From: Paramecium tetraurelia
Taxonomy: Eukaryota; Ciliophora; Oligohymenophorea; Peniculida; Parameciidae
Length of the DNA: 64,000 nt
Direction of reading: 5' to 3'
Assembly (NCBI RefSeq): GCF_000165425.1
Contig: NW_001798959.1
Span: forward strand, 238,871-302,870
How positions within the stretch are numbered: position 1 is the stretch's first letter; each line of letters starts with the position of its first letter. The notes under the pieces were generated by a model. The model did not search any database. It was given only the letters and a program-made list of their open reading frames with translations, and was not told where the DNA came from. Positions 1 through 64,000 of the stretch are shown here, one piece after another. Made by a program: the position numbers and the translations under genes.

Positions 1-875
1 ATATATTTCTTTAATGTTGGTGGATATATTAAGGGAGAATTTTAAGATGGAAAGGCAGATGGAAATTGTGAATTGTGTTATCAAAATGGATAATTGTATC
101 AGGGAAACTTCAAAGAGGGCAAGCAACAAGGAGTAGGACTCAAGACTAGTAAAAGAGGAAAAGAAGTGGTCTAACATAAAGATGGAGTTCGTATAAATGT
201 GACTGAAGAACATCCATAGAAGGAAACTATTAATCAGTTATTAAAAATCTAATTGCCATAAATTTATACACATCATGATAGAACTGTTTATGGATTGCAA
301 TGCGATTTAACAGGTTTAGGCGTCATTTAGTATAAAAATGGCAGAGTAGATATGGGATGGTTCTAGAATGGTTTCTTAAATGGAAAGGGAAGGATAATTT
401 TCAAAAGTGGAGATATCTATGATGGACAATTGAAAAATGGATATTTTTAAGGATAAGGTAATCAATTAAATAATTTTAAGGGTTTTACGTAAATTACAAT
501 TCTAAATAAATGACATAGGGTATTTTTGAGAAGAATTAAATTGTTTCCATTGAAAATCAGGTCAGTTAGTATCCTCCAAAAGGAGATGACGAATAAAGTG
601 TTGTTGACCAAAGAATCAATATTAAAAATGTCCATCTCAAGAGCAGAGGATATATAAGTAATTAATATAGTTCTGAGAAAAAACCTACCAAAGTTAATAA
701 GATCTAAAATTTAATTCAACATATGCTTAATCCAGTGAAACATACTCTTAAAAGTGAAAGTGTTTAGCATGAAGATGTCTTAGATAACCTGTTGTCTAGA
801 GTCTAATCGCCTTTATAAAGAAAGAATTTAGAGTAGATCATTAATTAAGTTACATCACCATAACGAATTAGATGA
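1..875 (+). CDS. MORN-repeat protein, 3' part (5' end outside window)
   Basis: The window opens inside this gene; the start codon is missing. The translation (TAA/TAG as Gln) shows MORN-type repeats with the usual Y-x-G-x-(W/F)-x-x-G-x-x-x-G-x-G spacing, e.g. around 30-110 and 340-450. A Lys/Gln/Ser-rich tail without repeats follows up to the TGA at 873-875. A 23-nt intron (458-480) is needed to keep the frame; it starts GTAATC and ends in AAG rather than the usual TAG. MORN repeats generally bind membranes or scaffold cortical structures; the exact role here is unknown. It is distinct from the second MORN gene at 20.5-21.6 kb. Confidence 0.85.
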
Positions 876-985
876 TTATTTCATTAATTTATTTTATTAT
901 AACTAACTAGTTAACAAATCAAAATTAGAAAATAAAAAATGTTTATTCATATTTTATCAAAAACTATCATTTATTTATCATACTT

Positions 986-1268
986 ATGAGTCTTCCGTTA
1001 ATTACTCTTATTATCTAAAATAACATATATAAATTTTTTAGCATTGATCTAGTATTAAACATAACTAAAGAATTAAGTGATTCTTGGAGTTTATCAAATA
1101 ACATAAACCCCGATATTTCAAAACCATAAATAGAGGAATATTTCAATCTTAACTTGTTTGAAAATTGATTACATATTTATAACTTCTGCCATCTATGAAT
1201 AAGATAAATATCTTCAAAAGAATGAGATTTAAGTTAAATAGATGATCTTTTGCAAATTAGAGAGATGA
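986..1268 (+). CDS. Small hypothetical protein (needs one-base correction)
   Basis: An ATG at 986 opens a frame of 60 codons ending in TGA at 1166-1168. A frame one base away continues naturally from there to TGA 1266-1268, so removing one base near 1163-1168 would give about 93 aa. Composition (Asp, Glu, Gln and Tyr mixed in) looks more coding than the surrounding DNA. It fits the compact layout between the MORN gene (ends 875) and PRP18 (ends 1357, convergent). No domain is recognised. It could also be a chance open frame, which is common here because only TGA stops translation. Confidence 0.33.
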
Positions 1269-1356
1269 GTCAATTAATATCTCTTACTTGTAATAATTTC
1301 TCTTAATTTAATTAATATTTTACGATAAATTTATATTGTTGATTAATGTATTCATA

Positions 1357-2529
1357 TCACCAAGTATACTCTGTTCTAAAATCGACCATTTTGCTGCGGT
1401 CACTACTAGGATATGACACTTATGAAACTGTGATTAATCTCTTTATTGCTTAAATATATTTTCTCTGAGTTTCATCATTTAAGATGTGAGCTATTTGTGA
1501 GCTTGAGATCTTTGATCTTCCAGTCCTTTCATGAATACCAACCATTGTCACACCCATAGCTAATAGATTTTAAGATATTTTTACGCCATGGAGCATTTCC
1601 AATTGCCAATTCCAGGTATTTATCATATGCTCTTACATATTCTTTGTAGACACAAAATCGAATAATAAGATATAGTGCATTCAAGATCTCTTCATTAATT
1701 GACTGAACCATTTTTGCCTTGTGCAATTAATCAGTTAGTGGTTTGATGTAATCAAGAGTTTATTTGTATGAATTAAATGCTTGAGATCCTTCTAAGCTCC
1801 TCTTAAGGGTTTCTGTATTAAATTTATCCAACAACTTTATGTTCCATTCTCTCAACATTTTCTTACACCACATATAGACATCTTCACATCTCGTCAAAAG
1901 TGATACTCCATCCCATAATTGTGATTCAATTTCTTCCTTTCCCTTGCATTGGAATACAGGAACAAGTGCGGTGCTTGGGTCTAGGTTTCTCTCCTTTATC
2001 TTATTAAGAAATGCCTTTATTTCCTCTTTATCTTCTCCTTCTAAAATTTTGATTTCTAATTCCTTTTGTTTATTTTCTTTCTTTTCTTAAACAAATTCCA
2101 TTAATCTCTTGTATCTCTACCAGTCACTCTCTCCAAAATAAGTAATTGGCTCTCCCAAATCTCTAAGTCTTTTTTGTACTTCCTTTTTCTCAATGGGAGG
2201 GAGATCTTAAGACATTTAGATTTCATCTTATTAAATTTTATCTTTTTCTAAGTTAATGCATTATTGGTCTAGTCTTTTTATTGTGATCTTTTCAATTTCT
2301 TTTGTTTTATAATATTCATCTTATAATTTGAGTTTCTTAACTAACTTTTCATGCTATTATTGAATATAATTTAATGAAATACCTTTTCTCTTTCCCTTTC
2401 TCTTTAATCCTATAATAATTTTTGTCTTTCTTATTCGACTTTTGCCCTTTAATCTTAAATAGTTGTGAAATTGCCTTCTTTCGATTTTTTTTGTTCAATG
2501 AGTTTTTTTAATGATTAAAATTCTTGCAT
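1357..2529 (-). CDS. PRP18: Pre-mRNA splicing factor PRP18
   Basis: About 372 aa. The N-terminal third is a charged Gln/Lys/Glu coiled coil. Around residues 110-150 comes the PRP4/PRP18 SFM motif (LPPIEKKEV, then [13 protein letters not shown]). The C-terminal half is the PRP18 helical domain with its conserved loop [16 protein letters not shown]. That loop reads correctly only after removing the 25-nt intron 1560-1584; a second intron is at 2354-2382 (29 nt). PRP18 acts in the second catalytic step of nuclear splicing with SLU7 and the U5 snRNP. Length is close to human PRPF18 (342). Start: first ATG after an AT-rich leader, 63 bp from the divergent small gene at 2593. Confidence 0.93.
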
Positions 2530-2592
2530 TATAAAATACCTGATGTGAGTTAAGTATATTTTTAATATTTTTTTTAAGATTTTTATATACAT

Positions 2593-2793
2593 ATGAACAC
2601 TCATACAATTAGTCAACCAAAACCATTAATTCGACTTATTTAACAAATAAAAACCGATTCTGTGAGTGTCTCATCCACCCAATCCTACGAATCGCATTTC
2701 TCTGAGATTGAGAGACCAGAAAACCCTATGATCAAGAACTTTATAGACAACTATGAAGATGATCTCGACACCTTCTTTGATCAATTGGAATGA
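2593..2793 (+). CDS. Small acidic hypothetical protein (66 aa)
   Basis: ATG at 2593 to TGA at 2791-2793. Composition differs clearly from the flanks: Ser/Thr/Gln-rich first half and an acidic, aromatic C-terminus (DDLDTFFDQLE). Codons use more C and G than neighbouring intergenic DNA. It is divergent from PRP18 with 63 bp between start codons. No family recognised; the acidic tail resembles short linear interaction motifs, which is inference only. Confidence 0.45.
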
Positions 2794-2871
2794 AAGCTCT
2801 TAACCTTTGATTTGTGTTATTTTGTGTTATACATTAACTGAATAAATGTTGTTAATTATATATATTTATAC

Positions 2872-3501
2872 TCATAGTAACAGTGCTTATTTGAGAGGTA
2901 TTAGTTACTACACCAACTTGTGCCTACTATCCCGTTTTTAGCTATAGTCCCTCAGTTTCTCTATTATCTACTGACCTAATTAGTCAATTTTTAAACACAA
3001 TTTATTAGCCTACGGAATCTCTAACAATTCTAACAACGACTATTCTTCATCCAATAGTTAGGACTCTAATTTTATATGACAATCCAAGGACTCCATGCTT
3101 TGCTTTTTACTATAATACACAATATTCTGAGATGAAACACTCTTTAAAGTTCTTTCTTTCAATTTGTTTTAATGTACTACTATTTCTTCATACTATTTGC
3201 AGGTTCTTTCTAGTAATGCCAATTGTTATTTGTAATCTTAAATTTTATGATTAAGATCCAAAAACAACAAATCAATATTAGTCTGATTGGTTCCACATAT
3301 TTTGTTTAGTTCATGCAAGATAGTTCCATGATTCTTATTGTTTTATAAGATTTCCTTATTTTATTCTTATAATTCACTCAATTATTTTAATAAAGTGGTT
3401 ATTAATTGATTTTATTCTTGTTTCAATACCCTGTTCTCCTCTTCAAGCTCCTTTAACCTTATTTGTAGCTTATCCATCCGATTATCCTTTTTACAAGACA
3501 T
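2872..3501 (-). CDS. Coiled-coil protein (209 aa)
   Basis: Uninterrupted frame of 210 codons ending in TGA, no intron. The first 60 residues form a strong heptad pattern (ERLK/ELEEEN/VLKQEQ type), with further helical segments rich in Gln, Leu, Glu and Lys. There is no signal peptide or transmembrane segment. Many glutamines come from TAA/TAG. No named family recognised. Its 3' end is 78 bp from the small + gene that ends at 2793. Confidence 0.75.
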
Positions 3502-3978
3502 ATCTGTTATATAATTAACAAGAAAATATTAATAAATTTATGTGATACTATCATGTTATTCTATATTAATTAAGAGTTTTAATAAACTTCAGTAACATTA
3601 AATAATTTTGTTTTCAATTACTTCATTAATGGTTAGTCTCATCTCATGGCTTATTATATAGTGTTATTTTCTTAAATGAATATAATTAATTCTTTTTCAA
3701 TTATCCAACATTTTTATTTCCGGTAATTTGGTATTCATATTTAAAAGAATTACAAATTTGTACTAGATTAATGAACATATAATCTGAATTAGAAATGGAA
3801 TCATCATTTTGTTATAATAATTTCCTTAAAATATTTCTTACTCATTAATAATTGTAAATGGTTTTAAACTTTTGAGCATTTGTAGCAACTTTGAATCAAT
3901 GTATTTGATTATTTAGTATCATCTATGAAAACTCTTTATTTCCACTTAATATATAATTAGATATATTTTAATTAATTT
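3502..3978. other. AT-rich intergenic stretch
   Basis: No convincing gene. A minus-strand frame over roughly 3644-3790 reads as coding-like but lacks a clear start, so it may be a remnant or chance. It probably contains the promoter of the coiled-coil gene (starts 3501) and the 3' flank of the EIPR1-like gene. Confidence 0.4.
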
Positions 3979-5097
3979 TCACAATAATATTTTATATTTC
4001 TCAGTTGTTGGAACTGTATTTATTATCATATGACCACTATAACCTATTGATGCCAAAACCCACGCAGTTCCTCTTGACCAACTTAATCCATAAATTGAGT
4101 CTTCATGTTCATCATACTGTTTAACCAAATAATCATCTTCCTTGTTTAGTTAAGGGACAGATGAAACTGACGTAATATTATACAATGAAATTGTGCCATC
4201 ATCAACTACATCTATAGATATTTAAGTTTACATGATAATGAAACTAATTGATCATGAAATTTATTAAATTTTGCCTACAGAACTGAATTCTACAGATCTT
4301 CAAATGATTTAATTGCATATTATGTTTTACGAATATCCCAAACTTTTGCCAAACAATCCTCCCCCCCAGTTATTAGATAATATTATTTATTGGGATTGAA
4401 ATCTATATCCAATATTTATAGACTATGTGCTTTGAATTTGTTTACTCTAAAGGTGATAATTTTAATTACTTTTTTTCTCTTGTATCTTAAATACATAGAT
4501 AGTTGTTTTAGGATCTAACAAATAAATTCTTATGATGTGGGTCTTATTCACATAAATTATAGAGATCATTGTCATCAATAATGTTGTCAAATGATTATTT
4601 ATTCAAATCAAACTGAATAATGGATTTATTGGAACTCAAATAGATAATCGGATCATCTTCTGGACAAATAACACTAGAATTTAAAGTCTAATATTACTTC
4701 GTCAATCCTTCATACAACAAATCGAAATTTACTTGATGCCTTCCGTTCTCAGCCAATTCAATACAACAAAGTTTTGTCTTTCTTTATTATGCTAAAATTT
4801 AACTTTAGTTATTACGATCAATGTAAATAACATACAGTTATTCTTTTTTTGCTATGATCTTCTCCACCATTCCATTTATTGGTATTTTATACAATTATAC
4901 AATCTTTTATTCCAATTCCAAATATTCATTCACATAGATCTGTATAAATAATTCAAATTCATTATTACTTCGTTATTTTTCTTAGCATTCCAAGTTCCTA
5001 CAGCAAACACGTGTCTTTTGTTGAACACAATGTTTGAAACACACCTGCAATTTTATTCACCAAAAGAAATTTACACAGGCTATGTTTATTAATCCAT
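3979..5097 (-). CDS. EIPR1: EIPR1/TSSC1-like WD40 protein
   Basis: 348 aa after removing introns 4212-4231 (20 nt), 4447-4469 (23 nt) and 4940-4968 (29 nt). The C-terminus carries the signature of the EIPR1 (TSSC1) family: HEDSIYGLSWS followed by a final VPTTEKYKILL. A WD blade with GGEDCLAKVWDIR lies upstream. In animals EIPR1 binds the EARP/GARP tethering complexes and supports endosome recycling and dense-core vesicle traffic. The ATG at 5095-5097 was chosen because it begins the first frame joining all blades. The first WD repeats are more divergent than the last ones. Confidence 0.83.
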
Positions 5098-5232
5098 AAA
5101 ATTATAATCATTTATGAATAAATTTTGAACTATTTTTTATTATCAATAAATATTTCATACAATGCCTACCTCCTTAGGTTGCTTAATACAAAGACTTACC
5201 AAATGTAATAAATATATATATTGGATAATAAA

Positions 5233-5770
5233 TCAAGTTAGTTTTGAACCCTATTCCCTTTTTTCCTAGATTTTTTTAGTCACATTTTTTAAAGGCTTAT
5301 TATTATGCATTCTTGTTTAATGTCTTTTTAGACCTGCAACATTTTTTACTTGCTTTCGGCATTCTGGGCATTATAACATTTTAGAAGCATCCACACTTAG
5401 TTTATTTTTTTTAATTTTTTTGGTCTCACTTTATATTGGCTTGGTTCCTTGCTCCATTGGAACATCGTCGTCACTTCCCAAACTAAAAAGATAAACCAAT
5501 ATCTTACTCGATCTCCATAGGAGTCTTCTAGCTTGGGGTTGGAGAATTTTGTTTCTATGAACTATAATCTTAGTTTTAAGGAGCCTCTGTGTTTTATTCC
5601 TGTAAGACTCGTTCTTAATCGATCAAAGTAGGAATGGTTAATTGATGAACTTCTGTATTGAATATGTCTATTCCTTTGGCCAATCTATCATGCTTTTCAG
5701 ATAGAGCAGCACACTATTGGTAGAGTTAGGCGAGAGCATTCAAATGAACTGTTAAGGGGACGTATTACAT
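5233..5770 (-). CDS. C2H2 zinc-finger protein (170 aa)
   Basis: One intron (5483-5507, 25 nt). The N-terminal half is helical; the middle is Gln/Pro/Ser-rich and acidic. Near the C-terminus there is one classical C2H2 finger, CPEC-x12-HQTRMH, followed by a basic tail. A single finger with a basic tail suggests nucleic-acid or protein binding in the nucleus; this is inference. The ATG at 5768-5770 is the first in frame. It lies upstream of and co-oriented with the EIPR1-like gene. Confidence 0.8.
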
Positions 5771-5926
5771 AATTAATTATTAAGAGAATTATTGAAGGAG
5801 CTGTTTTATATATTGATATCCTGATAATATTTTTATCATATTATAAAATAGAGTATTTTAATTGTAAACTGTTTAATTTAAAGTTTAGTATGCTAATTAT
5901 TTATTCATTAATTATTCAAAGTTTAT

Positions 5927-8900
5927 TCATTTATGATTCATCGCTTCTTGATAGACCTCATAAAATAAAGAAGATTTGTCCTTCAATAATTCACTTGGTG
6001 ATCCAGACTCCTTTAATTCTCCTTTGCTCATAACAAAAATCCTATTCAAATATCACTTAAAATTGTACTTATCACAATGCAAAATAGTATTAATTCTATG
6101 AGCTATGGTAATCACTGTATGATCCTTGAATAATCTCTAGATGGCCTATTATATTTTTTGTTCAGTCTCTATATCAATATTGGCTGTGGCTTCATCAACC
6201 AAGACTATTTTGCTTTTCTTCAATATGGCTCTTGCAATGCATATCAATTGTTTCTCTCCTGCACTCAAATTATCTCCTCCCTCATTTATAGAAGTATTTA
6301 ATCCATTCCTATCATTGATCAATTATAATAGACAACATTCTTCGATTACCTTCATTATTTCTTCATCACTGCAAGTTTCCAAGGGATCTAAGTTTTACCT
6401 AATAGTTCCAGTAAAAATCACAGGATCTTAAAGTATGGTGGTGATTGATGACCTCAATCTTTAAATTTATACTTTTGAGATGTCTACATCATCTATTTCT
6501 ATACGCCCTTATAAAGCTTCTACTATTCTCAAGATACTAAGTGTTATTGATGATTTCCCAGCTCCAGTTCTTCCTACAATACCTATCTTCTCTTAAGAAT
6601 CAATAGAAAAACTTAAGTTTCTAAGAACTAACGGCAGATTGCTTCTGTAATTTACTGAATAATTAATGAATTTAATTCTTCCCTGATTGGGCCATGATTA
6701 TTCTACGGTTTTAACCTCTGCCAGATTCTCTGATTCGATCTTTGTATACTCTAAGCATCTCTCAAAGGATATCATATTATTTTCTAATAAGCTTAAAGAA
6801 TCAACAGTTTATTGCACATTTCTATCCAAACTAGCAGCAAATGTTAATATCAGTCCTGCAAACGAAGGATTACTGGTGTATAAAATGCAATAACCAATTG
6901 CAAAAGTATTTACTATTAGACTGGCAAACCCGAGAACTTATAGAAACCATGAACTAGCTGCAATTGAATAATTGACTATCTATTTATTATAATCTAATTT
7001 CTAGGCAAATTCCTTGATCACAAAATCGGATTGAGAGTAAGCTCTTATAGTTGTCAACCCCATTAAAGATTAAGTAAAATAACTCAGAATTGGGCTTCGA
7101 CTTATAAGTTCTAATCGTTGAAGTTCTCTACTGGCTTTCATGTATAATCGTTGGATTTTCAAGCATATATAAAAGAAAATTATTAAGGGGAAAATGAGCA
7201 AGTATGTGCTAACATAGATACTTAATAAATTGTTGCTCAGAATTTAGCTAATCTTAGTTGAAAATTAAGCAATATTAATGTGGATTTCAACGTCAAGAGA
7301 ATTAATATCTTTAGTTAATCTATTCATGATTCTGCCTAGTGGAACTCTTTCAAAGAATTTACATTGAGGTGCAAACATTAAACAATTGATCATATCATTG
7401 TGTATTTGGGAAGAGGACTTTATACTTTGTGATACAATCATTGCTGCTCTTATGTAGGCAAACATAGACTGTATAAATCCTAGGAATAGAAATACCCAAA
7501 AGTAAGTGATTTCGCTATAATGATCTGACAATGAAGCATATCGACTAGTCCATTCTGTTACCCATAAATTAGCCATAATCTAACTGAGTATCCAAATTAT
7601 CAGAACAATAAATAGGATAGTTTAAAAGATTAAATTCTTTTTGTATTGCAGATACTTAATATATACTTCTTGATCGATTTCTCCCTTCTTCCTTTCTTCG
7701 ATAGTCATCAAATCTGATTTAGTTTTATCCATATCTTTAATTTACTCTTAATTCTAATCAATTTCCTTCTCGTCACCCAACTATACATCCTTACCTTGCG
7801 TGATATTTTAGTTCTCTTACTATTGGATATCAAATTCAAATTTCTTTTCGATTTCTTGGAATATTAAGTTATTCTGCATCTTCTAATAATCACCTTATTC
7901 TATGATTTCTCCCTTCTACATCAAATAAATGTAGTCTGTGTATTTACAGTAGTTTAATGCATGAGTAATCAGAATTCTAGTTTTTCCCTTCAAGAAATTG
8001 ATGAAACACTCCTTCAATATGAAATTGCCAACTTGAGCATCTACAGCACTCAAAGGATCATCCAATAAGAAGATTTCTGCTTTACTATAAATGGCTCTTG
8101 CTAAACTTATTCTAGCCTTTTGTCCTCCAGATAAGTTGATTCCTTTCTCTCCAATCATAGTTTGATCTCCATGAATTAAGATCTCTAAATCCAGACTGAG
8201 ACATGAATATTTAATGGCTTGTTCGTATAATTGCTCATCATAAGCCTTACCAAACAATATGTTCTCTTGAACAGTGGCATTTTAAATCCATGGCTTCTAT
8301 CCTACATAAGCAATAGGACTAGATCTATAGACCTTTGGTTTCTCACCATTGATCTTGTAGATCATCTCTCCTAAAATGCTTTAAATCAATGAGGACTTCC
8401 CAGATCCGACATCTCCTATAATCGATACAAACTTCCCCTTCTCCACTTTGATATTTATATTCTTCAAGATTTGTTAATCTTCAATACACTCCTTTCTCCA
8501 GAAAAAGTTGCCCTGAGTTATTTCTAAAGCAGAGGATGCAGCTGCAGCCTTGTTCTTACAATATAAGTCATTCATTAACTCATGACTATCTAAAAAGTTT
8601 TCTATTCTTTTTAAAGATACTTTGGTTTCTAAAAGGTCATTCAATGAAATTGGCAATAATTAAAGACTGGCAGCTAAAATAGAGAGCAATCCAATTATGG
8701 GAAAGGTCTTACTTGGGATTAATTGATTCCCCAAGAGTACATACAATCCAAAAGTAAAACTTAAAATCATTTAAGGGGATAGCCAACCCATGAACACATT
8801 TATCGAAAAATACTTCAATCTATCCTTTATACATTTCAGTTCAATTTATCTTAATTTGAAGATCTTTTCTTGAAAAAATTGTTCCAAAGCATTGATCTTA

Positions 8901-9845
8901 ATAAATTTGATCATCTAAAACACTTCAGTTGTTTCCTTTACTCTATTATCCTTAGACTTTAAAACCAACTTTTATGCCTTAACTATTTGTTTTCCAACAT
9001 AATTGTTTTGAAGTATGCTCAAAAAGATGATTACTATACCTACTATCACAGAGCTGCCTATTTCTTTGTAAATGTAGGTTAGTGTAATACCTAACTTAAA
9101 AAGATTGATTACATAATTAAATTGGGATAATAATCATATTGACTACGTTATTGGGAGCTTGTATGAGTCTCTGAACATCTACTTAAATCAAATTAGTAAT
9201 TTCTCCTATAGACCTTTCAGTGTTGCTTAACAATGAAATCTTGAGACATTTACTCATGATTTCTAAACTAATGACTGACATTATATCATATCCATAAACT
9301 TTCTTGATTAAATTTGTATTATTTTTACCATCATGAATCTTGAGTGGGACATCGACAATAAATTGAGTATTCTTATTAGCATTACTAGGAAGATAAGTAA
9401 TAAAGCTTAATGATAATCTTTATCTGATTCATAAATGTATTCAATTATGTATTTTGTTAATAACGGCATAGCCAATTGACTAAAAAGTACCACCAATTAA
9501 ATTAGAAATCCTTTCAAAAAATACTCTAGTTCATTAGCAAATAACATACATAAATAATATTTCAATATCAAATCAACTAAATTTTACTTTTTTTTTAGTT
9601 TTAAATGTTAAGAAAACTTGAGATGCCTAAAATATGATTATTGCGAAGATTCCAACTCATTAATTAGACTTTCATCCAATCCTTGTCTATAAGCTTTCTA
9701 AACATTTAAATTAAATACTTACATTCATTATGGGATATACATAAACGAAGAATAATTTTTTAAACCAAGAAGGCTTTCTTAAGACTATTCCTTCTTCAAA
9801 CATTATAGTTTATTAATTCTCCCAGATTATAGAGGCAGAATCCAT
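5927..9845 (-). CDS. ABC transporter, subfamily C (MRP type), full-size
   Basis: About 1271 aa after removing introns 6042-6068, 9303-9328, 9526-9549 and 9698-9722. Order: short cytosolic N-terminus, membrane domain 1, NBD1 (Walker [10 protein letters not shown] near 8405, signature LSGGQKAR, Walker [12 protein letters not shown]), membrane domain 2, NBD2 (Walker [10 protein letters not shown] near 6560, signature LSAGEKQL, Walker [13 protein letters not shown]-loop IAHR). The ABCC-type Pro/Glu-rich linker follows NBD1; there is no TMD0. NBD2 has Ala for Gly in the signature. Likely an ATP-driven exporter of organic anions or conjugates; substrate unknown. A run of three C on the coding strand (9124-9126) has one base too many for the frame. 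Confidence 0.95.
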
Positions 9846-10580
9846 TATTAATTAATTTAATTTCTATTTTTACCTATTACAATATTCAAAATAACAATTA
9901 TTTTTTTGTAACCTTTTTGTTTCCATTATTTCAATTGCCATTAGCATTCAGTTAAAACCTTATCTAGAAGTGTTTTTTATTCTTTAAGTTTTCATTATAA
10001 TCATTATAGCTATCTATATACATAACTTAAAAAAACAAAACATAAAATAGGTTTATAAATTTATATATTTATTATAATTTAATAAATTTCTCAAGTGCAC
10101 TTTGCATCCTAATAAAACGAAATAGTGTTTAATTACATTACTCTGTGAAATCTTAGCTTACACCTCTAAGTTTTCTAATTTTGGATTATTGAACTTGTTA
10201 GCTCTCTATAAATCTCAAATGATAGGAACATTAACACATTACATTGACTAACGAGTGATTTAATCTAATAATTCATTAAAATAATTGTAGTATTTAGAAA
10301 TGTTGAAATGAATGTGTAATTTTATTTTACAAATCACCCTTTATTATCCTACAACAATTCTTAAAAATAAACTAATAGTACAAGATTCTACCCAAAAGAT
10401 GGGAATCTTTTATAAAAATGAAGAAAGCAGAGATATACTTCAAATAATTATAATAAGCCTCTCATATGTTTTCTAAAATATTATATATTAAGATACTGTT
10501 ATTTAGATTTTTGCTACTATTTATCAATATGAACATATTTTCTTACATATTTGTTTATATAAAATACATATATTAATTTT
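9846..10580. other. Intergenic, AT-rich, with one small open frame
   Basis: 735 bp between the ABC transporter start and the WD40 gene stop. A minus-strand ATG-to-TGA frame (10091-10276, 61 aa) exists but shows no domain and could be chance. No repeats, RNA genes or obvious motifs were seen. Confidence 0.4.
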
Positions 10581-12164
10581 TCATAAAGAGAGTTTCCATA
10601 TTTTAATAGATTAAGTAGATGTAGCAATAACATACTAATTTTCCTTTAATATTAATTCAGATCCAGGAGCACCATTATTCTCATTTGAAAATGTTAAAAC
10701 CGGTTTTGTTTCCTTGATATCCCAGATTTTCAGAGTGTAATCATTACAAATTGACCCGAAATATTCTTAATTCTAAGCAATAGAAATGCTCCAGATCCAA
10801 TTTTTACTATGACCTATGAATTCTCGAAGCAATTCATAATTATTGCCATTCCACAATTTTATCAACCCATCATAACCACTAGATATCATCAACTACCCAT
10901 TCTGCAAATAATTAATAGATGATCCTCCATATTCACATTAATGTCCCTTCCATTAATGGAGTATATTTGCTGATTGCTAATCATAAACAATAATGAACTC
11001 ATCCCTTCCTATGGTTGCAACTCTATTAGATTTGATAGATATTGCACAACCATAGACATTTTGAGTATGTCCTTTGTAAACTTATTATGGCAATTTCTTA
11101 TCAATATTCCATTAGATTGCTGTTTTGTCTGCACTGCTTGACAACAGAAACAGGGAATCTTCACTGAATGTGAGTCTATAAATGTAATTAGTGTGACCTC
11201 TGAATATAATTGGAGGTGCATTCCAATTGTTGCAAATCCATCCATATATTTCAAAGGGTTTTGATCCTCCAGCCACTAAATATTAATCATCTGGAGAAAA
11301 CTTAACACTATAAACTTATTAGGTAGATATCAATAATTCCTACTGGCAATTAGCTGATTTGAAATCAACAACTAAAACATATTTATCACTGCCTCCTATT
11401 GCTAATAAATCTAACTTATTTGAGATATCAACAGATGATATTTTTTATAATTATTTTTTATAGAATTATTCTATAGGTTGAGTCTTACAAATATCTTATT
11501 TCTGTAAATTTTCATATGAATTCAAGATTTCTAGGTATTTGCTATTTTGTTATTTGAAATATTCTTTGAATTTTTAAATTTACGCATTGTGCAACTCAAC
11601 ACCATATTGCTCAAATAGATTTATATCTTCAGCGAATAATATTGTTTATTTCAACAAATTATCTGAATATTATTAGAAAGACTTAAAATTGTTTGTGTAG
11701 ATCTCCTATTTCCAGAAGTATTTACCAAAAAACTAATCTATATTACCAATCACCAAATCTCTAACTGAATTGTATTCTTCTAAATTTAGTTTTTCATTCT
11801 TTACATATGTTTCAACTAAAAGTTCTAATAGTGACTCTTCTCTCTGCATCTTACAAATATCCTTAAGTTCTTGCATTATTTATAACAGCTTTTTTTGAAG
11901 AAACTCAATTGATAATTTAATCCTTTTGTGACTAGTTTTGTAAATATTGTTATTAAATTCTTTCTCTTGTTCATATGCTTTTAATACTAGTTCATCCAAT
12001 TTTTGCACTTCTATACAAGCGTGTTACAAATGATTCCCATATTTACAAACTTCACACATTCCTTTCTCTTTTTATGTACAACCTGGCTCAATGCAAATGT
12101 ACTACACATGTTGATGATCGTGATCAATTTGAGTGCATTCGATTGAATGTCTTAACTATTTCAT
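10581..12164 (-). CDS. B-box-like zinc finger / coiled-coil / WD40 protein
   Basis: 527 aa, no intron, every codon in frame. Residues 10-45 hold a Cys/His cluster of B-box type (CIEPGCT, CEVC, HLQHAC). Residues 50-210 are coiled coil. The C-terminal half is a WD40 propeller of about seven blades, with GH-x25-WD spacing and blades ending in SADKTAIQWN, GYDGLIKLWN and YTLKIWD. This N-terminal cluster plus helix plus WD40 layout is seen again at 49.7-51.4 kb. Such proteins usually act as scaffolds; no enzymatic role is visible. Start codon is only 19 bp from the divergent gene at 12184. Confidence 0.9.
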
Positions 12165-12183
12165 AGTATATATTTTAATTAAA
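12165..12183. promoter_or_regulatory. 19-bp space between two divergent start codons
   Basis: The ATG of the WD40 gene (minus, 12162-12164) and the ATG of the small plus-strand gene (12184-12186) are separated by 19 AT-only bases. If both starts are right, the two promoters must overlap the other gene's coding region or share this AT-rich segment. Confidence 0.4.
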
Positions 12184-12450
12184 ATGACTGAAATCAATTT
12201 TTTGAAAAGGAAATTTGAAAGTCTGCGGATAGTTGATGATGAAGCCCCAAAAACTACTAAAAAACCCTTTATTCAAGATGCAGATCTCTATCTATTGGGT
12301 AAAAAGATTTAATCCATTCATTTGGTTTAGCCTTTGTAATCAATGATCAAGAAACCTGATATCTACTAAACTTGTTTTCTAAAGAAGGAAAACTACAATC
12401 CTTTTTTATATATAGATCGACCTATCACAAAGGAAGAGGATGAGTTGTGA
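12184..12450 (+). CDS. Small basic hypothetical protein (88 aa)
   Basis: ATG at 12184 to TGA at 12448-12450, 89 codons, no intron. Mixed charged composition with Lys/Pro-rich middle and an acidic end (EEDEL). Base composition is richer in G+C than the downstream 340 bp. No domain, signal peptide or membrane segment. Divergent from the WD40 gene. No family recognised. Confidence 0.5.
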
Positions 12451-12791
12451 TATATATATGATTATAAATTATATGTATGCTTTATTAGGACAGCTAATTT
12501 GATGACACCCATTTTATACTAATAACATCATTTTTGAAGTTTGCTAATTAGGTTTAATGCAGAGAATGTGCGACCAATTATCGTAGATCTGAGAAGCAAT
12601 TAAACATATATATATCTAGGATTTCTTCATATATATAAGTAAATTAATAAAGGGTTTTTGAATTTAAGTGCACTTAAAATGGGAGAATAGTTCTGATCCC
12701 GCCCAAAATATTAATAATACTGGATTGAGTTTCATATTTATGTTGGAATACATTTTGATGTAATTTTAATAATTATTATAATATAAAAATA
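12451..12791. other. Intergenic stretch
   Basis: 341 bp. The segment 12480-12720 is less AT-rich than typical spacer but no frame with a start and a family signature was found. A TGATGA (12500-12505) and a CTGA (12589-12592) recall box C/D spacing, but the C box is imperfect and no good terminal stem is seen. Confidence 0.3.
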
Positions 12792-13273
12792 ATGGAGCAA
12801 TTTGAACAGCAAAAGGAGAGTTAGAATACTGGAAGAGACGGCAGAGCGATAAATAAGAGAATAAAGAAATAGAAGACAAAGAAGTAGCAGCCTAGTGAGT
12901 AGCCAGTTGAGGATTGCAGCATTTGTTATGGTTAGATCGTAGACAAAGTAAATTTGACACTAATTAATGACAGGGTATCATTTAGGGATGTTAGCATACG
13001 TATTGTTTTAAGTGCATTGAGATCTGGGCCTAACAGAATCTAACTTGTCCATAATGTAGAGTCCAATTTAGTCAGATTTTGAGGGTGTGGAAATAAGGTA
13101 AGGGGAAACGATAAAAAATGTATGATTTTCATGCAAATGAGGTGAATTCGGATGAGGATGAACTGATTTCTCTGGATTTTTTGTATTAGCCAATAAGATT
13201 AATGCCATACTTTACAAGGATTTGGAGCCTTCCCTTTGTAAATTTGATATTGATAAGTTCGGATTCAGAATGA
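12792..13273 (+). CDS. RING-finger protein, putative E3 ubiquitin ligase
   Basis: 151 aa with one intron (12948-12973, 26 nt, CAG end) inside the finger. The basic, Gln-rich N-terminus is followed by a C3HC4 RING: CSIC, then CQHTYCFKC, then CPQC. A Glu/Asp-rich stretch and a hydrophobic C-terminus follow. The His between Cys3 and Cys4 and the spacing fit RING-HC. Probable ubiquitin transfer with an E2; partner unknown. TGA at 13271-13273. Confidence 0.87.
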
Positions 13274-13341
13274 ATAAAAATTTACATAAATGTAATTTTT
13301 ACTAATTGAATATTCTAATAGTGAATGGTTAATTCATTATT

Positions 13342-16300
13342 ATGATTATTTTTTTATTTTTTCTTTAAACATATTAATTAAGATTCAATATAACTACTCC
13401 TGAGGGGAATCCATCTGAATTTATAACCCTTTAGACCTATTAGACGGTGAAATTGAAGGTGGAGTTGGGAAATTATTAATTGAATTCGGAAAAGATATTG
13501 CTTTATATAACTGATTAGATTTCACATGAGATAACTTAGTCATGCACTCTAAAACTCATGAATAGATAGGCAAACGAATTGAAAATATACGTCAATGCCA
13601 CAAATACTGAAGAAGATTCAATATTGACATCGATAACAATAGTATTTTTAATTTTAATTTCATAGTCAGCAATAATAATATCTCCAGCAAGAGGCATATT
13701 AACATAGCCCAATCTCTTTCCCATAATATTGAGTTAGAAGCTGATTGAATCCTACATGATGCCATTCAATTTGCCGACTAATAAAATATACAACTTGGAT
13801 GTGTTGAATGAGGATTTGGAGATGCCTCCCCAGAATTAGACTCCATTTGGATAGGAGTTCTGGTAAGAATATCAAGAGAAGGACATATCTATAATAGCAT
13901 TGACCTGGATTCCATTCATGGGCAATTGTAGAGATCAAGGCTATTACTTATATTTGTATAACCTATTGGAAAATGCAACCTTCTGTGATTTGGTAGCCGA
14001 GGAAGATACCAAGGTAGTTTCCATGGTGCCAACAAACGGATTCAACGCAAAAGGGGATTCCTGCAATATCAATTTGGAGTGTTACTTCTTAGAGAATTTG
14101 ATGGTTGAGTATGAAGGGAACAAATGGTGGCAATCTGAATAAGACTCCCTATTCTACTTAAGTAAATACGCTTTGAATTACAAAATCTTGGCTGAAAATT
14201 CAGACGATTCCCAAACCAACTATTTCTACAATATAATACAAGCCTAAGACGAATCCTTAATATCTGTCCAGTTCATCACAGCTGGTGTTATCAAAAATAG
14301 TTATCCGACTGAATTTACCTTTCAGATTCTCTATAACCAAATATCTCAAACAGAAAAGTAGATTGTTTCAGCAATAATAACAGCATCTAATTATCAAAAA
14401 GTAACATCAATTATAAACAAATATACATTGAATATTGTCTATCGGCCTATGGATTATTTGGAATTAATAAACTCATTTTAATTTGATATCACTTTGTATT
14501 TGGTCTTATATCTAGTAATCGGAATTTTGATTAATTTTGGTATATTTGTGATTTGGGTAATCAATAAGTCAATTTCAATAATCCCAGATCCACCCAAATT
14601 GAGAATCTATTAAACATTTATTGTTGCTTTCCTACCTCCAATTACTGGAGTCATTAGAGCAACCATCCCTATTGTTGTGTATGTGCTAATATTGGATAAC
14701 CTGTTTGCTCATGATTTGTTCTCCGGAATCACATATAATTATGATGGATTACCAACTAATTTTGATAATTCATAACAATATCAATATGGGAGAGTTGGAC
14801 TTATGTTGGTTGTGTCTGGAATCATTATAATGAAGATAGCATGTAAATTATGTATTCCAAAACCTATCGATGAAGATTGGGGAATTATCAGATCCAATTT
14901 TGAGAAGAAAAACGAAGAGAAATATTTTGATTTTAGTATCAGCGAAGAGGAATCTAAGGAAAGTCCTATGAAATAAGATGAAATCAGAGAAGCTCAGGTT
15001 ACCTCCAAAAATGTTGACAATAATCTTCAATCCAACAGTATTAGTAGACAAGGCTCCTTGTTTTCTAAATAATAGCCTGTCATTCCAGGATCTGCTCCTC
15101 CCATTACCAAAGAGAAAGAACCAACCATGCCAAAGAATTCACTCTTCAAAAAAGCCACCATTCTCAAACAAAGCAGTTCTATCAAAGATAATTAGTCATT
15201 GAAGGATTCCATAAGTCCAGTCCAACTCTTACAAAGATAGTAATCATTTATGTTATCATACCCATAGAAATTCCTCATCTGGAAATCCCCTTGATAAAAA
15301 GTAATCCATCTTCAATTAAGCCCAATAGAGTCAACAACCTTAAATCAATCAAAATTAACAAGCAGAGGAAGAGGATATCATAGATATATTAAAGGATAGC
15401 TTAATAAGTAAAGATTATCATTATTAATTAATTTGTATTATGATAGCTGCAATTTTATTATTCTTTTTGGGATTTTCATATGAACAATTATTCTATAAGA
15501 ATATCTATTACTTTTTGATTGTCCTGCAATTTATTGAATCCTTTGTGTATTGGCTTCTCAGTGAATATCTATTAGAAGAATAAACACTCATCCAACCGTT
15601 GATGGCCTGTTTGGAAGTGGTCCAATTCATCATGTTTATGGCTGCTGAATCTTTCTAGGAATTTGTTATCTCCTTCGTAATCAGACTCTCCCTAATCATT
15701 GTGTTCAGAACCTACATCAATCCGATCATAAGGAATTTCAAACATTTTAAAAAGAAGCTGATGAACTTCATGAATAAATGGCAACCTTTCTTTAGTTTGG
15801 AATAAGAATAAGAGAAACAACCAGAAGACAATATCTCATTTTATTTAGGATAACACACTGATTCCAAATTCACAGAAGACCAATCAGTTGAATACGTTAT
15901 CCAAATGACTCTGGGTTTCAGTAGTAAGGTTCATGCAATCTTCATCAAACCTATTGTTTTGGTATTCATCAAATTATTTGAGAAAGAGTCTTAGATTACT
16001 AATAATTACTACATTGGTTTCAGAGAGTTTAATTATTATATCTACTTTGCGTTTTTTGTCATCATCCCTTAAATCTTTATAGACATCTATGTTTTGAATA
16101 GTTTAGAGATGATCTATGGATTTAAGTTATTCGATTACTTTGATTATTGTAAATATCGAAATGATTTCAGAATCCAAAAGTTCTTTGAACACTCCCTAAC
16201 TTATGATCGTAGTATTGATGCCTAGTATCGATCTATTGATAATATGAAATTCACAGATCAGTTCTATTATAACGGCAGTCTCGTCATATATAGCATACTC

Positions 16301-17311
16301 CTTTGCATTCTCGGAACCACTATTATGATCAGAAACAACTATGTTCTGTATTAAGACCCAGCCATTTTCCTAATCATCCTCTTTATCTATATCTTTATTA
16401 CCTTGCTCTAAAACATGATGTTGTACATCTGGAATAAAATAGATGTCTGGAAGATTAAAGATACAAAGTAAAAGTTAAATTTGGATTCCCTCGAAGAATT
16501 CTTAAATCCTGCAAAGGAAAATATTGAATAAATAATAGAGGTTGATGCTTTCAAAAAGCATTTCATTAAATTAAACAAAGATTGGCTAGTCTCTAATATG
16601 GAATTGTTTATAAATGTAGATCAATTCACATAGCATGATGAATTTCTATTGTAGACATACTAATTATTATTGAATGATGAGAGGAAAGCTTAAAAAGAAA
16701 TTATTAGGAATGAGCAAATGATTAAGAAACAAAAGGAATTAGAATTGAAATCCAAGAAAAAGAGGAGGAAGACATCACAATCATAATCCATGATTAAATC
16801 TCAAAGAGATATTGAAGAAATAGATGGATATTAACATACGATTAGAATCAAAAGATCTTAGGCTGAAAATTTAAGAAAGATTGTATCGATTTGGTATTAC
16901 AAGGCAAAACAGACACTCTTCTTAAAATACTTGGTGTCAGATGTTTTAGCCCAAAATCAGGCTGAACATTGTAAAAGGTGTGGTTTAGACATCGAATTAA
17001 GAGTAGTTGAATTGATACCATTTGAAAAAATGTCAAATCAATTTAAATACAGAATTATGGGAACTCCCTTTAATAAATTTGAATGGATTAAATACTATGA
17101 AACCCATTAAAAGTTTGTTACTCTATGTATTGATTGTGAGAATGCTTATAAAAGTAGATTTCTATAAAGATAAAATTAAAGTGCAAACGATGTGGCCAAA
17201 TTGGCATCATAGAACTTTGTAGCTAAAGCATTTGTATTTAAATGGCTTTATGCTGCTAGAGCTAGAATGCTACACAAAAAGTCATTAACAGTAGAAAAAT
17301 TAACCTATTGA
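13342..17311 (+). CDS. Large multi-pass membrane protein, unknown family (1313 aa)
   Basis: One intron (15240-15267, 28 nt). Starts with a signal-peptide-like MIIFLFFLQTYQL, then about 370 residues of likely extracytoplasmic domain. Three membrane segments follow near residues 380-490, then a Ser/Pro/Gln-rich loop (about 500-690). At least six more hydrophobic segments (about 695-1030) come next, then a basic coiled region. Near the C-terminus a Cys pair (CKRC) and a second pair (CIDC) about 50 residues later could form a zinc ribbon. I do not recognise the family. The ectodomain followed by two membrane blocks suggests a receptor or channel-like scaffold, which is inference. Confidence 0.88.
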
Positions 17312-17348
17312 TTTATATTAACAATTTTAGTCAGAAAAATAGATTATT

Positions 17349-19234
<1,886 letters not shown>

Positions 19235-19266
19235 TTAATAATTAAATATATTTTAGTAATTATAAG

Positions 19267-20496
19267 TCACTATTTCCTACTTCCGATTCGAGAGTTTATC
19301 ATTTCATTCAGAATCTCTAATTTCTAAGTCATCATCCTATTGAATTGTTCATTCTCCCCTTTCACACTCCCTCTGCTCAACGGTTCCTTTATCTGAGATG
19401 GGGTCTCCACCTTTTTTAATTGGTTCCGAAACTAACTCAATGGAGTTGATTACTCTTCTTCAACCGTGGCTTCAATTAAAGGTTCAGCTGATAAATACTT
19501 CTTATTCTTTGGGGAAGGAGATTTCACCTACGCCTTATCCAAATTGTGAATAATTGAATAGAGGGTTCTCCCTACTTGTCTACTGATCTCATATTGGAAA
19601 TTATCATATTGGAATTGAATATTATCATCAATATGCTATGATTATTGAATTTGTTCGTATTCATTTGAAATTGATTTCTTGGCTTCGGCCAAATTTTATT
19701 TGTTCAAAATACAATCCCTGAACTTTTGAATGCTTTCATTGAAAATGAGTTGCATCTCTTCACAAATTGAATTGATCATGGTTTGAATGGAGTAACACTC
19801 TTCATTTAAATTCGGAATAGATTCAGACTTCTCTCTTCTGTAAGAGTTGTTGGAGAACTTCGTCTAAGTCGATTTCATTGAGTTGACATTCTATTATTGT
19901 TTTGGTTTGAATTTATCTGGCTACTTCACTCTCACTTCCTCTATTTGCAATGTCTGTATCATAAATTATAGAGTATCATAGTCCTTGCAAACATCGAATA
20001 CTGTATCTTGATTCTATAAAGATGTGTTATAATACAATTATACTTTATTTAACAGTTAGATGTTCGCCTTAGCATTCAATAATAAAGCCACAGTCTCTAA
20101 ATTTCCTCTCTACGCTGCAATCATCAAAGGAGAGAATCCTTTCTTGTATACTCAAATTAAATACTTTGTCCTGCTAGTTTACATCAGCCCCATGGTTCAA
20201 CAGAAAATCTGCAGTCCTACGATAATTGTAAAATGAGCAAATCCATAATGGCGATTGATTTAACTACATCAACCTATATATCTTACTCTATTTGTCTTAT
20301 TGATATCAGCACCTTAGACAATCAATCTCTCGATCATAGCCCCATCATTTTTACGACAAGCTATTGTCAAACAAGTTTGTCCTGACTTTGCATTCTCCAC
20401 ATCTATTAAATTAGGATGTTGCTGGAGTATTTCAATAACTTTATTAACATTCCCTTATTCAACCTTCAGAAATAAGACTTGCGCAGTGCTATTCAT
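19267..20496 (-). CDS. Ankyrin-repeat protein with coiled-coil tail (384 aa)
   Basis: Three introns: 20014-20043 (30 nt), 20143-20164 (22 nt, CAAG end), 20264-20286 (23 nt). Residues 1-150 contain about four ankyrin repeats (GQTCLTIACRKNDG, then GADINKTN, NHGADVNQQD, FSPLMIAAQRGNL). The rest is Gln/Ser/Asn-rich with helical stretches and no catalytic motif. Probable adaptor. It is 32 bp upstream of the kinase start and 28 bp downstream of the MORN gene stop, all on the same strand. Confidence 0.9.
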
Positions 20497-20524
20497 TAAT
20501 ATTTTATTGATATTATATATAAAT

Positions 20525-21632
20525 TCAATCAGTAATAACAGATTCCCCTTTATGAATCCATCTAACTCTCTTCCCTTGTTCCCAAATTCCTTGTTTCTCC
20601 ACATTCGATTCCCCTATGTAAACTCCTATTCCATGTTGTTTCCCATTCTACCATTATCCACGATAAATCTAATAATAAACGTAAATTGTACTCTCCCATC
20701 AGGCCATTTGAATTCTCCATAGCCATCCTTTTTGTCATTTTTATACTCTCCTTTGTATCTTCTGCCATCTAACCATGTGAAAATCTATTACTCAAATATA
20801 TTCATATACTCCTTGGCCATCCATTTTATTATTCTTCCATGCCCCTATGTACTTTCTCCCATCAAACCAGGTGTACTCTCCATAGCCTTGAATCAGATTG
20901 CTATCGAAATCCCCTATATACTTAGAGCCATCCTTCCATTGAAACTCCCCATGACCATGCTTCTTGCCCATAGAATATTGTCCTTTAAAAATGGAGTTAT
21001 CTGGCCAAGTTTCAATGCCATCTCCATGTTATTTGTCATCAACCCATTAACCTACGTATTTTGCACCATCCGCATGTATATAGGTTCCCCTATTATCCAT
21101 AATAATTTACATATCCATTAGCTTTATCATTCTGCCACTCTCCAACATAAACATCTCCACCACAGTGGATTAATCTGCCTATGCCTTAGGCAGAGTTCTT
21201 TTGCCATTAACCTTCGTATATTGATCCATCTATCCATATTTAAGTACCTTAACCATGTTTCAATCCATTTTTGTATTGGCCATAATAGACTGTTTAATCA
21301 TTGTATTCATATGGTCCTAATTTAGGTAAATCTGGCTCTAAGATTTCTGGAAATGGTCCTTATTCCTCATGTACTTTTTTTGTTTTTTCATTAAGATAAT
21401 TGGGCATTCTGGATAGTTTGGCAACCATGGTCAAAGGGGCGTGTTCATTAGTACAATGGTATTGATTTTTCATAGATTTCATGTCCTTTCTAACCTTGAT
21501 TCCTCTGAAATAAGATTGAATTTTGATTGCAGCCCTTTCAACTTATAGGGAGTTGTTCTACAAGTCTGTAACTAAAATGATTTGCGGGTTCTGTCGATCT
21601 AGCATTTAATTCCCATTACAACAATTTCCCAT
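20525..21632 (-). CDS. MORN-repeat protein with IQ motif
   Basis: About 345 aa. An IQ calmodulin-binding motif ([14 protein letters not shown]) lies near residue 40, followed by about nine MORN repeats (e.g. [41 protein letters not shown]). Introns: 20669-20691, 20785-20809 and 21090-21110. After the last intron the frame is off by one unless the GGGG run (21087-21090, C run on the given strand) has one base fewer. MORN/IQ proteins in ciliates are often cortical or axonemal scaffolds; location here is inference. Confidence 0.88.
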
Positions 21633-21667
21633 AATATTTTTAATATAATCATAAATAACAGTCAATA

Positions 21668-22773
21668 TCATTATAAAAGTAATGAAAATAAATTTTCAAC
21701 AAAGTTGTGCTAAACACAGTAATTGGTGACTTCCTTAGCGAAACCATCAAACTTGAAGGTTCTTCTCTCCTCCATGATTAACAAAACTGGAGTAACAATT
21801 TGCAACATCTCATAACTCATCTATGATAAGTCAACCTATTCTGTGTTCAGTTCGCCCTTCTACTCCTTGTCGAGCATGTTGAATAGCTTTCTCAAGGAGG
21901 CTCTCCAAACCTATTGCACAACACTTTGATCAGCACATGGTAAATTCAATACATAAGAATTATTACTACTAGATCAGTTAGACTAATAACAATACTCTGG
22001 GGTTTTATTGTAAATATCTTTGTAGGTTTTGCTTACATTCTTTTCGTTTAAGATTTCATGAGATCTCTAAGTAGTCTTGGGATGATATGTGTATGACTTA
22101 TTTGATAAGTCTTAAGATTGTTATTTCTACGTCCTCAGGTCTTGTAACCTTTTTTCTTTCTTCTACCCATAATCGATCAATCTCTATTCGACACTATTAT
22201 CTTGTCGTTTCTATTTCTATTAATATTGTATCTAGTCTCTTACAACTATCTATTCAGAATTCTTGTTGATTTGGGGAGTGAAGGTCAACTCGTTCTCGTC
22301 TCTAGGCTTCAATTGTTTGATTTCCTTCGCACTTCTGTCTCTCAATATCTTGCTAACTATCAATAGATTTCCCTATCTTACCGTCTTATGAGAAATCTCT
22401 ACAATGTGATCTACTGCTTATCAATGGACTCTTCTTTTAACAACTTTGAGTTGAAATCTAACTATTCTATTTATAAGGAGTTGAATTTGTAGAATTTCTG
22501 AAATAATTTGATTTCTGGTCGTTTGTCACCTTCTATTCATTATTTAAAGTGTGTTATGCTTATTATTTATGTTACGATATGCTATCAATCAACTTCAATA
22601 GATAGCGGCCAGGGAGGTCATGTTTTGATACAAATGCAATACCCAAATCTCTGGGATCATCACCTTCATAAATGTAAATCTAATCTCTCTCATCTTGTGA
22701 GATCTCCACTGTCTATAATCAATCACTCATAGTTTACCATGATTGCCAACAAAGTTCCATTATTATTTTGCAT
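21668..22773 (-). CDS. EF-hand-like protein with conserved N-terminal ubiquitin-like segment
   Basis: 342 aa after removing introns 21969-21995, 22357-22381 and 22713-22737. The N-terminus (TVEISQDERDQIYIYEGDDP then LGIAF) matches a segment that recurs in many ciliate and algal flagellar proteins; I recall the pattern, not the name. The middle is Gln/Ser/Lys-rich. The C-terminal 90 residues hold one helix-loop-helix with an EF-hand-like loop (DKEQKGELN). No enzyme motif. Sits 35 bp upstream of the MORN/IQ start, same strand. A flagellar/cytoskeletal role is inferred. Confidence 0.8.
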
Positions 22774-22834
22774 ATTAATATATTATTGATCTAACTTAGA
22801 TTTTATATTCATTTCTATAATAATTCAATCAAGA

Positions 22835-23878
22835 TCAACCGCTACTTTTCACAAACTTCAAAACTATTGGAGTAGTTATCACTCCGATCGCAATTAATCC
22901 AATTAAAATAATGCAACACATTTTCTAATTTATAATACCCATCTCTTACCTTTCTACTCTTCTTATGGATCTCTTGTTCCTTAGCCAATCTTTTCTCCCC
23001 TCTTTCAATGTAATTCTTTGCTTTATTCAAATTTTGTTCTACTCTCTATCATAAATCAATACCTATGCTCTCTATTTACTCTCCTTATTAGTTCACCAAA
23101 AAGGCAATCTCCGATAACATTTGAAAACAATACTGAGTACTCTAAAATTCAGCAAATAGAATACCTTCTCTAACTTCTAAATATCTTAATATTTATCTTA
23201 AATATCCTGAACTCTGTAGACTAATTGCAAAGATGGTTAACCTAGAGTCTCCTTCATCACCATCTTCTCTAATCCTTAGGGATCTTGAATAATGTCTGTT
23301 TTCTATTTTTCTGTCAAATTAGGTTCTAGTATTTCTAACTATTCAATATGAATAGCAATACTTATCTTTTCATCTTCTTTTGAATAGTCTTGTTATAATT
23401 AAAGATAGTGTTCTGACCAGATTACAATATAGTTGCCACTTCCTGTTGTATTGCCTTCTAATTGTAATTCATAGCTCTAGTTTCTGGTTCATCAGGATCA
23501 CTTTCTTTAACTAATTTATCTATTTCATCAAATAACTTTTTTATTTCAGCCGTATTCTTATTAATTTATGATTGCAATTAATCAACTTTCTTCATTGATT
23601 CTATATATATAGCTGTTCATAAAGTACAACCTTTCTCTTTGCTAGTGGATGCTGCTGTCTAAATAACTTCAGTCAATCTGCTGATTTCTTCATTGCTATT
23701 TCTTATCAATTACAATTTCATTCTAATCAATGAACTTTTCTTTTAAAAATCAGGCATCATTTCAGCTATCGATTATCTGTTGGAAGGTATCAATTCTATC
23801 GTTATGCCATTCTACTGAGCAGTCTAAATTAGTCGATACAGTTATTACTTCTTTTAACTAATAGTATAGATCATTCAT
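22835..23878 (-). CDS. Syntaxin (Qa-SNARE)
   Basis: 299 aa with six introns (22925-22949, 23042-23062, 23142-23164, 23339-23361, 23601-23627, 23824-23848). The N-terminal half contains Habc-type helices. The SNARE motif near residues 205-265 includes the Qa hallmark LSEIAFLVNQQGEQIESI with the zero-layer Gln. A basic stretch and a single C-terminal membrane anchor follow (CCIILIGLIAIGVITTPIVL). Mediates vesicle fusion, probably at the plasma membrane or endosome. The 21-nt intron ends in GAG, unusual, but is the only one keeping the motif in frame. Confidence 0.95.
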
Positions 23879-23899
23879 TATATTAAATAATATATATAT

Positions 23900-24482
23900 A
23901 TGTTAGATTAGCGTCAAACATTAAGTGATATAAATAGGCTCAGAAACACTCCCTACATCTATTATAAGCAATACTAATCTATCGACAATAATCAATAATA
24001 TGATACAAAATAAGTTAAAATGATCGCCAGACCTAATGTAAGGTATTAGATGATGTAATTTCTGAATGTAGATCCTCTCATTTATTAACAGACACGAAAA
24101 CCTGTCCAAATTGCAATAAGATCAAAAAAAATTGAGACAATCAAGTCAACAACGGGAAAGAACCAAAACTCAATCAAATTACAGGGCCTTCAGTCTGAAT
24201 TAAAAAGCACCTTCTAATTCCAGAAGTCAACCTGATTTGACTGATGACAATCAAAGTGTTTTTGTACCATATCGACAAAGAAACATTTCATAAAATAGTA
24301 TCTCGATTTCATATGATAATTCTGAAAAAAAAAAGAGCTTTTTACCAACTATGAATAATAAGGATCCAATGTTGCAAACATTTGGCAAATAAGTTATCAT
24401 CCTCAAACCCAAGAGATTCCCTACTGAGATATTTTAAGGAAACGTGAGCAAGATGAAGAAGCAATTCTAATAAAATTATTGA
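23900..24482 (+). CDS. Hypothetical Ser/Gln/Asn-rich protein, 5' structure uncertain
   Basis: The 3' part (24066-24482, TGA at 24480-24482) is a solid open frame rich in Ser, Gln, Arg and Lys and looks like a disordered region. Upstream, a frame beginning at ATG 23900 reads naturally to about 24030 but is in another phase. Joining them needs a 34-nt intron or a different splice; alternatively translation starts at ATG 24066. No domain recognised. It ends 24 bp before the kinase start on the same strand. Confidence 0.5.
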
Positions 24483-24506
24483 AATATTTATTTATAACTA
24501 AATATA

Positions 24507-25850
24507 ATGGAAATCTCTTTTGATTTCGACCTCAAACTAATTCATTAAATAGGTCATGGAGCATTTAGTTAAGTATTTCTAGGAGAATACGATTCCAAAA
24601 AAGTAGCTATTAAAGTACTCATTTTTTTTAATTATACAGGTAATGGATCCCTGTTACATTGAATAATTTAAAAAAGAAGTTGAAATTTTAGAATCCATCC
24701 ATCATCAAAATTTTGCTTAATACTATTTTGTATTTCTAATATTCTATTAAAGAGTAAAGAAGGTGAAAGTTCTTTATATATTGTCTAAGAATTCTTGGAA
24801 GGCAAAACACTGACATAGTTGATTAAAACTGTTGAAATGGAAGAAGCACATGTAAAACAAATCATCACCGAATTACTTAATGCAGTATCTTATCTGCATT
24901 CCCAAGATATTATCCATCGAGATATCAAACCAGGTATTGCATCTATTCCTACTAGATAATATAATTATTACGACTGAAGGATAACTCAAACTCATCGATT
25001 TCGGTCTTAGTTCCCATTCAGAATCTAAATTATCTTATGATAAATGCGGAACTCTGCTGTTTATGGCCCCTGAAATGATTTTTAAACAACCTTATCTTAA
25101 ATCTGTTGATATCTGGAGCTGTGGAATTATTGCTTACTAGTTGATCAACAAGAAACACCCCTTTTGGGATCCATTAGAATCTACTTCAACTTTCATTTAA
25201 AGAGTTCAATAATTCAACCCTAATTTCTCTGGGATGAATGAATACCAAAGATCTTTCTTTTTAAAATGTGCTGCTTATTCGCCTGAAGCTAGAATGAATG
25301 CCACTCAGGCTTTACAACATCCATGGCTATCAGGCAAAGGAGAATTATGGTAACCAATCACAATGGCTGATATGAAAACACTTTTTGATAATAAAATGAA
25401 GACCATTTATTATATTAAAACTCTGATGATGATGAAATTTTTATGCCAAGAAGTTTGGAACTATAATGTTACCAAGTGAATTTAGTAATTGTGAATTTAA
25501 TGACTCCACTGCAGATACCAATACTCACTTTAAATTAAAACTCTTAAGAAGTAGTTCTCGAAACCCCTCATTCATTAAATAAGTTCGTAGCACAAGTACT
25601 ATCTTCTTTGAAGGCAACAACTTGCCATCACCTATTAGATTTACTCATCACAATAAAAGAGCTTCTATTTCTCCAAATAAAACAATGTTGCATTCTGAGT
25701 CAATCCAATTCGGCTAATTTGCCAAAAGAAATACATAAGTCATAAAGTTGCCGTAATATATATTTAATTAATTATAGTCCATTGTCAAATTCTCCTGTTA
25801 TGAAAAAGCAAAGAAAAAGCAATTTAAATTTTAGATTAAAATAGTATTGA
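24507..25850 (+). CDS. Ser/Thr protein kinase with disordered tail (frame breaks in tail)
   Basis: About 416 aa if two single-base gaps are restored. Introns 24615-24639, 24730-24752, 24934-24955 and probably 25753-25777. Kinase motifs: GHGAFSQVFLGEY, KVAIK, IIHRDIKPDN (split by intron 3), DFGLSS, GTLLFMAPEM, and subdomain XI CAAYSPEARMNA. Catalytic Lys, Asp, Asn and DFG are all present. After residue 285 the frame needs one extra base in AAAA (25393-25396) and one in TTTTT (25438-25442); uncorrected, it stops at TGA 25477-25479. The tail is Ser/Asn-rich with likely phosphosites. Family: CAMK or related; substrate unknown. Confidence 0.86.
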
Positions 25851-26007
25851 AATTGTTTATTTAACTTTGTTTGAATAGAAAGAATATCTTATCATCAATA
25901 TTAATTTTTGATTGCAGTCAAAACATTTCTTAAATTAATTAATTATTAATATTAGAATACAAAATTTATAATTTATAAAATTTATACTCATCTATTGGTT
26001 GTGATAA

Positions 26008-26276
26008 ATGTTTTCGCAAAATAGAAGTCTTGAAGAGTCTTAAGTCGTTTTCCAAATTCATTCGATGCTTAGGGCAAAGAAGTGTCATGTTGAGAGGATC
26101 CCAGTTGAGTAGTCACAAATGATCCCATTGAAGACTTGATCTGTAGACAAACTTCTCTATTTGCTTAAAATTACTTAAATCTCATTCTTCTATAAGACTT
26201 TAAGACTTAGCATTCAAGGGCTAAATTACTTTAGGAATTAGATTTATATAGATTAATAGGAGGAATTGTACTATGA
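26008..26276 (+). CDS. Small hypothetical protein (about 89 aa, needs one-base correction)
   Basis: ATG at 26008 opens a natural-looking frame; near 26100-26112 the coding appearance switches by one base and runs to TGA 26274-26276, 70 bp before the convergent cyclic-nucleotide gene ends. Length agrees with one missing base. Helical, Leu/Gln-rich second half. No domain recognised. Uncorrected, the first frame would run on into the neighbouring gene. Confidence 0.4.
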
Positions 26277-26345
26277 CTTTTTGTTTGAGATTATTTCTTT
26301 TACTTCAGCAATTCAATTTGTTTCTTATGAAAGATAAACATATTT

Positions 26346-27775
26346 TCAGTCTATGGAGTAATCTTCTGTACTAATTAAATTATTGGAATTGACAATATCA
26401 GTAGTTGTGAACATTCCTTTCTATTGAGATCTCAGAATCTTAGAGTTAAGTGTGCTAGTGTCTCTATACAATTCGTCTATTGTGACTCTTTCAGTATTGG
26501 TAGAATCAGGATACTGTAATTTTTCCAATTCGTCAGCTAGTCGTTTTTGGAATGTTTTCGAATAGGTACTTCTCCCTTCTTTATAAGTAAGACTTTATTA
26601 CAAAAGACTTCTCTTTTAAAATTTTAAGAAAATCAGGATGATTTTTCCTTACAATATTAAAAGCATCACTTTCCATATAATAAGCAAGAGTATTATCAGA
26701 AGTCATACAAGAATAGAGTCTCACAGGGTTGTTGTCTATGAGTTCTGCTTCTCCGACAAAAGAGTTATCGGAAAGTTAAGAAAGAGTAACTTTTTTTTTA
26801 GGTTTTATTTTTGATTAGAATATAGAGGGTTCTTTAATCTTGCCATGCAAAGTATCTTCATCGTAAGATCTATAAATTTCGACTCTTCCTCTAACAATCA
26901 ATAAAAAGAATTTAGGTTCATCTCCCTCCTTCCATAAAAATGGTTTATGGGGCAAATTCAATTTTTTAAAAATATTAAATAAACTTGGTAACAATAAATT
27001 TACTGACACCCACAAAAATACTTAAAAAGTATTCAAAAGTTTGATTCTTTTCCTTGATAGATCTTTCTCCAACGCTTTTAAAATCTTGTCTATTCATAGT
27101 TAAAACATGAAGTTCATCAGATAAAACTAAAATGCTTGCAGTACGTGGTTTATCAGAAGATAATGCCATATCACCGAAGGCTTAACCTGAGTAAAATTAA
27201 AAGACTTTTTTATAAAGACAAATTCCATCTTTGAAATACATATTATTGATTTCGAATGGATTCCTTTAAGAAGCTAATAGTAATTCCATTTAAAGGTCTT
27301 GAGGCCTTTTTTTCTTTTTAAATAAAGCTTCATAATCTAATACTTCTTCTTCAAATGGGTTCATGTTACTTTTATAGGTTTCAATTACATCTCGATCATT
27401 TGCAATTTCTTCCTATGACTTTGATATGAAGACTCCAACCTCTCCAAGTAATATTAAATAAACTTTGTCTCCATATTCCCCATAATTAAAAACAATTTGT
27501 CCTTTGCTAAATTATTCATATTTGAAATATGAACAAGCCTGAGCAGCAAATTCTTCTATTTTCGTTCCTTCAGGGCAGTTCTTTTTTAGAAATTCAATTT
27601 AAGACATCATGGGAGCAATCTCCTCTAAAAGTGATTGTTATGTAATTCTTGTATAGGAGCGATATAAATTGAGAGGAATCTTCAAGTTCTCTTAATTTTT
27701 CTTTCTTTATTGATTGTCATCTACTTTTTGATCTTAAATTACAGATTTCTTCAAGTTTTTGGTTGATTAATTCAT
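26346..27775 (-). CDS. Protein with two cyclic-nucleotide-binding domains (copy 1)
   Basis: About 475 aa after two one-base corrections. CNBD 1 starts near residue 75; its first half (SKGQIVFNYGEYGDKVYLIL) is separated by a long insert from its phosphate-binding half (GQAFGDMALSSDKPRTASI). CNBD 2 begins with a FLWKEGDEPKFF-type strand and has FVGEAELIDNNPVRLYS. A helical, Ser/Thr-rich tail follows. Frame breaks: AAAAA at 26936-26940 and TTTTT at 26544-26548 (given strand) each have one base too many, judged against the paralogue at 30572-32497. No kinase, channel or PDE domain is attached, so the role is probably a cAMP/cGMP-regulated subunit. No intron seen. Confidence 0.9.
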
Positions 27776-27795
27776 TATAACAATAATAAAAATTA

Positions 27796-27979
27796 TCAAT
27801 AATTATGCAAACTATATAGATTCTCTTAGACTCCAGGTAACCCAACTTCTTTTTGATTCATGTAAAAAATAGATCCATCAAAAATCCATACTCCTCAAAT
27901 TACTGCAACCGGTTGTATCTAAAATCTTTCCTAAATATTTATCTGCATTAATACTTGAAACTTATTGCTTTATATTCAT
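27796..27979 (-). CDS. Small hypothetical protein (about 60 aa, needs one-base correction)
   Basis: ATG at 27977-27979, TGA at 27796-27798. The frame runs through a TTTTT (A run 27880-27884 on the given strand) that must lose one base; otherwise TGA comes right after it. The product has a mixed soluble composition (GKILDTTGCSNLR, then KEVGLPGVQ). It sits 20 bp upstream of the cyclic-nucleotide gene start, same strand, so it might be an upstream exon region rather than a separate gene, but a TGA separates them. Confidence 0.38.
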
Positions 27980-28492
27980 TATTACTAATAAAAGAAAAAG
28001 GAAAACCAATGGATCAAAACTATAATGATAATAACATCCTCTTCTCGTTTTTTTAAAATTTACTTGCCATTATTGTTGCTAATAATTAATCTTTCATTTA
28101 GTCTAGATTCTCATCTTAATTCAAAATATAAAGCAATTTATATTTGTAATAATAAAGATTTAATATCTTTATATCATATCTTGTTATTCTAACAGCAATA
28201 TTATTGATTTTTACAACTTTTTCAAACAATTTAATGATTTTTATTTATAGAGAGTATCCTTATAGGATTAAGATTTGTCATTAATAAATTTCTAAAGTTT
28301 TTAAGTAAATTATTTGTGAATTAAAAATAGATACTATAAAAGTATGCATATGGATTAGTTTTAAGCTATAAAGTGAAGTTATAAAATAGTAACAAATAAT
28401 TGCGTTTATCTTATTTTATAGTCTCATTGACATAGATAATGTATAAATATGCATGGACAATAAATGTAAATATAAAACATCATATAAATTTA
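27980..28492. other. AT-rich intergenic stretch
   Basis: 513 bp, about 80 percent A+T, with only short frames and no motif. Contains the 3' flank of PIG-A and upstream DNA of the small gene at 27979. Confidence 0.5.
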
Positions 28493-29848
28493 TCAATTTA
28501 GTTTGAATTAATGATCTCCATATTTTTCTTTATTAACCCTATATTCTGAATTGAATTTGATAGGCTTAGACATATTTTTATATGGAAATATCAAATCCAA
28601 TATAAAAATGGCAATATAATCAATTATGAGTAATATCAATAAATATAATCCAAATATTGGACCATTGCTTTAACAAGCCTTGATTCTAGCCAATAAAGAT
28701 GGATAAGGAGATGATAAAATTTTATTGTACACAGTTTCAGCTCTTTCAGCCACCATATGCCAACTGTACATTTTAGCTACCTACTCATGGTATTAATGTG
28801 ATGGCACATTCTTAGCAATTGGAATGGCTACTGCCAATTTTTCACAGATGTCATCTGGATCAGGCTTAGCAAAATTTACCATGTTTTTAGGTAAAACCTC
28901 AACTACCCCTCCTACATTAGTGGAAACAACAAATAAGCCACAAGAGGCAGCCTCAACAATAGCAATACAAAAGGCTTCTGTTAATGAAGTGTTCAAAAAG
29001 ATGTGACCTCTTACTAGTACTTCTCTGACTTTATGACCAGGCACTGATCCTAACTTAATTGTTAATATCCTTATTACCATCTCAACTCTGTCTGTCAAAC
29101 CATGTTTTTTGATGCTTTCTTCTATAATCTTCTTCTTTGGTCCATCTCCTCCAATGATGAAATAGACCTAAGGAAACCTCTTGCATATGGTTGGTACAAC
29201 ATCTACTAATAGATCCACTCCTTTTCGAAAAGTCAATCTGCTAATGACAACAATGTTGACTGTATTGAGTGGATACCTCTTAGATGGATCTGGTTTGAAT
29301 CTACTGCAATCAACGGCATTAGGAATTACACTTATGTTTCTAGGATCTAATGATGCTCTCATACTTAAATTTTCCTTGCTTATATGAGACACAGAAACTG
29401 CATGATCCACTTCACTCAAAATGAATTTCAATATTTTGTTAACATGAAATGAAGCAGCATCATTAAATGCAAATAACGAATGATCTGTAAATACAGTTTT
29501 GTACCCCATAGATTTAGCATGCAATAATAATTCACCTCCAAAAAATGATGTAGCTGCATGTGAATGCACAACATGAATTTCTTCCCTTAATAATATTTGT
29601 CTTAATAATGGCAAGCTCCCCATGTATGTAAATAGCACAACTTATTCATGTGCTGGCACAAAAGGACAGTAATACACCTTCAAGCCATTTGTCATGTAGC
29701 GTACACCAGTCCTATTGTCGTATTTATGGGTAATTATGATCACTTTGTGACCTCTCTCCATCAAACACAGTCCCAATTGAAATATGTGCATTTCAACTCC
29801 TCCTAGTCTTGGGTAGAAGAAATCACAGATGAGACAAATGTTAACCAT
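28493..29848 (-). CDS. PIGA: PIG-A: GPI-GlcNAc transferase catalytic subunit
   Basis: 443 aa, one 24-nt intron (29054-29077, AAG end). GT4/GT-B glycosyltransferase. The N-terminus reads [15 protein letters not shown], followed by [19 protein letters not shown] and [14 protein letters not shown]. The donor-site region has [11 protein letters not shown] and the catalytic [24 protein letters not shown] with the EX7E motif. A C-terminal membrane segment ([13 protein letters not shown]) places it at the ER. It transfers GlcNAc from UDP-GlcNAc to phosphatidylinositol, the first step of GPI synthesis, in a complex with PIG-C/H/P/Q. Abundant GPI-anchored surface antigens make this pathway important in Paramecium. 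Length is near the human 484. Confidence 0.96.
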
Positions 29849-30124
29849 TTTATTATATATTTTTTAATTTTATATTACAAACTTAGAATATTTTAATTAA
29901 TTAGATGTGGAACTTAGTTGTGCGTGTTGCTTTTATTCAAATAATTCCCTCTCTTTGGGTATTTTAAAAATTTTCCGTATATTTTTATATATCATGAATG
30001 AAATGAAGCATAAATAAATACATTAATTTAATGGCTTTAAAATCATATAGAACATTCTAATTGATTCTAGTTAATTCTCATTCTGAATTTAATTGCCATA
30101 AAAATTGCCCTATGACTTTAATAT

Positions 30125-30508
30125 ATGAATTATTACAATATACTTGGTATCTAAAATACCTCATCTCAAGAACAAATCAAAATAGCGTTCAGAAACCTTG
30201 CAAAAATGCATCATCCAGTAAATTATGATTGATTATACAAGGACAAGAACCCATAATCAGTGTAATTTAGAATAATCTCTGAAGCTTACCGAATCCTTTC
30301 AAACCCTCAATTAAGAGCACGATATGATCAGTCTTAGTAATAATATGAAAAACAACTATAAATATACAAGTTAATAAGAAATTTTATTAATGGGAATGGA
30401 GAGATCCCTCTAATTCATTCAAAGGATCTTGAATCTAATCAAAATGAATCTAAGACCCTCGATATATAACAAATCTAGAAAAAAAAAATTCGAAAGACTC
30501 AAAATTGA
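30125..30508 (+). CDS. J-domain (DnaJ-like) protein, 119 aa
   Basis: Starts MNYYNILGIQNTSSQEQIK, a classic J-domain helix I-II. The HPD motif is split by a 24-nt intron (30218-30241) after HHP and resumes DKNPQ. Helix IV (ISEAYRILSNPQLRARYD) completes the domain by residue 70. The tail is basic with Gln/Lys and has no zinc finger, so this is a class C J-protein. It would stimulate Hsp70 ATPase; partner unknown. Located between PIG-A and the second cyclic-nucleotide gene. Confidence 0.87.
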
Positions 30509-30571
30509 AATTCTCATTTTATATTACTTTTTTTGTTCAATATTATATCTGTGATATATATATTATACATT

Positions 30572-32497
30572 ATGTAAAATAAAACATCACTAGTTTTTGA
30601 TTAAGCTTAGAGATATGCGAAAATTAAAAAAGAAAACGAAGAATTGCTTTACTCAACATTGAAGTTATATTAACAATATGGAAAAATTGATGATCCCAAT
30701 CTGATTGCAACAATTCTCGATTCTCTCTAAACAATCGAATTCTTTAAATAAAATTGTCCAGAAGGCATGAAACTAGCTGAATTCGTTTCCAATGCCATTA
30801 AATATTTCAAATATGAATAATATGATTATGGATCCCCCATATTTCATTATGGAGAATACGGTGATAAGATGTTCATCATTTTGAAGGGAGAAGTTTATGT
30901 CTTCGGACCAAAACCCCAGGATGAAATTAACAAAGAAATGGAATAACTTAAATAATAGGAAGAAGGTGAATTGGTTATTAAAGGATAAAAAAGGTAGTTA
31001 ACTACAAATGTAGATAACTTACTCAAAATTTAAGACTCCAGATATTATAAAGATGGAGTTCTTCTCTATTAAAAAGTAAACTTACTCTCTCTAACTAGAT
31101 TTTTCAATACTACTCAGGACAATGTTTTGGTGACGTAGCCTTAACATCAGACAAACCCAGATCTGCTACTATTATCGTATCATCAGAAAAGGTTTATTGT
31201 TTATCTATGCGAAGAAATGATTTTAAAATCATCTTCTAAAAATCAATCTAATAGGCTAGAAACACTATTGAATTCTTTATGAGAATCTTCCCAGGAGCTC
31301 TTCAATTTAATCTCTCCAAATTTATTTAATATTTGCGACCTGTTGTCTTCCAAAGCAAAACCATTCTTTGGCAAATTGGAGATGAACCATAGTTCTTCTT
31401 CATTATTGTTACTGGAAGAGTAGAACTCTACAAATACATGGATCTTGATACTTTAACAGGTAAATCCAAAATTAATGATGAAATCAAATAAGGATTATTT
31501 GTAGGCAAATAATAGTATAAAGCTAAAATAGTTGTATGATTAATCTTTATATAAAAAGCTTAGTTAATTAGCAGAAGGTAATATAGTTGGTTAGGAAGAG
31601 CTTCTGGAAGATTTTCAAAAAAGATAATACTATTGTGAAGTAGTCGATATCACCAATGCCTATTACATGGAAGCAAGTGATTTTAGAGCAATCAAAGGAA
31701 ATCATCAAGATATCATTGACTGTTTGAGAGAGAGAGCCACTGTTAATAAAGATTATATAAATAAAAGAAAACAACTAATACTTCACAATTTTAAGAATTA
31801 TGATTCGTATTTGAATACATTGACTTAAAACTAGACAAGCAAAGAATAAAAATTAAAGGAGATTTTCTCAGTACCTAATAAAGATAACAAATCCAATTCT
31901 TTATGTGTGAGATCCTAAAAATAAATTAAAGGATCTCAAAATGAGATTCTCCAACAACACATTGCTTTTGATTAAAAAAGGAAGTTAGTTGAACCTTAAG
32001 AAAAAACAGAATTAAGATTTATCATAAATAATAATAATTTATCCTACATAAGAGAAAGATTATAAAGATAATAATAGCCGGAAAGAAATAGTCAATCACC
32101 TTAAAAGCATGTGAAAAATAAGGTCTTGATTTCTCAAATATTAAAGAAATACTAGAATAAAAAGGTACTTCATGAAAAGAAAGATAAAAAGAGAAAATCA
32201 ATATTTGTAACTTCATCTTAGTCATCAATTGGGTAGACTGTGGAAACTGAAAACTCAGTAGATTTGTTAAGATAAAGATAAAGGACTTCGATCTTAAGAC
32301 CAAGTTATGTGCAATTAAGAGGGAGAAAGCAGTCAGGAGAAAAGAGTAATAATAATAATACTACAACAATTATAAATTTAACAGAAGTGGAAACAAGAAC
32401 ACATTAATAAACAATGCATTTAATAACTAATGTGACACGCATGACTCCAAATAGCACTAAATTTTTTAAAACAATAAGATCGATTTCAGGGAAATGA
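30572..32497 (+). CDS. Protein with two cyclic-nucleotide-binding domains (copy 2)
   Basis: 625 aa with introns 31076-31098 and 31534-31558. Same architecture as the gene at 26346-27775: CNBD 1 (FHYGEYGDKMFIIL, then a roughly 50-residue insert, then GQCFGDVALTSDKPRSATII) and CNBD 2 (ILWQIGDEPQFFFIIV). A 200-residue basic Gln/Ser/Asn-rich tail is longer than in copy 1. The Arg of the phosphate cassette (KPRSA) is kept in domain 1, while domain 2 is more divergent. No catalytic domain. Stop codon lies 5 bp from the convergent carboxypeptidase stop. Confidence 0.93.
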
Positions 32498-32502
32498 TAA
32501 AA

Positions 32503-33871
32503 TCACTTTATAAAATTCTCAATGACTTAATATGCTGCCTTAGGGTTATCAGTGGGTATCATATGACCTGCCTTGTAGATTGTAGCATATGAAAAGTTCT
32601 CAAAAGTCTTGATGTAGCCATGAGTTTCAACCTTGTTTTCTTCTCCTTAAATTGGGGAAGTAATAAATTGTTTTTTAGCATTTTTCCATTAATACTTGTA
32701 TTTCCAATCAATCTAGTAAATCCAATTCCATGCTCCTGGTGTATTAATTATGTAATCTAGCTATCCATTTAACAATAACACCTTATATTATCTCTCTAAT
32801 AACAGTTAAATGTCCTTTAGTCTACTTTCACCAATATCTTTTTGGAAGGCGTTATAAATCTTCTCATTAGACCTCTAAAATTTTGTTATTTCTGATGAGA
32901 ATTGTTTGATATAGTTATTTAAGAAATCCGCCCAAGAATAATCATACTCATCAGATCCTTTGTATTTTCGAATATTGTAAACATTAATGTTACCAATCTA
33001 TTCTATAAATTTATCATCTGTCATAAGATCTAATTGTTCTGCTCCTTTGGCATATTCTCCATTCCTAATATATGATTATCCAACTGCCCCAATCTTCTAC
33101 AATCTATTCAAATCCAATTAAGAAATGGCTCCAATGCTGTATAAGTAACTATGATAATAATTCAATTGATTTTCAGTATCAGTTATTCCATCGATAATTG
33201 CAATTCCTTTGAAATTGACCTTATCTAAGGTTTCCTTATCCTATAGTAATCTTGTAGCAAATGCTGGTATGTAATGACCTGCATAACTCTCCCCAAAAAT
33301 ATAAGTATTCACCAAATCTAAGCCATTCAATCTCGTATAGATCGACTTAAGTGTTTCCACAAAGTAATTAGCAGCCTAATCACTATTGGTGACAACATTT
33401 TCTTTATCAGCTTTACTCATACCAGCACCAAATGGCTAATCAATGAAGAGTAAGTGCATCACCTTATTCCAAGAATATTCCTGTTATATGATAATTATTT
33501 CTTACTCTCTTTTTCACTATGTAGGGCTTGTCTTTTGCTGCTGTATCTGGGTTTTTCGTTATGACCCATGGACCAATTTCCATATAGTTACCAAGTTAAC
33601 TGGATGATCCTGGACCTCCATTCAACCAAACAGCCAAAACATCTCCTTTCTGTATTGCTTCAAGATTTGCTGTTCCTTCTTTTAATATCAAATGATAATA
33701 TATCGATCCAACATCCTTAAATTTTACATAATCAGTTTCTGTGTAATAAGGTAGATCTTCTCCCATCAACTCAGCAAAAAAGCCTAAAATTTTATTAATT
33801 TTGTTACTAGTTTAATCTGTGCACCTGACAAACACTAATGATGTAATTATGAGTACTAATATAATTTTCAT
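32503..33871 (-). CDS. Serine carboxypeptidase, family S10, secreted/lysosomal
   Basis: 447 aa, one 25-nt intron (33481-33505). A signal peptide (KIILVLIITSLVFVRC) begins the protein. Substrate loop WLNGGPGSSS, nucleophile region FGESYAGHYIP, Asp in LLNGQLDYIINTPG and His in YKAGHMIPTDNP give the complete Ser-Asp-His triad. Releases C-terminal residues from peptides at acid pH; in ciliates such enzymes are secreted or lysosomal. The start is the first ATG and gives the full signal peptide. Confidence 0.95.
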
Positions 33872-34230
33872 TAATTAAATTTTTATATATTATATATAGA
33901 ATATGTTGATCAAAAAAGGGTCTCTTGCGAATTAATTAATAAATAAGCAAATTCAATACTATTTTCTTATCTTTTTACTATTGGTATAGCATCTTGTTCT
34001 TAATACACATTTTTAAGTCTCAACAAAGACAAGGTCGATATTTTTAACTTCTCGTGATATCCACTTCCAATAGAAATTGTTAGTATTGCAGGTATTCTTT
34101 TGGGGTAAAATTTAACCCTCTCAGGAGATATTATAATTATCAATTTCTAAATGATGTTCTATCAATAGTCAGTTATGATCATAAACAAAAAATCTAAAAT
34201 AATGTATATAGTTTAAGTATATCAAATAAA
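33872..34230. other. Spacer with unassigned open frame
   Basis: 359 bp. On the minus strand 33913-34165 is a TGA-free frame with coding-like composition but no start codon and no motif. It is in the same phase as the broken ORF at 34231-34782, so it could be the decayed 3' continuation of that gene. Confidence 0.3.
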
Positions 34231-34782
34231 TCAAAATATGAAGAGAAATTCTAGATTAATGTTAAAATTAATAAAATCATATGGCTATGGAGGGTTATTT
34301 TAATCTTCGTTCTCTTGTATTTTATTTCGTGCCTTTTGCCACCTTTGATAAATACTATTTTCTTGAAAAGGGTCTTATTCTTTTGCAGGCAATAGATGAA
34401 CCATCCCAGCCAAGCATTACCCATATTGTTCTATATCATTGACATAGTTTTTGGCATTGCCTTTGATTCACTTTTCAACAATAACTTCTAGTTGTTCTCA
34501 TGCATAGCTAATGAATGCGCGGGTATGATAAGATTCTTTTGGATCTTGTTCTAAAATAGGTCAAAAAAAGAAGGACAATGTTATTTTTTCTAAATTCCAG
34601 ATCTTTTGTATTATTTTCTATTTGCCAATCACTTCTGATTCGAACATCTGATGCCTGATTTTTGGAATCTCAACAGCATAATCAACATAATTAGAAGTAT
34701 GCCGATAATTTTAAACATACAAGGCATAAGCTTACGAATTTAAATATTTTTGAAGATCCAAATGGTCATAAAGTCTCTTCAT
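34231..34782 (-). pseudogene. ORF broken by three in-frame TGA codons
   Basis: From ATG 34780-34782 the frame stays coding-like for about 180 codons, using TAA/TAG as Gln. It is interrupted by TGA at 34561-34563, 34498-34500 and 34468-34470 (given-strand coordinates) before the TGA at 34231-34233. Text on both sides of each TGA continues smoothly (e.g. HTRAFISYA before and EQLEVIVEK after), and Trp would fit each site. No GT...AG intron removes them. Best reading is a pseudogene with TGG-to-TGA changes; readthrough is the alternative. No known family recognised. Confidence 0.5.
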
Positions 34783-34899
34783 TTTCTTTGGGTTGAGTTG
34801 AACAATAAGAAACAAAATAAGAAGGATTCATAATAAATATTATTTTAAATATATTAACAATATTATTTTTATTGTGAGAAATAAGCTTAGAAAAGGATA

Positions 34900-35376
34900 A
34901 TGAACTTCTTATTTAAATCTAAAAAGAGCATTCTGTTGGTAATTAAAATTGGATACAAGCTGAAGAAAATCAAAGAATATTTAAGAAGGTTTAAAAGACA
35001 ATACTGAAATAAGTTTGGATTCAGAATCGCTAAAGTGCTTGGCAATTTAGAAAAGAGTACCTCACAACAGAAATATCTTCAGTCAGGTAACTTCTGGAAT
35101 AAACATGTATTTACAAATAGAAATTATACAACAGAAACTTTCAAAGATTAAAATTGTTATTAAAGATAGGAATGACTTATAATCAATAGAAATTTTTTTG
35201 AAAAATTGATTTACTTTGTTAAAATTAATAGAGATGCAGATTGTCTTAAGTAGTATTTAAGGTTCTATTGTAGGTTATTATTAAATTTGTTGAAATCTAA
35301 AACAACTGATGTAAGGATTGTGAATCATATCTCAATGTTAAGCGCTAAAATTCAAAACAGCTATTCACTTAGTTGA
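34900..35376 (+). CDS. Hypothetical helical protein (about 158 aa, two compensating frame breaks)
   Basis: ATG at 34900-34902. A natural frame follows from 34926 after one base is added in AAAAA (34921-34925). It returns to a different phase after TTTTTTT (35193-35199), which has one base too many, and ends at TGA 35374-35376. With both fixed the product is basic, Gln/Leu/Lys-rich and helical. No domain. Divergent from the broken ORF at 34782. It might itself be decaying. Confidence 0.42.
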
Positions 35377-35837
35377 AGAATCAAACTTAATAAATAAAAA
35401 AAATGTTTAAAAAATTATTAATTCCTAAACTTTCTTCTTCTATGTTAATAAGTGATTCTATTGATTGAAATGAATAGAGTAATAAAACATAAAATTTCTG
35501 TTGAGATACCAAATATTTAAACTGTTTTTCTATGACTACTTTTACAGAATTTTCAAATAAAAAAATTCTGTAGTGCAAATCGTAACTCGAAAAAATGGAA
35601 AATCTTATATAGTGATTTTATTAATTTATCAAATATTTTATTATGATAATATTAAATTTTTCGGATAACAGGTGTTTTCATTAAGTAGTTAAAAATTGAA
35701 TATAAAATGTTGTTGTTTATTGAAAGAATATAAATTAGAATGAAAATAAGTCTATTATAAGACTATGAGACATTTTACTTTATTTTTATAATTGAAATAA
35801 TTACTAAATTACTTAATTTAATTTAGCTTAATTTCAG
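35377..35837. other. AT-rich intergenic stretch
   Basis: 461 bp. A minus-strand frame (about 35373-35578) is open but starts without ATG and shows no motif. Otherwise plain A+T-rich DNA between convergent genes. Confidence 0.4.
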
Positions 35838-38800
35838 TCAATCAATTTTGCTCGCTATCTTTTCATCCGCTTTCTACATTCTGGATTCAAAAATGTATTT
35901 TTTAATTTCATCTAACATAACTATTTCAATAGCTTGTAATAATTTGTTTGAAAACAGTTTTTTGGATGTAGATTTGAAATTATCAATTTCTTTCGGGATG
36001 CTTTACATAGCCAATAATAGAATTTATTTCAAGATATCATTAAAATTTTGATTTTTCAAATATTAATTGAACACATTTAAGTATTGTGGTTTGAATGTTA
36101 AGCTATCATCCATGATCATTCCTTCCCTTTTCAGATAGTCAATAATATTTTTCACTAACTCATGTTATTCAAGTTTTTCGGCTTCTTTAAGTTGATGTTG
36201 TTATTAGTTAAATAAGTCTCTTTTCTAATTAAAGTCAACAATCATCTAATACTATAATTATATTATACCTAATTCATATGATCGATTTCCTATTATGATT
36301 TATTTCCTAATTTACATTAGTCTGATCGAGACTTTACTTATTGTTAATAATTAGTTAGATTTTGAAGCTCATTTTACAATTATTCAAGTTTTGCATTATA
36401 ATGTTGTTTGTATTCATTTTTTAATATCATTTCTAATGGATCTTTGTATTTTGATTAAGCTCCTAATTCATTACATAGATTGTAAATAACAGGCCTCATG
36501 ATACCTTGATAAAATTTATTCATAGATTAGGAATTTGAAATTTATAGTTAATTGCATGCATTTTGCACATTCATATTTTAAACATTAAAACTCTAACTTA
36601 GTAAAGCTTATATCATTTTATTTGTGATTGTTTTAAACACCTACTCTTAATCACACAATTTTTGGTAAAAATAATCAAGAAAGAAGGCAATTCTTTGGAT
36701 TTCCTAATCTTTTTAATAATAATCTAACATCTTAGTGGAGAAATAATTTAATTCATTGTTCATTGCCTCCTTATATTGGTTATAATCTTCAATATCATTT
36801 TTCACTTGCTTATACTTTTTATTTCCTTCTCTTAAACCGATTTCAATCACTTTTTTTTTAATTGAACCATTTTCAGAACCTTATTTACATTTAGCCATTG
36901 ATAATTTTATATATTTTTATGCAAGTTAGCAAAAACACTTTTTAAAACCATCAACACTACCTTTACTCTCTTAAAAGGATTGACTTATGATTTCTAAAAC
37001 ACCAGAATCTAATTCGTTATAATTTTAAAATAAATTCTCAAGTTCAGCATAGTTAGTAGCATTCTATACAAGTTTTATTACGTCTTATAAAGATTGATAT
37101 TTCTATTCTACAGCTTATTATTCTAAATCAGTCAACCAAAAACCAGATTTTTTTAATCCTTCAATAGTAACTTCAGGGATTTTTTTCAAAAATTCAGTGA
37201 TTCCAATTTTTTTTAATGTTTTCATAGAAGTTCCACCAAGTTGAAGAGCTTCCTTGATTCCTACAGGTCCTGCCAAAGCTAATGAAGCTGCAATATTAAT
37301 AACTTTTTATTATCCCCAAGTTCCCCAATCAATTTTTATTCCTTTCCATGCTGATTGAACGGCAAGCAACATGTCAGCGATACCTTCACTTATTAAGGCT
37401 TACCCTATAGGCAAAGCAGCCCCAGCTGTGAATGCACATATTGCACATCCAACTACAAACTAACACAACCCAATGGCAAACATTGCTATATATTCAAAAA
37501 AACTTTTTTCTTTTTTCTTTTTATTCAGACTACCAAGTTTAGGTAACGGTCCGTCGTCAATCACTTCTTACTAATCTTTTATAGATTGTTCTAAATCACC
37601 ATTTTCTTTTTCATCCTTCATAATCACTGGTATCCAACTTAAATCAAGTACTTCATCATTAGGATTGAAGGTTTTCAAAGTGTTTAGAATAGAGTCGATG
37701 TTTTGAATTACTTTATTATACACTTTTAAATGATTATTAATCTTACTCTCAATAGTATCTTTTTATACATTATTTTACTTGATAAATTCAATAGCTGATA
37801 CATTAGTTATTTCTGAATCTTTTGTTAAGTCTAAGTCGGGTAATTCTAGATTTTATTTAGGAACCTTAATTTCGGACTATTAAAAATCAGGCAAATTTTA
37901 ATTATCTTAAAACTATTCTACTTAAATCCTGTTCAACTTAGAAGCAGTTGCAAATCCTTTTTCATCATTAATCTTAGTGAGAAATAAAGATTTTGCTTTT
38001 TCCAATGTTTAAATAGCTTCTTTACTGCTCCCATGTTATATTTCACTTAAACCTTTGTAATATTATACCTAAGGATCGTTTTCAGATATTTCAGCTGCCT
38101 TTTAAAATGTCTTTAAATCGTCCTTTTACAGTCCTTGATATACCAAATATTTTGGATTTTATCCTTCATCAGAATTCAACCAATTTTCAATTTCATCTTC
38201 ATTTAATCCAGTCTCTTGAAATTGTTCCAAATAAAGACCCCATTTCTCTTCTAAAATTTAAAAGGCGGCCCTATTTTCGTTTATTTTTACTTTGCTCTTT
38301 GCTAATTAACAAAACTTTTTAAAACATTTGTCCTCATTTAATAATTTTTTCATTTCTAATTCTATTTCGTTTGAATAGTATTATTCACTTAGATCTCTAA
38401 AGAATGTAAGGACTTCTAAATAATTTTTGCTTTATTTTTTCTAACTTGTTGAATAATAATCCAAGGCATCCTAAATCGTTTTGAGTTAAGTGAGACCTCC
38501 AACAAATAAATTTTCAGGGAAACTTACAATTAGTTCTGCAGTACCCAATTTACCTTACCTTGCTGTTCTACCAAATCCTTGAAGTTAAATTCTTATATTT
38601 CGAGGTAGAAAAGACATTATGACATGAAGACCACCATTCTTTTCTAATTCTTCATTAGTTGTTAAATCGGTCCCCCTTCCGGCCAAGTTTGTGGCAATGA
38701 TAACAGATTTAGGTCCAATTACCTTCTTTAATTCCTATTGATCATCTGTATAAGTGATAGATTATATTTTATATTTTTTTAGATAAACATCTATTTTTTA

Positions 38801-40786
38801 AACATCCTAAATTGTTTGATTAATTATAAGCACAGCCCTCCCTGAATTCAATTGTTATTATACCGATTTTTAAATTTCTTAATACCACTCATCTTTACTA
38901 AGAGTTGCAATACCTGGTTAGATTTTCAAAAGTCTTTTCTTAAATGGTGGCATGAAAACAAAATCGAGTGTGTACGATTTGGCTAAAAGATTCTAAGTAA
39001 CTTATGATCCTAAGGTGCCAGTAAGGCCTAGAAGTTGATTCTGATACCTTTTAAAGAAGCCAACATTAGATAAGTAGTTAGTACTGATTCTTAAAGGAGT
39101 GATTGGAAGATTGTGTTTTAATTAAATAAATTAATGAAGTCCTTTCTGCCATTACATATTATCCTTATGCACTACTCCAGTATTTTGAAAATCAATAATT
39201 CTAACATTATTATTGTCGATTAAATAATGCTTGCTCTCTTGAAAATGAAATTTAGCTAAAATTGCGTTTTCAATCCAGGTTTTTTTCATAAATTTGATAT
39301 AGTTTATTCGAAATTTTGGTATAAAATTGTACACGACTTGTTTAAGTTAAAGATCTAAGGTTTTTTCAACGTATTCATCTAAATCAGTAGTATAATATTC
39401 GTTTTCATTCATAATCATAACTTTTTTATCAGTTGAGAGATTGGGCAGTGATTTACAAATTTCATCCCAAATCAATCGAAGAACTTTTGTTAGATCCAGC
39501 ATTCCAGGAATGGGTGTGCTTAATAGTGTCTTATTACTATTGCCATCTATAAGCATAGAGTCTACTTCATCAACTATTATATATCCCTATTATCTACTTC
39601 CCATAGTTCCTAATTCTGAATATTCATGTCTTAGTATGTCAGCTTAGAAACTATGAGGATCTCCATAGATAACTTGAGATTCATAACATGGAAACATCTT
39701 TAGTTTCTAATTTTAGGATCCATTAATATTATGAGCAACCGATATAGAAAATAATTTATAAAACGAGGCTAATTCTTGTGCATCCCTAATAGCCAAAACT
39801 GGAGAACTAGTTACAATGTCCACATTAACTTTTTTCTTTTTACACAACAGAATTGCAAGCATAGCTACTATTAAGGTTTTACCTTCTCCAGTAAATATTT
39901 AGGCTAAGCGACCTTGGTTATTCTCATGACTATATAGTTCTACAACAGATAATAATTAAACTGGTCTTGGATAGTAGGAGAAATGCTTTTTAACTTTTGT
40001 ACATAACAAGTATAGATCTTGGTATTCCAATTATGGAGATTTATTAAAATCAAGATTTGCTGTATCAATTTATTGATTCTAAAAAGAGCTGTATATTTTA
40101 ATGAATAAATTTTAAATTTCTAAATTATTTCTCCTGTTTAGCTATTGAAATTCGGCAAAGAGTTGCTCAATTTGTTATTTTTCATACAGCATATTATCTG
40201 ATTATTATTTAGTAATGTTTTCTTAAGTGCGCTTTTAAGCTAAAATCTTACTTTCTCCTTCAAAAATTTTTAGTAGCTAAACAAACTCTTCAAATGATTC
40301 AAATTCACAATTTAAGACATTTTCTATAATATCAATGTTATAAACAGATTATTAAATATATTAAATAATACTATTTATTTCCTTATTACTATTAATTCTT
40401 TACTTCAAGTAGTTTCTTATCTTCATCAATTATTATTGGTTTGTTTGTTATTGTTATTGATTGAAATTTTATAGGTTTAATTGTTATTGATTTAATTATT
40501 ATTGATTTTATTGTTATTGATTCAATTATTATTGTTATTTAATCTAATCTTTTTATCCTTCTTGGACTTTAAGCTAGTTTTCCCTTTGAACCCATTTTAA
40601 TAATTTTTCCCAATCTGGATTCTCAATCAAAATAAAATTAATAATTGCCTCAGAACTCTAAAATTACTAGATTTATTGATATAAAAAGGATTATTATTCT
40701 TCAGAGAAATTTAATGAACACAAAATGGAATAGAAGCTTTCATTTTCTAGATCTGACCAATTTTTATTTTCTTTCTCACCTTACAT
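35838..40786 (-). CDS. Giant protein with SecA-type ATPase motor core (1641 aa)
   Basis: One intron (36246-36268, 23 nt); otherwise in frame throughout. Residues 1-80 are acidic/helical; 80-115 is a Gln/Asn tract. The motor starts near residue 290: Walker [19 protein letters not shown] (SecA-style TGEGKT), motif [15 protein letters not shown], a [11 protein letters not shown] segment, and the SecA NBD2 block [31 protein letters not shown]. After about residue 770 come TPR-like repeats ([20 protein letters not shown]), then a Gly/Ala hydrophobic region (about 1100-1160, [30 protein letters not shown]) and a long coiled tail. No preprotein cross-linking signature or SecB zinc tail is obvious. 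Function unknown; it is not the plastid or bacterial SecA. Some N-terminal extension to about 41793 is possible. Confidence 0.9.
40437..40545 (-). repeat. Gln/Asn tract encoded by AATCAATAACAATAA-type repeats
   Basis: Inside the SecA-like gene. An imperfect tandem of short units (consensus TTATTGATT on the given strand) encodes alternating Asn and runs of two to four Gln, using CAA, TAA and rarely TAG. Likely to vary in length between alleles and to be error-prone in assembly. Confidence 0.8.
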
Positions 40787-41937
40787 AAAAAAAATAATAT
40801 ATGTCAAACTAATGATATTCTAACTTTCAATTAATTCTGGAATCCAAATTCTATTAGAATTTATTTTGTTAATCTTTATTAAGATTTGATTAACGCAAGT
40901 AAGAAAATCTCAGATATTCTGAGGTCTTTGAGATATCTTTAGTAGCTAACAAACAGAATGACTGATTCTTCTAGAAATTTAAGAATATTCTTATTTCTAT
41001 ACTATATATCTATAATTCTATTACTAATTAATGAGAATTTATGAAAGTAATTTCAATTACAAATAAATTATCAGATAAATGGCAAAAATCATTTTTATTC
41101 CTATTGCTCGTAAGTTAAAAATTTAAGAATATTGAAATTAGGAATACTGTTGAAGTATTTTCCAATATTAAATTTCTAAAGTAATTTGAGAGAAAAAAAG
41201 AAACTGATTTGTCATTATTTTACTTTATGTTCTTAAAATTAAAAGATGCTCACATCCTGACAAGAGGAATGAAAATCTTTCAGAAAATGATTCAACCATT
41301 TTAAATGTTTCTTAGATCTTATAAGTAATAAATTTTAGAATTGCATTCTGAATTTGATTTAATTATTCGTTTACATGTATCTAATGGAAATACTTTTATG
41401 AGTTTAAAAGGAACTACAAATTATTATACATATGAAAATATTCTAGAATTTTATATATTGATCAACAGAGTGGTTAAAATCTTTAGATTGCTAAACATTT
41501 AATCTAGCAAAATTCACATTTATAAACTCTTAATTTATTAAAGTCTGATTTAAATTCAATAGAGATGGATACATTAAAATCATTCTCTCATCTTTTATAT
41601 AAACATAGACTGGTATTAATTCATTAATGTCACTTCTTAAGAATTTAATATAATTAAAAAATTTATAATAAATTTAACAGATTAATTAATCTTAAAAATA
41701 TTATTTAAACATCAATATTCATTATAATTTAAAAATGTTCTGGTTTTCTTAAATTACCAAATAAATATCTTCTTAAAACATTTGATTCCACATTCTTCTT
41801 TATATTAAGTATAGAAACAATCAGGAATCTGGAGGAAGCAATCAATAATAAATTTGGATAGTAGTCATTTCATATCCCTTAATTATCTTTTTTGTGACAC
41901 AAATATAAAAAAAATACTGCTTGTTAAATTGACATAT
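40787..41937. other. Ambiguous open region: N-terminal extension of the SecA-like gene or a plus-strand gene
   Basis: Both strands are open. Minus: from ATG 41791-41793 a coding-like frame leads toward the SecA-like gene but needs at least one TGA (near 40948) to be bypassed, or indels, or an extra intron (a GTAAAATAAT...AATCAG 20-mer near 41215-41235 fits). Plus: ATG 41041 opens 328 codons to TGA 42025-42027, overlapping the GyrI-like gene. With TGA as the only stop, long chance frames are expected, so I cannot choose. Confidence 0.4.
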
Positions 41938-42460
41938 TCATTTTTATATACCAATGAACAATTCAAATTTGATGTTCTCTTTCAGATTTGTTTCCTCTGG
42001 ATACACCTCAAAATCATAATCATGTGATCTAGCTCCACCAAAATCTTAAGGGGTTAAATTTTGGTAATGATTACCAAGCGTCAATCACAACTTTGGGAAT
42101 AGGACCTGGTCCACAATCCAAACGGCAGAAATGATGAGCAGGTACTGTTACAGCTACTAATCCTTCTGGTAAATCAGTGACTTCACTCACCACTTCTCCT
42201 AAGACCATTTTGTATCTGATTTCCTCTTGGTTTTCAGGGTTTTAGTAATCATAATACATACAATAAGTTCTTTTAGGATGTATACGATGTGGAATTAATT
42301 CATGGACCTATTTATCAAAATATTCCTCATATGCCTTTCCAATTTATCCTGTTTTTGGATCTTATTCTTCTTTTTAGATGATATTCCGCATCAAGCCAAC
42401 TAGAGTGAATGTTTATAATTCAACAACTGTTCTATTTGGTATTTATGCTTATGGATCCAT
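41938..42460 (-). CDS. GyrI-like / effector-binding domain protein (bacterial-type)
   Basis: About 173 aa after one correction. The sequence matches the Bacterial transcription activator, effector-binding (GyrI-like, PF06445/Cass2) fold: an N-terminal VVELQTFTLVGLM strand, the core LPEGLVAVTVPAHHFCRLDCGPGP, then IDAWQSLPKFNP, and the closing DFEVYPEE plus FELFIGIQ strand. No HTH DNA-binding domain is attached, so this is a stand-alone sensor or binding domain. A CCCC run (GGGG at 42050-42053 on the given strand) must lose one base to reach the last third. The family is mainly bacterial; its presence here suggests ancient transfer, which is inference. Confidence 0.85.
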
Positions 42461-42874
42461 TATTCAATGATATATTATTTAAATTATAATTTACTTTCAA
42501 CCTTCATGCATAATTATATACTACGTTTTACACTATAATCAATATTCTATATTTAAAAATATAGAATATATATAAATTTAATTTTAACAATAACATTATA
42601 TTTTTATCATCTTATTAAGAATTTGAAGTAAATGTCAAAATAACAAATATAAATGTATTTAATCACAATTTTATAAATATTATCCATCAATCGTTTAATT
42701 ACCTTATTGATACCTTTTTCTCTAAAACCTCATTCCAAGTTATCAAATATTTTCCATCATTACATTCCGATATATTGGCTTGAATTCTTAAAGAGGTTTA
42801 ATATAAAGTTATAATCATTAGAAATAACTTATTTTACCTTTGTTAAGGTAACATGCACTCGGGAGCGAGTAGCG
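42461..42874. other. AT-rich spacer ending at assembly gap, with two hairpins at the edge
   Basis: Mostly A/T with no gene. The last 40 bases are unusual: an inverted repeat TTACCTT / AAGGTAA (about 42834-42851) and immediately after it ACTCG-GGAG-CGAGT (about 42857-42870), a GC-rich palindrome unlike the surroundings, directly before the N run. Confidence 0.55.
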
Positions 42875-43024
42875 NNNNNNNNNNNNNNNNNNNNNNNNNN
42901 NNNNNNNNNNNNNNNNNNNNNNNNNNNNNNNNNNNNNNNNNNNNNNNNNNNNNNNNNNNNNNNNNNNNNNNNNNNNNNNNNNNNNNNNNNNNNNNNNNNN
43001 NNNNNNNNNNNNNNNNNNNNNNNN
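42875..43024. other. Assembly gap (150 N)
   Basis: Exactly 150 unknown bases. The minus-strand reading just right of the gap (43025-43130; KMRCHQFLWRFYGCEWQSYY) looks coding and runs into the gap, so a small gene may be hidden here. Confidence 1.
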
Positions 43025-43895
43025 CATTCAATATTCTGTTTAGGATAATAAGACTGCCATTCACAACCATAAAATCTCCATAAAAATTGATGGCATCTCA
43101 TCTTTTAGTGCAAATCTATTTCAGAATATCCTTTTCATTTAAATTGATAATTAACTTTAAGTGATTTATAATAAAGTACTTTAGTAAACAATCAACATTA
43201 ATTCATCAATAATTTATTTCAATCCACAATTTAATATAATATATTAATTAGATTTAATATCTGATGAAATCATATTTTATGTGTTTTGTTATTCTAGGAA
43301 TTTCATTCGACCAACAAAAGCATATATACATATCATTTATGTTTAATCATCCTTTATTAAATAAACTAACAGCTGTTATAGGATTTTTTACAATTTACAT
43401 TAATCTATTTAATCAAAAAAAACTCTTGAATTTGATGATAGTTGTCAAAAAAAAATCATTGTATATTATAGCAAATAAGGATTAAATTTAATGTATCAAT
43501 ATCAAATAAAGTGGCCTTATAGTTCTGATTTTAATATCAGTATTTTCGATAATTCAAGGTTGAATTAAATCTGCTCGATATAATAACATGTCTTTATAAA
43601 AAATTACAACTTGTTGTAGTATAATACTGATTACAATTTTCTTTTATTAAAAAATGACAATTATATTTATAAGTACAATTGTAATGGATAACAGTAATTA
43701 ATTATTAACATAAAATAATCGAAGGTATATTAATATAAAAATTCAATTCTTATATGGGGCCATTAAGGAATATTAAGATTATTTAAGTTTCATACAAATG
43801 AGACATAAATTTTAAAATTTGAATTTGAGAGTCAAATAATCGATATTATTTAATGTAAAAATATAATTATTGTATATGCAAAAAATAAAAACGAA
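43025..43895. other. Spacer right of the gap
   Basis: Besides the coding-like minus-strand stub next to the gap, only AT-rich DNA is seen. A plus-strand frame starting at 43264 (about 100 codons to the next TGA) is hydrophobic/Asn-Lys rich and probably chance. Confidence 0.4.
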
Positions 43896-46060
43896 ATGAA
43901 ATTAATTGATTTTGATGCATAAGATAATAATATCAATAACATTTAACTTGAAAGAATATTATATCAAATATTTAATGCCTATCAAAAGAACAATTAAACA
44001 ATTTAGCCATTTTATTTTGCAAAGATTCCCGAATATATTTTCTAATTTTTTGATTAGTTGATAATTTTTAGTAATAAATAAGTTCATTAATTTCAAATAG
44101 AATAAACATAGATCGTTTTTTTTTAATTAAAGATATCCCATACCTATTATATGTTTGGAGTACATCTGATAAAAAATTAAATAATTGAATACAAACTTGA
44201 TCTCGAATAACTATCAATTCTGAAAGTTGTTGATTTGAGAGAAAACGAAATCATTAGACCAATAGAATACTAAATTAATGAAAATTATTTTAGTATAGGA
44301 GTTCGAAATGACATGAAAACTTACATTTTATTATTCGCAATTTAAAAATAATAGTCACTTAAATTACTAAATACTATTCAAATTGCAAGAGATTCATTTT
44401 TTTTCCAAAAATAGTATTTGATTTACTATGATAAAGAAGACAATTTAATGATTTTCAACATGGCAGACTTTGAGATATAAATTGAAAATGTTAGGTAGTT
44501 TAAAAGTCAGAGGACATCATTTAATTTCAATGTTGTTCCAATAAATTCAAATGAATCTAGCCTAAGTTTATAATTCACTTTAAGTAAATATCCATATATT
44601 GTTATGAATTGTTAAAAACAACAAACAATGCCTCTTTGTATTATTCTTTCCAAAACAAAACTAAAATTTTGCCAACTAAATATTTTTAAGGTCCTATTGA
44701 CACTCTCAAAATACTTGAAAATGATATATTTTAGATTGAAGGTCCATTGTTAGTTTCTAAGGTTTCTCTTGAAGTTGAAGAAGCTAAAGTATACACTATA
44801 AATCTATCGACTATTTTTACGAAGACTAAATATTTCAGAATTATATACCTATCATTTTAAAATTCTACTATGTTATTCTTTAATAAAGAGAGTCTATATA
44901 ATATATAGATTCAAGAAAATATATTATTATTAGATATCATACTAGTAAATCCTTAATAAATATTGATGATACTTAAGAATGATAAAACTGAAATTTTTAG
45001 AGGAGTGATTTATTAGATCGATGAAGTTACGCATCAATTATAAAAGGAACCTCGATTTGATGTCTAGTTGGATCTTGATACTATGTCCAAAGAATTTTAA
45101 TGTTTTAAAACTGGAAATTTAATTTTTATTAAAGGATTGAAAACTTAAGTAATTTATCAAATAGTTGGATTTAGTTTGAAATCAATTCCAAACAAATTCG
45201 ATATTATTGAGATTCTTAAAATCAAAGGCGATAATTAACTTTATGTTTCACTCTCCATCAAGGACAATTATGTTCTCTTTTTCTAAATTCTGCTTATTAA
45301 TGAGTTTCAACTTGAATCAAAAGTATCTACGACTCTTTACTTTGAAAATATACTAAATTAGCTTATAAACCACATTATGTACTAACAAATAATTTCTTTA
45401 TATAATTTTCGTAATTTCCAATTTTTAGAATGCCTGATTGAAGATGGACAAGTTAAAATCACAGGGTTGTAAATGAATGGGGAAATCTCAGTCATCAGCG
45501 AAATTATTATTCAAATGGAAGATTCTAGTATCTCTTACAAACTATTAAAAATTACAAGAATTAATATCAAACCAGATCGGATGCAGCAAGTATATTATTG
45601 TTAAAATAAATTAATTCTAAGATTTTTATCTGGTGAAACGTACTTTTACGATTTAACAGGAGATTAAGTTATCACAGATTATATGGGAAGATAGACAGGA
45701 TTGTGGTATAGTTATCATGTACTTAATACTACTCATGTTATTATCTACTCATATTTGGAAAATAAAATAGTTATTGCAGAAATTGGTTATGAAATTCATG
45801 TTAATGAAGGATATTCAGGAAATCATACATTTACATTAGTTGCTGAAAACAAGTTATCATAAATACAAATAAATTTAACAATAATTGATATAAATCATGA
45901 TCAGATAAAGGATTAGAATGTTATAATCATTTATCTCTTGATATTTATTTTAGCTTTAGTTTTATATTATCTTATTAGAAGAATGAAATTAAAATGCAAA
46001 TCGCTAAATACTTAAAAAATTAATGGAATCGAATTGAATAATCAAGAATAATGTGACTGA
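43896..46060 (+). CDS. Type I-like membrane protein with large ectodomain (about 721 aa)
   Basis: From ATG 43896 the frame runs to about 44660, then continues one base out of phase to TGA 46058-46060; total length fits one missing base in the A-rich run near 44655-44672. The long N-terminal part is beta-rich (many Ile/Val/Tyr with Gly and Asp) with no known repeat. Near residue 685 a single membrane segment (VIIIYLLIFILALVLYYL) is followed by a basic cytosolic tail of about 35 residues. No signal peptide at the chosen start, so the true start may lie upstream. No family recognised. Confidence 0.7.
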
Positions 46061-46126
46061 TTGTCAAATGCTATAGGATGATAGGATACCTATTTTATAA
46101 TACAAAAAATTGAATATTATATGTTT

Positions 46127-47412
46127 TCATAAAATATCAGTAAAATTTATTGGCAACTCTTTAATCTGAGTTGAATAGTATTATTCAATTTAATTTAGAA
46201 TTTTGAAGTCTTCTGACCTTATCAAAGTAATGGCCACTCCCTTTCTTCCAAATTTACCCTTTCTTCCAATCCTTAAAATGTATAATTCCTTTGAGGTTGG
46301 TACATCATAATTGATAATCAAGGATACATATTCAATATCAAGACCTTTGATAATAATATAAAACAATACATCTTCTTAAAATATCAGTACCAATCAATAC
46401 TCTTTTAATTCCTTATTTATAATCCCTCATAATCTCATTCCTTTATTGTTAACTCATACCTTCATGTATTTAAACTACTGTAAAATTGCTTTCTAACATT
46501 TTATTCACTAACCATTCACATTTTTATTTTGTTTGGCAAAAGATAACTGATTAGGTAATAGATGCTATCTCGTATAAATCGCATAAAGTCTCAAACTTCC
46601 AATCCTCTTTATCAACTTGAATAAAAAACTATTGAATTCCTTCTAATGTCAGTTCATTTCTTTTGTCCATGATCACAAGTGGATTGTTGAAGAATTTCTC
46701 AATAAAATCTAGTATATCTTAAGATAAAGTTGCTGTGACTAAGACATACTAAGGTTTTGGTGGCAAGTATTTAAAGATACAATAAACCAATGATTTAGAT
46801 TCATCAATCAACATTTCATCAGCTTCATCCAAAATTATCATTTTTAAATGAGCAAAACTAATTTCCTTTCTCTATACTAGTTCAAAAACTCTATCAGGAG
46901 TACCTAATACTATTTAAACCCCTTGTTATACGACACTAATATCATCCTAAATAGAATTTCCTTCAGAACACGCATGAACTATTTTATTTATGTATATTTT
47001 ACTCGAAACATTAAGAAATTTGCCCAAAGCCATTATTAAGCCTGCATTTTCTTCTGTTAATTTCCTTGTTTTCTACAGAATCAAAACCTAGATTTTTCTA
47101 AAAAGTATTATAAAATGCTTCTACTTTACAGATAAATCAAAGATCGATAGTACTGATAAACTCATTACTGTTGTTTTCCCTGTACTCCTAAAATTCTAGA
47201 TTACAACATCTCTACCCTAAATCAGTGGGACTAATGCTCTCTATTGAACTTCTAAGGGTCGTATAAAACCAAAAGCATTGATGCCTTTGTTGATGATTTA
47301 TTATACCTCTCAAAAGTTCTTTCCTTAGTTTCATAGATTCAAAAGTTGATTAAATAATTGGTTCTTCATTGGTTTTCCATTCTACATTACCATATAGATT
47401 TTATATATCCAT
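46127..47412 (-). CDS. eIF4A-like DEAD-box protein with divergent motifs
   Basis: 412 aa, introns 46345-46369 and 47285-47306, both ending AAG. Motif order of the eIF4A/FAL1 group: Q-motif [13 protein letters not shown], motif I FRSTGKT (usually SGTGKT), [10 protein letters not shown], motif [11 protein letters not shown], motif III TAT (usually SAT), VIFCQTKQKCEWL, IHEGMSQQQRNEIM, motif [12 protein letters not shown] (usually ARGID), motif [15 protein letters not shown] (usually HRIGRGGRFGRKG). The His of motif VI and the Gly of motif V are replaced, so ATPase or RNA unwinding may be weak. Probably a duplicated, diverged paralogue of an eIF4A-type helicase. Confidence 0.92.
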
Positions 47413-47951
47413 AATTAGTTATTTAATGATTTATTAAATAAAACCCAAAACTAATTTGAATTTTCCTTTATGATATTAAGAAGAGTCGCTATAAATTTTG
47501 AAAACTTCATAATAATTCAATTAATAGAGTATTTCTTTATATATCATCCATTCTTTCTATAAACTTCGTATTTTAACATACAATTACATTAGCATTGAAT
47601 TAATTTAAAATCTGAATCAGAATATAAATAAAAAAGAATCAAATTATGAATATTGAAAATAAAGGAATATTTATTAGGAAGGATCAAAAAAATTTAAAAT
47701 TCAATCTCCATCCAATTTTACACTAAATGAAAGCAACACTTTGTTATTCACTACGTATAATTATTTACAAGATTAGTGTAGAAATGTGTCAAATATTTTT
47801 GAGTTCCTAAATGTTCTTAGCCTCAACTAGATTTACTTTTTATTTTTGGCTATAATATATCTTTATTATAATATAAAATTGAAGATTTAATTATATATAT
47901 TTCCTTTTTAATACATCTAAAATTTGATTAATTTATCATTCTATAAATAAA
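47413..47951. other. Spacer with possible small plus-strand gene
   Basis: ATG 47646 opens a frame that, with one base added in AAAAAAA (about 47685-47691), reads as a roughly 80-residue protein with an Asn/Ser/Phe-rich N-terminus and a hydrophobic C-terminal segment near 47830-47870. A clean stop before the next gene is not evident, so it is not called as a gene. Confidence 0.35.
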
Positions 47952-49348
47952 ATGACGCAAAAAGCTTAAGTATAACTATATCATATAGAAGATTAATTAG
48001 AAATATGACCAAACTAAGGAAAAATTGAATCAATAAGAATAAGAAAAATAGTCAATCAAAACGAGTTCGATTATACTATAATAATAGTAAACTAGTGATG
48101 CACTCAAATAAACAAATGAAAATTAGACATCCATTGTAATTCATGTGAGCAAACCCATGGAAATTAAAAAATCGTAATTCAAAAGTTACATGGTATACAC
48201 TATTGAAGGATCAGATGCTTGGGGAACGTTTAAAACAGAAAGAAGATTTAAAGAATTTTATAATTTAAGATTATCCCTTTAGAAATTTTGGATTGGATTT
48301 TATATTCCACCTCTTTCAGAAAAAATATTAAATCCAAATAAGGATCAATTAAAAGTTAGGCATAAAGTATTAAACTATTTTGTTAAAAGAATTTCCTCAA
48401 TATAGTATTTATATTATTCTGTATAATTTGCAAAAATATTTTTGAGGCCAAATGAAACTGAAATATGCAAAGTATAAATTAATTTGATACTAGGTTATGG
48501 AAAGCTTAAAACCAACTGATTTTCTCTATTAAATTTAGGTCATGAAGTAGGTTTTCCAAATAACTTCAGAGTAATATGATGAAAAGAGGCTGTAGATTTA
48601 TTTAAAGAATGTTTAGACGTTCTTATAAAACTCTAAATTTCTCTTATTTAAATTATCTAGAAAAATTTAGGAAATGATCAACAGTAGCGCAACATTAAAA
48701 GAAAAGATCAATTCTGTTACTGGTGCTGAATCTGAATAATCTGAAAAATTTGCTATGTAAGATAGCATAGAAGACTAAGATGGAAAGATGAAAAATTATG
48801 AAATAGGTTTAAAAATTCATTCAAATTTAGAAAATATGGTATTTTTACATTCATAATAATTTAGATGTTCACTAGAGATAAGTAATTAGAAAAGATCCAC
48901 GATTTAATAAAAACAGAATAAATGGATATAAAGGCATTTCTGGAAGGGTTTAAGCTTAGATTAGAAATGGTGTATTAAAAAAATAATGACAGAGTTAAAT
49001 AGAAATAATGGGAAATTGAAAAATTAGATATTGAGTATTTGAGTTTAAATGATCAATACTAAATAAAATATATCTAAGAGAGTGTATATTTTTCATTATT
49101 AGTATTTTCAGTGCAGCATAGAGATCAATAAATTCAATCACTTTAACTTATTCATGATGAATTTAGAGGTAAAAAAAGTATTTGAGAAATTTAAAAATGA
49201 TAAACATTAATCCTACTTAACAATCATCAAGGATATAGCTGATTTGGAGTTATCAAACTTTTCAATAATGAATCAAACTTGGAGAGGAATTGAAAACCTT
49301 GCATAATTAAAATTAGATAAAAAAACAAATTATTAGATGTCTCAATGA
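47952..49348 (+). CDS. Sorting nexin (PX domain plus BAR-like C-terminus)
   Basis: 433 aa, introns 47970-47988 (19 nt), 48472-48493, 48839-48864 and 49084-49111. A Gln-rich N-terminus is followed by a PX domain (about residues 60-165): YTIEGSDAWGTFKTERRFKEF gives the R(R/Y)-x-F PI3P-binding strand, then IPPLSEKILNPNKDQLKVR with the conserved polyproline loop and membrane-binding Lys/Arg. The C-terminal 250 residues are helical with BAR features (IIKDIADLELSNFSIMNQTW). SNX-BAR proteins tubulate endosomal membranes bearing PI3P; related to SNX1/2/4/7/30 types, exact orthologue not decided. Confidence 0.9.
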
Positions 49349-49656
49349 ATGATAAATTGAATCAGTAAAATAAAAATATTTTTTCTTCCTCATTCCAATT
49401 AGACATTATAGTTTAAGGTTTATAAATATATTCCCGTTCAATATTATTCGCAGTTTCAAATTTCATGAAAATAAATATAAATGTATTATTATTTAGTTTT
49501 AATTACTCATTACTCATTTTAAATCATTGCTACTATTAAAATATATATGTTCACTTAATATGATAATTTTAATTTAATCATCTACTGCAATACAATAAAT
49601 CAACTTATTATATTATAGAATAATTAATTTTCATTCAAATTTTAAGAGACTTGATA
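49349..49656. other. AT-rich intergenic stretch
   Basis: 308 bp with no coding signal; presumably holds the promoter of the WD40 gene. Confidence 0.5.
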
Positions 49657-51360
49657 ATGTTTTCGCCACAAATAATAGAAAACCTAAATGATTACTAGTG
49701 CTCCTAGAATCATAATAGACCTATAAAGTCAGCTTGTATTTAACCAAATTACCCCCAAAATAAAAGATTTTTCTGTGAAGAATGTTTAAAGGAAATCACT
49801 ATTGAAGTACATCCTTTAGGTTAGATAAGGTAAAAAATTGAAGATGACCTGAAGACTTCCATCTAGTAATGTGAAATCTAAATATCTCCTTTTTTAAATA
49901 TGCTCAGGTAATTAGAGTAGAATATTTGTTCCTTAAAAGAATATATATTATAGGAAATCAACAGTTTAATTAATATAACTTCAGAATCAATATCAAAAAT
50001 TGAGACATTGATAAAAAAATAATTCAGTTATAGTTTCATAGACACTTTGGAGAAATTGTCAAAACAGACCCCTATTTACTTCTAACCCCAATAATTAATC
50101 CATAATATTAAGGCATTCAATAATACTTGGATTAGCTAATTGGATGAAAGATTAGGTAAATTCTTGCAATTTGAACAAAGTAAGAAAGCTGTCGAGATTT
50201 TAAATAATATCAAACACCAATAATCATTTACAAATACATTTGTCTCTTAATAAGATAATCTTTTCTTTTATTCACATAATGCTTCATAGGAAATCTAAAA
50301 GAACATTAAGATTGGTTAGAATGTATTTTCTATTAAACATCCATATTGCTATGCAATTGCTATAAACAAGGAAAACAATATCATTGTTACTTCTTCCAAT
50401 AAAAATTTAAGCATATTTTAAATCGGTCAAGGATCAATTAAGCTAGAACAACTTTGTGAAAACAAGTATTCTAAGTTCATAGTTACACTTACTTTCTTTA
50501 AATCAGCCACAGCAAACAATACATTCATCTCTGGTTCCTAAGATTCAAATATTGTCATTTGGATTTAAAATAGAACTATTTAATCACAATTTTCTTGGGA
50601 ACCAAAGCTTTTATTACAAGGACATGCATCTTGTATTAACTGTCTGATTGTTAACTCTTTTGATTCAATTATTATCAGTGGATCTGACGATACCAAAATC
50701 AAATTTTGGTCTCCTGAATAGTCTTCTAATAAATGGTATTGTTAGCAGACTATCAGAGAGCATTCGAACAGTGTTTTTGGGTTGTCCATCAATTCATAAG
50801 GGAATTAATTAATTTCATGTGGTAGAGATATGTTAATATTGGTAATGCAGAATTAAAATAATTAAAACTGGTAAATTAAATAAAAGATTTAAACTTAGAA
50901 TTATGGGTACAGATTAACCTTCATTAATGAAAATATATTTACATTTTAACCTCACCTGAAGAATAAAAGTGAAATAGAAATATTCTAGATTGATCCAAAT
51001 ACAAAAAACTATATAAAATTAAGAAATTTGTAACTTTAGGGAACTAAAATGACTTGCTATTATTATTTTCCTTAAGTTTACATCCCCTAATTAAGTATGC
51101 TGATTACTAAGAATGGACATTATGTGAACTTTATTAAATTTTAATTTACTTCATAACACTAGTTTTAAGATTGCAAATTAGAAGCTGCATTAGATTTTGG
51201 TGTGCTAAGTTATGGGGAGATCTTTGGAACAACAAGTGAAGATGGAGAATACTTAATAACTTGGGATCTGTTATCTTAATGTATTCAAATTAAGAATTCG
51301 ATAGAAGTATCGCAAACTTATAATGATGTATTTAGAACCTATTCTTATGTTTCAATATGA
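49657..51360 (+). CDS. Cys-rich N-terminus / coiled-coil / WD40 protein (567 aa)
   Basis: No intron, 568 codons in frame. Residues 14-48 contain paired Cys/His residues (CSQNHNRPIKSAC, then FFCEECLKEI), a zinc-binding cluster. About 180 residues of helix follow, then a WD40 region from residue 220 with blades containing ISGSQDSNIVIWIQ, IISGSDDTKIKFWS, VFGLSINSQGNQLISCG and GTTSEDGEYLITWD. The architecture resembles the gene at 10581-12164 (zinc cluster, coil, WD40), so both may belong to one expanded Paramecium family. Function unknown. Confidence 0.88.
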
Positions 51361-51785
51361 TTCAATTTCCTAAAGGCTTTTGAATATTTAAAATAATGTA
51401 AACAAGATATTAATTAGTAACAATTTGTTCTGCTTTAAAAATATGATAAATTCTCAATTTTTAATTTAATATTTATTATTATCAAAGTATTAGAAGAGTT
51501 GTATCTTACTGTATCATATTTCATTATGATTTTTTTATTGTTATATACATTTTTATAATATGACACTGCCAATCCTTCACTGATCACAAATTGTTACCGA
51601 GATATTAAGAAAATTTACTTCGAATTCAAGATACTCATTATCACTTATACAGAATTATTTATCTTAATTTTCATCTAGAAGTATATTATTATTGTTAACT
51701 TTAAGACATCTCTCAAACTCTTCTCAAACTAATATATTCATAAGAAATTTATTGATTATATATTTTAAAGTTCCTAATAACTAAA
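51361..51785. other. AT-rich intergenic stretch
   Basis: 425 bp, no gene seen. Upstream region of the giant cysteine-rich gene. Confidence 0.5.
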
Positions 51786-54700
51786 ATGATTTCTTTTAAG
51801 GTAACATTGTTACTTTTCCTGTTTTGCATTTAGACGAAAGGGATTGATTTATGTAATGAGTATGAAAGATTTGAAAGTTGTGTTTAGAGTGATAGTAATA
51901 AATGCAAATGGGATGGAATTAGGAAGCTTTGTGAAAGAACTTTTGATTTTTAATAAGGGTGCAGTCTCAGTTTGAATAGGAAAGCTTGCATTAGACAAAT
52001 TGGGAATGTAATTGGTTAACCAGCTAAATGTATAACAACTATTCTAAATTAGGTCGCTTTTTATCAGTATGTGAAGACATACCCAATTTAGAAACAGAGA
52101 GATGTGAAAACAATCTCTCAAAGTCTGGGTGCATCTCAATTGCTAATCCAGAACATATTTGCTATTGGAAAGACAATAGTTGTCATGTACTACCTCGAAA
52201 TCAATGGTATTAAGTTAAAGAGGACTTTGATTAAGTTTAATATAGTGTTTCAGCTTGTTCATAAATTGAGAAATATTTAATTATTCATAGTAATCTGTTA
52301 TGGGATTTGATATCTTATACTCCAGATTTATTCACAGAAGCAAACAATTCATTCAAAAAGGAAATGGGTTTAGAAGTTACTGATGATATCATATTTGATG
52401 ATCCAAACACGGTTTCTTTACAAAATAACTATCAATTCTCGAATGGCTCATTTGCTTGGTATACAATTAGGGAGTCTAAGGAAATCACTTTAACAAATTG
52501 TAATATATGGTTTTGATAATCGTAGTATAGAAATCCTATAGATATAGGTATGGATGCGTAGCTATTGAGATAGAAAACGATAATGATTACTTCAATCTTA
52601 TCACAATTACAGATGAGCAGAGAGGGGTAAATCACTTATATTGCAAATATTTGAGTAGAAATCCAAACATTGCAGATGACTATGTATTTTCTGATGGAGT
52701 ATGTAAGAAATTTAGCAATCTTGACTTAAATGACATTTAAAAAACAGTCAAGTTGAATTTAAGTTGTAAATCACTGGACTACTATTAGTGTATTTATTTT
52801 GATTCAATCTCTTATACATGCAGATTAAAGGGATTAAATTATGAATATCCTTGTGTGGTTTAAGAAGATGATTATGTGGCTGATTGTGAAAATGCTTTTT
52901 GCACTGTTAAATAATGTTCAAAGTTAACATTTCATTATTTGGACACGGATACAAACAAATGTAGTGATAGTTGTTCGTAATTCCCTCTAAATAGTTAGAG
53001 TGCATGTGAGGCAGTAAAAGGATGTAAGTTTTTAGGGACGAGTTAAAGGATTATGGAGAAGAGTTGTTCTCCTAATGATGGGTGTGATCATTTAGGCATT
53101 GAGAAGATGTATTGTATATTTTTAAAGGATCAATGTGGATGGGATGAATTATAATAACGATGTTATAGAATAAAGGATGAAGAGTTCAAATTGATGAGAT
53201 GCAGTTAAGCCTTTAATGCCTAATCTTGCGTTCTCATCACTTTAAGCGACTAAATATGCTTTTGGAATTCCATAATACTCTAGTGTTAAAATGTATTAGA
53301 ATAGCCAATTCTTATATATTAAACATCTTTAATGGATTTATAACGTGTTAATCCTTTTCTTTTAATTTTAACGTAAGTAAGTAATGAAAACTTTTGCAAA
53401 TATCAATAATCATTTCCAAGTGAATATATTCCAAGTGAAGGAAAGTGCAACCTCATTTAATCATAAATTTAATCAAAAGATATTACACATATCAACATGA
53501 ATGCATGTCTTTAATTTTATCCTGGATTAAAAAGGTGGGATTCTTTAACTCAACAATGTATAAACCTTTTAGAAGTAGAAATTAAAGAGCTTGATTGTAA
53601 TACTTAAGTATTTGTTAATAATTAAGTATGTCAGAAATCTAAGGTGGTATTACCTGGTTATCAATGTGTTTATGATCGATAAAGTCATTCTTGTAAAGAA
53701 TTAGAATCTACACAAATTCAATCTTTTGGATGTGTTGGATATGGTTTTAGAAAAGAGGTTTGTTTATCTCTAAATGGACCGAGAGTTTATTGTAAATTTT
53801 CAGCAGGAATCTGTCAAGAAATTACTGAGAGTGAGATTAACTCAGTTCGTTGTTCATCCCTATAAAATGTGAACTCACAAGTGTGTAAATTATACACCTA
53901 ATCATAAACTGTTTGTTTGTATGATAAATCCATTAAATCTTGTTACACTCCTAGTGTTTATGTTAAAATAACCTATTAATCAGATATAAATCGATATGGT
54001 TGCCAATAAGTCTAAGACACCTTAACTTATTTCGACTTAGTTAAAAATGAATGCATTTCATTTAGTGAAGATGAGGATATTTTGTTGTCTAACTTGGAAT
54101 GTGCATAAAATTATATTAATCAAAAGACATGTTTGTTAATTACTAAAAGTGGTTAAAATTGTTTTTGGGATACAGTTGAAAATAAATGTAAAAATTATTC
54201 GGGTAATTTTTCTAATTGTGGAGATCAGGATCAATTTACAAGCAGGATTTGCTAGGCCATTGTATAAAATGTGTAAAAATAATTAATAAATGATAATTAT
54301 TGTACTTATTTTGATAACAAATGCCAAACCAAATCTACTACTCTATCAGATTGTGGAGAATCTGAAAAAATGAATGTACTTAGATGCAGTGGATTAACTG
54401 GATTAAATCAAGCTGGAGAATACATTTAAATGTGTGCATTTATTGACTTCAAATGTACTTCATTAATAGATGATTCTATGGATGCTTTTATAGTTCTGAA
54501 CCAGATATCGTGCTCTTAGGCCAACTTGAAAGCCTGTTCAAAAGTATAAACTTATGGAAAATATTGTTAAGTGATTGACTATGTTTCTAACAATTATTTC
54601 ATAATCGATAAGAAATGCGTATAGGTTGATAATAATAATCAATCATGTTAAATCATTAATACTAATTTCCAGAAAGATTAAATAAATCCCAATCATTGCA

Positions 54701-57700
54701 TAAGAGCAAATGACAGTTGTTACTATGATTAATCCATCGGATGCTAATCACCAATTAATGATGATTTGGAATGTGACACTCCAGGATTATCATATTCCGG
54801 TTGTATTCTAAACACAAACAATCATAGATGTGCATTTTATAATTCTAAATGCCAATATTTTCCAACATATTCAACTATTTCAAATTGCAAATATCTAAAT
54901 TAACTAGCTTGTTCCAATTATCAATTTAAAGACTGTTATTGGAATGGTTCAATGTGTGATGTTTCTTATGATTATGGTAGTGATTACTCTTGTATTTTGA
55001 ATTAGAGTAATCTATTTATTGTTTCAAATGGTTCCACGTGTATTTATGAAGAATAAGAATCAAATTACTAATTGTACACATGTGATAGCAAATTAAATTA
55101 ATTTGGTTGTGGATCAATCCCAAATTAATATTGTTAATTTATTTAAAACTAATGCTAATTTTATTCCACCACTTAATGTGAAGATTCAGGAACATCATGT
55201 AGCTTAAATAACTCATTAAATCTGAAATGCGTTCTCAAAGATGGTAAATGTTTTCATTTTCCATACAATCATCACTAATGTGATTTCTTTGATGAAACTA
55301 ATTATGAATTCTGTCTCCAATATCCTGATTGTGTTTATGTAGATTAAAAATGTTAATAAATTTATTAAAATAGATCTTATTGGTATTGTTATTATTTAAC
55401 CCAACTTGAATGTCTTATACAAAATAAACAATATTCATGTACATGGGAAAATGAACAATGTATTGAATTTGAAGGTTCAGCTTGTCCATCTCTTGACGGA
55501 TTTCATTCATATGACGCTTGCTCAAAGTTTAACAACTGTTATTATGGATATACTAAAAGTGGCTTGGGTTTTTGTTATTAAGATGCAAACTTTGAATCAC
55601 TAACATGTGAACAGTTAGATTAAATCTTCTGTCTTGATGATATGACTCATCTAAATTCTTCACTTATGTGTTATTGGGACTAATCATGCAAAAACATAAA
55701 TAACACAGAAGAAATGTAATGTGAAGATCTATAAAACTTTTAGTCAAGTTATCCAGCTTGTGCATCTTTAAATTAGGAACTCTGCATGTACTCATTTGTA
55801 GATAAGAAATGCAAGCTTATATAAGAGTATGTTTCAATAACAATTTGCTAAGGAACAACATCAAAATAATGCTCATAAATAAAAAACACTTGTTACTTTA
55901 ATAAGTCTAAATGCTAAACAAAAGGAATACCAGAACAATTAAATAAATATGGATGTATTACTTAATCTGGATCTTGGAAATTCACCTATTTCACTTGTTA
56001 TAAATTAACTAATGAAATGCAATCAAGTTGCATCAATCTGTCAAAGGAGGCTTGTTTGGGTGATCTCACAAAGGAAATAAGTTGCCAATGGATAAACCAA
56101 AAATGTATAAATTTGTTTTAGGATTAAAATAAAAAACTATTGTCATGTCAAAATCTGAATCAAAGGGCTTGCTTAAATGTCAGTCTATCAAATATCTTAT
56201 GTATTTGGAATGAAACAATTAAAATTTGTGATTCCCTTAATATAAGCAACACTGATTGTAGTCTTAACAATTTAGATCCCCTAATGTCTGTTAGTGTATG
56301 TGCTAGTTCAACAACTAAAAGCTGTGTGAGGCATTATGATAAAACCAAATGTACAGAAATCAAAGTGAAATTGGATGGCTGCAATCTCTTTGGATTGAAT
56401 AAATAGGCTTGTATATCATTAACAAAAGCACCTTGCTCTTGGATTTAAGTTGGGGATGGAGGATATTGCAATGATGTTAACATATATACAACGTTATGCG
56501 AGGACTTTGTAAATTAATCGGCTTGTCTAAACATCTAAACATAAGGATAAGTTTGCAAATGGGAAGAATCAACTTAATAATGCATCAATTACAAATTCAC
56601 ATCTTGTGAATCTGCCAATAACGAACATTCCATCATGGCTTGTAAAGGTGTTACCGAAGAAGCATGTTATTATGATCCCTGGCAGAAGTCATGCAATCAA
56701 ATCTTGTCAACTCCAAATATTTGTTCAAGTAATTTCAATTCTCGGGCTTGTATACTGTCTATAGAAGTCTGCGTATGGCAATCAAATAGATGTTACAACA
56801 ATCCAAATTTAAATTGCCTAAATTACAATACAAAAATTAAATGTCTTCAAAGCAATGCATAAAATTGTCAATGGCTTGATAATAAATGTCAATAGTTTCA
56901 ACCTCTTGTAATAAAAGTTTATTGCTACGAATTACCAACAAATATTAATAATTTTGCTTGCATGAATAACTCAATAGATCCCTGTTGTTTTGATTCAAAT
57001 TTTATGTAATGCTATGCAGACTAAAGTAACAAAATTGCAAAAATTTATGAATGGTCAACAATAACTACTATTCTAGCATTTCAATAACCTGGTTAAGAAT
57101 CCTCCATCTTAAATGGTAAATGTGAAGAACTTAAAAATCCAAATTACTGTTTAAAATCACGTATTCCAAATATATCATGTATTTGGAATGATTCTTGTTA
57201 AGAGGTCACTTAATTTGATAATTTATCTTGTTAAGACTCTCTCAACATCTGGGGATGTTTGAATATAACTAATGAAAATTAGTTTTGTTTCTGGAAAGAT
57301 TAAAAGTGTTTAAATTGGAATACTTCTCTAGGTATTATGGAAAATGTTAATAAAAATGTCTGTATTTAATATAGCATAAATAGCATTTATGAATTAAATT
57401 CTTGCGTTGAGAAATCAATTGAATCAATATAATGCACATCTGATGGAATAAGTAAAGCAACATGTTTATCCATTCCAAATAAATAATGCAAATGGATCAC
57501 ATCTTGTATTGATTTTACTTAAACTACTGAAACAAAATGTCATGATTATACAAATGTAACATATTATGTTTGTTAAATGACTGATTTGGCTTGCAATTAT
57601 GATTAAGAATAACATAATTGTATTGAAATTTCAAAAGAAATTATTGGATTTGGAGTCTCAAAATCAAGCTGTGTATCAAATAAGAATATTTCCACGTTTT

Positions 57701-59256
57701 GGAATAGTAACGGTTGTTAAGAACTGTATGATTTTATTGATTGTGATACTTCATTAGTTGTCAATGAATTAGCATGTCGTAAAAATGTAAAAAATACAGC
57801 ATGCCTTTATGACTCAATTTCTAATCGTTGTAAGAGCAACTTCAACAGATAGTCATTACAATGTAAGACTTTAGGATTAAATCTACTGGGTTGCATACAG
57901 GTTTAGCAAGAACCTTGTATTTTTAAGGATAACAAATGCTAGGTATTTACAGGAACGTCATAAATTTGTATGTTTATTAATCTAGTGAATTCCAAAGCCT
58001 GTGCATCAGTCATCAATTAATAATGCTCCTATGACTCAATCAATTTCAAATGTTAATCTCCATTAATCAATGAGAATTATTGTAATGTTTCAGGAGTCAA
58101 TAGAGATGCTTGTGAAACTAATACACTTTGTATGTGGAGTCAAGACGACTTAGATTGTAAGTGCAATTCAGATCAGAAAATTGATACTTGCCAATTCTCG
58201 AATATTACATAATGCAGGTCTAATAGTAAATGTTATTTCGATCTTGATATTTACAAGTGTATTAAGAAGTAATGTTATCATCTAAAGGAAGTTGAATGTG
58301 CTGCAATCATGGATAATAAGACTTGTTACTTAAGTTAAAATAATAGTTGTCAACCAGCAACTAAATGCGAGGATATTATTGATTCAAAACAATCATGTTC
58401 AACTATTTACATTGATTTATAACCTTGTGTTTAGGCAGGTGCTTCCTGTATATCAATTAACAATTATAGCAGTTATTGTTCGTATTCAGATTGTTCAAAT
58501 TCTAATTGTATTTTTAAATATGGGGCATGTAAATTGAAGACGTGTGATGATTACACTGCCCAAGAATGCCAATTAGTTTAAGGTTGCTATTTAGATTAGG
58601 AAAAAACATGCCAATAATTACTTGTATGTAGTCAAATTACTTAAGAGATCTATGGAGATCAAGTCACGTATATTTGTAACAAGTCATACGTTAATGGTCT
58701 TATATGTAATTGGTAGAGATACTCCTTGTTAGATGATACTGAAGTATGCACCAATCAGTATTGCGAGTAATTTATTATTATTTATTGTAGAATCTATGGG
58801 TCATCAACTACACTTTGTTAAGGGAATGAAATCAATGGATATTCATGTGTGTTATTTAATTAATTAGTTTGCAAGTAATGTGAATATATAACAGAACCAT
58901 GCTTTTGCGATTAATAAAAAAATGTTTGTTTCTATCAAAATGGCAAATGCAATTCTATTCTGTGTTCTAATTATTTAACTAAAGATACATGTTCCTAAGT
59001 CTCGGATCGTTGTTATTGGAGCACTTCAACTGAAAATAATTCACAAATTAGTCTTTGCTTAAAGTCATGCGAAAAAATCATGGATGCTATTGAATGCAAC
59101 AGTAGATCTAATGAATGTTATTTTGAAACTTCTAAGGGATTATGCGTAAAAGGTTAAAAATAAATACCAAATTTGAGTTCTGAAATTGTAATAGAGGAAT
59201 TTTATGCCATTATCATACAAGGGTATATTTTTGTATTTTTGATTATTTTTATCTGA
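51786..59256 (+). CDS. Giant cysteine-rich surface-type membrane protein (2481 aa)
   Basis: One intron (52500-52525, 26 nt) and one missing base near 52003-52007 (CIRQIG, then CNWLT); everything else is in frame for over 2200 codons. Signal peptide MISFKVTLLLFLFCIQTKG. The ectodomain consists of dozens of diverged repeats of about 35-75 residues with the pattern A-C-x(8-14)-C-x-W-x(4-8)-C (e.g. ACYYDPWQKSCNQ, VCVWQSNRC, NCQWLDNKCQ). This recalls the Paramecium surface antigen (PSA) repeats. Unlike GPI-anchored i-antigens it ends with a membrane helix (FYAIIIQGYIFVFLIIFI) and almost no cytosolic tail. Likely on the cell surface; function unknown. Confidence 0.92.
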
Positions 59257-59280
59257 AATTGTTGTTAATATTTTCTTGCA

Positions 59281-59475
59281 TCAAATTTCACTATTTTCAT
59301 CACTTTTTTTTTTGTCATTTTTTTTAATGATTTTTTTAAATATTATTAATCTCATAGTATTATGTCCAATCAACATTACACTTAATCCAATATTCTTACA
59401 ATTGATAATGTAGAATTTAAGATACATCTCATTATTAAATGTAGTATTTCTAGTTTTAACATTCTCTCTATTCAT
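59281..59475 (-). CDS. Possible small basic protein (64 aa)
   Basis: ATG to TGA with no intron, ending in a Lys/Asp/Glu/Ser-rich tail (KKNDKKKSDENSEI). It lies 24 bp from the convergent stop of the cysteine-rich gene, a spacing typical of this window. No domain recognised, and the poly-T tracts around it make a chance frame possible. Confidence 0.33.
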   Translation of the reverse strand: MNRENVKTRNTTFNNEMYLKFYIINCKNIGLSVMLIGHNTMRLIIFKKIIKKNDKKKSDENSEI

Positions 59476-59939
59476 ATTCTCAGGATTTGATAATTAAATT
59501 ACAATAACACAATTTACAAAGATGCAATTTGAAAATATAATGAGTAGACTCAAAGATATTTATCTAAGATTTGCTCGGTAAATTTCTCTTAAATGTAAAT
59601 TAAAAATAGCTAATTATATGAAATATTTCTTTTTCATTTTAGATTCTCAATCAAAATTAGTTTTTTTAGTGATCTAAAGCTTAATAATATTTTAATGATA
59701 TAATTGATTGTTCTTAATTTTGAGAACCTAACTTTTGAATTTACAAATAGGAAAGGGTATGAAAATTAAAAATACCAAAAGCAATTTTCAAAAGCATAAA
59801 TAGATCTAACTAATCTTAGAGAAATATGGGAAGTATTTAAAAAAATTATCCCTATGAATTCAATACAGGAAGGATGTATGAATACTCACATAGATACTCA
59901 TTACTCCAATTGCAGCAATATTAAATTGATTATAATATA
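59476..59939. other. Spacer before the Sac/5-phosphatase gene
   Basis: No separate gene found. The last 114 bases (59826-59939) are open in the same frame as the phosphatase, starting with an ATG at 59826, and are richer in G+C than the rest, so the phosphatase may start there. Confidence 0.4.
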
Positions 59940-62639
59940 ATGTAATTATTAACATCTTTAACTATTAACGCAGAAAGTAAAAACACATAAGCTAAATCAA
60001 CTAAGACTTAGAACACGCAGACATTCAAAGTGCATTTTTATCCCAAACAATATATAATTGAGACAAATCAGAAAACCATAACAATAGATAAACATTTGAT
60101 TATTGATAGGGACAATGGGAATCTGTATGAAAAAGGTATTTTGTGTAAGTATACATGTAGATGGAGCACCACCTTAGAGTGAACATCAATAAATGGCTTT
60201 TTCGGCTTTTTTAGGTACAATTTACATTCTGGATAAACCTTTCTTATTGTTAGTGGAGGAGGCTGAATTAATTTGTACAATAGACGAATAAGATATATTT
60301 TAGATTGCCTCAGTGGCATTCTTACCTTATGAACCAAATGAAAAAATTATGTAATGTGCTAAGGCTAATGAAATTTTAAAAATGATAGGGCATCTAAGGA
60401 AATTATTGATTATGGGATTCTACTTCTCTTACGGATATGATTTGACATTATCGAAAGTAAAATAGAAGATCGAGGAGAAGACTGAAGAGAAATTCTTATG
60501 GAATCTGAATTTGATTAGAAATCATCTTAAGTAATAAATAGATAGGAAATGGTTGACCAATATCATACAAGGATTCATAAATTATTTTTATTTGTACATC
60601 AATGGAAAAAAACTAGACTTCTATTTGATGAGCAGGAGATCAAGTAAAAGAGCTGGTACCAGATATAATGCAAGAGGTATAGATGATGATGGTAATGTTG
60701 CCAACTTCGTGGAAACAGAATAGATTATATATTATAATAATCATTGCTGTTCTCATCTTTAAGTGAGAGGGAGTGTCCCTATATTTTGGAATCAAAGAGG
60801 ATTGTTGACAGAAACTAAATTGATGAGGTCAGCAGAATTAACCAAAAGTGCATATAAGAAACATTTCAAAGGTCTTTTGGAAGATTATTCAAGGGTTATT
60901 TGTTTGAATTTGATGGCCAAAAAGAAAAGTGCAGAATAGATGGTTACAGAAGGATTTGAAGAACAAGTAAAATTGAATTCGGATGAATTAAATGGAAATA
61001 TCAGATATGAGTGGTTTGACTTTCATCATGAATGTAAAAACAATGATTTTTCATAATCTAACCCATTGGTAAGGAAATTGATGGAACATATTAAAAACTT
61101 TGGATTCTACTTAGAAGACTTAAAAACTAAAAAGGTTTTGTCAGTCTAACATGGAATCTTTAGGACCAATTGTATGGATTGTCTTGATAGAACCAATTTC
61201 ATCTAAACCAAAATAGCCATGAGTGTTTTCGATTTATCAACAAAATAATTAGGAGTGGATTTCTAAAATCTTTTAAAAATGTCACCCATAGAAGCATTAG
61301 ATGAAGATTCAAGCAAAATTACAAATTATTTCATATAGTATTTCAAGAACATTTGGGCAGACAATGGTGACATGTTATCAATCCAATATACAGGAACTGG
61401 ATCAACTCATACCAATATTACTAGAACTGGACAGAGAGACATCACTGGTTCTTTAGATCATGGTACCAAGTCATTGATAAGATTTGTGAATTAGAATTTT
61501 GTGGATAATGATAAATAAGAGGCCATTGATATTTTATTGGGCAATCATGCTGATATCACTGCCTCATATAGTAAATAGATAGATGAAAAGTTAAAATCAA
61601 GATTTTAGGATTTTTGCAGCTTTTCTGATCGATCTATTCTGGTGGTAACTTGGAATGTAGGAGGACAAACTGTTTCATAATCTTACGATTTAAATAAATA
61701 GATTGTTGATTACGCTGCTGACATTATTGTAGTTGGATTACAAGAAATGGTTACTTCTGGAACTGGACTGGTGGTTGGATCAAATTAATATCTATAAGAT
61801 TGGGATAAGTTGATTGCCAATAATCTAAGATAGAAGGATAAGTATATCTACATTAAATCCAAAGAATTGTTGGGAATAGGATTGTTTATTTATGCTAAGG
61901 AGAGATTTCAAGACAGAATCACCAAAGTTAGTTATGATACAATTAAACTGGGTTTCTTGGGTCAAATTGGAAATAAAGGTGCTGTAGTAATTAAAATGTT
62001 GATTGATGATACTTTAATCTGTTTTATCAATTGCCATTTAGAACATGGATAGAAGAGCCTCTCTACTAGATTGCAGAGTCTCAAAGATATTCATTAAAAT
62101 ATTTTCAACCAAATAGGAATAGGGAAGAAGAAAGAAGAGAAAATTGAATAATGTGATTATCGAATCTTATTTGGAGATCTAAATTTCAGAATCAACTAAG
62201 AAGCAGACAAAGTCATCACATCCACTCAAAGACACAAATTGTTTATAGATTAGAGTAGAATACATGAAGCCAAGGAAACTCTTTAGTATATAGTTCATTT
62301 AATATTAGAAACTTGTAAAAGTATGATGAAATAATGAGTAATCGAGAACAAAATTAATATCTAAAGTAGTACAAAGAATCTGATATTAACTTTCTCCCTA
62401 CATATAAATTTGAACCCTATTCAAATATATATGATAAATTAAGAACCCCATCTTGGACCGACAGAATCTTAGTGGGGTAGAATGAGCATTGTGAACACAA
62501 ATACCAATATTACAAATGCCATGATATCAATTATAGTGACCATAGGCCAGTTAGTGCTTTAATTAATGTAAGGACCAGAAAAGAAATTGCAGAAAAGAAA
62601 GCAGAAGTCATTTAATCAATTTATAAAAATGAATCATGA
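59940..62639 (+). CDS. Synaptojanin-like: Sac1 phosphatase plus inositol 5-phosphatase
   Basis: 883 aa, introns 60136-60160 and 62286-62308. The N-terminal Sac domain has the CX5R-T loop CMDCLDRTN near residue 402 and upstream WNQRG and RTNC signatures. The C-terminal inositol 5-phosphatase domain (from about 560) has [44 protein letters not shown] and [10 protein letters not shown], i.e. all metal-binding and catalytic motifs. It would dephosphorylate phosphoinositides at several positions, as synaptojanins/INP51-53 do in endocytosis. No proline-rich tail. Start: ATG 59940; an in-frame ATG at 59826 is possible. It overlaps the convergent gene at 62608 by about 30 bp as read. Confidence 0.93.
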
Positions 62640-63182
62640 TATAATCATCAGAATATAGCAAAGAATTTTAAGTTTTTTGTTAGAATTGTGATTCCAAACC
62701 CCCCATATATTCAAGTAAGGCTCTTTTCGTTTTTTTCTTCCCTATCTTTTTTATGAAATGATAGTATTGTTCAATATTCCTCATTAATTTTAATACGATA
62801 AGTTTAATCATTATACCCTAAGAATTCTCCTTATTTGATAGTGTAAATAATATCAGATCAGTTCCATTCTACTTATAATAGTGTTTCAAATCTATAATCT
62901 GATTATTATTAGGTAAAGAGCACTATATTGATTAATTTCTTACTTAAACTCGAAACTTGAATTCAAATCAAAATTAATTATATATTTCAATACCTCTCCA
63001 AAGATTGAAAAAGCAAATTACTCTGTAGTTTAAAATTGCAAATTCTCCAAAGTCTTCCAATATTAAAGTTGAATTTATATTATTCTCAGTTTTTAATCTA
63101 TGTTCAACTTTTATTTATAATAGTTTATTTCATTCTATAATAATACTTAAACTATTCCTTCCACTTTCTTGTTTGTTTCCAT
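62608..63182 (-). CDS. Hypothetical helical protein (about 180-191 aa, frame break)
   Basis: ATG 63180-63182 opens a strong frame (VEGIVQVLLQNEI, TTEQFAFSIFGEVLKYI, FDLNSSFEFKQEINQYSALY). Near 62898-62912 the coding frame shifts by one base and continues (LKHYYKQNGTDLILFTLS, MRNIEQYYHFIKKIG). As read it ends at TGA 62608-62610, inside the phosphatase's last codons. With one further base change in AAAAAA (about 62672) it would end at the double TGA 62645-62650, 5 bp from the phosphatase stop, as is usual here. No family recognised. Confidence 0.6.
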
Positions 63183-64000
63183 TAATCTACTGTTACATTT
63201 TCAATACTGTATTGCTACACAACATGTAAATTTTATTAAGTTAATAATCTTCAATGGTTGTATATTATTTCATAATAATGTTATTTATATTACTCCTTTT
63301 TCTTAATTAGAAAGCAATGTAACTCAATATAAACTGATGTATTAGAATTTGAGAAAAAGTTACTTTCATTAAATGTCTAAGAATTTATCTCTTTTAACTT
63401 ATTGAAATAAAGTAAATTGTATTTTTTAACTAAATTTTTTCTAATTGTTTTTTTGTATTACAATTGTCCTTTTTTAGTTAATTCCAAAAATAAATGAATT
63501 TTGCTCATAACGCTTATATAGAGAGTTTCTCTAAAAATTAAATGAATCAATATTTTATGAATTTATCCCTTTTATTAAAATAATTGATTATTCACTTATG
63601 ATAAATTTCATAAATCATATTAAAATTCTTCCTAAAATCCAAAATTTTAAAGAAATACTATTAATAGCCAATTGAGTAAAAAATCTATAATTAAATTGAT
63701 AATATAATATATACATACTGGATCAACAAGATATGATTATTTTATTGACTCTATAATGTGAAAAAGAAATTTCTTTTTATAGTATATTTGAGTTTTATTG
63801 AGTCAATAAAATAGTCTTATTTTGTTGACTCAACACATTTATATATATTATATATAAATTTATGTATATATTTTTACTAAATGAGCTGCCACAAACGACA
63901 TTTTCATTGAATTACTTTTGATTGTTTCCTTATTAAATTGATTATAAAGTAGTTTTTAAAAACTGTAATTTCCCACTAGCATTATCCTAATTTTTGTTTC
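63183..64000. other. AT-rich terminal stretch of the window
   Basis: No gene recognised. Very A/T-rich with TATA runs and one inverted repeat (separate entry). No telomeric CCCCAA/CCCAAA repeats, so this is not a chromosome end. Confidence 0.5.
63719..63832. repeat. Imperfect 33-bp inverted repeat with 48-bp palindromic spacer
   Basis: Left arm 63719-63751 and right arm 63800-63832 are reverse complements with about five mismatches (core TATTTTATTGACTC identical). The spacer contains a perfect 18-bp palindrome, AAAAAGAAATTTCTTTTT (63761-63778). No target-site duplication or coding capacity seen. Could be a small MITE-like element, a transposon end pair, or a cruciform-forming site. Confidence 0.75.

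What the first reader, a model, noticed from the sequence alone, without database searches (positions are those of the whole stretch)
35838..40786. SecA-type motor inside a 1641-aa ciliate nuclear protein
The core has SecA-specific signatures rather than generic helicase ones: TGEGKT Walker [10 protein letters not shown] motif II, TGTLGS, and the NBD2 block [11 protein letters not shown] / GGLHVI / GRTARQGKLG. It is fused to a Gln/Asn tract, TPR-like repeats, a Gly/Ala-rich hydrophobic region and a long coil. The gene uses TAA/TAG as Gln and has a 23-nt intron, so it is not bacterial contamination. What a SecA-like ATPase does in a cell without SecYEG is open: a membrane-associated transport, defence or proteostasis device is conceivable.
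Basis: partly seen in the sequence, partly recalled or inferred. Interest (0 to 1): 0.75.

Follow-up and report, generated by a model that had tools for sequence, protein, structure and literature searches.

The report
Ciliate SecA motor from toxin-like family
A ciliate nuclear gene encodes a bacterial-type protein-pushing motor (SecA) joined to a hydrophobic, probably membrane-inserting segment; the same pairing forms the backbone of giant toxin-like proteins in bacteria that live inside other cells, but the ciliate copy has no recognisable toxic tip.

Summary
Window 40786..35838 (minus, ciliate code, one 23-nt intron) encodes 1641 aa with a true SecA core (aa 249-869): Pfam SecA_DEAD 6.6e-28; the 36 best Foldseek hits of its model are SecA. 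It belongs to a clade of giant SecA-like proteins found mostly in intracellular and protist-associated bacteria and distinct from housekeeping SecA (100/100). Many members carry, downstream of SecA, a hydrophobic module of about 115 aa with no library match ("EGI"; window aa 1081-1189), absent from 41 ordinary SecA ORFs examined. Some bacterial members look like polymorphic toxins: near-identical backbones end in different tips (WHH nuclease in one), one followed by a SUKH immunity gene. The ciliate genome (Paramecium-like) has five SecA-like loci in probably two lineages; one, not the window's, aligns over 3,503 columns with a Rickettsiales plasmid protein. The window copy keeps motor and EGI, lacks a recognisable tip, and is under purifying selection. 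Best reading: a disarmed toxin backbone turned into a membrane-associated polypeptide-moving ATPase; mechanism and role are inferred. Eukaryotic-like secA genes were reported in 2013; EGI pairing and tip swapping were not found in the papers searched.

The parts
35838..40786 (-). whole gene, 1641 aa (table 6)
36269..40786 (-). exon 1, aa 1-1506
36246..36268 (-). 23-nt intron GT..AG
   Evidence: spliced tail aligns to paralog C167
35838..36245 (-). exon 2, aa 1507-1641 and stop
40412..40549 (-). Gln/Asn-rich tract, aa 80-125 (24 Q and 8 N in 46)
38180..40042 (-). SecA core (NBD1, PPXD-like insert, NBD2 and following long helix), aa 249-869
   Evidence: family HMM envelope; Pfam; structure
39875..39892 (-). 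Walker A TGEGKT, aa 299-304
   Evidence: TGEGK invariant in the 24 rows of alignment A4
39545..39571 (-). motif [11 protein letters not shown], aa 406-414
38552..38695 (-). NBD2 motifs [11 protein letters not shown] / GGLHVI / GRTARQG, aa 698-745
37547..38179 (-). helical linker, aa 870-1080, TPR-like only by pattern
   Evidence: consensus; low-confidence helices; no Pfam TPR match
37220..37546 (-). EGI module (name given here), aa 1081-1189, conserved hydrophobic helical module
37385..37507 (-). most hydrophobic stretch, aa 1094-1134
36269..37219 (-). helical tail, aa 1190-1506 in exon 1, continued in exon 2; no recognised toxin domain

Best explanation
The gene encodes a SecA-family ATPase whose motor is permanently joined to its own hydrophobic, probably membrane-inserting module. 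The layout (N-terminal helical part, SecA core, helical linker, EGI module, helical tail) is that of the backbone of giant toxin-like and effector-like proteins of intracellular bacteria. The ciliate copy lacks a recognisable C-terminal warhead. Proposed working: the EGI module inserts into or anchors on a membrane; the SecA core, with intact ATPase motifs and a polypeptide-binding insert, uses ATP to push or pull an unfolded polypeptide at that membrane. In bacteria the polypeptide would be the protein's own tip; in the ciliate, with the tip gone, another client. A role in handling or resisting intracellular bacteria is the most natural use but is a guess. Shown: SecA homology, motif integrity, conserved pairing with EGI, kinship to symbiont giants, tip swapping in some bacterial kin, purifying selection. 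Inferred: membrane insertion, polypeptide movement, direction of gene transfer, biological role.
For: SecA core by sequence and by predicted structure (pTM 0.73, mean pLDDT 75.3; Foldseek ranks 1-36 all SecA or SecA2). The three best of 126 plasmid records are plasmids of Ca. Megaera and Ca. Bandiella from Euplotes cultures and of Legionella geestiana. In the bacterial genome scan 37 of the 80 kept loci belong to the SecA-like group, 28 of these 37 loci from Rickettsiales, Legionellales, Chlamydiae or Amoebophilaceae (ORF lengths). Tree: a 29-row clade of giants and ciliate copies at 100/100, apart from housekeeping SecA. EGI in 31 ORFs (3 ciliate, 28 bacterial or viral-contig, near-duplicates included) and in none of 41 ordinary SecA ORFs; 23 of 261 sampled genomes of the order of G001 (a Rickettsia endosymbiont; some of these genomes also supplied rows of the query), 6 of 232 of the phylum of G007 (a Parachlamydiales MAG; two of the six marginal), 0 of 288 of a control phylum. 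Tip swapping: L026 and L027 are mostly 95-100% identical over about 3,000 aa, then diverge; L026's tip matches L046's, L027's matches L041's; WHH 2e-15, Colicin_D 1.5e-18, SUKH neighbour 3.7e-23. Purifying selection, window vs C167: dN 0.20/dS 1.14 in the core, 0.28/1.22 in EGI.
Against: No functional or expression data. The model of the EGI region is poor (mean pLDDT 57, pTM 0.31; about 70-80 only over its first two helices), so a channel is not shown. PF07516, the wing and scaffold of classical SecA, is not matched. Of 16 bacterial tails scanned only 3 carry a toxin-like Pfam family at E<=0.01, and 10 have no family at all (L112, L027, L041, L038, L053, L042, L040, L066, L060, L031), so the toxin reading rests on a subset. 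15 of the 37 bacterial SecA-like loci show no EGI, several of them on contigs that end early, others complete. The window tail matches no bacterial tail. Eukaryotes other than the window's genome could not be searched, so 'disarmed toxin' versus 'ancestor of the toxins' is open.
Confidence: 0.5

Rival explanations
1. Cytosolic SecA-like remodelling ATPase: the motor acts as an unfoldase or chaperone in proteostasis, and the hydrophobic module is a structural core or dimer interface, not a membrane segment.
For: No N-terminal hydrophobic signal in the window protein; EGI model confidence low; Gln-rich and helical parts suit a cytosolic scaffold.
Against: A hydrophobic peak of 2.29 over aa 1094-1134, 1.98-2.60 at the same place in the seven other proteins profiled, conserved beside SecA in distant bacteria; paralog C193 also ends in a hydrophobic segment, aa 3664-3689.
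Confidence: 0.25
2. Direction reversed: an old eukaryotic SecA-like family was captured repeatedly by intracellular bacteria, which armed it with toxin tips.
For: PMC3639933 argues for eukaryote-to-Wolbachia transfer of such genes (passages); [quoted passage not shown]
Against: Here C193 lies inside a bacterial group with the Megaera plasmid gene and a Legionella MAG at 100/100, and the bacterial giants are more diverse than the ciliate copies; but only one eukaryote was sampled and the sister of the window's own group is unresolved.
Confidence: 0.3
3. Recent or decaying transferred gene without function.
For: Paralog C91 is degenerate in its SecA motifs.
Against: Open 1641-aa frame, all catalytic motifs, dN/dS about 0.17 in the core against C167.
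Confidence: 0.05
4. Plastid-type SecA kept from a lost alveolate plastid.
For: Alveolates include plastid bearers (recalled).
Against: Core groups with symbiont giants, away from the housekeeping SecA rows, at 100/100; no hydrophobic start. No cyanobacterial or plastid SecA was in the tree.
Confidence: 0.02

Closest known systems
Bacterial SecA / SecA2 (Sec preprotein translocase ATPase)
   Same: Two NBDs, preprotein cross-linking insert, SecA-specific motifs; a long helix after NBD2 in the model
   Different: No PF07516 match in the genome; NCBIfam cut-offs not reached; joined to EGI and a long tail; separate clade
Eukaryotic-like secA genes of Wolbachia wBol1/wHa and insects (PMC3639933; phage WO EAM secA, PMC5062602, PMC9203015)
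   Same: Very long SecA-domain genes shared between eukaryotes and an intracellular bacterium; Tetrahymena and Polysphondylium homologs named there
Polymorphic toxins and Amoebophilus-type effectors (PMC3482391, which mentions SecA-like domains in Amoebophilus effectors)
   Same: Some bacterial kin have a constant backbone and exchangeable C-terminal tips, one with an adjacent SUKH gene
   Different: The window protein has no recognised tip
Ca. Megaera polyxenophila plasmid protein Megpolyxen_01749 (CP113870)
   Same: Paralog C193 aligns to it over 3,503 columns at 28% identity
   Different: The window protein itself matches it only in SecA (38.7% over 545) and around EGI (29% over 99)

Membership tests
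SecA superfamily ATPase | NBD1 with TGEGK Walker A and DEVDS motif II | tested here: met
SecA superfamily ATPase | NBD2 with ATNxAGRGTD, GGLHVI, GRxxRQG | tested here: met
SecA superfamily ATPase | Preprotein cross-linking domain (PF01043) | tested here: met
   28.2 bits vs cut-off 23.5;
SecA superfamily ATPase | Overall fold closer to SecA than to other SF2 helicases | tested here: met
   ranks 1-36 SecA or SecA2; next RECQL5 at 3e-9; TM-scores moderate (0.40-0.58 by query length)
Housekeeping translocase SecA | Helical wing and scaffold (PF07516) | tested here: not met
   0 matches in own genome, 10 of 14 control genomes positive; a 44-residue helix sits after NBD2 in the model
Housekeeping translocase SecA | NCBIfam equivalog cut-off | tested here: not met
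   151.8 bits vs 814, 146.8 vs 800
Housekeeping translocase SecA | Works with SecYEG | not testable with these tools
   -
SecA-EGI giant family (defined here) | SecA core followed by EGI module | tested here: met
Polymorphic toxin | Exchangeable C-terminal toxin tip | tested here: not met
   window protein: no toxin family in Pfam (exon 1 part), tail unlike bacterial tails; met in some bacterial kin
Polymorphic toxin | Adjacent immunity gene | not tested
   only nine other window ORFs were scanned; a SUKH gene was found beside L026
Known anti-phage defence system | Match to a PADLOC model | tested here: not met
   0 families for each of 3 proteins

The most novel reading that the evidence does not exclude
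A single-polypeptide protein translocase: a SecA motor that carries its own membrane-inserting segment and needs no SecYEG or Sec61, invented as the delivery backbone of symbiont toxins and domesticated at least twice in a ciliate nucleus, plausibly to act against intracellular bacteria.
Probability: 0.2. Interest if true: 0.92.

Novelty: new variant of a known kind. Interest (0 to 1): 0.7.

Why it matters
If true, it explains what a SecA ATPase does in a cell without the bacterial Sec channel: the motor came packaged with a membrane module. It links puzzling 'eukaryotic-like secA' genes, giant symbiont proteins and ciliate nuclear genes into one family, gives a testable module (EGI), and would be a case of toxin backbones exchanged between symbionts and hosts.

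Tried and rejected
Considered and rejected: generic SF2 helicase; contamination (ciliate code, intron, paralogs in the same assembly); recent dead copy. A single ciliate origin is disfavoured but not excluded: holding window, C167, C43 and C193 together lowers the likelihood by 46 units, p-AU 0.019, with the group tested after a first tree had been seen; C91 was left out. Rows dropped: seven loci were skipped as truncated, split or near-duplicate and 28 of 47 ordinary SecA rows were left out before the first tree (92 to 64 rows); 16 more before the careful tree (64 to 48): C91, L101 and L052 flagged as long branches, five other SecA-like rows (L047, L049, L050, L054, L058), and eight ordinary SecA rows.

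Led nowhere: Pfam and PHROGs for the EGI region (single-member hits of no weight: Band_7 0.0013, GPI 0.0053, phrog_58 0.0021), PDB sequences for EGI (best 0.036), PADLOC. Phage records gave 20 matches, 23-29% identical except two short pieces at 30 and 40%, none close to this group. No structure search was made with the low-confidence EGI model. Paper searches for precedent; only passages of the cited papers were read, none in full. Supplements and bioRxiv were not available.
Full report
CHECK. The gene lies at 40786..35838 on the minus strand, reads in the ciliate code (table 6), and has one 23-nt intron at 36268..36246; the spliced product is 1641 aa. The spliced tail aligns through the junction with the paralog on contig C167, whose frame is open there. 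The assembly, 69.07 Mb in 231 contigs, with this code and intron size, looks like a Paramecium; the species is not told, so that is inference.

SecA IDENTITY. Pfam puts SecA_DEAD at 6.6e-28, with P-loop_SecA and SecA_PP_bind above cut-off, and generic DEAD at 1.6e-8. Among PDB sequences 22 of 23 hits are SecA. An AlphaFold2 model of aa 240-1000 on 24 family sequences has mean pLDDT 75.3 and pTM 0.73; the 36 best Foldseek matches are all SecA or SecA2, best 2.1e-31. TM-scores are moderate (0.40-0.58 by query length), so the global domain arrangement is not established. PF07516 (wing and scaffold) has no match in the genome, although a 44-residue helix (aa 789-832) follows NBD2 in the model, where classical SecA has its scaffold helix (recalled).

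PARALOGS. The searches found five SecA-like loci in the genome: window (C6), C167, C43, C193 and C91 (counts are lower bounds). Core identities to the window are 71, 66 and 34-35%, and 43% for the degenerate C91. C193 is a 3,699-aa open frame. C91 has lost most motifs. Window against C167 gives dN 0.321/dS 1.20 overall, 0.199/1.14 in the core, 0.280/1.22 in EGI, 0.423/1.23 in the exon-1 tail: purifying selection, weakest in the tail of the parts measured. dS is high, so these are rough.

RELATIVES IN BACTERIA. tblastn of the core against plasmids gave 126 records; the three best lie on plasmids of Ca. Megaera polyxenophila and Ca. Bandiella woodruffii (both from Euplotes cultures) and of Legionella geestiana. 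One viral-contig scan gave 3 relatives of 40 pattern matches. Of these 80 loci, 37 are of the SecA-like kind by HMM score and ORF length (L032-L064, L066, L071, L073, L103): 14 Rickettsiales, 9 Legionellales, 3 Chlamydiae, 2 Amoebophilaceae and 9 others (Bacteroidetes and Alphaproteobacteria MAGs, one each of Margulisbacteria, Neisseriaceae and an unnamed bacterium), counted from record titles as loci, not genomes (L043/L044, L035/L045 and L063/L073 are pairs from one genome each); that Arcanobacter is Rickettsiales is recalled. Whether the nine others are intracellular is not known. Their ORFs run to 4,507 aa, the Megaera plasmid gene to 5,238 aa, against about 650-960 aa for the ordinary SecA ORFs, one of 1,427 aa excepted. 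Two further giants, L080 (Elusimicrobia) and L101 (Ruminococcaceae), are not in this set and lack EGI. Ten genomes holding SecA-like loci were searched with E. coli SecA: six gave a long ordinary SecA (L113-L118), three gave one in pieces (G005, G007, G008; best pieces 57-65% identical), and one (G009) gave only its giant.

THE EGI MODULE. Starting from six segments chosen by hand, iterative HMM search found a module of about 115-120 aa (window aa 1081-1189) in 31 ORFs: three ciliate (window, C167, C193) and 28 from bacteria or viral contigs; these contain near-duplicates (L026/L027, L041/L051, L030/L048) and one gene counted twice (L029/L112). Of the 37 SecA-like loci above, 22 show it and 15 do not: some of the 15 end early on their contigs, others, such as the roughly 1,000-1,350-aa Legionella-type ORFs, are complete without it. 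None of the 41 ordinary SecA ORFs in that set has it (list). In the 30 ORFs that hold both, EGI follows the core by 162-648 aa. Consensus: a hydrophobic stretch, then LIxEGIxDxIxAxxSxxxGxxFxWxxYxxxKxISxA. The model shows three helices at window aa 1096-1119, 1125-1148 and 1154-1192, with block pLDDT 71-80 over the first two and falling to about 50 in the third; overall 57 and pTM 0.31. No convincing Pfam, PHROGs or PDB relative. By genome: 9 of 10 chosen symbiont genomes, 23 of 261 sampled in the order of G001, 6 of 232 in the phylum of G007 (two at 3e-6 to 9e-6 in short ORFs), 0 of 288 sampled in the phylum of a verrucomicrobial genome. Some positive genomes supplied rows of the query, and the tool warns that an empty answer proves little by itself.

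POLYMORPHIC TOXINS. L026 and L027 are mostly 95-100% identical per 100 aa to about residue 3,000 (some blocks 83-94%), then fall to 27% at the end. L026's tip matches that of L046, from a Peranema endosymbiont (37% over 152 aa), while L027's matches that of L041, a Rickettsia endosymbiont (37% over 133 aa). L041 and L051 likewise share a backbone and differ at the end; L030 and L048, by contrast, are alike throughout. Tips: WHH nuclease in L026 (2e-15) and L046 (3.7e-13), Colicin_D in L044 (1.5e-18), ADP-ribosyltransferase-like in L033 (two models, one below and one just above its cut-off). A SUKH-type immunity gene follows L026 (3.7e-23). Of the 16 tails given, L033, L046 and L044 have a toxin-like family at E<=0.01; L039 has a sub-threshold lipase hit, L103 and L051 unrelated weak hits, ten none. 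So the toxin reading is firm for a subset.

TREE. With 48 rows, giants plus ciliate copies form a 29-row clade at 100/100, apart from Legionella-type rows, L080 and the housekeeping SecA; window, C167 and C43 form one group (100/100), and C193 groups with the Megaera plasmid gene L112 and a Legionella MAG L071 (100/100). Forcing one ciliate clade is rejected at p-AU 0.019, moderately. C193 aligns with the Megaera protein over 3,503 columns at 28% (E 0), ending before the last 1,383 residues of the Megaera protein; C193 instead ends in a Gln-rich coil (by eye) and a hydrophobic tail (aa 3664-3689). The window group's own bacterial sister is unresolved.

MECHANISM. Shown: an ATPase core with intact motifs, conserved pairing with a hydrophobic module, selection for function, no recognised warhead. 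Inferred: the module inserts in a membrane and the motor moves polypeptide there. In bacterial kin, self-delivery of the tip is a natural reading. In the ciliate the client is unknown.

WHAT IS KNOWN. PMC3639933 (passages) described two long eukaryotic-like secA genes in Wolbachia with homologs in insects, Daphnia, Tetrahymena and Polysphondylium, and argued for transfer from eukaryotes. PMC5062602 and PMC9203015 (passages) place such genes in phage WO. PMC3482391 (passages) mentions SecA-like domains in Amoebophilus effectors; PMC8195603 (passages) SecA-like domains in giant actinobacterial toxins; PMC4256840 (one passage) lists an L. fallonii SecA DEAD-like protein in a section on transferred eukaryotic proteins. 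I found no description of the EGI module, its pairing with SecA, or tip swapping on this backbone in searches; most subscription papers are not held.

VERDICT. Observation confirmed, interpretation partly supported, a new variant of a known kind, interest 0.7.

Noticed in passing
L018 / L023 (G000:C91, about 31-36 kb): Fifth, degenerate SecA-like paralog in an open frame of 1,192 aa, with a Walker A-like PGEGKT kept, most other motifs lost, and WD40-like repeats (by eye) after it.
   Followed up: partly
L021 (G000:C193), tail of the 3,699-aa frame: Paralog C193 ends in a hydrophobic tail where the Megaera plasmid homolog carries 1,383 further residues; looks like a tail anchor replacing cargo.
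   Followed up: partly
window 42020-42463 minus: Short ORF with Cass2 / GyrI-like effector-binding domain (Pfam 1.6e-19), a bacterial-type small-molecule binding fold in a ciliate gene.
   Followed up: no
window 52456-59253 plus: 2,266-aa ORF with no Pfam family at E<=0.001.
   Followed up: no
L026:3105-13766: N-terminal weak match to RickCE-like protease (0.0029, below cut-off) in a giant toxin-like protein on a viral contigs record that looks bacterial.
   Followed up: no
G007 (genome of L042, Parachlamydiales MAG): Four EGI matches in ORFs of 1,807-4,507 aa in one genome: a local expansion of the family.
   Followed up: no
L080 and L101: Giant SecA-like ORFs (5,255 and 2,981 aa) in Elusimicrobia and Ruminococcaceae MAGs without EGI; possibly another toxin lineage.
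   Followed up: no
window 6053-9049, 10581-12197, 28493-30055, 60103-62337: Ordinary neighbours by Pfam: ABC transporter, WD40 protein, PIGA-type glycosyltransferase, synaptojanin-like phosphatase.
   Followed up: yes
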